A stretch of DNA of 46,529 bases from Marmoricola sp. (GTDB taxonomy: Bacteria; Actinomycetota; Actinomycetes; Propionibacteriales; Nocardioidaceae). The stretch lies in NCBI GenBank assembly GCA_025965195.1, contig JAOPXK010000089.1, forward strand, positions 1 to 46,529, in the 5' to 3' direction. The translations under genes were made by a program, and so were the position numbers. Below are positions 1 to 46,529 of this stretch, one piece after another. Within the stretch, counting starts at the first letter, position 1; each line of letters starts with the position of its first letter. The notes beneath the pieces are model-generated. The model saw nothing but the letters and a program-made list of their open reading frames with translations. It was not told where the DNA came from and did no database searches.

Positions 1-28
1 TACGGATCGGGTTGATCGAACGTGGCAT
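1..28 (-). CDS. 5' end of an unidentified leftward gene (partial)
   Basis: An ATG read leftward from base 28 opens a frame (Met-Pro-Arg-Ser-Ile-Asn-Pro-Ile-Arg) that runs off the left edge. A purine-rich GGGAG lies about 6 nt upstream on that strand, consistent with a ribosome binding site. Only nine codons are visible, so no product can be named. It would be divergent from the propeller gene at 178, and the roughly 150 nt between them would hold both promoters. Confidence 0.4.
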
Positions 29-177
29 CGTGAGCTCCCTTCGGATGCGACTCGGTTGACTCTGAACCTAGGCAGCGGATCGGTCAGTTGGGTCACGCCG
101 GTGTGACATTTGTGTGAACGAGTCCTCACTCCGCGGAGGGGCTCCCCAGCGACCGCCATCAGGGTTAATGTCGGTCC

Positions 178-1275
178 ATGGCCGACACTGTCCTGATGGT
201 GGGGACCCGGAAGGGTCTGTGGATCGGCCGATCCGACCCACGGCGTACGGCGTGGACGTGGACCGGCCCGCACTTCGACATGCAAGAGGTCTACTCGTGC
301 ATGGTCGACACCCGCGGGGCCAGACCCAGGCTGCTCGTCGGCGCCACCTCCGGATGGACCGGCCCGCAGGTCTACCGGTCCGACGACCTGGGTGAGACCT
401 GGCAGGAGACTCCCGGCGGAGCGATCCGCTTTCCGGAGGACACCGGCGCCTCGGTCGAGCGCGTCTGGCAGCTCGTGCCCGGCACGTCCGACGAGGTGGT
501 GTACGCCGGCACCGAGCCGGGTGCCGTCTTCCGCTCCGATGACCGCGGCGAGACCTTTACGCTCGAACGTGCGCTGTGGGACCACCCGCACCGTCCGCAG
601 TGGAACGCCGGCTTCGGCGGCCAGGCCTTCCACACCGTGCTGCCGCACCCGACCGATCCGCAGTCGGTGACCGTGGCCCTCTCGACCGGCGGCGTCTACC
701 AGACCGCCGACGGGGGAGGCTCGTGGGAGCCGCGCAACCAGGGGATCATCGCGGAGTTCCTGCCCGAAGGTCAGCAGTACCCTGCGTTCGGCCAGTGCGT
801 GCACAAGGTTGCCCGCCATCCGTCGGCACCTGCGCGGCTGTTCGCCCAGAACCACGGTGGCGTCTACCGCTCCGACGACCACGGTGTCTCCTGGAAGTCG
901 ATCGCGGACGGCCTGCCGGTCGACTTCGGCTTCCCGATCGTCGTACACCCGCACGAGCCGGACACGATCTTCGTGTTCCCGATCCAGGGCGGGGAGCGCC
1001 GCTATCCCAAGGACGCCCGCGCCCGGGTCTGGCGGTCCAGGGACGCGGGGGAGTCCTGGCAGGAACTCGGGGACGGCCTTCCCGATGACTTCTTCGTGGC
1101 CGTGATGCGCGACGCGATGACCGCCGACGACCACGAGACGGCGGGCCTCTATTTCGGCGCGCGCAATGGTGGCGTCTGGGCTTCTGTCGACACCGGCGAG
1201 CACTGGTCCCAGGTGAACGTCAACCTCCCCGACGTGATGGTCGTCCGCGCGGCAACGGTCGAGGTTGCGAGCTAG
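178..1275 (+). CDS. Asp-box (BNR) beta-propeller protein, sialidase/photosystem-stability-factor-like fold
   Basis: The 365-residue protein carries about six Asp-box motifs of the SxDxGxTW kind, for example YRSDDLGETW, FRSDDRGETF, YRSDDHGVSW, WRSRDAGESW and WASVDTGEHW. These are hallmarks of sialidase-like and Ycf48-like beta-propellers. There is no signal peptide, so it is probably cytoplasmic. The sialidase arginine triad and FRIP motif are not evident, so glycosidase activity should not be assumed. The start is supported by a TAATGT -10 at 166-171 placed 6 nt before the ATG, indicating a leaderless mRNA. GTCAC (92-96) and GTGAC (103-107) form an inverted repeat upstream and could be an operator. 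The substrate is unknown. Confidence 0.75.
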   Translation: MADTVLMVGTRKGLWIGRSDPRRTAWTWTGPHFDMQEVYSCMVDTRGARPRLLVGATSGWTGPQVYRSDDLGETWQETPGGAIRFPEDTGASVERVWQLVPGTSDEVVYAGTEPGAVFRSDDRGETFTLERALWDHPHRPQWNAGFGGQAFHTVLPHPTDPQSVTVALSTGGVYQTADGGGSWEPRNQGIIAEFLPEGQQYPAFGQCVHKVARHPSAPARLFAQNHGGVYRSDDHGVSWKSIADGLPVDFGFPIVVHPHEPDTIFVFPIQGGERRYPKDARARVWRSRDAGESWQELGDGLPDDFFVAVMRDAMTADDHETAGLYFGARNGGVWASVDTGEHWSQVNVNLPDVMVVRAATVEVAS

Positions 1276-1335
1276 CTGCTTTCCGCGTGCCGACCACCTG
1301 GCTAACCGGATGGCGCCTCCGACTAGCCTTGGGGC

Positions 1336-3015
1336 ATGACCCAGCCCGACATCAAGCCCCGTAGTCGCGACGTCACCGATGGCCTCGAGAAGGCCGCCGC
1401 ACGCGGGATGCTCCGCGCGGTAGGCATGGGTGACGCGGACTTTGCCAAGCCGCAGATCGGTGTCGCGTCGAGCTGGAACGAGATCACCCCCTGCAACCTG
1501 TCGCTGGACCGGCTCGCGAAGGCCGTGAAGAACGGCGTGCACGCGGGTGGTGGCTACCCGCTCGAGTTCGGCACGATCTCGGTCTCCGACGGCATCTCGA
1601 TGGGTCACGAGGGGATGCACTACTCACTTGTCTCGCGTGAGGTCATCGCCGACTCGGTCGAGACCGTGATGATGGCCGAGCGACTCGACGGGTCGGTGCT
1701 GCTGGCCGGCTGTGACAAGTCGCTGCCCGGCATGCTGATGGCGGCCGCCCGCCTCGACCTGGCATCGGTCTTCCTGTACGCCGGTTCGACGATGCCGGGT
1801 TCGGTCGACGGTCATGACGTGACGATCATCGATGCCTTCGAGGCTGTCGGCGCGTGTCTGGCAGGCAAGATCACCCGGGCCGAGGTCGACCGCATCGAGC
1901 GCGCGATCTGCCCGGGCGAAGGCGCCTGTGGCGGCATGTACACCGCGAACACGATGGCGTCCGTGGGCGAGGCCCTGGGCATGAGCCTTCCCGGGAGCGC
2001 CGCCCCGCCCGCCGTCGACCGTCGCCGTGACGGATTCGCGCACAGGTCGGGCGAGGCCGTTGTCGAGATGCTTCGTCAGGGCATCACTGCCCGCCAGATC
2101 ATGACGATGCCTGCCTTCGAGAACGCGATCGCGGTCGTGATGGCGCTCGGCGGCTCGACCAACGCCGTCCTCCACCTGCTGGCGATCGCCCGCGAGGCCG
2201 AGGTCGACCTGACCATCGACGACTTCAACCGGATCGGTGACAAGGTGCCGCACCTGGCCGACCTGAAGCCGTTCGGCAAGTACGTCATGAACGACATCGA
2301 CAAGGTCGGTGGCATCCCGATGGTGATGAAGGCCCTGCTCGATGCCGGCATGATGCACGGCGACGTGCTCACCGTGACCGGCAAGACGATGGCCGAGAAC
2401 CTCGCCGCCATCGCGCCTCCCGGGCTCGACGGCACCGTCATCCGCTCTCTCGACAAGCCGATCCACAAGAGCGGCGGGCTGACGATCCTCAAGGGCTCGC
2501 TGGCTCCTGAGGGCGCCGTGGTGAAGAGCGCCGGCTTCGACGACGAGGTGTTCACCGGCACGGCCCGTGTCTTCGACGGCGAGCGGGCTGCACTCGACGC
2601 GCTCACCGAGGGCAAGATCCTTGCCAACGACGTCGTGGTGCTGCGCTACGAGGGCCCCAAGGGTGGTCCCGGAATGCGCGAGATGCTCGCGATCACCGGT
2701 GCGATCAAGGGCGCCGGACTCGGCAAGGACGTGCTGCTGATCACCGACGGCCGCTTCTCCGGCGGAACGACCGGCCTCTGCGTCGGCCACATCGCGCCCG
2801 AGGCCGTCGACGCCGGTCCGATCGCGTTCGTCCGTGACGGCGACCAGATCACGCTCGACGTGGCCAACCGGACGCTCGAGCTGGCGGTCTCCGCCGAGGA
2901 GCTTGCCGCTCGCCAGGTGGGCTGGTCGCCGCGGCCACCGAAGTACACGAAGGGCGTGCTCGGCAAGTACGCCAAGGTCGTCCAGTCGGCCGCACACGGC
3001 GCGGTCTGCGGTTAG
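1336..3015 (+). CDS. ilvD: Dihydroxy-acid dehydratase
   Basis: Catalyses the third common step of branched-chain amino acid synthesis, dehydrating 2,3-dihydroxy-isovalerate and 2,3-dihydroxy-3-methylvalerate to the 2-keto acids. The 559-residue length is standard for the IlvD/Edd family. The Fe-S cluster cysteines are Cys53 (ITPCNLSL), Cys126 (AGCDKSLPG) and Cys198 ([14 protein letters not shown]), and the C-terminal GRFSGGT signature is present. A TAGCCT -10 at 1324-1329 sits 6 nt before the ATG, so the message is probably leaderless. It has no attenuator and lies 4 kb from ilvB. The PNPOx-like gene at 3025 follows after 9 nt and is probably co-transcribed. Confidence 0.97.
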
Positions 3016-3024
3016 TCGCTCGCC

Positions 3025-3585
3025 ATGGGCCACGTGCACGAGCGCATCGACGACCGGCTGCGCGAGTTCATCGAGGCGCAACACGTCTTCTTCGTGGCGA
3101 CCGCGCCGTCGGGGACCGGCGGACACGTCAACGTCTCTCCGAAGGGGATCGACGGCAGCTTCGTCGTCGTCGACGACCACACGGTCGCCTACCTCGACCT
3201 GACGGCCAGCGGCGCCGAGACGATCGCGCACCTGCGTGACAATGGCCGGATCACGATCATGTTCTGCTCCTTCGAACGGACCCCGAACGTCGTACGTCTC
3301 CAGGGCCAGGGGCGTTTCGTCACGACGTACGACGATGAGTTCGCGGCCTGGGCCGGACGCTTTCCCGACAATCCCGCTGCCCGAGCCGTGGTCGTCGTGG
3401 ACGTGGAGCGGGTCAGCGACTCGTGCGGCTACGCCCTCCCGCTGCTGGAGTACGTCGACGAGCGCGACCTGCTCACCCCGAACATGGAACGACGGGGTCC
3501 CGACGGGATTCGGGACTACCGCCGGCTGAAGAACCGGACCAGCATCGACGGGCTGCCGGCGTACGACTTCGACCCGGAGCCCTGA
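3025..3585 (+). CDS. Pyridoxamine 5'-phosphate oxidase-like flavin-binding protein
   Basis: A 186-residue protein with the split-barrel PNPOx-like pattern: an N-terminal FFVATAPSG...HVNVSPKG strand pair, followed by a central strand region ending with ITIMFCSFERTPNVVRLQG. The family binds FMN or F420 and reduces or oxidises varied substrates; true pyridoxamine phosphate oxidase activity is unlikely for this subgroup. It starts 9 nt after ilvD without a strong ribosome binding site, implying read-through from the ilvD promoter. The linkage to ilvD is positional only. The presence of cofC elsewhere in the window makes F420 a possible cofactor, but that is inference. Confidence 0.8.
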   Translation: MGHVHERIDDRLREFIEAQHVFFVATAPSGTGGHVNVSPKGIDGSFVVVDDHTVAYLDLTASGAETIAHLRDNGRITIMFCSFERTPNVVRLQGQGRFVTTYDDEFAAWAGRFPDNPAARAVVVVDVERVSDSCGYALPLLEYVDERDLLTPNMERRGPDGIRDYRRLKNRTSIDGLPAYDFDPEP

Positions 3586-3616
3586 GACCGGGAATTTCCG
3601 AGCCGGCAACGGTCTC
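3584..3616 (+). terminator. Possible terminator after the ilvD-PNPOx unit
   Basis: GAGACCG (3584-3590, overlapping the stop codon) and CGGTCTC (3610-3616) are perfect 7-base inverted arms around a 19-nt loop. There is no T-tract, so the assignment is tentative. Its position right at the end of the unit supports it. Confidence 0.35.
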
Positions 3617-3665
3617 GTGGCCGCGTCTACGCCCTTGGTGCGGTCGGCGTACCTAGGCTCAGGGC

Positions 3666-4613
3666 ATGAACCGTCGGGGGATCGCCTTTTCAGCCGTGCT
3701 CGTGGTGCTGACCTCGGTGACCGCATGTTCGAGTGATGTGGAGTCATCGGATCAGGGCGCGACGCACACGACTCGCACCACGCACGCGAAGACCACACCG
3801 GTCGCGCACGATGTCGTTCCGAAGCCAGTTCCGACGCTGCCCAATGGTGGCTATCGGGTCTTCGACCACAACTTCCTGGTGGCCTACTACGGCACTGCGG
3901 GCACCGGCTCGCTCGGTGTGCTGGGGGAAGCGGGGCCGGATCAGATCATGCCGAGGCTGCTCAGGGCCGCGAAGCCGTTCGCCCGCCCGGGCCGCCCCAC
4001 CCAGCCGGTCTTCGAGCTGATCGTGTCGGTCGCCCAGGCTTCGGCGGGCGCCGGCGGCGACTACAGCAACGACATCGACCGCTCGGCCGTGCAGCGCTAC
4101 ATCGACGCCGCCCATCGCCATCGGGTGCTGCTGGTGCTCGACCTGCAGACCGGTCGGTCCGACTTCCTCACCGTCGCGAAGCGGTGGGCGTGGGCGCTCA
4201 AGGACCCCTGGGTGGGCCTCGCTCTGGATCCGGAATGGCGGATGGGTCCGCACCAGGTCCCGGCACACGTGATCGGTTCGGTCAGCGCGTCCGAGGTGAA
4301 CCGTACGTCGGCCTGGCTCAACCAGCTCACCGCGACGAACCGGCTGCCACAGAAGGTGTTCATGCTGCACCAGTTCACGCCGAGCATGATCCGCAACATC
4401 GGCAAGATCTCGCGGCGGACGCACCTGGTGCTGGTCCAGCACATCGACGGCTACGGACCACCGAAGGCCAAGCTTGCGACGTACAACCGGGTCTCACGAC
4501 CGCACAGGTTCCGGATGGGCTTCAAGCTCTTCTACGACGAGGACAAGCCCCGGATGACACCCGCCCAGGTTCTGCGCGAGCTGCCGCGGGTGCGGTTCGT
4601 CAGCTTCCAGTGA
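3666..4613 (+). CDS. Secreted lipoprotein of unknown function
   Basis: A 315-residue protein beginning with a lipoprotein signal: a basic MNRRG, a hydrophobic stretch, and a lipobox ending SVTAC with the lipidated Cys at about residue 21, then a Ser/Thr/Asp-rich linker. The mature part has alternating strand/helix segments (VAYYGTAG, PVFELIVSVAQ, VLLVLDLQTGRS, VGLALDPEWRMG, KVFMLHQF, LVLVQHIDGYG), which looks like a TIM-barrel. The repeated Asp/Glu/His at strand ends would suit an enzyme acting on envelope glycans. I do not recognise a named family. A TAGGCT -10 at 3654-3659 is 6 nt before the ATG (leaderless). Confidence 0.7.
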   Translation: MNRRGIAFSAVLVVLTSVTACSSDVESSDQGATHTTRTTHAKTTPVAHDVVPKPVPTLPNGGYRVFDHNFLVAYYGTAGTGSLGVLGEAGPDQIMPRLLRAAKPFARPGRPTQPVFELIVSVAQASAGAGGDYSNDIDRSAVQRYIDAAHRHRVLLVLDLQTGRSDFLTVAKRWAWALKDPWVGLALDPEWRMGPHQVPAHVIGSVSASEVNRTSAWLNQLTATNRLPQKVFMLHQFTPSMIRNIGKISRRTHLVLVQHIDGYGPPKAKLATYNRVSRPHRFRMGFKLFYDEDKPRMTPAQVLRELPRVRFVSFQ

Positions 4614-4669
4614 CCGTGGGCGGCAAATCTCGCATGCGCTTCGACCGACCAAGTCGCTAACGTCGCCGC

Positions 4670-5371
4670 ATGCCAATCAACGAGTACGACCAGCCCATCG
4701 GCGAGCCGGTGCCGGACTGGTCGCCGCGCCCGCCTGTCCGGCCGGTCACCCTCACGGGCCGGACCTGCGTTGTCGAGCCGCTGGCCGCCGCCCACGTCGA
4801 CGGACTCCACGACGCTCTTGTCGAGAGGTCCGGCCCGCAACTGTGGACCTACCTGCCGCACGGGCCCTTCACGGATCGCGCGGGCTTCACGGCGTACGTC
4901 GAGTCGGTTGGTGTGATGCCGGGTCTGACGCCGTTCGTGGTGCTCGACGGAGCCGGAGCTCCCCTGGGCGTGCTCAGCTACCTCCGCAACGACCCTGCTC
5001 AGGGGTCCGTCGAAGTCGGGCACGTCGTGCTGTCGGAGGTGTTGCAGCGAAGCACCCTCGCGACCGAGGCGCAGTTCTTGTTGATGCAGCACGTCTTCGA
5101 CGATCTCGGCTACCGCCGCTACGAGTGGAAGTGTGACTCCCTCAACGGACCCTCGCGGAAGGCCGCCGCCCGACTGGGATTCCGGCATGAAGGCCGGTTC
5201 TCCAAGGCGCTGGTCTACAAGGGCCGCAACCGCGACACCGACTGGTTTGCGATCACCGACGACGACTGGCCGCGGTTGAAGAAGGCCTACGACACCTGGC
5301 TGGCGCCGGCGAACTTCGATGCAGCCGGTCGTCAGCGCACCTCGCTCGCGGACCTCACGAACGAGTCCTGA
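4670..5371 (+). CDS. GNAT N-acetyltransferase (RimJ/RimL-like)
   Basis: A 233-residue protein of the GNAT_3 type. An N-terminal segment (DQPIGEPVPDWSPRPPVRP) precedes the acetyltransferase domain, which covers roughly residues 24-185: TLTGRTCVVEPL, the central PLGVLSYLRNDPAQGSVEVGHVVL strand, LATEAQFLLMQHVFDDLGYRR, and SRKAAARLGFRHEGRF. Such enzymes transfer acetyl from acetyl-CoA to amines or protein N-termini; the substrate is unknown. A TAACGT -10 at 4658-4663 lies 6 nt before the ATG (leaderless). Its stop codon abuts the stop codon of the convergent permease at 5372 with no spacer, so transcripts must overlap. Confidence 0.85.
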   Translation: MPINEYDQPIGEPVPDWSPRPPVRPVTLTGRTCVVEPLAAAHVDGLHDALVERSGPQLWTYLPHGPFTDRAGFTAYVESVGVMPGLTPFVVLDGAGAPLGVLSYLRNDPAQGSVEVGHVVLSEVLQRSTLATEAQFLLMQHVFDDLGYRRYEWKCDSLNGPSRKAAARLGFRHEGRFSKALVYKGRNRDTDWFAITDDDWPRLKKAYDTWLAPANFDAAGRQRTSLADLTNES

Positions 5372-7030
5372 TCAGCCGGCGTCGCTGAAGGCCGCTTCCT
5401 CCTCGTCGCTGTCACGCTCGGCCTCGACGATGTGCTCGTTGATCCGGTCAGCGGGCAGGGCCAGGTGGACCGCCCAGTAGAAGACGCCGACCGAGAGCAG
5501 CGCGGCGAGCCCGATCGCCGGCCAGAAGCCGACCCAGCCCTTGCCGCCCCCAAAGTCTCCGATGAACGACAGCGTCGCCAGCAGGACCAGCCAGACGGGC
5601 ACCCACAGCCCGGTCAGGAAGTCGAGGGGTGCGGTCTCCTTGCTGATGTTCTCGTGGAGGACCAGCAGGGCCCAGCCGAGGAGGACGGTGACGAAGAGCT
5701 TCCAGTCGATGTCCCATCCGGTCCAGTAGACGATCAGGTTGCTCGACCAGAACCCCAGGATCGGGATCAGATCGCCACCGGGCAGCCGGAAGGTGCGCTC
5801 CTGGTCAGGCAGCCGCCGGCGAAGCGCGGCAAGGACCAGGGGACCGGAGCCGAAGGACAGCACGGTCGCCGAGGTGATGAAGCCGACCAGCTGCTGCCAG
5901 CTGGGGAACGGCAACAAGACGATGAGCCCGACGACGAACCCGAGGACCAGGCTGATCAGCGGCGCTCCACGCGAGGTCGTCCGGGCCAGCCCGCTCGGGG
6001 CGTTGCCGTTGCGGGCCATCGCGTAGGTCATCCGTGCGGAGGTGGTCGTGTAGATCAGGCCCGTGTCTCCGGGGGAGATGAAGGCGTCGATGTAGAGCAG
6101 GGTGGCCAGCCAGCCCACTCCGATCAGCGAGGCGATTGCAGCCAGCGGACCGAACGAGTTGGCGAAGTCCAGCTTGGACCAGCCATGCGAGCTCATCAGG
6201 TCCTCCGGTCGGACCGAACCGATGAAGGCGATCTGGAGAAGGATGTAGAGGACTGCGGTGATCAGGATCGAGCCGACCACGGCCAGCGGGATGTTGCGCT
6301 TCGGGTTCGAGCCCTCGCCGGCGAGCTCGATCGCCTGCCGGAAGCCGAGGTAGGAGAACACGATGCCCGACGTCGCAACCGCGGAGAAGACGCCCTTCCA
6401 GCCGTGGGTGATGAAGCCGTACTCGTGGAAGTTGGAGCCGTGGAACGCGGTGACGAGGAAGGTCACGATGACCAGGACGATCATCACCAGCTTCCAGCCG
6501 ACCAGCACATTGTTGATCCGGGCGAACCAGCTGATGCCGATGTAGTTCACGACCACGAAGAAGGCCAGCAGCACGACTGCCGCTCCGTAGCCGAGCGCAG
6601 TCAGGGTGTGCACGGTCTCACCCCCGACGGTGTGCGCCTTGGTGAAGTCGGCGTACTTCGTCGCGTACTGCAGCGCGCCCTCGACCTCGATCGGAGCGGT
6701 GGTGGCCGCGGCTACCCAGGTGATCCAGCCCGAGGTGAAGCTCGCGAACGATCCGAAGGCCAGGTGCGGGAACCGGACCACGCCGCCGGCGATGGGGAAC
6801 ATCGAGCCGAGCTCGGCGTACACCAGGCCGATCAGCATCACCATCACGGCGCCGATGCACCACGAGATGATCGCCGCCGGTCCGGTCTCCTGGGCCGCGG
6901 TCAGCGCACCGAAGAGCCAACCGGATCCGATGATCGAGCCGACACTCGCGAAGAGCAGGCCAACGATCCCGAGTTCTCGTTTGAGCGAATGGCCCGATGG
7001 ACTCTTGGCCGCTGTTTGCGTTGAGGTCAT
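5372..7030 (-). CDS. APC-superfamily amino acid permease
   Basis: An integral membrane transporter of about 552 residues with roughly twelve hydrophobic segments. The N-terminal LxASVGSIIGSGWLFG helix is the glycine-rich first transmembrane motif of amino acid-polyamine-organocation carriers. The family couples amino acid or amine uptake to ion gradients at the inner membrane. It is a clear paralogue of the permease at 18765 (shared RELGIVGLLF/REVGLIGLLW and GPAAIISW segments). I chose the ATG at 7030 because it aligns with that paralogue; an ATG at 7042 in frame adds four residues, and neither has a convincing ribosome binding site. Substrate cannot be assigned. Confidence 0.88.
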   Translation of the reverse strand: MTSTQTAAKSPSGHSLKRELGIVGLLFASVGSIIGSGWLFGALTAAQETGPAAIISWCIGAVMVMLIGLVYAELGSMFPIAGGVVRFPHLAFGSFASFTSGWITWVAAATTAPIEVEGALQYATKYADFTKAHTVGGETVHTLTALGYGAAVVLLAFFVVVNYIGISWFARINNVLVGWKLVMIVLVIVTFLVTAFHGSNFHEYGFITHGWKGVFSAVATSGIVFSYLGFRQAIELAGEGSNPKRNIPLAVVGSILITAVLYILLQIAFIGSVRPEDLMSSHGWSKLDFANSFGPLAAIASLIGVGWLATLLYIDAFISPGDTGLIYTTTSARMTYAMARNGNAPSGLARTTSRGAPLISLVLGFVVGLIVLLPFPSWQQLVGFITSATVLSFGSGPLVLAALRRRLPDQERTFRLPGGDLIPILGFWSSNLIVYWTGWDIDWKLFVTVLLGWALLVLHENISKETAPLDFLTGLWVPVWLVLLATLSFIGDFGGGKGWVGFWPAIGLAALLSVGVFYWAVHLALPADRINEHIVEAERDSDEEEAAFSDAG

Positions 7031-7149
7031 GGGCAACTGCATGCCCTAGTTGACGGATGCACAAACCTTTGGCGCCCAGGGCGACGCGATTCCGGGCGGC
7101 CACATACCGGGATCGGAGTTCCACATCTTGGGACTCCTGTCACACTGAG

Positions 7150-7178
7150 TTGACGGAGATCAAGCCCGCGGGGAGTCT
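7150..7178 (+). promoter_or_regulatory. Promoter of the ilvB leader
   Basis: TTGACG at 7150-7155, a 17-nt spacer, then GAGTCT at 7173-7178. The start point would fall about 7 nt later, at or next to the ATG of the leader peptide at 7185, so the leader would be translated from a leaderless end. Confidence 0.6.
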
Positions 7179-7184
7179 TGGCTC

Positions 7185-7229
7185 ATGCGTTTTCAGAACC
7201 TCGTAGTACGCCCACGACGCGTAGGCTGA
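7185..7229 (+). CDS. ilvB leader peptide (14 aa, Leu-Val-Val)
   Basis: A short frame encoding MRFQNLVVRPRRVG. It contains tandem Leu-Val-Val codons (CTC GTA GTA, 7200-7208) and a third Val codon; all three Val codons are GTA, which is uncommon in the neighbouring genes. It ends 5 nt before a hairpin followed by a T-tract and lies 122 nt ahead of ilvB. Leader peptides rich in branched-chain residues are known ahead of ilvB in other actinobacteria. The inferred mechanism is ribosome stalling when charged tRNA-Leu or tRNA-Val is scarce, which prevents terminator formation. The peptide itself probably has no function. Confidence 0.8.
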   Translation: MRFQNLVVRPRRVG

Positions 7230-7233
7230 GCCA

Positions 7234-7288
7234 CCCCGGCTGCAGCACACGCGTCACCCTCCGTCGCCGACAGGCCGGGGGGTTTTTT
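7234..7288 (+). terminator. Transcription attenuator ahead of ilvB
   Basis: CCCCGGC (7234-7240) pairs with GCCGGGG (7274-7280), extended by TG/CA with a bulged G. The loop is long, and the 3' arm runs into six Ts (7283-7288). It sits between the leader peptide and ilvB, the classical place for an attenuation terminator. Confidence 0.75.
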
Positions 7289-7351
7289 GTTGGCCAAAGA
7301 CAAGCCAAAGACAACAGCAGTACCTGACCGAGAAGAAGGCCTGAGGAAGAG

Positions 7352-9126
7352 ATGAGCGACAACGGAGCCGACGCAGCCCACGGGGCTGCCGTCACCGGTG
7401 CGCAGAGCCTGATCAAGTCCCTGGAGTGTGCGGGCGCCGAGAACATCTTCGGCATCCCGGGTGGCGCGATCCTCCCGGCGTACGACCCCCTCTTCGACTC
7501 GAAGATCCGCCACATCCTGGTTCGCCACGAACAGGGCGCGGGCCACGCCGCGCAGGGGTACGCCACCGCGACCGGCAAGGTCGGCGTCTGCATGGCGACC
7601 TCGGGTCCGGGTGCCACCAACCTGGTCACCCCGATCGCGGACGCCTACATGGACTCGGTCCCGATGGTGGCCGTCACCGGTCAGGTCGGCGCCGCCTTCA
7701 TCGGTACGGACGCCTTCCAGGAAGCCGACATCCGCGGCATCACGATGCCGATCACCAAGCACAACTTCCTCGTCACCGACCCGGCCGAGATCCCGCGGAC
7801 GATCGCCGAGGCCTTCTACCTGGCGTCCACCGGACGCCCCGGACCGGTCCTCGTCGACGTGGCGAAGTCGGCGCTGACCTCGATGACGACGTTCAACTGG
7901 CCCACCGAGATCAACCTGCCCGGCTACCGACCTGTCACCAGGCCGCACTCGAAGCAGATCAGGGAGGCCTCGCGGCTGATCCTCGAGGCCCGCCGGCCGG
8001 TGTTGTACGTCGGCGGCGGTGTGATCCGGGCGCGCGCGTCGAAGGAGCTCCGGGTCCTCGCCGAGATGACCGGCATGCCCGTTGTCACGACGCTGATGGC
8101 CCGGGGTGCGTTCCCCGACAGCCACCCGCAGCACCTCGGCATGCCCGGCATGCACGGCACGGTCTCCGCGGTCGCCGGCCTGCAGAAGAGCGACCTGATC
8201 ATCAGCCTGGGTGCGCGGTTCGACGATCGGGTGACCGGCAACCTCGACTCGTTCGCCCCCAACGCCAAGGTGATCCACGCCGACATCGACCCGGCCGAGA
8301 TCGGCAAGAACCGCATCGTCGACGTGCCGATCGTGGGCGACTGCCGCGAGGTGATCGCCGACCTGATCGTCGCGCTGCAGGCCGAGCAGGACGCCGGCAA
8401 CACCGGTGACTACGAAGGCTGGGTGAAGTTCCTCGCCGACATCAAGGCGCGCTACCCGCTGGCCTACGACACCCCTGCCGAGGGCCTGGCGCCGCAGTAC
8501 GTCATCCAGCGGCTGGGCCAGATCAGCGGCCCGGAGTCGATCTACTGCTCGGGCGTCGGCCAGCACCAGATGTGGGCCACGCACTACGTCGGCTTCGAGA
8601 ACCCCAACACCTGGATCAACTCCGGTGGTCTGGGCACGATGGGCTTCGCCGTACCAGCCGCGATGGGTGCCAAGGTCGGCATGCCCGACAGCACCGTCTG
8701 GGCGATCGACGGCGACGGCTGCTTCCAGATGACCAACCAGGAACTCGCGACCTGCACGATCGAGAACATCCCGATCAAGGTCGCGATCATCAACAACGAG
8801 TCGCTCGGCATGGTCCGGCAGTGGCAGACGCTGTTCTACAACAGTCGTTACAGCAATACCGACCTCCACACTGGCCCCAAGAGGCGGATCCCCGACTTCG
8901 TCAAGCTTGCCGAGGCGTACGGCGCGGTCGGGCTGTCGTGTGACAACGCGAGCGACGTCGACGCGACCATCAACAAGGCCATGGAGATCAACGACGTCCC
9001 CGTCGTGGTCGACTTCCGCGTGCACCGCGACGCGATGGTCTGGCCGATGGTCGCCGCCGGCACCTCGAACGACGCCATCCAGTACGCGCGAGATCTCGCG
9101 CCCGACTTCGATGAGGATGATCTCTG

Positions 9127-9127
<1 letters not shown>
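7352..9127 (+). CDS. ilvB: Acetolactate synthase large (catalytic) subunit
   Basis: Condenses two pyruvates to 2-acetolactate, or pyruvate with 2-ketobutyrate to 2-aceto-2-hydroxybutyrate, using thiamine diphosphate, FAD and Mg2+. The 591-residue protein has the catalytic glutamate Glu60 in [14 protein letters not shown], the FAD-domain [10 protein letters not shown] segment, and the ThDP-binding motif from GDG at about 454-456 to INNE at about 480. GAGGAAGAG just before the ATG is a good ribosome binding site, so unlike many neighbours this gene has a 5' leader. That leader contains a Leu-Val-Val attenuator. Its stop overlaps the ilvN start (TGATG), indicating translational coupling of the two subunits. 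Confidence 0.98.
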
Positions 9128-10759
<1,632 letters not shown>

Positions 10760-10768
10760 TTTGTGCTG

Positions 10769-10796
10769 CGAATTCACTGGGTACCCAGCGAATTCG
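10769..10796. repeat. Near-perfect 28-bp palindrome after ilvC
   Basis: CGAATTC (10769-10775) and GAATTCG (10790-10796) flank CTGGGTACCCAG (10777-10788), itself a perfect palindrome. The only break in symmetry is one base pair (A10776 versus C10789). It starts 9 nt after the ilvC stop. It could be a DNA-level binding site or part of the 3' processing region. Confidence 0.75.
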
Positions 10797-10830
10797 ACGC
10801 TCCCCGTGCGAAACATTGCACGGGGAGCGT
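10797..10830. terminator. Bidirectional terminator between ilvC and the RNA ligase-like gene
   Basis: Perfect 13-base arms (10797-10809 and 10818-10830; core CTCCCCGTGC/GCACGGGGAG) enclose the 8-nt loop GAAACATT. It lies between two converging genes. There is no long T-run, as is usual in high-GC actinobacteria. Confidence 0.8.
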
Positions 10831-10836
10831 GCAATT

Positions 10837-11349
10837 TCAGCGGGAAGTTCCGAGCGGCCAGGTCTGACTGGTCGTCCAGGCGCCGTCGTCCTGCTCGACC
10901 AAGAGGGTGAGTCGATCGACCCTCGTGGTGATCGAGAGAGTGCCGATCGCTGCGACGAGCTCGTCGGCGGCGCCGGGGATCAGGTTGCTCCCCACCGTGA
11001 GGTGCGGGGTCGGGTCAGGATGCTTGCCGGCGTACGGCGGACAGTCCGGGAAGGCCTCGACGAAGAGTCCGATGAGCGCCGAGAACGCGGCTGCCGGCTC
11101 GGGGACGAGGTAGACGACCTCGTCGCCGAAGCGTTCGACGGATGAGAAGGTGACGTCGAACGGCCTTGTCTGGCTGGCGATCGTCGAGATCTGTTGAGCT
11201 GTCGAGTCGTCGACCACCGACCGGAACGGGAACAGGATCGTCACGTGCGCAGGGACGCCGCGTGCCGCCAGTGGATCGTGGACCATCCGCAGATCCCGGA
11301 TGATCTCAGCGGCTGTCGCGATCACGACGACCACTCCGGTCCGGCTCAT
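10837..11349 (-). CDS. 2'-5' RNA ligase / cyclic phosphodiesterase family protein
   Basis: A 170-residue protein with the two HxT motifs that define the 2H phosphoesterase superfamily: HVTILFPF (about residue 38) and HLTVGS (about residue 115). These paired His-x-Thr motifs hydrolyse or ligate 2'-5' or cyclic phosphodiesters in RNA or nucleotides; the exact substrate is unknown. The start at 11349 overlaps the stop of the upstream GNAT gene (ATGA at 11346-11349), so the two are co-transcribed and translationally coupled. Confidence 0.82.
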   Translation of the reverse strand: MSRTGVVVVIATAAEIIRDLRMVHDPLAARGVPAHVTILFPFRSVVDDSTAQQISTIASQTRPFDVTFSSVERFGDEVVYLVPEPAAAFSALIGLFVEAFPDCPPYAGKHPDPTPHLTVGSNLIPGAADELVAAIGTLSITTRVDRLTLLVEQDDGAWTTSQTWPLGTSR

Positions 11350-11885
11350 CGGGTGACTCGGGCGCGCCACTCGTCGGCAGTGATCCGGTAGAGCTCGGAC
11401 GGTTCGTCGTACCACTTGTCGGTGGTGCCGAGATGGGTCATCCCGATCTTGCGGCAGACGTTCTGGGACGGCTCGTTGGCCAGGTGCGTGACCGCGAAGA
11501 TCTCCGGCAACCCGGCCTCGAAACCGTGACCGAGCACGGCTCGGGCCGCCTCGGTCGCGTAGCCATTGCCCCAGGAGTCGGGATGCAGGTGCCAGCCGAT
11601 CTCGACCTCGCCGTCCTCTGCGTTCGGGAGTACGACGAGCAACACGGTGCCGGCCACTTCTCCGGTGGTCGCGACCTCGATGGCCCACAGCCCGAGCGGA
11701 GGTACGACGGACCTGGCGGTCCACGAGTCGATCCGCTGGTGCGCCTCGTCGAGGTCCGTCATCAGCACCGGCTCACCGTCACCGAGCCACTTGGCTACCT
11801 CGACCCTGCTGAGGATGTCGAGCATCCGCGCGGCCTCGTCGTAGCGCCACGGACGGATCACCAGCCGCTCGGTCTCCACGTACAT
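11346..11885 (-). CDS. GNAT N-acetyltransferase (RimL-like)
   Basis: A 179-residue acetyltransferase with the RimJ/RimL layout: METERLVIRPW-type N-terminus (MYVETERLVIRPWRYDEA), central VEIGWHLHPDSWGNGYATEAARAVLGHGFE (acetyl-CoA binding region around 100-125), and CRKIGMTHLG. It probably acetylates a small amine or a protein N-terminus; the substrate is unknown. A CAGTCT -10 on the minus strand (11893-11898) lies 7 nt before the ATG, giving a leaderless message. The same bases serve the divergent oxidoreductase. Its stop overlaps the start of the RNA ligase-like gene. Confidence 0.85.
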   Translation of the reverse strand: MYVETERLVIRPWRYDEAARMLDILSRVEVAKWLGDGEPVLMTDLDEAHQRIDSWTARSVVPPLGLWAIEVATTGEVAGTVLLVVLPNAEDGEVEIGWHLHPDSWGNGYATEAARAVLGHGFEAGLPEIFAVTHLANEPSQNVCRKIGMTHLGTTDKWYDEPSELYRITADEWRARVTR

Positions 11886-11891
11886 GGGGAA

Positions 11892-11898
11892 CAGACTG
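11892..11898. promoter_or_regulatory. Overlapping divergent -10 elements
   Basis: CAGACTG reads as CAGACT (11892-11897) on the plus strand and CAGTCT (11893-11898) on the minus strand, so both divergent genes could share one -10 region. Spacing to the minus-strand ATG is 7 nt. Confidence 0.45.
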
Positions 11899-11913
11899 GC
11901 ACCGGATGCGGTT

Positions 11914-12624
11914 GTGATCTACGTGAAAATCGAGATCTGGTCCGACGTCGTGTGTCCCTGGTGCTTCATCGGAAAGCGCCGCCTCGAGACCGCGCTGGCG
12001 ACCTTCGAGCACCCCGTCGAGGTCGTCTATCGCTCCTTCCAGCTCGACCCCGGCGCGCCCCGGGAGGCGACGCAGACCGTGGCCGAGCACCTGGGTGCGA
12101 AGTACGGCGGCGGAGCTGCCGAGGGTCAGCAGATGATCGACCGGGTCGAAGCAGTCGCTGCCGAAGAGGGGCTGCTGTTCCGGCTTGGCGAGGCGAAGCG
12201 TGGCAACACCGTCGACGCCCATCGGCTGCTGCACCTCGCCCTCGCCGACGGGCCCGATGTCCAGGCTCGGTTGAAGGAGGAGCTGCTCGCGGCGTACTTC
12301 CTCCGGGCGGAGAACGTGGCCGACCACGACGTCCTCGCCAAGGCCGCTGCGACCGTCGGCCTCGACGAGGTCCGGGTCAAGGAGGTCCTTGCCGGCAACG
12401 AGTACGCCGACGCTGTCGAGTCCGACATCCGCAGGGCGGCTGCGCTCGGGGCAACCGGCGTGCCGTTCTTCGTCATCGACGAGAAGTACGGCGTCTCGGG
12501 TGCCCAGCCCGCGGAGACGTTCACCCAGGTTCTCGAACGGGCCTGGTCGGAGTCGCACCCGTTGCTCGACATCGTCGGGGGCAACGCCGACGAGACCTGC
12601 GGGCCTGACGGCTGCGCCATCTGA
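11914..12624 (+). CDS. DsbA-family (FrnE-like) thiol oxidoreductase
   Basis: A protein of about 236 residues with a thioredoxin-fold active site CPWC in IWSDVVCPWCFIGKRR close to the N-terminus, a helical insertion (QQMIDRVEAVAAEEGLLF...), and the cis-proline strand GATGVPFFVIDEKYGVSGAQ. No signal peptide is present, so it acts in the cytoplasm, like FrnE and 2-hydroxychromene-2-carboxylate isomerase relatives. The start is uncertain: an ATG at 11884 lies upstream of the likely transcription start, so GTG 11914 or GTG 11923 (MKIEIWSD...) is more likely. The C-terminal CGPDGCAI carries two extra cysteines that might bind metal or form a second redox pair. Confidence 0.85.
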   Translation: MIYVKIEIWSDVVCPWCFIGKRRLETALATFEHPVEVVYRSFQLDPGAPREATQTVAEHLGAKYGGGAAEGQQMIDRVEAVAAEEGLLFRLGEAKRGNTVDAHRLLHLALADGPDVQARLKEELLAAYFLRAENVADHDVLAKAAATVGLDEVRVKEVLAGNEYADAVESDIRRAAALGATGVPFFVIDEKYGVSGAQPAETFTQVLERAWSESHPLLDIVGGNADETCGPDGCAI

Positions 12625-12628
12625 CGCG

Positions 12629-13606
12629 TCAGACGCCCAGCTCGACGGTCGGTGCGGCCGGCCTCAGATAGAGCCCGGCCACGGCCGCGAGGAGCAGCAC
12701 GCTGCCCACAATGCCCGCACCCGACATCGGCTCACTCAGGAGCACGACCGCGAGCGCGGTGGCCGTCAGCGGCTCGATCAGCGTGAGCACTGACGAGATC
12801 TCGCTCGGCGTCGTGCGCAGTCCGGCATAGAACAGTGCATACGCGAGCGCCGTTGCGCCGGCGCCGATGAATCCCAGCTGCAGAAGGGATTCCGTGTCGG
12901 CAGCGAACGTCAGCCCCGAGCCGATGAACAGTGCACACGGCAACAGCGAGAGTGCTCCGATCGTGCTCGTGAGTGCGGTCAGGCCGAGAGCGGACGTGTG
13001 CCGGCTCAGGTGCTGGGTCAGCAGGGTGGCGGCCGCGTAGCCGATCCCGGAGCCGACCGCGGCGAGCACTCCGAGTGTCGGATGAGGTGCGGAGCTGTGG
13101 CTGTGCGCAGGGAAGAGCGAGACGAGCCCCAGCCCGACCAGCGCGAAACCAGCGATGGCGAGAGTCGACGGAGTGGGGCGGCGACGGTCGCGCGCCGCAG
13201 CCACCACGATCAGGGCGACGGGTGCAAGACCGAGGCTGACCAGGGTGGCGACGCTGACGCCGACCCAGGTCACCGCGAGGTAGTAGAGCGCCTGGTAGGC
13301 CGCCAGGCCGACGCCCGAGGCCACCACCCCGACCCGGTGGTCGAGGACCGAGCGCCACTGCAGCCGGCTCGTCCGGATCAGGACCGGCGCAAGGACCACC
13401 GCGGCGACGGCGAGCCGGTAGAAGCTGATGGCCAGGACGGAGAGTCCGAGCCGGGCGTGCAGGTGCTGGGCGATGACGCCGGTCGTCCCCCACAGCGCGG
13501 CGGCTGCAGAGACACTGAGCAGGCCGCGACGGCTGTCGAGGAATCGGGCGACGGACGCCGGCGTACGCCGGAAAACGAACATGGGGAGCGCCCAGAGGTT
13601 GCTCAC
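12629..13606 (-). CDS. EamA/DMT-family transporter
   Basis: A 325-residue protein with about ten hydrophobic helices arranged as two EamA repeats (about residues 30-165 and 180-315), typical of drug/metabolite exporters such as RhaT or YdcZ relatives. These move amino acids, nucleotides or other metabolites across the inner membrane. The N-terminus begins with a short Arg-rich segment (FVFRRTPASVARFLDSRRG). The GTG start at 13606 follows a TAGGAT -10 (minus strand, 13614-13619) by 7 nt, so it is leaderless. Its stop lies 4 nt from the stop of the convergent oxidoreductase. Substrate unknown. Confidence 0.85.
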   Translation of the reverse strand: MSNLWALPMFVFRRTPASVARFLDSRRGLLSVSAAAALWGTTGVIAQHLHARLGLSVLAISFYRLAVAAVVLAPVLIRTSRLQWRSVLDHRVGVVASGVGLAAYQALYYLAVTWVGVSVATLVSLGLAPVALIVVAAARDRRRPTPSTLAIAGFALVGLGLVSLFPAHSHSSAPHPTLGVLAAVGSGIGYAAATLLTQHLSRHTSALGLTALTSTIGALSLLPCALFIGSGLTFAADTESLLQLGFIGAGATALAYALFYAGLRTTPSEISSVLTLIEPLTATALAVVLLSEPMSGAGIVGSVLLLAAVAGLYLRPAAPTVELGV

Positions 13607-13827
13607 GGTCGTGATCCTAGGGCCGCCGGGTGGGACGTGCGCGCCAATTCAATTGCGTCGGCCGCGCTCATCACTCCGGCCTCGATCTTCATCCGGACAG
13701 CCCCGCCGCGCGGCTGTCGATCGGGTAGGGTTTTTCAATCTGGGCACAGCGTCGTGCACGGCCACCTCTCGACACCATGCAGAGGCAGAGCCAGCCGAAA
13801 CGAACTCACCACAGCTGAGGACTCATC
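13607..13827 (+). promoter_or_regulatory. serA 5' region with hairpin and possible promoter
   Basis: GACAG (13696-13700) and CTGTC (13714-13718) enclose CCGC/GCGG to form a strong hairpin, followed by TAGGGT (13726-13731), a plausible -10, and TTTTT (13731-13735). Further on, a 13-codon frame at 13777-13818 ends in the serA ribosome binding site (TGAGGAC). It contains no striking amino acid run. The region may regulate serA, but nothing decisive is visible. Confidence 0.35.
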
Positions 13828-15420
13828 GTGACCAACAGGCCCGTCGTACTCATCGCCGAAGAGCTCAGCCCCGCGACCCTGGACGCGCTTGGTCCCGACT
13901 TCGAAGTTCGCAACTGCGATGGTGCCGACCGTGCCCAGCTGCTCGCGGCGATCGTCGACGTGGACGCGATCCTGGTCCGTTCGGCGACGAAGGTCGACGG
14001 CGAGGCCCTCGCTGCCGCCAAGAAGCTCCGGATCATCGCCCGGGCCGGTGTCGGCCTCGACAACGTCGATGTCAAGGCCGCCACCCAGAACGGCGTGATG
14101 GTCGTGAATGCGCCAACCTCCAACATCGTCAGCGCCGCCGAGCTCGCCGTCGCGCTGATGCTCGCTGCCGCGCGGCACGTCTCTCCGGCTCACGCCGCGC
14201 TGAGGAACGGCGAGTGGAAGCGCTCGAAGTACACCGGCATCGAGCTGTACGAGAAGACCGTCGGCATCGTCGGCCTGGGTCGCATCGGCGCCCTCGTCGC
14301 GCAGCGGCTCTCGGCGTTCGGCATGAAGGTGGTCGCCTACGACCCCTACGTGCAGGCCGGCCGTGCCGCGCAGATGGGCGTCCGGATGGTCACCCTCGAC
14401 GAGCTGCTCGCCGAGTCCGACTTCATGAGCGTGCACCTCCCGAAGACGCCCGAGACCATTGGCCTGATCGGCGCCGACCAGTTCGCGATGGCCAAGCCCT
14501 CACTGGTGCTCGTCAACGCAGCCCGTGGCGGGATCGTCGACGAGGCCGCGTTGTACGACGCCCTCAAGACCGGTCGCATCGCGGCTGCCGGCCTCGACGT
14601 CTTCGCCAAGGAGCCCTGCACGGACAGCCCGCTCTTCGAGCTCGACAACGTCGTCGCGACGCCGCACCTCGGCGCCTCCACTGACGAAGCGCAGGAGAAG
14701 GCCGGCATCGCAGTGGCCAAGTCGGTCCGGCTCGCGCTCGGTGGCGAGCTCGTCCCCGACGCGGTCAACGTGCAGGGTGGCGTCATCGCGGAGGACGTCC
14801 GGCCCGGCATCCCGCTGACCGAGAAGCTCGGCCGGATCTTCACCTCGCTCGCGGGTGAGGTCGCACAGTCGCTCGACGTCGAGGTCCGCGGCGAGATCAC
14901 CGAGTTCGATGTCAAGGTGCTCGAGCTCGCTGCCCTCAAGGGCGTCTTCACCGACATCGTCGAGGAGCAGGTGTCCTATGTGAACGCCCCGCTGCTGGCG
15001 GCCGAACGCGGGACCGCCGTACGCCTCGTGACCGAGTCGGAGAGCCCGGACCACCGGAACCTGATCACCCTGCGCGGCACGCTGATGGACGGCACCCAGA
15101 TCTCGGTCTCGGGCACCCTGGTCGGCCTCAACCAGCGCGAACGACTCGTCGAGGTCAACGGTTTCCTGGTCGACCTCGAGCCGACCGAGCACCTGGCGTT
15201 CTTCCGCTACGAGGACCGCCCGGGCATGGTCGGCACCGTCGGCCAGATCCTCGGGGAGTCCGGAGTGAACATCGCCGGCATGCAGGTCTCGCGTGACGAA
15301 AAGGGTGGCCAGGCGCTGGTTGCGCTCTCGGTGGACTCCGCCGTACCCGCAGAGGTTCTCGAGCAGATCCGCACCTCGATCGACGCGGAGACCGTGCGTG
15401 GAGTCGACCTGACCGAGTGA
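13828..15420 (+). CDS. serA: D-3-phosphoglycerate dehydrogenase (long form)
   Basis: Oxidises 3-phosphoglycerate to 3-phosphohydroxypyruvate with NAD+, the first step of serine synthesis. The 530-residue long form has a substrate and Rossmann domain (GLGRIG at 149-154, YDPY next to it), the conserved RGGIVDE segment, catalytic His280 in ATPHLGAS, an allosteric substrate-binding domain (about 320-450), and a C-terminal ACT domain ([26 protein letters not shown]) that binds serine for feedback control. The GTG start is preceded by GAGGAC at good spacing. It is a single-gene unit between a leftward EamA gene and a GH16 gene. Confidence 0.97.
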
Positions 15421-15545
15421 CGGCGCGGGCCTGGTCCGTTCGGGTCAGTGCCTGCAAGCCGTTGCGCCATAGTTCTTTCGGGAATGATGCGGGCCGCAAC
15501 AATCACCGCTAGCCTCTGCGCAGGAGTTAGGGAGAGGGTCCTCAG

Positions 15546-16466
15546 ATGTCTACTACCGCGCGCCGCTGCGCCTGCGTCATTGTTGCTGTTCTCGCGTTGC
15601 TGGGCTTGACGAGCCTGGGCGCCAACGCCCGGCCGGAGGCGCCCTCCAAGGCGCCCGTCGCCGCGCCGAAGGCCGTCGTCGCACCGAACTGCGGATCGAC
15701 CCAGATCCCCAAGCCGGGTGGCGGGTACTGGACCTGCACCTTCGGCGACGACTTCACCAACTCGGTGCTCGACACGAGCAAGTGGTCGGCGCAGCTGACC
15801 TCTGCGAGCGGGTTCGGCAGCCCGGCCGCGTGCTACGTCGACACCTCCAACAACGTCTCGGTCGCGGATGGTGCACTCAACCTGACGGCACGCAAGGAGC
15901 CGAAGGCGTTCACCTGCGCGAGTGCGACCGGCAACTACGCCACGCAGTACACCGCCGGCATGGTCAGCACCTGGAACAAGTTCTCCCAGGCGTACGGCCG
16001 GTTCGAGATCCGCGCCAAGTTCCCCGCCGCGAAGGTTGCCGGCCTGCAGAGCTCGCTCTGGCTGTGGCCGCAGAACCTGACCGGGGCCCCGTGGCCATAT
16101 GACGGCGAGATCGACATCGCCGAGACCTACAGCGCACTCGCGGACCGGGCGATCCCGTACATCCACTATGTGCCGGCGGTCTACGACCCGAACGTGACGA
16201 ACAACTACTGCATGATCAGCGACCTCAGCGCCTACCACACCTACGCGGCCGAGTGGACGCCTACGTCGATCACGATCTCCTACGACGGCCAGACCTGCGT
16301 CTCCGACAGCTGGACGCCGTTCGGCCTGGTCAAGCCGGCGCCTTTCAACAAGGCGTTCATGATCGCGCTCACACAGGGCCTGGGTGTCGGCGCCAACGCC
16401 TTCAACCCGGTCACGACGCCGCTGCCTGCGACGACGTCCATCGACTACGTACACGTCTGGAAGTAG
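15546..16466 (+). CDS. Secreted glycoside hydrolase family 16 enzyme
   Basis: A 306-residue protein with an N-terminal signal (MSTTARRCACVIVAVLALLGLTSLGANA), a short Ala/Pro linker, and a GH16 jelly-roll domain. The catalytic motif ExDxxE is present as EIDIAE, with nucleophile Glu188, Asp190 and acid/base Glu193. The family cleaves beta-1,3 or beta-1,4 glucans and galactans such as laminarin, lichenan or agar; the exact polymer is not visible. ATG 15546 follows GGAGAGGG; a TAGCCT -10 is at 15510-15515. A strong shared terminator follows. Secretion suggests polysaccharide use or wall remodelling. Confidence 0.9.
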   Translation: MSTTARRCACVIVAVLALLGLTSLGANARPEAPSKAPVAAPKAVVAPNCGSTQIPKPGGGYWTCTFGDDFTNSVLDTSKWSAQLTSASGFGSPAACYVDTSNNVSVADGALNLTARKEPKAFTCASATGNYATQYTAGMVSTWNKFSQAYGRFEIRAKFPAAKVAGLQSSLWLWPQNLTGAPWPYDGEIDIAETYSALADRAIPYIHYVPAVYDPNVTNNYCMISDLSAYHTYAAEWTPTSITISYDGQTCVSDSWTPFGLVKPAPFNKAFMIALTQGLGVGANAFNPVTTPLPATTSIDYVHVWK

Positions 16467-16472
16467 GTCAGT

Positions 16473-16506
16473 CGTTGCGATCCGTGTTTCGACGCGGATC
16501 GCAACG
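16473..16506. terminator. Bidirectional terminator between GH16 and MocR genes
   Basis: Perfect 12-base arms CGTTGCGATCCG (16473-16484) and CGGATCGCAACG (16495-16506) with a 10-nt loop, extended by CAG/CTG around one bulged T. It lies between converging genes, right after the GH16 stop. Confidence 0.8.
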
Positions 16507-16513
16507 CTGAGGG

Positions 16514-17938
16514 TCAGGCCACGACGGGGATCCGCCCCGTTCGTGTCGTACGACGATCCTCTGCGATCGCCTCGTCCCAGGCGAGCGCGATCCGGCGTAC
16601 TGCCTCGATGAGCACGTCCGGCCGCTGGGTGTAGGGGATCCTGACCCGGTGCTCAAGCCCGCCTTCGGGTGCGAAGCTCGGCCCGGCAGCGAGGTAGACC
16701 CCCTGTCGTTCGGCGGTGACGCTGAGCGTCGAGGACAGTGGTTCGGGCAGCCGGCACCACAGCGCGAGCCCGCCACCACCCGGCGCGACCTCCCAGGACG
16801 GGAGCCGTCCCGCGATCGCAGTGAGCAGGGCAGCTCGCGAGGCGAGCAAGGTGGATCGGTGGTGCTCCCGGATGGTCGCCTCGTCGGCGAGCATCTCCAG
16901 CAGGACCAGCTGTTCCACCGGGGGCGACGACAGATCCAGGCTCATCCGGGCGGCGGTCACTGCGGCGACCCGACTGGTGGGGACCCGCATCCAGCCGATC
17001 CGGAGCCCACCCCAGAACGCCTTGCTCGAGCTGCCGACCGTGATCGCGTCGCGGGAGTGCACGGCGAACGGCTCGGGCATCGGATCGTCGTCGAGTGCGA
17101 GGTCGACCATCGACTCGTCCACGATCGGCACGGTGTCGCCGAGGGCCGCAGCGACCTCGATGCGTGTCGCCGATGACATCAGCGCACCGGTCGGGTTGTG
17201 GAAGTCCGGGATCAGATAAGCGGCCTTCGCCTGGGTCGCAAGGCGACCCAGATGTTCGACGTCCCAGCCGTGCTCGGGATCGACGGCCGTGGTGAGCAGC
17301 CGGGCATGCCGCGCGCGCAGGGTCGTGATCGGGTTCGGGTACGTCGGCGTCTCCACCAGCACCCGGTCGCCCGGCCCGATCAGTGCCTGAGCCGCAACGG
17401 CCACCCCGGCAAGTGCTCCCGCGACGATCACGATCTGGCTCGGGTCGGTTGCCAACCCGCGCACGGCGTACCGAGCGGCGAGAGCTTCGCGCAGTGCTGG
17501 CAAGCCGGTCGGGTAGTAGCCGGTCCCCGAGAGGTACGCCGGCAGCTGGCTCACCGCCCGTTCGTAGGCAGCTGCGGTCCCCGGGGGAGCGGCCGGCGTC
17601 GCAATCGTCAGGTCGATGCTGTCCTCGTCGCTGCCGCGCGGGATCAGCAGGTGGTCGGTCCGGCCGAGTCGTGACACCGGCAACCGGGTGACGCTGCCCG
17701 AGCCGAGCTGCGAGTCGAGGTAGCGCTCTTCGCGGAGGACGGCATACGCCCGGGTGACCGTGGTACGGCTCACGCCCAGGGCGGTGGTGAGGTCACGCTC
17801 GCTCGGCAGCCGCGCCCCGACGGGGACCCGGCCCTCGGCAATCAGCATCCGGAGCGCCTCGGCGAGTCCGAGGTAGGCGGGCGAGCGGTCGAAGGCACCC
17901 ACCAGGGTGGCGACCCGGGCAGCGGCGAGGACGGTCAT
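16514..17938 (-). CDS. MocR/PdxR-type transcriptional regulator (GntR HTH fused to aminotransferase fold)
   Basis: A 474-residue fusion. Residues 1-75 form a GntR-type winged helix (AEALRMLIAEGRVPVGARLPSERDLTTALGVSRTTVTRAYAVLREE). The rest is a fold-type I aminotransferase domain with the PLP lysine in VGSSSKAFWGG. Such regulators sense PLP or PLP-amino acid adducts and control vitamin B6, GABA, taurine or transporter genes. The ATG at 17938 is favoured over an upstream in-frame start because AATACT (minus strand, 17946-17951) lies 7 nt before it. It is divergent from a YczE-like membrane protein, a known genomic pairing for one MocR subgroup, with an inverted repeat in between. Confidence 0.9.
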   Translation of the reverse strand: MTVLAAARVATLVGAFDRSPAYLGLAEALRMLIAEGRVPVGARLPSERDLTTALGVSRTTVTRAYAVLREERYLDSQLGSGSVTRLPVSRLGRTDHLLIPRGSDEDSIDLTIATPAAPPGTAAAYERAVSQLPAYLSGTGYYPTGLPALREALAARYAVRGLATDPSQIVIVAGALAGVAVAAQALIGPGDRVLVETPTYPNPITTLRARHARLLTTAVDPEHGWDVEHLGRLATQAKAAYLIPDFHNPTGALMSSATRIEVAAALGDTVPIVDESMVDLALDDDPMPEPFAVHSRDAITVGSSSKAFWGGLRIGWMRVPTSRVAAVTAARMSLDLSSPPVEQLVLLEMLADEATIREHHRSTLLASRAALLTAIAGRLPSWEVAPGGGGLALWCRLPEPLSSTLSVTAERQGVYLAAGPSFAPEGGLEHRVRIPYTQRPDVLIEAVRRIALAWDEAIAEDRRTTRTGRIPVVA

Positions 17939-17956
17939 GCAGGCCAGTATTCCATG

Positions 17957-17981
17957 ATTGGCTATTTGAAAGCAGACCAAT
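17957..17981. promoter_or_regulatory. Candidate MocR operator
   Basis: ATTGG (17957-17961) and CCAAT (17977-17981) form an inverted repeat separated by 15 nt, so the centres are two helical turns apart. It sits within the 61-nt region between the MocR start (17938) and the divergent membrane-protein start (18000). Confidence 0.5.
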
Positions 17982-17999
17982 TGCGGGTTGGCTTGGCCC

Positions 18000-18659
18000 A
18001 TGAGTGCCGCCGTCCAGACTCCCCGCCTCCGCCGCGAGCTCGCACTCCTCGGCCCGATCGCCCAGCTCCGTGCCGGCCGGCTGACGCGGCGGCTGTCTCA
18101 ACTGGTCTTCGGGCTGTTGCTCTACGGCGTCACGCTGGCCATGATGATCCGCGCGACGCTCGGCAATGCCCCGTGGGACGTCATGCACCAGGGCCTCGCC
18201 GACCACTTCTCCGTCAGCATCGGTACGGCGGTCATCGCGATGAGCGTGGTCGTGCTGCTCTTCTGGATCCCGCTCAAGGAGATGCCCGGCCTCGGCACGA
18301 TCCTGAACTCGTTCCTGATCGGCCTCTCGGCCGACGTGGCGCTCGGCGTACTCAGTGAGCCCTCGACGCTGTGGGTGCGGCTGCTGCTGATGGCCGGTGG
18401 TGTGTTCGGCAACGCACTCGCCACCGCCCTCTACATCGGCTCCCAGTTCGGGCCGGGCCCACGCGACGGGCTGATGACCGGGCTGCATCGGCGCACCGGC
18501 CTCTCGATCAGAGTCGTCCGCACCAGCCTGGAGGTCACCGTCGTGGTGGTCGGCCTCTTCCTCGGCGGCGTCTTCGGCATCGGAACGCTCATCTACGCCG
18601 TCGCGATCGGACCGCTGGTCCAGGTCCTGTTGCCCAGGTTCATCGTCGACCTCGACTGA
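18000..18659 (+). CDS. YczE/YyaS/YitT-family membrane protein
   Basis: A 219-residue integral membrane protein with about five hydrophobic helices, including GLLLYGVTLAMMIRATLGNAPWDVMHQGL and the conserved GPRDGLMTGLHRRTG loop typical of YczE-like proteins. Function is unproven; it is thought to be a transporter linked to PLP or amino acid metabolism because its genes often sit beside MocR regulators, as here. I place the start at ATG 18000 rather than an earlier TTG, matching the hydrophilic N-terminus MSAAVQTPRLRREL. The close divergent arrangement suggests direct control by the neighbouring regulator. Confidence 0.85.
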   Translation: MSAAVQTPRLRRELALLGPIAQLRAGRLTRRLSQLVFGLLLYGVTLAMMIRATLGNAPWDVMHQGLADHFSVSIGTAVIAMSVVVLLFWIPLKEMPGLGTILNSFLIGLSADVALGVLSEPSTLWVRLLLMAGGVFGNALATALYIGSQFGPGPRDGLMTGLHRRTGLSIRVVRTSLEVTVVVVGLFLGGVFGIGTLIYAVAIGPLVQVLLPRFIVDLD

Positions 18660-18676
18660 AAGTCCAGCATCTCTGG

Positions 18677-18698
18677 TGATGTGACCTGGGTCACGTCA
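18677..18698. promoter_or_regulatory. Candidate operator palindrome ahead of the second APC permease
   Basis: GTGACC (18681-18686) and GGTCAC (18689-18694) are perfect arms, extended by TGA (18677-18679) and TCA (18696-18698). Only the two central bases and one flanking pair break symmetry. It ends 4 nt before a TACGCT -10 (18703-18708), so a bound protein would cover the -35 region. Confidence 0.6.
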
Positions 18699-18764
18699 GG
18701 GCTACGCTGTTCGGCGGCGGTGGCTCGCTGGTCATCGTCTGCCCGACACCTGGGAGGCCCTGAC

Positions 18765-20423
18765 ATGTCTGCAACCGCAACCGCACCGAAGGCTCCACGC
18801 AGATCCACTGCCCTCAAACGCGAAGTGGGCCTGATCGGTCTCCTGTGGGCCTCGATGGGCTCGATCATCGGGTCCGGCTGGCTCTTCGGAGCGCAGAAGG
18901 GCCTGATGGCCGCCGGACCGGCCGCGATCATCTCCTGGGTCATCGGAGGCTTCGCCATCCTGGTCCTTGCGCTGGTGCACGCCGAGCTCGGCGGGATGTA
19001 CCCCGTGTCGGGTGGCACCGCGCGCTTCCCGCACTACGCGTTCGGCGGCGCCGCCGGAGCCTCCTTCGGCTGGTTCTCCTGGCTTCAGGCAGCCACCGTC
19101 GCGCCGATCGAGGTCTCGGCGATGCTCACCTATGCCCAGCACTACGACTTCGCGCACAGCTGGGTGAAGCCGACAACCGGCGTCCTCACCGCGACGGGCA
19201 TCGTGATCGCGGTGATCCTGATGGCCCTGATGGCGGCGATCAACTTCCTTGGGGTCAAGAAGCTCGCTGCGACCAACAGCGCCGCGACCTGGTGGAAGGT
19301 CGCGATTCCCTTGCTCACGATCTTCGTGCTGGCGTTCGCGAACTTCCATACGTCGAACTTCCATGCCGCAGACGGCTTCAGCCCCGACGGCGCCAAGGGC
19401 ATCCTTGCCGCGGTCTCGACCGGCGGCATCATCTTCTCCTACCTCGGGTTCGAGCAGGCCGACCAGCTGGCCGGTGAGAGCAAGAACCCACGCCGCGACG
19501 TACCGTTCGCGATCATCGGGTCGATCGTGCTCGGCATGATCATCTACATCGCGCTGCAGGTCTCGTTCCTCCTGGCCCTGCCGAAGAGCGCGATCGGCGC
19601 GACCTGGACCGATGCCTCCTCCAAGGCCTACTACACCGTGTTCACCGGCCCGTTCGCCGAGATCGCGACCGTGCTCAGCATCGGGTGGCTGGCGTGGCTC
19701 CTGTACGCCGACGCGATCATCTCCCCGGCCGGCACCGGTCTGATCTACACGACCGGCAGCTCGCGGGTGTCCTACGGACTGTCCCGCAACGGTTACGTCC
19801 CGACCATGTTCGAGTGGACCAACAAGCGCGGTGTGCCGTGGGTGGGGCTGATTGCCGCGTTCATCACCGGCTGCGTGTGCTTCCTGCCGTTCCCCAGCTG
19901 GCAGTCGCTCGTCGGCCTGATCACCAGCGCCTCCGTGCTGATGTACGCCGGTGCACCGCTCTCGCTCGGTGCGTTCCGCAGACGGCTGCCCGATGCCGTG
20001 CGGCCCTATCGGCTTCCGTTTGCCGAGGTGATTGCGCCATTTGCCTTTGTCATCTCCGGCCTGATCATCCTGTGGTCGGGGTGGACGACGGACTGGAAGC
20101 TCGGGATCGCCATTCTGATCGGCTACCTGATCCTCGGGATCAGCCGCGCCCTGAACCTCAACGAGCACACCCCCGTCCTGGAGTGGAAGGCGGCCGCCTG
20201 GTTGCCGCCGTACCTCATCGGGATGGGGCTGATCGTCTACCTGAGCGACTTCGGACCGCTGAAGAACCCGGTCTTCCCGCTGTGGTGGGACATGGTGGTG
20301 GTCGCGGCCTTCAGCCTGGTCATCTACTTCTGGGCCATGCGCGTCTGCCTGTCCACGGAGCAGATGGAGGAGATGATCAAGGAGGTCGTCCTGCCCGAGG
20401 AGGAGGGCCTCGCGACCGCCTGA
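18765..20423 (+). CDS. APC-superfamily amino acid permease
   Basis: A 552-residue membrane transporter with about twelve helices and the APC signature LLWASMGSIIGSGWLFGA in helix 1. It closely resembles the permease at 5372-7030 along its length, so the two are paralogues with probably related amino acid or amine substrates. The ATG at 18765 is chosen because GGGAGG lies at normal spacing and it avoids the 28 upstream in-frame codons that overlap the promoter. A TACGCT -10 (18703-18708) and an adjacent GTGACC/GGTCAC palindrome suggest dedicated control. The stop lies 4 nt from the convergent methyltransferase stop. Confidence 0.9.
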   Translation: MSATATAPKAPRRSTALKREVGLIGLLWASMGSIIGSGWLFGAQKGLMAAGPAAIISWVIGGFAILVLALVHAELGGMYPVSGGTARFPHYAFGGAAGASFGWFSWLQAATVAPIEVSAMLTYAQHYDFAHSWVKPTTGVLTATGIVIAVILMALMAAINFLGVKKLAATNSAATWWKVAIPLLTIFVLAFANFHTSNFHAADGFSPDGAKGILAAVSTGGIIFSYLGFEQADQLAGESKNPRRDVPFAIIGSIVLGMIIYIALQVSFLLALPKSAIGATWTDASSKAYYTVFTGPFAEIATVLSIGWLAWLLYADAIISPAGTGLIYTTGSSRVSYGLSRNGYVPTMFEWTNKRGVPWVGLIAAFITGCVCFLPFPSWQSLVGLITSASVLMYAGAPLSLGAFRRRLPDAVRPYRLPFAEVIAPFAFVISGLIILWSGWTTDWKLGIAILIGYLILGISRALNLNEHTPVLEWKAAAWLPPYLIGMGLIVYLSDFGPLKNPVFPLWWDMVVVAAFSLVIYFWAMRVCLSTEQMEEMIKEVVLPEEEGLATA

Positions 20424-20427
20424 CGGC

Positions 20428-20994
20428 TCAGCGCTTGGTGGCGATCAGGACCGACGCGTCGGGCGCGACCATCACCTCGGCGGCGGTGAATCGCTCATCG
20501 AGCAACCACTGCTCGCGGAACACGTCGACCCGACCACCGGAGATGGGTGGCCAGGACTCGCACGGCACGAAGTCGTCGAGGACGACGATTCCGCCGTCCT
20601 CGACGAGGTCGAAAACCTGGTCGGCGCCGGAGTCGGCTGGCTCGCGGGCGTCGAGGAACAGCAACGAGAACGGGCCCTTGTCGTGCAGTGTCGACCAGTT
20701 GGCGGCGACCACCTCGACCTGGTTGTCGTCCTTGAAGATCTCGGCTGCACCCTTGGCCAGCTTGGGATCGAGCTCGGCGGTGAGGATCGTCGCGCCTGCG
20801 CGGACACCGGACCGCAGCCACGCCGTACCCACGCCGCAACCGGTGCCGAACTCCGCGAGCGTGCCACCGCGCGTCGCCGCCAGTGCCGCGAGCAGCCGAC
20901 CGGTCTCGTTGCGACAGAACGACACGTAGCCACTGCGGCGGGAGACGTCGAACGCACGCGAGACGATCGCGGGGACATCGGGTGGGGCACTCAT
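20428..20994 (-). CDS. Class I SAM-dependent O-methyltransferase-like protein
   Basis: A 188-residue protein with the Rossmann-type methyltransferase motifs: motif I EFGTGCGVGTAWLRSG (about 42-57), an acidic strand end ILTAELDPKLA, and motif IV LLFLDAREP. It resembles the small catechol O-methyltransferase-like proteins of actinobacteria. No N-terminal targeting signal is present. The substrate is unknown. GAGACT on the minus strand lies 7 nt before the start codon, again suggesting a leaderless message. It is the only leftward gene before the structured leuB leader. Confidence 0.75.
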   Translation of the reverse strand: MSAPPDVPAIVSRAFDVSRRSGYVSFCRNETGRLLAALAATRGGTLAEFGTGCGVGTAWLRSGVRAGATILTAELDPKLAKGAAEIFKDDNQVEVVAANWSTLHDKGPFSLLFLDAREPADSGADQVFDLVEDGGIVVLDDFVPCESWPPISGGRVDVFREQWLLDERFTAAEVMVAPDASVLIATKR

Positions 20995-21075
20995 GTGGTC
21001 GAGTCTCGCAAATGCCCGCTGGGAGTCCAGTCGGCCGATCGCAGTCTCGAATCATGGGACATCCAACTATTTTCC

Positions 21076-21105
21076 GGGACAGCAGAGCGGGTCACTGCTT
21101 ACCCT
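21076..21105 (+). promoter_or_regulatory. Possible promoter of the leuB-region leader
   Basis: GGGACA (21076-21081), an 18-nt spacer and TACCCT (21100-21105). Transcription would begin a few bases before the leader ATG at 21115. Confidence 0.4.
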
Positions 21106-21114
21106 TGTCGAACC

Positions 21115-21162
21115 ATGCGGAAGTTCTACGTACTCATTGACCGCCGTGGCGAGGCCTCTTAA
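21115..21162 (+). CDS. Putative branched-chain leader peptide (15 aa, Val-Leu-Ile)
   Basis: A frame encoding MRKFYVLIDRRGEAS, with consecutive codons for Val, Leu and Ile (GTA CTC ATT, 21130-21138), two of them rare in this genome. The final codons and the stop lie in the 5' arm and loop of a strong hairpin. It has no ribosome binding site, but the predicted transcription start is only a few bases before the ATG. The match between the codon trio and the downstream genes leuB and ilvE suggests attenuation. Against this, leuB lies 376 nt further on and may have its own promoter. Confidence 0.5.
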   Translation: MRKFYVLIDRRGEAS

Positions 21163-21182
21163 GTAAGGCCACCTCGCCGCGG
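21144..21182 (+). terminator. Strong hairpin overlapping the Val-Leu-Ile leader stop codon
   Basis: CCGTGGCGAGG (21144-21154) pairs with CCTCGCCGCGG (21172-21182) with one G-U pair; CCT/AGG extends it inward. No T-tract follows. A ribosome finishing the leader would cover the 5' arm, while one stalled at the Val-Leu-Ile codons would leave it free. Confidence 0.55.
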
Positions 21183-21401
21183 AGTTCGGCGATGTCCGCC
21201 ACTGGCCTTGCGAATCTGCCCAGGCAGAACCTCCGCGAGCGAGTAGCGAAGCACCACCCGCATCCTTCTCTCGACACACCTCCGGTTTCCGCGCAATCCG
21301 CGGGCCGTCTCGAGGTCTGTTGCCCGGCTCCTTTCGCGGAGGCCCCTGTAGCCCAGTCAACACAGGCCTCGAGCAAGCCCAGACGTGAAGGAAACAAGAC
21401 C

Positions 21402-21527
21402 ATGTACGAGATGTACCCAGAGTGGGGCCCGGCGCGGAACGACCCGGAGAGCCCAACCAGCCACCAGGCACTGCAGGCTGCTCTTGACCTGCGAGACAAC
21501 GGCGGCGAACGCCCCGACGACAACTAG
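21402..21527 (+). CDS. Small acidic protein (41 aa) upstream of leuB
   Basis: A 41-residue frame (begins [17 protein letters not shown], ends NGGERPDDN) with GAAGGAAA at a good distance before the ATG and strong G/C third-position bias, both signs of real coding. It is hydrophilic and acidic, with a short helical centre ([14 protein letters not shown]). I do not recognise a family. It stops 11 nt before leuB, and its TAG stop is part of TAGAGT, a possible -10 for leuB. It could be a small regulatory protein or a second leader. Confidence 0.55.
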
Positions 21528-21537
21528 AGTCTGGGGA

Positions 21538-22611
21538 ATGCCTACCGCGTCCACTCTTCCCCAGTCATTGAAGCTTGCAGTTATCCCGGGTGACGGGATC
21601 GGAACCGAAGTAACCGCAGAGGCGCTCAAGGTGCTCGAGCAGGTCACGCCGTCGAACGTGAAGTTCGAACCCACGCGTTATGACCTGGGCGCCGAGAGAT
21701 ATCTGCGCACCGGTGAGGTCCTGCCCGACTCGGTGCTCGAGGAGATCCGTCAACACGACGCGATCCTCCTCGGTGCGGTCGGCGGCAAGCCGAACGACCC
21801 GAACCTTCCGTCCGGCATTCTCGAGCGGGGACTGCTCCTTCGGCTTCGCTTCGAGCTCGACCACTACGTGAACCTGCGTCCGTCGAAGATCTACCCCGGC
21901 GCGACGTCGCCGCTCGCCGATCCGGGTGAGGTCGACTTCATCGTCGTCCGCGAAGGCACCGAAGGGCCCTACACGGGCAACGGCGGCGCCCTCCGGGTCG
22001 GCACCCCTGCCGAGGTGGCCACCGAGGTCTCGGTCAACACCGCCTTCGGTGTGGAGCGTCTGGTTCGCGACGCGTTTGCCCGTGCGCAGAGGCGCCCGCG
22101 CAAGAAGCTGACGCTGGTCCACAAGACCAACGTGCTCGTCAACGCCGGCTCTCTCTGGTGGCGGCTCTTCCAGAGCGTGGCCGGGGAGTACCCCGAGGTC
22201 AGCACCGACTACATGCACATCGACGCAGCCATGATCCACCTGACGACCGATCCGTCGCGCTTCGACGTGATCGTGACCGACAACCTGTTCGGCGACATCA
22301 TCACCGACCTCGCCGCTGCCATCACCGGCGGCATCGGCCTGGCAGCCTCCGGCAACATCAACCCCGACCGGACCGCCCCGTCGATGTTCGAGCCGGTGCA
22401 CGGCTCGGCACCCGACATCGCCGGCCAGCAGAAGGCTGACCCGACCGCCGCGATCCTGTCGGTCTCGTTGATGCTCGACCACCTCGGGCTCTCCGAAGCC
22501 GCTGCCACCGTCGAGCGTGCAGCCATTGCCGACCTCGCCAGCCGCACTCCGGGCACCACCCGCACCACCGCGGAGGTTGGCGACGCGATCGCCGGGCGAG
22601 TAGCCGGTTAA
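21538..22611 (+). CDS. leuB: 3-isopropylmalate dehydrogenase
   Basis: Oxidatively decarboxylates 3-isopropylmalate to 2-ketoisocaproate in leucine synthesis, and 3-methylmalate to 2-ketobutyrate when citramalate feeds isoleucine synthesis. The 357-residue protein has [12 protein letters not shown], the [17 protein letters not shown] substrate-loop region, the [18 protein letters not shown] metal-binding strand, and the NAD-binding [12 protein letters not shown] motif. ATG 21538 matches the family N-terminus. TAGAGT at 21525-21530 lies 7 nt upstream, suggesting a leaderless promoter in addition to any read-through. ilvE follows after 43 nt. Confidence 0.97.
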
Positions 22612-22654
22612 CGCCCGTTTACCAACCCCGCTATTCCAGAGGTAAGTTCAGACC

Positions 22655-23734
22655 ATGGAGATCTCGTTCAACCCTTCAGCCAGCCCTCGTAGCGACGAGG
22701 AGCTCGCGGCCGTTCTGGCCAACCCCGGCTTCGGCCAGCACTTCACCGACCACATGTTCTCCACCTTGTGGACTCCGGAGGCAGGCTGGCACGACGCGAA
22801 GGTCACGGCGTACGCACCCCTGAGCATCGACCCCGCGACCGCCGTACTGCACTATGCGCAGGAGATCTTCGAGGGCTTGAAGGCCTACCGCCACGAGGAC
22901 GGGTCCATCCAGACCTTCCGCCCCGAGGCCAACGGTGCCCGGCTGGAGCGTTCCAGCCATCGCCTCGCGCTGCCGGTGCTCCCGGTGGACGACTTCGTTG
23001 CCAGCATCGACGCGCTGGTCAAGGCCGACGAGCGCTGGGTGCCCGACGCTGCAGGGGAGAAGAGCCTCTACCTCCGGCCGTTCATGTTCGCCTCCGAGGT
23101 GTTCCTCGGTGTGCGTCCGTCCAAGCACGTCACCTACATGGTGATCGCGAGCCCGGCGGGCGCTTACTTCGCCGGCGGCATCAAGCCGGTCCGGCTCTGG
23201 CTCTCCGAGACCTACACCCGCTCGGGCCGCGGAGGCATGGGCGCGGCCAAGACCGGTGGCAACTACGCCAGCTCGCTCATCGCGCAGCAGGAGGCCATCG
23301 AGAAGGGCTTCGACCAGGTGGTCTTCCTCGACGCCGAAGAGGGCAAGTACGTCGAGGAGCTCGGCGGCATGAACCTGTACTTCGTCTACGACGACGGCAG
23401 CATCGTGACGCCCGAGACCTCCGGCACGATCCTTGAGGGGATCACCCGGGCTTCGATCATCGAGCTCGCCGGCAAGCTCGGCCACAAGGTCGACGAGCGC
23501 AGGATCTCGATCGATGAGTGGCGCGAGGGCGTCGAGAGCGGCCGAATTGTCGAGGTCTTCGCCTGTGGCACGGCCGCGGTCCTGACGCCGGTGGGCGTGC
23601 TGGCGTGGAACGGCGGCGAGGTCGGCGGGTCCGAAGGAGTCGGTGAGGTGACCGGCAAGATCCGCCAGGCCCTGGTCGACATCCAGTTCGGCCGCGCCGA
23701 GGACACCTTCGGCTGGATGCACCGCGTCCTCTGA
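22655..23734 (+). CDS. ilvE: Branched-chain amino acid aminotransferase
   Basis: A fold-type IV PLP enzyme that transfers amino groups from glutamate to 2-keto acids, forming valine, leucine and isoleucine. The 359-residue length and motifs fit BCAT: EIFEGLKAYRHEDGS, LYLRPFMFAS, the PLP lysine in MGAAKTGGNYASS, EELGGMNLYFV, and the C-terminal ACGTAAVLTPVG. TAAGTT at 22643-22648 is 6 nt before the ATG (leaderless). It follows leuB by 43 nt and could be served by both its own promoter and read-through. A kinase gene follows after 30 nt. Confidence 0.97.
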   Translation: MEISFNPSASPRSDEELAAVLANPGFGQHFTDHMFSTLWTPEAGWHDAKVTAYAPLSIDPATAVLHYAQEIFEGLKAYRHEDGSIQTFRPEANGARLERSSHRLALPVLPVDDFVASIDALVKADERWVPDAAGEKSLYLRPFMFASEVFLGVRPSKHVTYMVIASPAGAYFAGGIKPVRLWLSETYTRSGRGGMGAAKTGGNYASSLIAQQEAIEKGFDQVVFLDAEEGKYVEELGGMNLYFVYDDGSIVTPETSGTILEGITRASIIELAGKLGHKVDERRISIDEWREGVESGRIVEVFACGTAAVLTPVGVLAWNGGEVGGSEGVGEVTGKIRQALVDIQFGRAEDTFGWMHRVL

Positions 23735-23764
23735 TTAGTGTGAGCCGCCGGTTACCGTGAACTG

Positions 23765-25435
23765 GTGACTGTCTCTTCGACCGGGTCCTCCGCGGCATCA
23801 TCGGGGTCCCCGGACCTCCGTGTGGGCCGCTACCGCCTGATCACCGTCATCGGTGAGGGCGGCATGGGAGTGGTGCACCTGGCCGAGGCCGAGGACGGTC
23901 ACCGCGTCGCGCTCAAGGTCCTCCGGCCCCACATCGTCGGCGACCACGAAGCCCGGGAACGCCTCGCCCGGGAGGTCGGCTCGCTGAGTCGGATCACCTC
24001 TCCGCGGGTCGCTGAGATCGTCGACGCCGACCCCTACGGTGACGTGCCGTTCGTCGCGACCCGCTATGTCCCCGGGCTCTCGTTGCACCAGCACGTGCAG
24101 GAGTACGGCCCGCTCAGCGATGTCGACCTCGTCATCCTCGCCGAGGGCCTTGCCGATGCACTCCTCGCGGTGCACCGGGTCGGCGTCCTGCATCGCGACA
24201 TCAAGCCGTCCAACGTCCTGATGGAAGGTCGCGCCCCTGTTCTGATCGACTTCGGACTGGCGCGGCTGGCCGAGGACCCGCGGCTCACCCAGACCGGCTG
24301 GCTGCTCGGCACTCCCGGCTATCTGGCGCCCGAGGTGTTGTACGGCGACGACGCGAGTCCTGCTTCCGACGTACATTCACTCGCCGCGACGGTCGTGTTC
24401 GCGGCCACCGGTCAGGCCCCGTACGGCCGCGGGCCGGCGATGGCGATCATGGACCGGGTACGCCGCGGCGAGCACGACCTCACCGGTGTGCCCGACTCGC
24501 TGGTGCCGCTGCTGGAGTCCTGTCTGGCGCCGGACCCACTGGACCGCCCGTCGCTGGTCGACCTGCACCGGACGTTGCGCGGACAGCTCGACGCCCTCGG
24601 CACGAGCGGGCCTCGCCCGGCCCCGGCGCCCGCGAATGACCAGTGGACGGTGCCGGTCGCGGTTGCTCACGCTCGTGACATCCACGAGATCCGGATCGCA
24701 CCGACCGTCGTCCAGCCGGTCACCCCTCCCACGAGGCTGCTGGACCGCACCTCCCTGGAGTCCAACGCGTTCAACACGCACGTCGACATCGCACCCACAC
24801 CCGTCGAGCCCGGCCAGGACCAGCCGTTCCACGCTCCTGTCGCGATTGCCGAGCGACGTGGCAAACAGCGGTTGATCACGCTCGGCTTCGGCGTGCTCGC
24901 GACGGCGATGGTCGCTGCTTCGCCGTACCTCGGAGCAGCGGTCGTCATCGCGGTCGTCGTCCTGCTGCGACTGGCCTCGGTCACGTCACAACGGCACTCA
25001 CGCCGACAGGAGCTGCGCGGCCGCGCCAGGTGGTACGACGTACCGGCCTCGACGATCTTCACCCCCGGCTACCTGTTGCTCAGTCTCGCCGGCACGATCC
25101 TCCTGGTCGGCTGGGCTGCCGCAGCCGCTGCTGCGACGGCGATCCTGATGGCAGTCGGCAAGGCACCGATCGCCGGCGGCGCGGTAGCCGTCGGCGTGGC
25201 GTTCGCGTTGGCGATCTGGTGGGGACCCGGCTCGGCCCGGGTGCGGGAGATGTCGCGCAAGACCACCCGTCGGCTGTCCGGAGACTCGTCCGCAGGCTGG
25301 GTGGTGCTGGCAGGGTCGGTGCTCGTCGCGATCGTGCTGTTCGCCTGGGTGGGCGCCAACGGCCCGAACTGGGCGCCGCAGACCTCGACTCCCTGGAACG
25401 CGAACTTCGCGAACCGACTGCACAACGTCTTCTGA
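23765..25435 (+). CDS. Membrane-anchored Ser/Thr protein kinase (Hanks type)
   Basis: A 556-residue protein. Residues about 20-280 are a eukaryotic-like kinase domain with the glycine loop GEGGMGVV (30-37), Lys51, catalytic HRD at 143-145 followed by Lys147, DFG at 162-164, and GTPGYLAPEV. A Pro-rich linker leads to a C-terminal region with several transmembrane helices (from about residue 365). It ends with a short extracytoplasmic tail rather than PASTA repeats. The GTG start follows TACCGT (23753-23758) by 6 nt. All catalytic residues are intact. Partners are unknown, and its position after ilvE is not evidence of a role in amino acid control. Confidence 0.93.
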   Translation: MTVSSTGSSAASSGSPDLRVGRYRLITVIGEGGMGVVHLAEAEDGHRVALKVLRPHIVGDHEARERLAREVGSLSRITSPRVAEIVDADPYGDVPFVATRYVPGLSLHQHVQEYGPLSDVDLVILAEGLADALLAVHRVGVLHRDIKPSNVLMEGRAPVLIDFGLARLAEDPRLTQTGWLLGTPGYLAPEVLYGDDASPASDVHSLAATVVFAATGQAPYGRGPAMAIMDRVRRGEHDLTGVPDSLVPLLESCLAPDPLDRPSLVDLHRTLRGQLDALGTSGPRPAPAPANDQWTVPVAVAHARDIHEIRIAPTVVQPVTPPTRLLDRTSLESNAFNTHVDIAPTPVEPGQDQPFHAPVAIAERRGKQRLITLGFGVLATAMVAASPYLGAAVVIAVVVLLRLASVTSQRHSRRQELRGRARWYDVPASTIFTPGYLLLSLAGTILLVGWAAAAAAATAILMAVGKAPIAGGAVAVGVAFALAIWWGPGSARVREMSRKTTRRLSGDSSAGWVVLAGSVLVAIVLFAWVGANGPNWAPQTSTPWNANFANRLHNVF

Positions 25436-25472
25436 GCAGTCCTCTGAGCAAGCCTTCCGGGCCGTCCCTGGC

Positions 25473-26318
25473 TCAGGCCTGCCAGACCGAGCCGATCCGC
25501 TCGGCCAGCCCGCGCCCTTGGGCCGCGCCCGCCTCCGCTGCTGCGGCTCGCCGACCCGGATCGAGCAGGTTCGGTCCGATGGCGTTCCTGGCCGCCTTGT
25601 CAGGGACGACGCTCGCAGTGTGAGCGGCGCCGGTCCGGGTGAGCTGGGCCGACAACGAATGCCTTCGGGAGACCGCCTGCGCGATCGGCGCGATCACGAT
25701 GACCGTGGCGAACCCCGTTGCCTGGTCGGCATTCGCGACCGATCGCGCGCCCCCGTCGATGTACGTCGCCTCGCCGATCGGGACGGGCGGCCAGATCAAC
25801 GGCACCGAGCAGCTCGCGGCGACCGCTTCGATCAGCGGGACGCCGCTGCTGCGGTCGAAGATCACGAAGGCGCCGGTGTGGGCGTTGACCGCGGTGATCC
25901 GCAGGTCGCGCTCGGGCCACTCGGGATCGCCGATCCGGGTGCGCATCACGCGCATCCGGTCCGTCGGCGCCTCGGGATGCGCCTTGATCGAGGCCCGTCC
26001 GAGGCGCTGTCGCTTCACCTCGCCGTTGCCTGGCATCACCATCAGGCTGACCATCCTCACGAGCGTGCGCTTGTCCAGCTTTCCGGCGCCGAGGCTCTTG
26101 TACTCCGATGTGTCGACGGGACGGATCTGCTCGTCGTACAGCTCGTCGAGGTCGAGTCCGGTGCTGAGCTGGGTGCCGACGACCGACCCTGCCGACGTAC
26201 CGATGATCGTGTCGGCGCCGGTGAGATCGACCCCCGAGTCGCGGAGGCCCTTCAGAATGCCGAGCTCCCAGGCGATGCCAGTGACGCCGCCGCCGCCGAG
26301 GACGAGGGCGCGACTCAT
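25473..26318 (-). CDS. Patatin-like phospholipase
   Basis: A 281-residue serine hydrolase of the patatin/RssA type. It has the oxyanion loop GGGGVTG (8-14), the nucleophile elbow GTSAG with Ser42, and the catalytic Asp in YIDGGARS, giving a complete Ser-Asp dyad. Such enzymes deacylate phospholipids or related esters at membranes. No signal peptide is present. It converges on the kinase gene with a 37-nt gap and is divergent from the cimA leader, so its promoter lies within 26319-26390. Role unknown. Confidence 0.88.
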   Translation of the reverse strand: MSRALVLGGGGVTGIAWELGILKGLRDSGVDLTGADTIIGTSAGSVVGTQLSTGLDLDELYDEQIRPVDTSEYKSLGAGKLDKRTLVRMVSLMVMPGNGEVKRQRLGRASIKAHPEAPTDRMRVMRTRIGDPEWPERDLRITAVNAHTGAFVIFDRSSGVPLIEAVAASCSVPLIWPPVPIGEATYIDGGARSVANADQATGFATVIVIAPIAQAVSRRHSLSAQLTRTGAAHTASVVPDKAARNAIGPNLLDPGRRAAAAEAGAAQGRGLAERIGSVWQA

Positions 26319-26376
26319 CCGGCTGTCCGATGCGTCGGATTCTGGGACTTGCGTTTCACGCGATGGACACCTGTGG

Positions 26377-26382
26377 CAAAAT
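26377..26382 (+). promoter_or_regulatory. -10 element of the cimA leader
   Basis: CAAAAT, 7 nt before the GTG of the Ile leader peptide. TTTCAC lies about 17 nt further upstream as a weak -35. Confidence 0.5.
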
Positions 26383-26389
26383 CGACAAC

Positions 26390-26416
26390 GTGCATGCAGC
26401 GATCATCATTCACTAG
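26390..26416 (+). CDS. cimA leader peptide (8 aa, Ile-Ile-Ile)
   Basis: GTG-started frame encoding MHAAIIIH, with three consecutive Ile codons (ATC ATC ATT, 26402-26410) and a stop whose last base opens an 11-bp hairpin. It sits at the predicted transcription start, 88 nt before cimA, whose product commits carbon to isoleucine. A second frame starts at ATG 26394 and reads Ser-rich codons into the hairpin; it lacks pathway codons. Ribosome stalling at scarce Ile-tRNA is the inferred control. Confidence 0.65.
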   Translation: MHAAIIIH

Positions 26417-26469
26417 CGCGTCAGGAACCTCCTGACGCGCCAACCTCTCGTCCAACGGGGGGTTTTTTT
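26416..26469 (+). terminator. Attenuator region ahead of cimA
   Basis: Perfect 11-base arms (26416-26426 and 26430-26440; core CGCGTCAGG/CCTGACGCG) with a 3-nt loop, followed after 16 nt by GGGGGG (26457-26462) and seven Ts (26463-26469). AACCTCC (26426-26432) or AACCTC (26442-26447) can pair with the G-run. The first would compete with the strong hairpin, as expected of an antiterminator/terminator pair. Confidence 0.65.
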
Positions 26470-26503
26470 GTTGCCGCACCCAAGTCGACCGAAAGCCGAA
26501 ACG

Positions 26504-28099
26504 ATGACCAGCCCAATGGACCGGGACGCCTTCCACGTCTATGACACGACGCTGCGTGACGGCGCCCAGCAGGAGGGGCTCAACCTCTCCGTGGCCGACA
26601 AGCTGGCCATTGCGCGCCAGCTCGACGGGCTCGGCGTCGGCTACATCGAGGGCGGCTGGCCGGGCGCGAACCCGAAGGACACCGAGTTCTTCCGTCGCGC
26701 CCAGCTCGAGCTCGAGCTCGAGCACGCGCAGCTGGCTGCGTTCGGCGCGACCCGTCGCGTCGGGATGAAGGCGGCCGACGACCCCCTGATCGCGGCCTTG
26801 CGCGACTCCGGCGCCGGTGTCGTCACCCTGGTCGCGAAGTCGCACGACCGGCATGTCGAGCTCGCGCTGCGGACCACGCTCACCGAGAACCTCGCGATGA
26901 TCCGCGACACGGTCTCCCACCTGCGCACCGAGGGTCAGCGGGTGTTCCTCGACGCCGAGCACTTCTTCGACGGCTACCGGGCCAACCGCGCGTATGCCCT
27001 CGAGGTCCTCAGGACAGCGGCCGAGGCCGGCGCCGAGGTGGTGGCGCTGTGTGACACGAACGGCGGCATGCTTCCCGACTGGGTCAGCGATGTCGTTGTC
27101 GACGTACGCGAGGCGCTGTCGCCTGATGGCGCCCGGGTGGGGATCCACTGCCACAACGACACAGGTTGTGCGGTCGCCAACACCCTTGCTGCGGTGGATG
27201 CCGGAGCGACGCATGTGCAGGGCACCCTCAACGGGTACGGCGAACGCACCGGCAACGCCGACCTCGTCACCGTGGTCGCGAACCTCGAGCTCAAGCTGGG
27301 CCGCCACGTGCTCCCCGAGGGCCTGCTGCGCGACGCCACCCGGATCGCGCACGCCGTGGCCGAGGTCACCAACGTGCCGCCCGCATCGCGTCAGCCGTAC
27401 GTCGGGACGAGTGCGTTCGCACACAAGGCGGGCCTGCACGCGAGCGCGATCAAGGTGGACCCGAACCTCTATCAGCACATGGACCCGATCGGCGTCGGCA
27501 ATGACATGCGCCTCCTCGTCTCGGACATGGCCGGCCGGGCGTCGATCGAGCTCAAGGGACGCGAGCTCGGGTTCGAGCTCGACCAGGACCTCGTCGCCCG
27601 GATCACCAAGCGGGTCAAGGAGATGGAGTCCCGCGGCTACACGTTCGAGGCTGCTGACGCGTCCTTCGAGCTGCTGCTTCTCGAAGAGGTCGAGGGCGTG
27701 CGGCCGTCGTACTTCGACATCGAGTCGTGGCGCGTGATCACCGAGACCGCCGGCGAGAGCGAAGCGCTCTCGGAGGCGACCGTGAAGCTGCGTGCAGCCG
27801 GTGGTCAACGGATGGTGATGACCGGCGAGGGCAACGGTCCGGTCAATGCGCTGGACCACGCGCTGCGGCAGGCGATCGGACAGGCCTGGCCGGAGGTCGC
27901 GAAGTTCGAGCTGATCGACTACAAGGTCCGGATCGTCGACCAGGGCCATGGCACCGACGCCATCACCCGGGTGCTGATCGAGACCACCGACGGCGTCTCG
28001 TCGTGGGTCACCGTCGGCGTCGGCCACAACGTGATCGAAGCGTCGTGGCGCGCGCTGCTGGACGGGCTGACGTTCGGCCTTCGCCGCCACAACGCCTGA
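26504..28099 (+). CDS. cimA: Citramalate synthase
   Basis: Condenses pyruvate and acetyl-CoA to (R)-citramalate, opening a threonine-independent route to 2-ketobutyrate and isoleucine. The 531-residue protein belongs to the CimA branch of the DRE-TIM family: [17 protein letters not shown] at the N-terminus, the [13 protein letters not shown] metal and substrate strand, [12 protein letters not shown], and a C-terminal LeuA-type allosteric domain (from about 380). The ATG at 26504 gives the family-typical start; upstream in-frame codons lie in the T-tract. The next pathway steps would use LeuCD and LeuB, both encoded here. An alternative reading as a divergent 2-isopropylmalate or homocitrate synthase is less likely given the Ile leader. 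Confidence 0.9.
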
Positions 28100-28107
28100 G
28101 CAGCTGG

Positions 28108-29043
28108 TCAGCTGACGGCGTTGCGGATCGCGCGGGCGACGACCTCGACGGCCGCGATCTCGAGGACGACCGGGTTCTCCATGGCAATGCCGGTGCTCAG
28201 GACGAAGGCGGTGTCCCCGTCGAGCGCGGTGTGGACCGGCCTGATCGCGTGGGCGAAGCCGTCGTGGACGACCTCGGAGAGCCGATGGGCCTGGGTCTTG
28301 TCGAGCCCGACATTCGTGGCCACCACTACGAGGGTGGTGTTCTCGCCCGGTGCAGCGGGCATCGACAGTCCGTTGGCCAGCAGCGTCTCGACGATGTCAC
28401 CGGGCCCGGCGATCGGCGTACCGTCCGCTGCGACGATGTCGCCCACGGCATTGACCGCAGCGAGCGCTCCGATGATGCCGCCGCCGGGAAGCTCGACCGA
28501 CGCAGTACCGATCCCGCCGGGCGCCGCCTGGTCAGGACCGAGCAGCTTGCCGACGGTCGCGCCGGTGCCGGCGCCGAAACGCCCGTTGCCGCAGGGGGAT
28601 TCGGGTTCGGCGTCGATGCAGGCATGCCGTCCGGCGGCCGCGTCGGGCGTGGCGTTCGGGTCTCCGACGCCGAGGTCGAAGAGCACGGCCGCGGACACGA
28701 TCGGGACGTTGCGCACCCCGGTGGGAAAGCCGATGCCCTTTTCGGCGAGATGGCCCATCACGCCGTCGGCCGCGGCGAGCCCGAACGCGGAGCCGCCGGC
28801 CAGCAGGATCGCGTGGACCCGATCGACCGTGCGCCCGGGCCGGAGCAGGTCGGTCTCGCGCGTGCCCGGTGCGGCACCGCGTACGTCGACCGAGGCGACC
28901 GCTCCCTCGTCGGGCGCGAGCACGACAGTGCAACCGGTCAGCCCGACCGGATCCGTCCAGTGCCCGACCCGGATGCCGGGTACGTCGGTGATGTCGCCCT
29001 GGTCTGCTGAGTCCACCTCCCCACGGTAGAGCCCCGTGCTCAA
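28108..29043 (-). CDS. P1 family (S58) peptidase, NylC/DmpA-like Ntn hydrolase
   Basis: A protein of about 311 residues. DITDVPGIRVGHWTD at the start, LLAGGSAFGLAAADGVM and GNGRFGAGTGATVGKL are typical of the P1 family. PGENTTLVVVATN carries an Asn235-Thr236 pair matching the autocleavage site of nylon-oligomer hydrolase NylC, where Thr becomes the N-terminal nucleophile. Natural substrates are unknown; relatives cleave short amides or N-terminal D- or beta-amino acids. I chose the TTG at 29043 because GGAGGAGGAG lies 5 nt before it on the minus strand; a longer frame reaches 29124 without a site. It converges on cimA with an 8-nt gap. Confidence 0.85.
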   Translation of the reverse strand: MSTGLYRGEVDSADQGDITDVPGIRVGHWTDPVGLTGCTVVLAPDEGAVASVDVRGAAPGTRETDLLRPGRTVDRVHAILLAGGSAFGLAAADGVMGHLAEKGIGFPTGVRNVPIVSAAVLFDLGVGDPNATPDAAAGRHACIDAEPESPCGNGRFGAGTGATVGKLLGPDQAAPGGIGTASVELPGGGIIGALAAVNAVGDIVAADGTPIAGPGDIVETLLANGLSMPAAPGENTTLVVVATNVGLDKTQAHRLSEVVHDGFAHAIRPVHTALDGDTAFVLSTGIAMENPVVLEIAAVEVVARAIRNAVS

Positions 29044-29136
29044 GGGATCTCCTCCTCCATGGCATCCGACGCTACGCCGGTCTAGCCGGGCTGCCGATTG
29101 ACCACGGGAACCGAGTCGCGCCACTACCTTGCAGCC

Positions 29137-29493
29137 ATGACTGATGCCGCCGTACAGCCCGGACCAGGATCCGGGGACCGGGTGATCGCCGTCGTGCTGC
29201 TGGTGCTCTTCGCCCTTGCCTGCGCGGTCGCGTCGTTCGTCGGCATCATGCTCGCCTTCGTCTCCGACAGCTGCAACGGGAGCAACTGCGACACCGGGCT
29301 GATCGCCACCGGGATGTTGGTCACCGCGGTGGTGCCCTGGGCCATCTGGCTGCTGACCCTGATCCTGACGATCGTGTGGTTCGCGCGCTCGAAGAAGGCC
29401 TGGTGGCTCCCGCTCGTCGGCGCCATTGCGGCCGGAGTCGCGGCGGGCATCGGCATCGCGATCGCCTTCGCCGGGGCACCTTCGGGTTTCTAG
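29137..29493 (+). CDS. Small membrane protein of unknown function
   Basis: A 118-residue protein with three hydrophobic helices (about 16-40, 55-82 and 90-115). The first loop contains SDSCNGSNCDTG, whose two cysteines could form a disulfide outside the membrane. The N-terminus is short and hydrophilic. No family is recognised. TACCTT (29125-29130) sits 6 nt before the ATG, so the message is probably leaderless, and earlier in-frame starts are excluded. It is divergent from the P1 peptidase and convergent with the glycosylase-family gene. Confidence 0.65.
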   Translation: MTDAAVQPGPGSGDRVIAVVLLVLFALACAVASFVGIMLAFVSDSCNGSNCDTGLIATGMLVTAVVPWAIWLLTLILTIVWFARSKKAWWLPLVGAIAAGVAAGIGIAIAFAGAPSGF

Positions 29494-29513
29494 CGCCAGC
29501 TCGGCGGGACGCG

Positions 29514-30413
29514 TCAGTCAGTGAGAAGTCGGTCGCACTCGTCGATCAGGCGCTGGCGCAAGGGCGCACCACGTTCGGCGAAGGTGCGTTGCGCGGCGAC
29601 GTACTCGGCCTTGCCCTCCGGTGTCTCGATCCGGACCGGCGTGAAGCCCAGCTCGCCGAAGTCGTACGGCGAGGCGCGCATGTCGAGCTCGCGGATGTCC
29701 CAGGCCAGCTCGAAGCAGTCCGCGACCAGCTCCGAGGACACCAGGGGAGTCAGCCGGAACGCGTGCTTGTAGAGATCCATCCCGGCATGAAGGCAACCCG
29801 GCTGTTCGAAGGCGACCCGGTCCCCGCTGGCCGGTTGCAACGTGTTCAGCGGCCGCGCGGTCGGTGTGAAGAACCGGAACGCGTCGAAGTGCGAGCAGCC
29901 GATCCGGTGCGACTCGACGACCTCGTCGGTGCCGGTCGGCCCGAGCCGCAGCGGCCAGTCGTGGCGGACCGCCGGCGTGCGGTGCACCATCGCCCACTCG
30001 TGCAGGCCGAAGCAGCCGAGCGTCGGCTGCCGACCGGCCGTCGCGACCAGAAGGGTCCGGACCGACTCGAGCAACCCCCGTCGACTCTCCAGATGATCGG
30101 CCGTAACGGATAGTCCGCCACGAAAAGCACCTGATTCGGGTCCCGATCGGTGCTTTTCGTGGCGGACTATCCGGCCGTAGCCCTTGAAGTTGGCGTGGTC
30201 GGGGGCATCCGCCAATGCGACGCCGTACCCGGGGTGCCAGCGCCGGAGGGCGGCCGGGCGCTGGGAGTAGTAGACGAACAGGAAGTCGTGGACCGGGTGT
30301 GAGACCTGCTTCCGACGGCGCTCGAGGTGCGGTTGGATCCAGACGTCGACGCGTGCCTCGTGCGCGGCCTGGCGGGCTTGCCAGGTCGCGCGTTCGAGGA
30401 TCGTGGTGGTCAC
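29514..30413 (-). CDS. 3-methyladenine DNA glycosylase family protein (uncharacterised actinobacterial family)
   Basis: A 299-residue protein of the actinobacterial family usually labelled 3-methyladenine DNA glycosylase, recognisable by HPVHDFLFVYYSQRPAALRRWHPG, GCFGLHEWAMVHR and QPGCLHAGMDLYKHAF. No helix-hairpin-helix or other known glycosylase motif is visible, so the label is inherited rather than proven. GTG 30413 gives the family N-terminus MTTTILERATWQARQ. The stretch IVRHEKHRSGPESGAF and its neighbours (about residues 80-100) is encoded by a roughly 67-bp near-perfect palindrome (30107-30173). From memory, relatives lack such a segment, so this looks like an in-frame insertion. The frame stays open, so the protein may still work. 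Confidence 0.75.
   Translation of the reverse strand: MTTTILERATWQARQAAHEARVDVWIQPHLERRRKQVSHPVHDFLFVYYSQRPAALRRWHPGYGVALADAPDHANFKGYGRIVRHEKHRSGPESGAFRGGLSVTADHLESRRGLLESVRTLLVATAGRQPTLGCFGLHEWAMVHRTPAVRHDWPLRLGPTGTDEVVESHRIGCSHFDAFRFFTPTARPLNTLQPASGDRVAFEQPGCLHAGMDLYKHAFRLTPLVSSELVADCFELAWDIRELDMRASPYDFGELGFTPVRIETPEGKAEYVAAQRTFAERGAPLRQRLIDECDRLLTD
30107..30173. repeat. Large palindromic element inside a coding sequence
   Basis: Perfect 25-base inverted arms (30107-30131 and 30149-30173; core CCGCCACGAAAAGCACC) flank a 17-nt centre that is itself nearly symmetric (GAT T CGGG T CCCG ATC). The whole 67 bp is therefore close to one continuous palindrome. It is read through in frame by the glycosylase-family gene on the minus strand. 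I found no second copy in the window. Confidence 0.9.
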
Positions 30414-30431
30414 CGGATGAGGGTAGGTGCT

Positions 30432-30471
30432 CTCGGCTGCGCTGGACCAACCTCGGCTGCGCTGGCCCAAC
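30432..30471. repeat. 20-bp tandem duplication
   Basis: Two adjacent copies of CTCGGCTGCGCTGG(A/C)CCAAC at 30432-30451 and 30452-30471, differing at one base. They occupy the space between the leftward glycosylase-family gene and the rightward FAH gene, directly upstream of the latter's -10. Confidence 0.85.
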
Positions 30472-30494
30472 ACCCGCTCGATAGGCTCGGGTTC

Positions 30495-31295
30495 GTGCGT
30501 ATAGCGAGATTCACCACAGGCGAAGACCCCCAGTACGGCGTAGTCACCGGCGAGGTCGATGACCGCGGCATCCCGGATGAGGACTGCATGATCGTCGGCC
30601 TCACCGGCGATCCGCTGTACGTCGGCATCCAGCTCACCCAGGAGGAGCACAAGCTGGCCGACGTCCGGCTGCTCGCTCCCGTGCTCCCGCGGAGCAAGGT
30701 TGTCGGCATCGGCAAGAACTACGCGGCCCACGCGAAGGAGATGGGCGGCGAGGTTCCCAAGGAGCCGCTGATGTTCATCAAGCCGAACACCAGCGTCGTC
30801 GGCCCGGGTGACCCGGTGTTCTACCCGCGTCAGTCGAGCAACGTGCACTTCGAGGGCGAGCTCGCCGTCGTGATCGGCCGGCTCTGCCGCGATGTGCCCA
30901 AGGAGAAGGTCAACGACGTCATCCACGGCTACACGATCGGCAACGACGTGACCGCCCGCGACCTGCAGCGGTCCGACGTACAGTTCACCCGCGCGAAGGG
31001 GTTCGACTCGTTCTGCCCGCTCGGTCCCTGGATCGAGACCGATCTCGACGTCACCAACCTGAAGGTGCAGACCTACCTCAACGGCGACCTGAAGCAGGAC
31101 GGCACCACGCTCGACCTGATCTTCGACGTGCCGACGCTGATCGCGTACGTCTCGTCGGTGATGACGCTGCTGCCCGGCGACGTCATCCTCACCGGCACCC
31201 CTGACGGTGTCGGACCGATGACCCCCGGCGACGAGGTCGAAGTGTTCGTCCAGGGCATCGGATCCCTGACGAACAAGGTGGTTTCTCGTGACTGA
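30495..31295 (+). CDS. Fumarylacetoacetate hydrolase family protein
   Basis: A 266-residue protein with the FAH fold: VVGIGKNYAAHAKEMG, the metal-binding VHFEGELAVVIGR glutamates, GYTIGNDVTARDLQ, KGFDSFCPLGPW and ILTGTPDGVGPM. Family members cleave or decarboxylate C-C bonds in 2,4-diketo or 2-hydroxy-dienoate acids in aromatic breakdown, or act as oxaloacetate tautomerase/decarboxylase; the specific reaction is not visible. GTG 30495 follows TAGGCT (30482-30487) by 7 nt (leaderless). Its stop overlaps the gltX start by 8 nt, so the genes are coupled. Confidence 0.9.
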   Translation: MRIARFTTGEDPQYGVVTGEVDDRGIPDEDCMIVGLTGDPLYVGIQLTQEEHKLADVRLLAPVLPRSKVVGIGKNYAAHAKEMGGEVPKEPLMFIKPNTSVVGPGDPVFYPRQSSNVHFEGELAVVIGRLCRDVPKEKVNDVIHGYTIGNDVTARDLQRSDVQFTRAKGFDSFCPLGPWIETDLDVTNLKVQTYLNGDLKQDGTTLDLIFDVPTLIAYVSSVMTLLPGDVILTGTPDGVGPMTPGDEVEVFVQGIGSLTNKVVSRD

Positions 31296-32787
31296 CCCGG
31301 ATGAGGGCGCCGTGCTCGGCGACCTCGCCCCGTCTGATGTGCGAGTCAGGTTTCCACCCTCGCCGACTGGCTTCCTGCACGTCGGCAACGCGCGGTCGGC
31401 CTTGTTCAACTGGGCTTTCGCCCGCCACTTCGGTGGCAAGCTGGTGCTCCGCATCGAGGACACCGACCTGGCCCGCAACACGGCTGAGGGTTACGACTCG
31501 GTGCTCAACTCCCTGCGCTGGTTGGGGATCGACTGGGACGAGGGCCCGGACGTCGGCGGTCCGGTGGGCCCGTACAAGCAGTCCGAACGCTTCGACATCT
31601 ACCGTGACGTGGTCGAGAAGCTGAGGACTGCCGGCTCGGTCTACGACTGCTTCTGCGCAGCAGACGAGGTCGAGGCCAGGCGCAAGGCCTCGGGCTCGAA
31701 GGTGCAGGGGTACGACGGCTTCTGCCGTGAGCTTTCCGCGGAGCAGCGCGCGGTGTTCGAGGCCGAGGGTCGCACCCCGGTTGTGCGACTGCGCATGCCC
31801 GAGCACCCGATCACTTTCGACGACCTCGTCCGCGGCCAGGTGACGTTCCTGCCCGAGAACGTGCCGGACTTCGCAATCGTGAGGGCGAGTGGCGACCCGC
31901 TCTACACCCTGGTCAACCCGACCGACGACGCGATGATGGGCATCACCCACGTGCTCCGTGGTGAGGACCTGCTCTCGAGTACGCCGCGCCAGATCGCGCT
32001 CTACGAAGCGCTGAAGGCAGTTGGCATCGGCAGTGGTGCGCCTCGCTTCGGCCACCTTCCGATCGTGATGGGCGAGGGCAACAAGCGGCTGTCCAAGCGC
32101 GATGCCGGATCCGGCCTGCTCGACTATGTCGAAGGCGGCTACCTGCCCGAGGGTGTGCTGAACTACCTGGCCCTCCTCGGTTGGGGGATCGCCGCCGACC
32201 GCGACGTCTTCACGATGGCGGAGATGGCGGAGGCGTTCGACATCCGTCGGGTCAATCCGAACCCTGCTCGCTTCGACATCAAGAAGCTCGATGCCATCAA
32301 CGCAGCGCACATGAGGCTGCTCTCCCTGGAGGAGATGGGCTCCCGGGTGACGCCGTACCTCCAGAAAGCCGGCGTGCTCAGCGACCCCGTCACCGACGAG
32401 CAGCAGGCGCTGCTGGGCAGGGCCATTCCGCTGGTGCACGAGCGGATGAACAAGCTCACCGAGGCGCCCGACATGTTGAGCTTCCTCTTCACCGACAAGG
32501 TGGAGTACGACGCCGACGACGTCGCGAAGCTGCTCGATGAGGAGGGCCGCAAGGTCGTCGCCGCTGCGCGCTCGGCCGTGGCCGACCTGCCGGAGTGGAC
32601 CACTGAGGCGATCGATGAGGCCCTTCGGAAGAAGCTCGTCGAGGAGCTCGGCATAAAGCCGCGGAACGCGTTCGGCCCGGTCCGGGTCGCGATCACCGGT
32701 CGCCGGATCTCGCCGCCGCTCTTCGAGTCACTGGAGCTGCTCGGCCGGGAGGAGTCGCTCGCGCGGCTGGACGCGGTCTCTGCATGA
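31288..32787 (+). CDS. gltX: Glutamyl-tRNA synthetase
   Basis: A 499-residue class I aminoacyl-tRNA synthetase that charges tRNA-Glu. The HIGH-type motif appears as PSPTGFLHVGNAR and the KMSKS-type motif as KRLSKRDAGS. The C-terminal helical anticodon-binding region runs from about 330. The GTG start overlaps the end of the FAH gene. Many actinobacteria lack GlnRS and use a non-discriminating GluRS that also charges tRNA-Gln, corrected later by GatCAB. The tRNA-Gln and tRNA-Glu genes about 1 kb downstream fit that arrangement, though discrimination cannot be read from motifs here. Confidence 0.97.
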   Translation: MTDPDEGAVLGDLAPSDVRVRFPPSPTGFLHVGNARSALFNWAFARHFGGKLVLRIEDTDLARNTAEGYDSVLNSLRWLGIDWDEGPDVGGPVGPYKQSERFDIYRDVVEKLRTAGSVYDCFCAADEVEARRKASGSKVQGYDGFCRELSAEQRAVFEAEGRTPVVRLRMPEHPITFDDLVRGQVTFLPENVPDFAIVRASGDPLYTLVNPTDDAMMGITHVLRGEDLLSSTPRQIALYEALKAVGIGSGAPRFGHLPIVMGEGNKRLSKRDAGSGLLDYVEGGYLPEGVLNYLALLGWGIAADRDVFTMAEMAEAFDIRRVNPNPARFDIKKLDAINAAHMRLLSLEEMGSRVTPYLQKAGVLSDPVTDEQQALLGRAIPLVHERMNKLTEAPDMLSFLFTDKVEYDADDVAKLLDEEGRKVVAAARSAVADLPEWTTEAIDEALRKKLVEELGIKPRNAFGPVRVAITGRRISPPLFESLELLGREESLARLDAVSA

Positions 32788-33740
32788 CGGTGCCGGGCAG
32801 CCATCCGCACCCCGAGCCGCGCACGTATCCGTTGATGCTGCGCACCTGGGACTACGCGTGGTGGAAGCCCTTCGTCGGGTTCCTGTGCCTGCTCGTCGGG
32901 ATGTTCCTGGTCGGCCCGCTGCTCCTGCTGCCGGTGCTCGCGATCGGGGTCGCGATCCAGGGTGGGCCGTTCGGTCAAGGGTTCTCCGATGCGCTCGCGC
33001 TGAAGACCGTCACGCCGGCAGCAATGCTCTACGTGAACCTCTCGCTCGCGATCGCCGTGCCGATAGCGGCGCTGATCGTCAGGTACATCCACCGGCTCCG
33101 GTTCCGCTGGCTGCTCTCGGTGCTGCCCGGTGTCCGCTGGCGGTTCTTCGGGATCTGCTTCGGTCTCGGCCTGGTGGCGCTGGTCGCGCAGATCGCGGTC
33201 AGCCTGGTGCTCCCCGGCGACCAGAGTGACGTCAGCGGCAGCCCGCACCACATCACCGGCACGCTCGTCGCTCTTGCGATCGTCGTCCTGCTGACGACCC
33301 CGTTGCAGGCGATGGGGGAGGAGTTCGCGTTCCGCGGCTATCTGATGCAGGCGTTTGGCTCCTTGTCGAAGTCCCGGACGGCCGCGGTGCTGCTGACGTC
33401 GCTGCTCTTCGCGTTCGCGCACGGGGTGCAGAACTTCCCGCTGTTCTTCGACAGATTCGCGTTCGGGCTGATGGCCGGCTTCATCGTCGTACGCACTGGT
33501 GGGCTGGAAGCCGGCATCGCGATGCACATCTTGAACAACATCGCCGCGTTCGGCTTTGCGCTCGTCTTCGGCGACATCGCGGCGTCGCTCAAGGTCTCCG
33601 AGGTGTCCTGGTGGAACCTCCCTCTGACCATCACCCAGAACGGCGTCTACCTGATCCTGGTGCTGCTCGCCGCGAAGCGAATGGGCCTGACCAACAAGTC
33701 GACGCCACAGGTGAGCGTGGCGTCCGTCACGACTACCTGA
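32784..33740 (+). CDS. CPBP-family intramembrane metalloprotease
   Basis: A 318-residue membrane protein with about eight helices. The ABI/CPBP motifs are present: GEEFAFRGYLMQAFG (the EExxxR motif), LLFAFAHGVQN (histidine motif 2) and HILNNIAAFGFAL (motif 3). Bacterial relatives act as intramembrane proteases, in bacteriocin self-immunity or as Rce1-like enzymes; the target here is unknown. Its ATG overlaps the gltX stop (ATGA), so it is translated with gltX. The tRNA operon follows 86 nt downstream with its own promoter. Confidence 0.88.
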   Translation: MTVPGSHPHPEPRTYPLMLRTWDYAWWKPFVGFLCLLVGMFLVGPLLLLPVLAIGVAIQGGPFGQGFSDALALKTVTPAAMLYVNLSLAIAVPIAALIVRYIHRLRFRWLLSVLPGVRWRFFGICFGLGLVALVAQIAVSLVLPGDQSDVSGSPHHITGTLVALAIVVLLTTPLQAMGEEFAFRGYLMQAFGSLSKSRTAAVLLTSLLFAFAHGVQNFPLFFDRFAFGLMAGFIVVRTGGLEAGIAMHILNNIAAFGFALVFGDIAASLKVSEVSWWNLPLTITQNGVYLILVLLAAKRMGLTNKSTPQVSVASVTTT

Positions 33741-33755
33741 TCAGGGGCCTCTCGA

Positions 33756-33785
33756 TTGGTGACGGGGGCGGCGGTTGTGTATCCT
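33756..33785 (+). promoter_or_regulatory. Promoter of the tRNA-Gln/tRNA-Glu unit
   Basis: TTGGTG (33756-33761), an 18-nt spacer and TATCCT (33780-33785). GCGGTTG and CAACCGC flank the -10 as an inverted repeat. Confidence 0.5.
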
Positions 33786-33826
33786 CAACCGCGGTCCACA
33801 CGGCGTTCGTGGGGGCCGCAATCCCA

Positions 33827-33898
33827 TGGGGTATGGGGTAATTGGCAGCCCGACTGGTTCTGGTCCAGTTAGTCTAGGTTCGAGTCCTAGTACCCCAG
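33827..33898 (+). tRNA. tRNA-Gln (CUG anticodon)
   Basis: Folds into a full cloverleaf: acceptor TGGGGTA/TACCCCA, D stem GGGT/GCCC, anticodon stem ACTGG/CCAGT with loop TTCTGGT (anticodon CTG), T stem CTAGG/CCTAG with loop TTCGAGT, discriminator G. CCA is not encoded. The tandem TGGGGTA at 33834-33840 could be mistaken for the acceptor, but only the first copy gives correct D-arm spacing. Confidence 0.95.
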
Positions 33899-33956
33899 CT
33901 GAGTCGCTCTGATTGGACTCAAACAAAGGGCGAAGGCTACAGTTTCGTCCGCTCTG

Positions 33957-34032
33957 GCCCCCGTTGTGTAGTGGCCTAGCACGCCGCCCTCTCAAGGCGG
34001 TAGCGCGGGTTCGAATCCCGTCGGGGGTACCA
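33957..34032 (+). tRNA. tRNA-Glu (CUC anticodon)
   Basis: Cloverleaf with acceptor GCCCCCG/CGGGGGT (one G-U), D stem GTGT/GCAC, anticodon stem CCGCC/GGCGG with loop CTCTCAA (anticodon CTC), T stem GCGGG/CCCGT with loop TTCGAAT, discriminator A. CCA is encoded at 34030-34032. It lies 58 nt after tRNA-Gln and is probably co-transcribed. Confidence 0.95.
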
Positions 34033-34042
34033 CCGGAGGTGG

Positions 34043-34074
34043 CCTCCTGACCTGCAGAAATGCGGGACAGGAGG
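34043..34074 (+). terminator. Terminator after the tRNA pair
   Basis: CCTCCTG (34043-34049) pairs with CAGGAGG (34068-34074), then after one A-A mismatch CCTGCA pairs with TGCGGG around a GAAA tetraloop. A moderately T-rich stretch follows. Confidence 0.75.
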
Positions 34075-34257
34075 TCCCTCTCATTTCGGTGCCTGAGTTG
34101 GGCAACCCTCGGACAACACGAGGATCCAGCTGGGCAACAGGAGTCCGGTTTCCGGACTGTGTTGGGCGCTCGGCATCTCGGGCGGCGTCCATGGCGGTGG
34201 CGACTTCATCGAGCCGGTCCGTGAACAGGGGGCAGTCGGTGATGCCAAACTGTGGAA
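34075..34257. other. Non-coding spacer after the tRNA terminator
   Basis: Contains two small hairpins, CCTCG/CGAGG and AGTCCGG/CCGGACT, and two GTTGGGCAAC-like repeats. I see no convincing gene, integrase fragment or att-site duplication. CAAACT at 34246-34251 is a plausible -10 for the next gene. Confidence 0.4.
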
Positions 34258-35025
34258 ATGACGTCGCGTCGGGAGCAGATCAAGCGCGCTCTCCGCGGGG
34301 CTCCTGGCTGGGAGAAGCTGGTGCTGACCAAGGCCTTGGTGATCGGTGGGCAGCCGCGGCAGACGGCTGTCGCGCAGATCCTGAAGCCGAAGAACCTGTT
34401 CCAGCCGTACGCGACGACCGGGGCGAACCGCTATCCCGATGAGTTCGCTGTGGTCGCCGAGACCATGACGACCACCTCGCCGACGATTCTGTCGTTCGGA
34501 TGCTCATCGGGGGAGGAACTGCTCAGCCTCCACCAGCACTTCCCGTCCGCGCGAATCCATGGCATCGACGTGAACCCCCTCGCGATTCGCACCGCACGCA
34601 AGCGAGTCCGCGCGGCTGGACTGGAGAGTTCGATCACGGTCGCAAAGGGCGGCGACACCGGTGCTGAGTCGCCGGCGTCGTACGACGCGGTGATGGCACT
34701 CGCGGTCTTCCGGCACGGGGCCCTCAACGACGGCCCGCCGCGCTGCGAGCCGACGCTGTGGTTCGCCGACTTCGAACGCACGGTCACGGGCCTCGCCGAC
34801 TGTGTGCGCCCCGGCGGAGTGCTCGTGATCAGGCACGCCAACTTCCGGTTCGCCGACTGCGCCATTGCGGAGCAGTTCGAGCTGGTCCGCTCCGGCTACG
34901 TGTCGGTCGGCGACGGTGGTCTGCCGACACCGGTCTACGACCGGGACAATGAACTGCTCGACCTGGACCTGCGTGACGACGGGATCTACCGCAGGCGGAT
35001 TCGTTCCCCGCAGGACCTCCAGTAG
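34258..35025 (+). CDS. SAM-dependent methyltransferase-like protein
   Basis: A protein of about 255 residues. The N-terminal part (KRALRGAPGWEKL...RYPDEF) is basic and helical. A Rossmann methyltransferase core follows: motif I ILSFGCSSGEELLSL, the acidic strand end IHGIDVNPLAI, a motif around YDAVMALAVFRHG, and GGVLVIRHANFRF. The layout resembles CheR-like or class I enzymes, but no CheR N-terminal domain is evident. ATG 34258 follows CAAACT by 6 nt (leaderless); a GTG at 34252 is the alternative. The stop overlaps the next gene's GTG. Substrate unknown. Confidence 0.7.
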   Translation: MTSRREQIKRALRGAPGWEKLVLTKALVIGGQPRQTAVAQILKPKNLFQPYATTGANRYPDEFAVVAETMTTTSPTILSFGCSSGEELLSLHQHFPSARIHGIDVNPLAIRTARKRVRAAGLESSITVAKGGDTGAESPASYDAVMALAVFRHGALNDGPPRCEPTLWFADFERTVTGLADCVRPGGVLVIRHANFRFADCAIAEQFELVRSGYVSVGDGGLPTPVYDRDNELLDLDLRDDGIYRRRIRSPQDLQ

Positions 35026-35795
35026 TGCTTGCGGCGGGACGACGGGCGGGGGACCTGCAGCGGCTGCCACCGGCGGTTGAGGGTCCGCGCCCGCCCGGCA
35101 GCCCACAGCTGTGGTCGCGTTCGGACCGACGCTGGGACCGAATCCGCTACGCCCTAGTGATCGGATGGCTGCTCGTCATCGTCGCCGCTCCAGTCTTCGG
35201 TGAACGCACAGCCTCTTGGGGCGACGTGCGGAGCCTGGTCGCATCGGGTCAGCTCGACACCGTAGCTGTCTCACAGGAGATGCCACCGGGCTCGACCGGC
35301 TACTCCCTGGTTGAGTTGCACTGGCGCCACGGGTGGCTGAGGTACCAGGCGCAAGTGGTCCAGGTCCGGGGCCGGGGCGAGAGCGCCAATGGCGCGGGAA
35401 CGACGAACGACCGCGCGAAGGTTGTTCTCCGTACCCCGCCGAGTCGCCTGCTGACGAGCCTTCAACCCGACCTGCTCGTCACCCGTGACCGGGGCGAGCC
35501 ACACGACGCCTACGTGTTCGGGTGGCAGGTGCCCAACGCAGCCGAGATGTCAGCGCTGTTGCTGTTCCTGGCCGGGTTCGGTCTTCTGGTCGTCGGCCCG
35601 CAGCCGTGGCGTGGCACCCGGTGGGCATGGTTCTGGCTGCTGGTCCCACCGATCGGGAGCATCGTGTTTCTGCTGCTCTCGGGACCCACCACCGGCGTTC
35701 GCAGACCCCGGAGACCATCCCGCAGGCTGACGGGCGGGTGGGCTTTCTTGCTGTCCATTCCCCTGATGGCAATTCTCGCGCCCTACCGGTGGTGA
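35025..35795 (+). CDS. Membrane protein of unknown function
   Basis: A 256-residue protein with an Arg/Pro-rich cytoplasmic N-terminus, one helix (ALVIGWLLVIVAAPVFG, about 43-59), a soluble domain of about 120 residues (WGDVRSLVASGQLDTVAV..., HWRHGWLRYQAQVVQVRG), then two helices (LLLFLAGFGLLVV and WFWLLVPPIGSIVFLLL) and a basic tail. The GTG start overlaps the previous stop by one base, implying co-expression with the methyltransferase. The soluble domain may lie outside the membrane. I do not recognise the family. Confidence 0.6.
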   Translation: MLAAGRRAGDLQRLPPAVEGPRPPGSPQLWSRSDRRWDRIRYALVIGWLLVIVAAPVFGERTASWGDVRSLVASGQLDTVAVSQEMPPGSTGYSLVELHWRHGWLRYQAQVVQVRGRGESANGAGTTNDRAKVVLRTPPSRLLTSLQPDLLVTRDRGEPHDAYVFGWQVPNAAEMSALLLFLAGFGLLVVGPQPWRGTRWAWFWLLVPPIGSIVFLLLSGPTTGVRRPRRPSRRLTGGWAFLLSIPLMAILAPYRW

Positions 35796-35913
35796 CCTGG
35801 CCGCAGCAAGGTGGGCTCGCGCAGTTGTGAGATCTCAGCGCGCGAGCGATCGGCACCTTCGACCGCCTCGTCCCGGAGATACCGCAGACGGCAACCAGGG
35901 TTTCGGTGCCCCG

Positions 35914-36705
35914 CTAGTGGTACTTGGCAAGGACGTCATTGCCAGTGAGCCAGGCGATGACGGTACGTGCCTGCGGCTCGGTCCAGCCGATCATCGCCGA
36001 GTTGCCGGCAAGGTTCTGCCGGCCCTCGGCGCTGAGGAATCTGATCAGCTTCGCCGGCACTTCCTTCTTGTTGGCGACCTGCGGCACCCCTTCGAGGATG
36101 AATCGTTCTCGCTGCGCCGTGTCGATGAAGAAGACCTCGTCGGAGTGCTCGACGTCGTAGGTGAGCGGCAAGCCTGTGCGCCAGTTCGTCGGCGCAGGGG
36201 AGTCGTCGGCAACGTGCTTGCGGTAGACCCCGAAATAGCTCCAGAGCTTGTTGACGTTGCTGGGCGTACCGGTGAGCGTCAGCCAGTTCGACGGCGTCGG
36301 CGCGTAAAGCGCGCGATATGCCGCGAGCTGGGGCGGAGTGTCTCGCTGGGGGTCGACCGTGATGGTCAGGAACTCGACGTCGTGAGCGAGGTTGGCCTGA
36401 TCGGCTTCTCGCGCGACCTGCACGAGCGAGGCCGTGTCAATCGGGCAGGTCTCCTGGCACAGGGTCATCGTGTCGGAGATGACCAAGACCTTGCCGGCGA
36501 AGTCGGCGAGTGTGCGTCGCTGGCCGGACGAGTCGACCAACGGAATGGAGGTGATCGCCTTCGGCAGGGCAGTCGCCATCCGGGTGCCGACGCCCGGGCC
36601 GGGCGCCGGCGGCGAGGAGGAGCCACACGAGGTGACGGTCAGCAGCAGGGTTGCCAGCGCCACGATGAGGGTCGGCGTACGGCGATGTGGGGGACGGCTC
36701 GGCAC
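35914..36705 (-). CDS. SCO1/SenC-family lipoprotein
   Basis: A 263-residue envelope protein. The N-terminus is a lipoprotein signal (LIVALATLLLTVTSC, lipidated Cys about 25), followed by a Pro-rich linker and a thioredoxin-fold SCO domain with the copper/redox motif CQETC in DTMTLCQETCPID and a distal histidine (YDVEHSDEVFFID). SCO proteins deliver copper to the CuA site of cytochrome c oxidase or act as thiol reductants. I prefer the GTG at 36705: TACAGT (minus strand, 36713-36718) lies 7 nt before it. An ATG at 36753 would add 16 unlikely residues. It is divergent from the alkylation-repair genes. Confidence 0.85.
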   Translation of the reverse strand: MPSRPPHRRTPTLIVALATLLLTVTSCGSSSPPAPGPGVGTRMATALPKAITSIPLVDSSGQRRTLADFAGKVLVISDTMTLCQETCPIDTASLVQVAREADQANLAHDVEFLTITVDPQRDTPPQLAAYRALYAPTPSNWLTLTGTPSNVNKLWSYFGVYRKHVADDSPAPTNWRTGLPLTYDVEHSDEVFFIDTAQRERFILEGVPQVANKKEVPAKLIRFLSAEGRQNLAGNSAMIGWTEPQARTVIAWLTGNDVLAKYH

Positions 36706-36735
36706 TCCTCGGACTGTACTTCGAGACCCACTGCA

Positions 36736-36763
36736 CACGATGACCAGGCTCACGATGACCAGG
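36736..36763. repeat. 13-bp direct repeats in a divergent promoter region
   Basis: CACGATGACCAGG occurs at 36736-36748 and again at 36751-36763, period 15 bp. It lies between the SCO -10 (36713-36718) and the Ada/AlkA -10 (36823-36828). Confidence 0.7.
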
Positions 36764-36834
36764 TGAGATCTGCTGCTGACGGTAGTGTCTGATTTCCGCT
36801 AGTACGGCGGCAGCGGGCCGGGCAGACTGAACCC

Positions 36835-38307
36835 ATGAGCAACAGCCAGGGCCTCGACCAGGACGTCTGTTACCGCGCCGTGAAGAGCCGGGACAGGCGC
36901 TTCGACGGGACGTTCTACACCGCCGTCCGGACCACCGGGATCTATTGCCGGCCGAGCTGTCCTGCGATCACTCCGAAGCGGACGAACGTCAGGTTCTATC
37001 CGAGCGCTGCCGCCGCCCAGGGGGCCGGTTTCCGGGCCTGCAAGCGCTGCCTCCCGGACGCGACCCCGGGTTCGCCCGAGTGGGACATCGCCGCTGATGT
37101 GGCCGGCCGGGCGATGCGCCTCGTCGCTGATGGCGTCGTCGAGCGTGACGGGGTCGAAGGGCTGGCCGGAAGGCTCGGCTACTCCTCGCGCCAGCTCAAC
37201 CGCGTGGTCACCCAGACCTACGGCGCCGGCCCGCTCGCGCTCGCCCGGGCACGCCGGGCCCAGATCGCTCGAGTGCTGATCGAGACGTCGCCGATGTCGC
37301 TGACCGACGTGGCCTTCGCTTCCGGGTTCAGCAGTGTCCGGCAGTTCAACGACACGATCCGCGAGGTCTATGCGAGCACGCCGAGCGAGCTCCGCGGGCG
37401 CCGGTTCTCCGGATCTGCCTCGGGCTCGATCGGCACCCGGATCGCCGTACGGGAGCCGTTTGCGTTCGCCGAACTGCTCGCCTTTCTCGCGCTGCGCGCG
37501 GTGCCGGGCATCGAGGCGGCCAGGGACGGCTGGTACGAACGCTCGTTGCGCCTGCCGCACGGTCCCGGCGTGCTGCGGATCGAGGGTCGCGGCGACGGGT
37601 ACGTCGGCTGCCGGTTCACGCTTGCCGACGCACGCGACCTGGCTCCGGCGATGGAGCGGACCCGGAGGTTGCTCGACGCGGACTGCGACCCGACCGCGGT
37701 CGACGAGGCCCTGTCGGGTGATCTCGCGGCCCTGGTCGAAGCCAGGCCTGGGCTGCGCGTGCCGGGTCACGTCGACGGCGCCGAACTCGCCGTCCGGGCC
37801 GTGCTCGGTCAGCAGATCAGCGTTGCCGGGGCACGGACGCTCGCTGGGCGACTGGTCGCCGAGCTCGGTGAACCGCTTGCCCTGGACGGTGATCACCAGG
37901 TCACCCGGCTCTTCCCGAGCAGCACCGCCCTGGCGGAAGTGGACCCGGAGTCCATCGCGATGCCGCGAGCCCGGGGTCGGGCGCTGGCCGGTTTGTGCCG
38001 GGCGCTGGCCGACGGAGGCGTCGTGCTCGACCGGAGCGCCGATCGGGCCGACGTACGCACCAGCCTGCTGGCGTTGCCGGGCATCGGGCCGTGGACGGCC
38101 GACTACATCGCCATGCGCGCGCTCGGTGATCCGGACGCGTTCCTGCCGACCGACATCGGCGTGAAGCATGCGGCCGAACGACTCGGGATCACCGATGTCG
38201 GGACCGCGAGCGAGGGCTGGAGACCCTGGCGTTCCTATGCACTGATGCACCTCTGGGCGGCACTCAGCAGCCCAGCCACCGACCAGGAAGATGGAGACAT
38301 AAGGTGA
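36835..38307 (+). CDS. Ada-type regulator fused to AlkA DNA-3-methyladenine glycosylase
   Basis: A 490-residue fusion. Residues 1-75 are the Ada zinc domain, with Cys38, Cys42, Cys69 and Cys72; Cys38 is the methyl-phosphotriester acceptor. Residues about 85-185 are an AraC helix-turn-helix domain ([24 protein letters not shown]). The remainder is an AlkA glycosylase with helix-hairpin-helix [21 protein letters not shown] and the catalytic Asp in the following segment (FLPTDIGV). It should sense methylated DNA, activate its own unit, and excise alkylated bases. CAGACT (36823-36828) lies 6 nt before the ATG. Its stop overlaps the ogt start. Confidence 0.94.
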
Positions 38308-38834
38308 TGACGACAACGACAAATGTGAAGGCTCGTGAGATGTGGACCATCCTCGGATCGCCGATCGGTGAGCTGCGGGTGATCGCCCGGGCGACCGAGA
38401 CGGGCGAGGCGATCTCGGCGATCGAGTTCAGTCCGTTCCGGACGCCTGCTGACGGCAGGCCGATCGGGGAGCGCGTCGACAACCACCCGTTGCTGAAGGC
38501 GGCGACTGACCAGCTGACGGCGTACTTCAACCGCGAGCTGAGCGAGTTCGACCTACCACTCGAGCCGGGCGGCACCGACTTCCAGCGCCGGGTCTGGGCG
38601 GAGCTCGTCAAGATCGGGTACGGCGAGACCGCGTCGTACGGCCAGATCGCGAAGCGGCTGGGCAAGACCAATGCGGCATCGCGGGCCGTCGGACTGGCCA
38701 ACGGCAGCAACCCGATCCCGATCGTGGTCCCGTGTCACCGGGTGATCGGAGCGGACGGCTCGCTGACCGGGTACGCCGGTGGCGTCGAACGCAAGCAGAC
38801 CCTGCTCGAGCTGGAGCAGGCCGCGCTCTTCTGA
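38304..38834 (+). CDS. ogt: Methylated-DNA-[protein]-cysteine S-methyltransferase
   Basis: Repairs O6-methylguanine by irreversible methyl transfer to its own cysteine. The 176-residue protein has an N-terminal RNase H-like domain and the C-terminal DNA-binding domain with the active-site motif [12 protein letters not shown] (Cys144 counting from GTG 38304) and the arginine-finger region [21 protein letters not shown] lies upstream; GTG 38304 overlaps the preceding stop, with ATG 38307 as the alternative. The coupling with the Ada/AlkA fusion makes a compact adaptive response unit for direct reversal plus base excision. Confidence 0.95.
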
Positions 38835-38845
38835 CGGGCGGGGAC

Positions 38846-38933
38846 GTTTTCACAGGCTGTGAACCCAAACCTCCTCATCGCACACGTCGTGACCTATGCG
38901 ATGAGGAGGTTCGACCTCATACCCTGTGAAAAC
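38846..38933. repeat. 88-bp composite inverted repeat between converging genes
   Basis: Outer arms GTTTTCACAGG (38846-38856) and CCTGTGAAAAC (38923-38933); inner 15-base arms AACCTCCTCATCGCA (38868-38882) and TGCGATGAGGAGGTT (38897-38911); symmetric 11-nt internal loops and a 14-nt apical loop. It lies between ogt and the leftward DUF6752-like gene and could terminate both. The left side also contains TTCACAG-G-CTGTGAA, a palindrome on its own. Confidence 0.85.
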
Positions 38934-38948
38934 TCCACCCCCCCGCGC

Positions 38949-39179
38949 CTAGCTGCCGAGGGTGGTCGCGCGGTAGTGCGCGAGGAGCTCCTGGACCTTG
39001 GCGTCGTCACGGTCCGCGATCGGGATCAACAGTTCCGTGACGATGTCGGTCAGCTCGGCGATGCGGCGGTTGAGCTGCCGGTTCTCCAGCAGGCCCGCCT
39101 CGAGGTCCCGAATCCGGTTCGGGAGGCTGGCGAGCCCGCGCAGTCCGCGGGTGTTCTTCCTTGCTGCCTGGTTGCTCAT
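38949..39179 (-). CDS. Small DUF6752-like helical protein
   Basis: A 76-residue protein: a basic N-terminus (SNQAARKNTRGLRG), then a predicted coiled-coil or long helix (LPNRIRDLEAGLLENRQLNRRIAELTDIVTELLIP) and a short helix (DDAKVQELLAHYRATTL). It resembles small DUF6752 proteins found beside glycan genes in Nocardioides-like genomes, but I assign this from memory only. The start overlaps the stop of the LicD/methyltransferase gene (ATGA at 39176-39179), so the two are translated together and may form a complex. Confidence 0.65.
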   Translation of the reverse strand: MSNQAARKNTRGLRGLASLPNRIRDLEAGLLENRQLNRRIAELTDIVTELLIPIADRDDAKVQELLAHYRATTLGS

Positions 39180-40744
39180 GTCTGCTCCTCGGGGTGGTCG
39201 TGGTCGTCGGCGGCCCAACGGGCCACGAGCCGGGTGATCAGGGGGTCGGGCTGGTCGAAGAAGTCCACGCCGGGACCGGTTGTCAGCGAGACCACCCGGC
39301 CGCCGTACTCGCGGATCTGGGCAGCGACGGCTTCGGGGTCGAGCCGGCGGATCAGCAGGTCGGGGTCCCTGAGTTCCTCGATGCCGGCACCGAACTCGAG
39401 GAAGAGGGAGCCGCCCCGTCGCAACGCCATCGACGAGAGCCGCCACAGGTTCGCGCGGCCTTCTCCATCGAGGCAGCCGGCGAGCTGGCGGGCATAGAGA
39501 TGATGAGGCTCCGGCGTCCGGCTCAGCTCGGCGCCGGCCAGCAACGCACTCCGCGAGTCGTTGACCGTCAGGGACCGAACGTCCGGGTCCTCGATGTGGC
39601 GGGTCAGCCGGCGACTCGTCTGGCGCAGCGCGGCGCTCGCGTAGTCGAAGGAACAGACCGGGTGTCCCTGGAACGTGAACCACGACGAGTCCCGCCCACT
39701 GCCACTGCCGAGATCGGCAATCGGTGCCCCGGGCGGCAGCTGGTCGTGGACCCACTGGGCGAACGTCGATCGGTTGCGAGGCAGCTCCTCGCGACGCTCG
39801 ATGAGGAGCTCGTTCCAGTCCGCGACGCGCGCCCGGAAACCCCTCAGCCAGCCGTTGAGGCGGCGGACACCTTCGGCCGGCTCGACGGCCTGGTACGCCG
39901 GGTCGGGGTTGCGCCAGTCCGGACCGTAGAGGAACGCCAGGACGGCCTCGGGGTCGGCGGGCGCCGCGAGCTTGACTCCCTCGAGGACGACGGTTGACGC
40001 CGGCGTCATCGCTTCCCGCGGGAGCCGACCGCTCCGGCCGCCGAGCTGGTAGAACACCTCGCCCACATGGAACGCCGCGAAGATGTCGAGGTGGACGTCA
40101 CGGCCGTCGCTCAACGGCAGGAACAGCTTGAGGTCGCCGCCCGACATCCGCTGCACCCGCCAGCCAAGGCTGCGCAGCTCGCGCTCGATCCGATAGGACT
40201 CGCGGATCAGGTCGGCAGGTGAGGTCTGCTCGCTCAGGTAGGCCAGGTCCGAGTCGGAGTCGTGCGGGATCATCTTCCCGTCCCGCACCGCGCCGAGCAG
40301 GCAGCCGTAGCTCACGTGGGCGTCGATCCCGATCCTGGTGCGCAGGTCGTCGATCGCGCGGGCGGTGCCTTCGGCGATCTGACGGCGTACGTCGTCACCG
40401 GTCTCCGAGAAGACCCGGATCAGGTGGCCCTCCTTGTCCACGGCCAGCGGATAGCCGTGGCTGTCATGCAGGGCAAGCGGCTCCGACCGACCACCGAACG
40501 CGACGTCGTCCTCGAAGTGGATCCGGGTGCCGGCCGTGTCGCTGAGCCGGACATGGGAGGTGCCGCTCAGCCGGCGCCGGAGCGCGTCGGGCCACGCGAC
40601 CTGCCAGCGAGTCCCGTGGTGGACACCGTCGCGAGCGGGGACGAAGGACCACACGTACTGACCGTCGAACGACACGACGACTGGTCCGCTGACCTCGCGG
40701 GACACGGTCACGTGATCGTCGCCCACGGCAGCCGTGCCTGTCAT
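39176..40744 (-). CDS. LicD-like nucleotidyltransferase fused to a SAM methyltransferase
   Basis: A 522-residue protein. Residues 1-115 form a beta-rich N-terminal domain (including VVSFDGQYVWSF). Residues about 120-285 match the LicD fold, with YGCLLGAVRDGKMIPHDSDSD at 146-166 keeping the GxLLGaxR and DxD metal-binding features. Residues about 325-515 are a class I methyltransferase with motif I IADLGSGSG at 342-350 and motif II SFDYA. LicD enzymes transfer phosphocholine or phospho-sugars to surface glycans; the fused methyltransferase could modify the same group. It starts 29 nt after the IclR gene on the same strand and overlaps the small gene downstream. Confidence 0.78.
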   Translation of the reverse strand: MTGTAAVGDDHVTVSREVSGPVVVSFDGQYVWSFVPARDGVHHGTRWQVAWPDALRRRLSGTSHVRLSDTAGTRIHFEDDVAFGGRSEPLALHDSHGYPLAVDKEGHLIRVFSETGDDVRRQIAEGTARAIDDLRTRIGIDAHVSYGCLLGAVRDGKMIPHDSDSDLAYLSEQTSPADLIRESYRIERELRSLGWRVQRMSGGDLKLFLPLSDGRDVHLDIFAAFHVGEVFYQLGGRSGRLPREAMTPASTVVLEGVKLAAPADPEAVLAFLYGPDWRNPDPAYQAVEPAEGVRRLNGWLRGFRARVADWNELLIERREELPRNRSTFAQWVHDQLPPGAPIADLGSGSGRDSSWFTFQGHPVCSFDYASAALRQTSRRLTRHIEDPDVRSLTVNDSRSALLAGAELSRTPEPHHLYARQLAGCLDGEGRANLWRLSSMALRRGGSLFLEFGAGIEELRDPDLLIRRLDPEAVAAQIREYGGRVVSLTTGPGVDFFDQPDPLITRLVARWAADDHDHPEEQT

Positions 40745-40772
40745 GCAACCCCCAACAGTCTCTTCTGCGACG

Positions 40773-41495
40773 CTACTCGGCTGCCGCGCGTCGCAGGGAC
40801 TCCGAGAGCCGATCCGCTGCGGCGAGTACGGCGGGGGCGTGCATCCGGCCGGGCTGGCGGGAGAGCCGCTCGAGCGGGCCCGAGACCGAGACGGCCGCGA
40901 TGATCTTGCCGGAGGGGGACCGGACGGGAGCCGACACCGAGGCGACCCCCTGCTCACGCTCGCCGACGGACTGTGCCCAGCCGCGACGTCGGATGCCGGC
41001 GAGGGCGGTCGCTGAGAACGCGGCGTTCTGCAGGCCGCGATGCATCCGCTCCGGGTCCTCCCAGGCGAGCAGCACCTGAGCAGCGGAGCCGGCACGCATG
41101 GTCAGCTGCGATCCGACCGGGATGGTGTCGCGCAGTCCGCTGGGTCGTTCGGCCGCGGCGACGCAGACCCGGAACTCGCCCTGACGACGCCACAGCTGGG
41201 CGGACTCGCCGGTGATGTCACGAAGGCGGGCCAGCACGGGGCCTGCGGCGGCGAGCAGCCGGTCCTCGCCGGCGGCTGCGGAGAGCTCGGCCAGACGTGG
41301 GCCGAGGACGAAGCGTCCCTGCATGTCACGAGCGACGAGTCGATGGTGCTCGAGCGCCACGGCGAGGCGGTGGGCGGTCGGCCGGGCGAGGCCGGTCCCT
41401 GCAACCAGGCCGGCAAGGGTGGCCGGTCCGGCCTCGAGCGCGGCGAGTACCAGGGCGGCTTTGTCGAGAACTCCGACTCCGCTAGAGTTGTCCAT
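40773..41495 (-). CDS. ltbR: IclR-family regulator, LtbR/NdgR type
   Basis: A 240-residue regulator: N-terminal winged helix ([40 protein letters not shown]) and a C-terminal GAF-like effector domain. It is divergent from leuCD, the exact position of LtbR in Corynebacterium and NdgR/AreB in Streptomyces, which control leucine (and tryptophan or nitrogen) genes. The symbol is assigned by this synteny and family, not by sequence alone. ATG 41495 is favoured over an in-frame start at 41546, because CAGTAT on the minus strand lies 6 nt before it and the longer N-terminus would overlap the leuC promoter. Confidence 0.85.
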
Positions 41496-41509
41496 ATACC
41501 AATACTGCC

Positions 41510-41526
41510 GTCTCAGATCATGGGAT
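41510..41526. promoter_or_regulatory. Candidate IclR operator between ltbR and leuC
   Basis: GTCTCA (41510-41515) and TGGGAT (41521-41526) form an imperfect inverted repeat (4 of 6 pairs) with a 5-nt centre GATCA, lying just upstream of the ltbR -10 and within the leuC promoter region. Confidence 0.4.
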
Positions 41527-41602
41527 GCAAGCGTACGGTGGATCACATATCCGCAAATGCGGTGCCAGACAGATGAAATTCAAGCGAGCTCGAGGAGGGG
41601 CC

Positions 41603-43030
41603 ATGGCGAAGACCTTGGCGGAGAAGGTTTGGGACGAACATGTCGTCCGTTCGGCCGACGGAGAACCTGATCTTCTCTATATCGACCTTCACCTGATCCA
41701 CGAGGTGACCTCACCACAGGCCTTCGATGGCTTACGACTCGCTGGTCGAAGAGTACGCCGCCCAGATCTGACGCTGGCGACCGAAGACCACAACGTTCCC
41801 ACGGTCGACTGGGACAAGCCGATCGCCGACCCGGTCTCCAAGACCCAGGTCGACACCATGCGCAAGAACGCCGCTGAATTCGGGGTGCGGCTGCACCCGC
41901 TCGGTGACATCGAGCAAGGCATCGTGCACGTCGTCGGCCCGCAGCTCGGCCTCACGCAGCCCGGCATGACCATCGTGTGCGGCGACAGCCACACGAGCAC
42001 GCACGGCGCGTTCGGTGCGATCGCGTTCGGCATCGGTACGTCGGAGGTCGAGCACGTGCTCGCCACCCAGACACTGATGCAGGCGAAGCCGAAGACGATG
42101 GCCGTCACGATCAACGGCAGCCTGCCCGATGGCGTGACCGCGAAGGACCTGGTGCTGACCCTCATCGCGCACACCGGCACCGGCGGTGGTCAGGGCTACA
42201 TCGTCGAGTACCGCGGACAGGCCATCGAGGAACTCTCGATGGAGGGTCGGATGACGGTCTGCAACATGAGCATCGAATGGGGCGCGAAGGCCGGTCTGGT
42301 CGCCCCCGACCAGACCACGTTCGACTACATCGAGGGCAAGCCCGAGGCGCCGAAGGGCGCGGAGTGGGATGCCGCAGTCGCGCACTGGACGACGCTGGTC
42401 ACCGACGCCGACGCGATCTTCGACAAGGAGATCGAGCTCGACGCCTCCGAGATGACGCCGTTCGTGACCTGGGGCACCAACCCCGGTCAGGGCGTGCCGC
42501 TCGGTGGCAACGTCCCGAGCCCGGCCGACTTCGAAGAGGACGGCGACGCGGTCGCCGCCCGGAACGCACTGGAGTACATGGCCCTCGAGGCCGGCACCCC
42601 GATGCGCGACATCAAGGTCGACACGGTCTTCGTCGGGTCCTGCACCAACGGCCGCATCGAGGACCTCCGGCTCGCCGCCGACATCATCAAGGGTCACAAG
42701 GTCGCCGAGAACACCCGGCTGCTCGTCGTACCCGGTTCCGTCCGGGTCCGGCTGCAGGCCGAGGCGGAAGGACTCGACGCCGTCTTCCTCGAAGCCGGCG
42801 CCGAGTGGCGCGGTGCGGGCTGCTCGATGTGCCTCGGGATGAACCCCGACCAACTGGCTCCCGGCGAGCGCAGCGCATCGACCTCGAACCGGAACTTCGA
42901 AGGCCGGCAGGGCAAGGGCGGCCGGACACATCTCGTCTCCGTCCCGGTCGCCGCAGCGACCGCGGTCCGCGGCACGCTCTCGTCGCCAGCCGACCTCGTA
43001 ACGACTGCACCAACGACCGTGGGGGCCTGA
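41603..43030 (+). CDS. leuC: 3-isopropylmalate dehydratase large subunit
   Basis: Isomerises 2-isopropylmalate to 3-isopropylmalate (and citramalate to 3-methylmalate) together with LeuD, using a [4Fe-4S] cluster. The 475-residue protein has the cluster cysteines in [13 protein letters not shown] and [18 protein letters not shown], plus [33 protein letters not shown] 41603 with GAGGAGGGG upstream gives the family start [10 protein letters not shown]; upstream in-frame codons cover the operator. No branched-chain leader peptide is visible in the 107-nt upstream region, so control is probably by the IclR protein. Confidence 0.97.
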
Positions 43031-43031
43031 C

Positions 43032-43634
43032 ATGGACAAGTTCACCAGCCACACCGGCGTGGCCATGCCACTCAAGCGCAGCAACGTCGACACCGACCAG
43101 ATCATCCCGGCCGTCTACCTCAAGCGAGTGACGCGCACCGGGTTCGAGGACGGCCTCTTCGCAGCCTGGCGCAACGACCCGAGCTTCGTGCTCAACAAGC
43201 CGGTGTACGCCGACGCGTCGGTGCTCGTCGCGGGGCCCGACTTCGGCATCGGGTCGTCTCGCGAGCACGCGGTCTGGGCGCTGCAGAACTACGGCTTCAA
43301 GGCCGTCATCGCTCCGCGCTTCGGGGACATCTTCCGGGGCAACTCCGGCAAGGCTGGCCTGGTGGCGGCACAGGTCGACGAGAAGGTCGTCCAGCGGATC
43401 TGGGACTACCTCGAGGAGTTCCCCGGTGCGACCGTCACCGTCGACCTCGAAACCCGCACCGTGAAGGCCGGCGAAGGGGTCGACGCGATCGAGGATTCCT
43501 TCGACATCGATGACTACACCCGCTGGCGTTTGCTCGAGGGTCTCGATGATGTCGGCATCACTCTTTCGCACGAGGACGACATCTCGACGTACGAGTCGTC
43601 GCGACAGAGCTTCAAACCCGTCACGATCCACTGA
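43032..43634 (+). CDS. leuD: 3-isopropylmalate dehydratase small subunit
   Basis: A 200-residue swivelling-domain subunit that completes the LeuC active site. It has the conserved [25 protein letters not shown], the [14 protein letters not shown] substrate-binding motif and the [19 protein letters not shown] segment. It starts 1 nt after the leuC stop, so translation is coupled. The upstream GTGGGGGCCTGAC includes a weak ribosome site within the end of leuC. A strong terminator follows, separating it from hup. Confidence 0.97.
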
Positions 43635-43663
43635 AGGCGCCGAACGCCTGATCGCTTGTCGAC

Positions 43664-43705
43664 AATCCCCTTGCCTGCTTGACGAAAGTCGCAGGTGAGG
43701 GGATT
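43664..43705 (+). terminator. Intrinsic terminator after leuCD
   Basis: AATCCCC (43664-43670) pairs with GGGGATT (43699-43705); inside, CCTGC/GCAGG and GAC/GTC stack around a GAAA loop. TGTTCTTT follows. This is the best-formed intrinsic terminator in the window. Confidence 0.88.
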
Positions 43706-43777
43706 TGTTCTTTGCGGAAGCGCTATTGGTCCGCTTGGTGGGCTCACAAATAGCCCACGCGACACGCGGCTCGTGCA

Positions 43778-43806
43778 TTGTGATGCCACTTACTTTTCCC
43801 TAGCGT
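43778..43806 (+). promoter_or_regulatory. Promoter of the HU gene
   Basis: TTGTGA (43778-43783), a 17-nt spacer and TAGCGT (43801-43806). The predicted start near 43813 gives a leader of about 48 nt with GAAAGGGAAG before the GTG. Confidence 0.6.
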
Positions 43807-43820
43807 GCAAAGGGAAAAGT
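43792..43820. promoter_or_regulatory. Inverted repeat centred on the HU -10 region
   Basis: ACTTTTCCCT (43792-43801) and AGGGAAAAGT (43811-43820) are perfect 10-base arms with a 9-nt centre containing most of the -10. A second small hairpin, CGAGC/GCTCG (43821-43835), follows in the leader. Confidence 0.7.
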
Positions 43821-43860
43821 CGAGCAAGTCGCTCGACCGACGTTCACGAAAGGGAAGCTT

Positions 43861-44529
43861 GTGAACAAGAGTCAGTTGATCGACGCCCTTGCAGCTCGTT
43901 ACGAGGGCAACCGCAAGTCGGCATCCCACGCGCTGGAGTCGGTGCTCGACACCATTACCCGCGAGGTTGCAAAGGGGGAGAAGGTCGCGATCACCGGCTT
44001 TGGCTCCTTTGAGAAGAAGATCCGCGACGCCCGCTGGGTGCGCAACCCCCGCACCGGTGAGCGCATCAAGGCCAAGAAGACGGCGGTGCCGAAGTTCAGC
44101 GCCGGCGCCGAGCTCAAGGCCGTGGTCGCCGGAGCGAAGAAGCTTCCGAAGCTTTCGCTGTCGGCCGCCGTCAAGAAGGCCCCTGCTGCTGCCAAGCCCG
44201 CTGTGAAGCGGACTGCTGCTGCCGCCAAGAAGGCCACCACGAAGACGGCTCCTGCCAAGGCCGCAGCCAAGAAGGCAACCTCGACGGCAAAGAAGGCGCC
44301 GGCAAAGGCAGCCTCCACGGCCAAGAAGGTGGTAGCCAAGAAGGCACCCGCGAAGAAGACTCCGGCCAGGAAGGTGGTAGCCAAGAAGGCCCCCGCCAAG
44401 AAGGTCGCTGCCAAGAAGGCTCCCGCCAAGAAGGTGGTAGCCAAGAAGGCGCCGGCCAAGAAGGCCCCCGCCAAGAAGGTGGTAGCCAAGAAGGCCCCAG
44501 CGAAGAAGGCTGCGGCCAAGAAGGCTTGA
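43861..44529 (+). CDS. hup: HU-family nucleoid protein with long Lys/Ala/Pro tail
   Basis: A 222-residue DNA-binding protein. Residues 1-90 are a standard HU fold ([21 protein letters not shown]..., [27 protein letters not shown]). Residues about 100-222 are a tail of KKAPAKK/KKVVAKK repeats like the histone H1-like tails of HupB and HupS in mycobacteria and Streptomyces. The tail binds DNA non-specifically and compacts the nucleoid. The GTG start has a good ribosome binding site. The gene follows the leuCD terminator and has its own promoter with an inverted repeat that could mediate autoregulation. Confidence 0.95.
44326..44495 (+). repeat. DNA repeats encoding the HU tail
   Basis: AAGGTGGTAGCCAAGAAGGC occurs exactly four times (44326, 44371, 44431 and 44476), at 45- and 60-nt steps, always in the same frame. 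Identity at silent positions, including the rare GTA codon, points to recent slippage or recombination. Confidence 0.85.
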
Positions 44530-44580
44530 CCTTCAGCAGACATCGAACGGCGGTGACCCTCACGGGTCGCCGCCGTTTCT

Positions 44581-45189
44581 TCATTTCCGGAGTGCCGCCG
44601 CGGTGTGCTCGCCGACGCCCAAGGCAACGGCGCGCATCAGGTCGTCGGTCGTGTCCACATCCAGCCGGAGGGACCGCACAGGAGCAGTGACACCTTTGGC
44701 GCCGGAGTCCCGATGGCGGCGGGCGGAGTCGATCCCGAAGTGAGGGTCCAGCGCGAAGCCGGGTGGCACCGCCAGCAGGGTGGTCCCGGTGCCTGCGGCA
44801 TCCGCAACGAAGCTCCTGCCGGCCTCGCGGATCTCCGCCAGGGCAATGGTGAGGTCAGACGCGGTGAGGCAGGGTACGTCGGCACACATCGCCGCTATCC
44901 CGAGCGCTGGTCGAAGCTCGGCCACCGTCGCGGCGGCCGCACTCAGCGCCCGGTTGAGGTCTCCCTCACCCAGATCCGGGAGGAGGGTGCAGCCCGTGTC
45001 GACGAGATCTGGCTCGTCGCTCACGACGTACACCTCGGCGACGCCTTCGGAGGCGATCGCCGCGGCCACGGCGTCGTAGGCGAAGGCGCGGACGAGCCGC
45101 TGCCGCAGCTGCGGATCGGGTACGCCGAGGCGTGACTTCGCCCGCTCCCAGGTCTTCACCGGGACGAGCAACGCGTAGTGACCAGACAT
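44581..45189 (-). CDS. cofC: 2-phospho-L-lactate / phosphoenolpyruvate guanylyltransferase
   Basis: A 202-residue CofC/FbiD protein that activates phospholactate or phosphoenolpyruvate with GTP for coenzyme F420 synthesis. Motifs: [15 protein letters not shown] at the N-terminus, [10 protein letters not shown], a GEGDLNRAL loop, and the metal site MCADVPCL. Actinobacterial members use phosphoenolpyruvate, giving dehydro-F420. ATG 45189 matches the family start. It is divergent from plsC and convergent with hup, as in many actinobacterial genomes. This indicates that the organism makes F420. Confidence 0.92.
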
Positions 45190-45300
45190 CACCGTGGATC
45201 TTGCCAGCAGCCGCACGTCCCGGTGTCGAGCGGCCCTCGGGTGAGGGGTACCGGGCAGTAGGGTCGTGCCAGCGATCGATCGAGGTGCGGAGGGTAGGCA

Positions 45301-46068
45301 ATGGCGACTGTGCGCAAGCTCAGCGAGCGGAAAGGCTGGGCCTTCACCTTCGTCGTTGCGGTGATGAGACCCGCCCTGACCGTGTTCTCCAAGCGGAACT
45401 GGATCGACGGCGAGAAGATCCCCGCCACCGGTGGCTGCGTCGTCGTGATGAACCACATCTCGCACATCGACCCGCTCGCGTTGGGGCACCTGCTGCTGAA
45501 CCACGGCCGGCTGGTGCGCTACCTGACCAAGCAGGAGCTGTTCGAGACGCCCATCGTCAAACGCATCGTCAAGAACGCCGGCCAGATCCCCGTTCCCCGG
45601 CTCACCGTCGACGCTTCCCAGGCCTTCGATGCGGCTGTCGAGGCGGTCGAGCAGGGGCAGTGCATCGGCGTCTACCCCGAAGGCACCATCACCAAGGACC
45701 CGGACGGCTGGCCGATGCGCGGCAAGACCGGCGCTGCCAGGATTGCGCTCGCGACCGGTTGTCCGGTTGTTCCGATCGGCCAATGGGGAGCCCAGGACGT
45801 GCTGCCGGCGTACAGCAAGAAGCCGAACCTCTTCCCAAGGCGCACCACGTCGTACAAGGTGGGGGACCCGGTCGACCTGTCGGACCTGAAGGACAAACCA
45901 CTCACCAACGAAGTGCTGCACGAGGCAACCGACCGGATCATGGCTGCCATCACATCGCTCGTGGAGGACCTCCGTGGCGAGCGGGCGCCGGACGAGCGCT
46001 TCGATCCGAAGACCGCCGGTGTCCAGCAGATCGGCAATCCCAACAAGGACAGGAAGAAGCGTCGATGA
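45301..46068 (+). CDS. plsC: 1-acyl-sn-glycerol-3-phosphate acyltransferase-like protein
   Basis: A 255-residue acyltransferase with the catalytic HX4D motif NHISHID, the glycerophosphate-binding motif VYPEGTIT, and [11 protein letters not shown]. It lacks long transmembrane helices and probably attaches peripherally to the membrane. It acylates lysophosphatidic acid in phospholipid synthesis. GGAGGG precedes the ATG; TAGGGT at 45259-45264 is a plausible -10. The stop overlaps the gpsA start (ATGA), linking two consecutive activities of glycerophospholipid synthesis. Confidence 0.92.
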
Positions 46069-46529
46069 CCAAGGTTGCAGTCTTCGGAGCAGGTTCGTGG
46101 GGTACGGCGTTCAGCCTCGTACTCGCCGACGCGGGCAACGACGTCACCATCTGGGGTCGTCGTGAAGAGGTCTGCGAGGCGATCAACAGCAAGCACGAGA
46201 ACGTCGACTACTTCCCGGGCATCGCGCTCCCGGACACCCTTCGTGCCACGCACGACCCGGCCGAGGCCGCCGCCGACGCGGACTTCGTCATCTTGTCCGT
46301 CCCGTCGCAGACGCTGCGGGAGAACCTCACCGAGTGGGCGCCGGTGATGCCCTCCGACAGCGTGTTCGTGTCGCTGATGAAGGGCGTCGAGCTCGGCACC
46401 CTCAAGCGGATGAGCGAGGTGATCGCCGAGGTCACGGGCGCCGGTCCCGAGCGGATCAGCGTGATCAGCGGGCCCAACCTGGCCAAGCCGATCGCCGCGC
46501 GCGAGCCCGCCGCCTCCGTCGTCGCCTGC
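46065..46529 (+). CDS. gpsA: Glycerol-3-phosphate dehydrogenase [NAD(P)+] (partial, runs off the right edge)
   Basis: Reduces dihydroxyacetone phosphate to sn-glycerol 3-phosphate, the backbone for phospholipids. The visible 155 residues include the Rossmann loop [18 protein letters not shown], the typical [10 protein letters not shown] second strand, [23 protein letters not shown] and [13 protein letters not shown]. The C-terminal helical domain lies beyond the window. It is translationally coupled to plsC. Confidence 0.96.

Follow-up and report, generated by a model that had tools for sequence, protein, structure and literature searches.

Citramalate synthase, the product of cimA, catalyses the reaction with which isoleucine synthesis via citramalate begins, and the short region ahead of cimA in Marmoricola sp. 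raises the question of whether this step is placed under the control of isoleucine by a leader peptide and, if so, how the RNA would switch between termination and read-through. For the window, i.e., the whole stretch of 46,529 nucleotides that was analysed, an original prediction made from the letters alone had described an 8-codon GTG-started frame with three consecutive Ile codons, ending at the base of an 11-bp hairpin ahead of cimA. This was confirmed in the sequence, with the frame at 26390-26416 and the hairpin, named H1, at 26416-26440.

Parts of the cimA leader

The features of the region are as follows:

26377..26382, plus strand: predicted -10-like hexamer CAAAAT, 7 nt upstream of the leader GTG (from the sequence)
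26390..26416, plus strand: leader open reading frame MHAAIIIH, 8 codons, GTG start, TAG stop (from the sequence and homologues)
26402..26410, plus strand: regulatory codons ATC ATC ATT (Ile-Ile-Ile), the last of which starts 8 nt 5′ of H1
26416..26440, plus strand: hairpin H1, 11 bp, 3-nt loop, GCGCG/CGCGC basal clamp; proposed antiterminator (from folding and covariation)
26442..26464, plus strand: terminator hairpin T, 10 bp, 3-nt loop, 1 base 3′ of H1 (from the fold, terminator features and covariation)
26463..26469, plus strand: U tract (T7) of the predicted intrinsic terminator (from the sequence)
26504..28099, plus strand: cimA, citramalate synthase, ATG at 26504 (TIGR00977, E 2.7e-193, 643 bits, cut-off 450)
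25473-26318, minus strand: patatin-like gene, divergent, 5′ of the leader, which lies between this gene and cimA
23765-25435, plus strand: kinase-like gene, about 1 kb upstream, beyond the patatin-like gene (gene prediction and profile match)

The leader codons are GTG (26390-26392), CAT, GCA, GCG, ATC (26402), ATC (26405), ATT (26408) and CAC, followed by the stop codon TAG (26414-26416), whose G is also the first base of H1. Folded alone, H1 reached -20.2 kcal/mol. Hairpin T has the sequence AACCTCTCGT CCA ACGGGGGGTT, with AACCTCTCGT as its 5′ arm. A run of six G and a run of seven T had also been pointed out before cimA, and both are present (26457-26462 and 26463-26469); the G run, however, is not free, being part of the 3′ arm of T. 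Together with the U tract, T is, as judged from its sequence and predicted fold, an intrinsic-terminator-like structure located between the leader and cimA, and the leader RNA measures 80 nt from the GTG to the end of the U tract. For the 127-nt region from leader to cimA, a fold z of -4.88 was obtained, with none of 200 shuffles being equally stable.

Conservation, codon register and covariation before cimA

Upstream regions of cimA were scanned mechanically for a pair of tandem hairpins with a U tract and two or more Ile codons in frame. The scan covered 181 regions, 80 of them from genome_contigs and 101 from same-family genomes above the cimA cut-off; 179 are distinct, two (L002 = L103 and L003 = L180) being counted in both sets, and the sample leaves out the second over-cut-off cimA piece of one genome (G059). 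Full matches were obtained for 111 regions; four more had the tandem hairpins and too few Ile codons, and 66 did not pass the strict scan. The counts given below refer either to 115 tandem elements (the 111 with at least two Ile codons plus the four with fewer) or to a structural table of 108 rows, for which L062, L097 and L112 were omitted from the 111 for register reasons; the 108 rows correspond to 103 distinct ones when the leader is counted and to 102 without it. A control of 1,089,564 bases, consisting of the plus strand of the 80 loci minus the 500 nt before cimA and of their entire minus strand, yielded five matches, all of which head leuB-ilvE-cimA operons and therefore look like true leaders. 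These five (L054, L058, L061, L071 and L077, from three Acidimicrobiaceae and two other actinobacterial MAGs) have an Ile leader and a different terminator sequence.

The codon 8 nt before H1 was Ile in 112 of the 115 tandem elements, with the hairpins kept alongside, and Ile was found at -11 in 102/115 and at -14 in 73/115; the presence of at least two Ile codons was a selection criterion for 111 of these elements, the codon register was not. The three exceptions at -8 (L013, L048 and L112) also contain an Ile run, the scripted H1 start being off register. The last Ile stood at -8 independently of the stop position in 107 of 108 rows. Not one of the 115 elements had kept its hairpin and lost the leader frame, and the Ile leader peptide with an attenuator-like terminator that had been predicted ahead of cimA was supported by these comparisons.

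In 98 of 108 leaders, the end of a [TC]ANNNT hexamer was located 4-8 nt ahead of an ATG or GTG in frame, with a spacing of 6-7 nt in 94 of the 98. When the start was kept and the preceding 40 nt were shuffled, the corresponding value was 12.4%; shuffling the start codons as well gave 4.2%, a control that flatters the result. Leader length was 8 or 9 codons in 57/98. The spacing from hexamer to start is that of a promoter whose transcription start is the start codon, so that the leader mRNA is probably leaderless; in the window, transcription would probably start at or beside the GTG, before 26416.

A covariance model covering both stems, R2, was derived from the 34 cimA leaders of alignment A3. 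Out of 42 leaders whose T loop has 8 nt, 34 rows had been chosen, of which A3 keeps 33 (L006 omitted); its remaining row is the window copy, L106. At E up to 0.05, R2 matched 87 of the 100 cimA loci scanned in the same family. Seeds account for 22 of these matches, and the 100 loci exclude L182, which was positive in the mechanical scan. It also matched 41 of the 80 genome_contigs cimA loci, with 11 seeds among them. These 41 elements share the strand of cimA; 34 stand immediately in front of cimA and seven in front of a leuB-cimA or leuB-ilvE-cimA operon. The 41 loci include Nocardioides, Pedococcus, Nonomuraea, Cellulomonas, Isoptericola, Demequina, Kutzneria, Amycolatopsis, Lentzea and Pseudonocardia. 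Of 296 genomes drawn from the phylum, 72 had a match at E up to 0.01, under stricter filters and with any downstream gene. The cimA element of the window itself was matched at 26392-26472 with 81.1 bits, which follows by construction because its copy is among the 34 seeds; independent support for an RNA family, as defined from sequence, is provided by the non-seed matches in both sets of cimA loci.

An R2 match was absent in 13/100 same-family and 39/80 genome_contigs cimA loci. Among the 13 (L095, L098, L107, L115, L123, L131, L133, L134, L138, L156, L163, L167 and L176), L115 is a 75-nt contig end whose genome, G119, carries the element on another contig, and in L098, L107, L133 and L156, cimA follows ilvE-like sequence, as seen by eye. 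In L123, L131 and L138, where the attenuator is absent, a TAGACT hexamer was seen by eye 7 nt before the start codon of cimA itself. The sequences of these three loci give the impression that leader, H1 and T were lost together, like one excised module.

Covariation across cimA leaders had been proposed as a check, and both hairpins proved to covary. In the A3 alignment, 12 of 20 pairs showed changes on both sides (7/10 aligned pairs in H1 and 5/10 in T) and 95.3% of cells were paired, counts which lean toward clean hairpins because the rows had been picked for clean hairpins. Compared with 500 shuffles, four of five covariation measures were reached by none and the fifth, the number of pair types, by 10; slid versions of the A3 stems came nowhere near the true covariation. 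The base of H1 is almost invariantly GCGCG/CGCGC, paired substitutions being rare (C-G to U-A in 2/103 and G-C to A-U in 2/103), and the H1 loops are C-rich and variable in length and sequence.

The two hairpins stand back to back. With up to 25 nt permitted, 109 of 114 tandem pairs had their best gap between H1 and T at -1 to 1 nt, and abutment was also found in 27 of 31 measured ilvB elements (see below), three more not being measurable. Wider gaps were 2 nt (L210, L246, L249), 3 nt (L211), 4 nt (L066, L214, L227), 6 nt (L013) and 9 nt (L257, L262), and five of the more distant elements gave no measurable gap; in some more distant elements the spacing is thus wider than strict abutment would require. 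The basal 5 bp of H1 were stronger than those of T in 108/108 rows, and H1 as a whole was more stable than T in 97/108. In the same 108 rows, the stop codon was positioned -2 to +19 from the start of H1 (-12 to +24 being permitted in the scan) and T started 20-42 nt after the stop codon. Where the stop lies inside H1, H1 is longer (29-43 nt, n = 38, vs. 22-39 nt, n = 70, in a raw comparison uncorrected for relatedness). The conserved abutment fits mutual exclusion of the two hairpins without proving it.

Related elements before ilvB, leuA and leuS

Although trained on cimA leaders alone, R2 also matched elements before other genes. A subset of 69 further matches (L193-L221, L226-L245 and L246-L265) was examined, and the gene after the element was ilvB in 40, cimA in 14, leuS in four, leuA in three, leuB in two and isocitrate lyase in one, five being unassigned. 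For each of the 59 matches that tblastn could place, element and gene share a strand. The start of ilvB was within about 180 nt of the element in 26/40 and about 310-620 nt away in 14/40, where another short gene may intervene.

Codons were compared for 35 ilvB leaders (34 of the 40 matches plus the window copy; 33 plus the window copy, i.e., 34, in the gap table) and for 12 more distant cimA leaders (10 of the 14 matches plus L062 and L066). Ile, Leu or Val was present at -14 and at -11 in 35/35 ilvB leaders, and Leu at -14, -11 and -8 in 3/3 leuA leaders; the more distant cimA leaders had Ile at -11 in 11/12 and at -8 in 6/12. The leuS leaders read MRRVLLLI, MNRALLA and MPVALLLSEPR, with one more ending in QLLP; in the register of the model, Leu was at -11 in 2/4, and two of the four were out of frame. 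The leuS elements with Leu codons are L227, L228, L230 and L236, of which L228 and L236 belong to the genus of the window. By sequence comparison, the regulatory codons follow the downstream gene, with Ile codons ahead of cimA, Leu codons ahead of leuA and leuS, and Val, Leu or Ile codons ahead of ilvB. This is a natural codon swap, and the ilvB, leuA, leuS and cimA leaders would form one RNA family of back-to-back-hairpin attenuators of branched-chain amino acid genes, defined here by R2.

The window contains a second element of this kind:

7193..7291, plus strand: further member of this RNA family, ahead of ilvB (R2 17.5 bits, E 0.029)
within 7193..7291, plus strand: leader MRFQNLVVRPRRVG followed by a stop codon, H1 at 7216-7255 and T at 7256-7283 (from sequence and fold)
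7352-9127, plus strand: ilvB (TIGR00118)

Here, H1 (GACGCGT...ACGCGTC) touches the terminator ACCCTCCGTC...GGGGGGT, which is followed by a U tract.

The ilvB leader of L261, MRTRILVLGKRVG, is letter for letter the S. lividans ilvB leader published in PMC8079986, so that the L261 genome can be taken as Streptomyces-like. L195 and L196, which bear the same genus label, have a 16-codon cimA leader ending in MIIGSRRAGPQ and a stop, with a much longer H1, and by the codon table L197 and L201, again from Streptomyces-like genomes, also have a cimA leader. The cimA leader of L195 and L196 is missing from the table of eight leader peptides available in PMC8079986; the family thus predicts, for Streptomyces-like genomes, a leader peptide beyond that published S. 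lividans list.

An R2 match of 37.9 bits (L250:1214-1301, minus strand) lies before an isocitrate lyase gene, an unexpected gene for the family, with a leader ending in RGFVAIA and a stop. Of the matches without a fitting gene, L231 and L238 resemble coding sequence, L237 is 343 nt and L245 has no gene assigned. L215 has an LVLIR leader, and no gene was recognised behind it. A PF00291 search of genome G000, aimed at a candidate threonine deaminase that might make cimA dispensable, gave 10 matches.

Proposed antitermination and rival readings

What is observed are the parts, their conservation, covariation and spacing, and a codon identity that follows the downstream gene. On sequence grounds, it is well supported that the cimA element joins the leader-peptide attenuators already known, and we consider it highly likely that the cimA leader acts as a ribosome-mediated, Ile-responsive transcription attenuator. 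The unit before cimA would very probably be an RNA switch that turns cimA on when isoleucine runs short, and isoleucine-specific control is proposed for this gene in many Actinomycetota. Its notable features are its breadth, the small, leaderless-type 8-codon leader and the family-wide codon swap.

Actinobacterial leader-peptide attenuators have been described for ilvB (Corynebacterium, Mycobacterium, Streptomyces), leuS and trp (Seliverstov et al. 2005, PMC1262725; S. lividans table, PMC8079986). The cimA element resembles them in its short, often leaderless reading frame with end-product codons, followed by a terminator and a branched-chain amino acid gene. It differs from them in that its codons are Ile only and in that cimA is absent from the regulated genes in the available parts of both sources, where the ilvB, leuS and leuA leaders are also not joined with cimA as one RNA family. 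The LEU element of leuA, in which a run of Leu codons pairs with the leuA Shine-Dalgarno box (PMC1262725), was not recognised here, the codons being Ile and a terminator separating leader and gene. Closer in layout is the ilvB-II motif of Corynebacterium, with an upstream reading frame coding for branched-chain amino acids and stems P1 and P2, P2 being the terminator (PMC10272879, in the part available); that motif sits before ilvB in Corynebacterium, the present element before cimA in the family of the window and in other actinobacteria.

That no described cimA attenuator of this kind is known was already remarked in the original prediction, and this agrees with the open-licence literature on cimA and branched-chain leaders, where none was found among the matches listed. 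None is described in the available parts of PMC1262725, PMC8079986, PMC2965389, PMC13236596, PMC11857589, PMC11109978, PMC8632094, PMC13158618, PMC12452182 and PMC10272879, and a term search of PMC4833913 was empty.

In the proposed mechanism, transcription would begin at the GTG, and a ribosome would load on the bare 5′ end and translate the eight codons. With ample isoleucine, it would reach the stop codon at the base of H1 (inside H1 in relatives) and cover the 5′ arm of H1, whereupon H1 would not form, T would close and the polymerase would stop before cimA. With low isoleucine, the ribosome would wait on the Ile codons, leaving H1 free to fold; positioned 0-1 nt from the base of T and having the stronger GCGCG clamp, H1 would block completion of the T stem in the exit channel of the polymerase, and with T kept open, transcription would continue into cimA. 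Since the stop codon is at -2 to +19 from H1 and T starts 20-42 nt past it, a ribosome at the stop would mask H1 and not T; termination under ample isoleucine then means that a formed H1 should oppose T. As in the E. coli trp attenuator, the position of the ribosome on the regulatory codons would pick between two RNA states; unlike there, no conserved overlapping 1:2/2:3/3:4 series was found, and the regulatory codons lie before H1, not inside it. We infer that the leader is translated, that the ribosome stalls, in which direction cimA responds and, most of all, the prevention of T by H1, a step whose means can be tested.

The most familiar means would be a pairing that overlaps T. In such a classical arrangement, a stalled ribosome would free the loop and 3′ arm of H1 (AACCTCC) to pair with the 3′ arm of T (GGGGGGTT) as the antiterminator, an arrangement to which the C-rich H1 loops would lend themselves and for which Narunsky et al. 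(2023) offer a precedent by proposing a P1 loop/P2 right shoulder antiterminator for ilvB of Corynebacterium (PMC10272879, in the part available). The original prediction had likewise seen two mutually exclusive folds, based on AACCTCC and the G run. In the window, 7 bp can form between them, and with the 5′ arm of H1 masked, the fold containing T (-12.4 kcal/mol) is equal to the enforced alternative (-12.4 kcal/mol), so that this fold may have a local role in the window. Across the family, the claim was not supported: for 102 distinct leaders, the H1 loop showed no excess complementarity to its own T 3′ arm over the arms of other genomes (z 0.04; fraction of permutations as good, 0.51), nor did the H1 loop plus the inner 3′ arm (z 0.77), and within the genus (n = 65) the z values of both pairings were -1.28 and -0.19; the true stems gave z -10.7 and -13.4 as controls. 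Folding argued in the same direction: with the H1 5′ arm masked in the 108 rows, the best folds leaving the T 5′ arm unpaired were above the minimum-energy fold by a median of 8.7 kcal/mol and never by less than 0.6. A stalled ribosome reaches about 12 nt beyond the first base of its A-site codon, and when placed on the first Ile codon it would fall short of H1. A conserved antiterminator made of the H1 loop and arm with the T 3′ arm was rejected on the complementarity and folding tests, and we regard the classical overlap as quite improbable for this leader.

Four further pairings were likewise tried on the 102 leaders and dropped, none showing excess complementarity. These were the 5′ arms of H1 and T with each other (z +1.92), and the leader with, in turn, the T 5′ arm (z +2.20), the T 3′ arm (z +0.40) and the H1 loop (z +0.99).

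An antiterminator fold could be dispensed with altogether if H1 only held the polymerase until a ribosome loads, the closeness of the ribosome then setting termination. A leader RNA as short as the present one would need such synchronisation, and a pausing role of the first hairpin has been discussed for C. glutamicum ilvBNC (PMC11857589, in the part available). The 0-1 nt gap between H1 and T and the fixed distance of the Ile codons to H1 are left unexplained by pausing, however. In pyrBI, a trailing ribosome keeps the terminator open; here, the stop codon starts at least 20 nt before T in the 108 rows, and a trailing ribosome would not hold T open in the same manner. Pausing as the sole role of H1 is thus unlikely.

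Should the structured RNA be read by a protein or a small molecule, the Ile codons would be a relic or secondary, and codon changes in the S. coelicolor ilvB leader have indeed been reported without regulatory effect, those in the leuA leader of the same organism with an effect inconsistent with classical attenuation (both cited in PMC1262725, in the part available). In M. tuberculosis, the ilvB1 leader reporter was low and did not respond once LVVI had been exchanged for AAAA (PMC13236596, in the part available). Recognition by a ligand is made very unlikely by codons that change with the gene (Ile before cimA; Leu before leuA and leuS; Val, Leu or Ile before ilvB) and by H1 loops that vary in length and sequence, and no Rfam family matched the elements tested: a search at E up to 5 gave three weak matches in window positions 20000-30000, all outside the cimA element, and further searches gave two weak ones in 12 loci, both outside the elements, and none in window positions 6900-7400, which hold the ilvB element; no T-box, riboswitch or leader family was found on the cimA, ilvB, leuA and leuS elements tested. 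Finally, T could be a non-regulatory terminator of unrelated transcription, combined with chance Ile codons, given that the plus-strand kinase-like gene about 1 kb upstream could send stray transcription toward cimA. Conservation, covariation, codon register and codon swap contradict this, and its probability is close to nil.

Overall, a ribosome-mediated attenuator that makes cimA respond to charged tRNA-Ile appears to be the likely explanation, and the spacing of the hairpins makes it probable that H1 is its antiterminator. Since no tested alternative pairing is conserved, whereas the contact of H1 with T is, and since H1 has the stronger base in 108/108 rows, H1 is proposed to block the lowest pairs of T. 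As T is part of the minimum-energy fold of the window, both for the whole leader and with the H1 5′ arm masked, equilibrium folding does not show antitermination, and the abutment step leans on the general geometry of the polymerase exit channel; that steric abutment is the means by which H1 prevents T is put forward tentatively, our confidence staying somewhat short of even. Against the ribosome-mediated explanation speaks the position of the codons, judged by the ribosome footprint: with Ile at -8, H1 would stay free only when the ribosome halts on the first or second Ile codon, and a ribosome halted on the last one would overlap H1 by about 4 bases. The wider gaps, the drop of Ile at -8 to 6/12 in the more distant cimA leaders, the cimA loci lacking an R2 match and the S. 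coelicolor codon changes cited above likewise count against it.

The nearest published idea to the abutment of H1 and T, among the literature found, is the three-hairpin model of C. glutamicum ilvBNC, in which the adjoining antiterminator and terminator hairpins compete for a shared trinucleotide, GCC (PMC11857589, in the part available). Common to both are neighbouring hairpins competing at their bases and control codons that precede the antiterminator. The C. glutamicum model has the shared GCC, a drawn antiantiterminator hairpin and a 15-codon leader, whereas the hairpins of the cimA leader share at most about one base and its leader has 8 codons. A broader picture, which we hold with still more reserve than the abutment itself, would be one old Actinomycetota RNA chassis that was reused before cimA, ilvB, leuA and leuS, retuned in its codons, and that antiterminates without alternative pairing, a hairpin at the base of the terminator blocking closure inside the polymerase and the ribosome melting that hairpin. 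The codon swap across the four genes offers a natural experiment on the reading of ribosome position, and the back-to-back hairpins raise the question of whether a hairpin can antiterminate merely by its position at the base of a terminator.

In the full window fold, the leader (26380-26410) pairs with a stretch behind the U tract (26470-26485). Complementarity between these two parts was higher within a genome than between genomes (z -3.25 for 102 leaders); within the genus, z was -3.55 with a 36-nt leader, which may partly precede the transcription start, and -1.84 with a 27-nt leader. This pairing might be relevant in the read-through mRNA.
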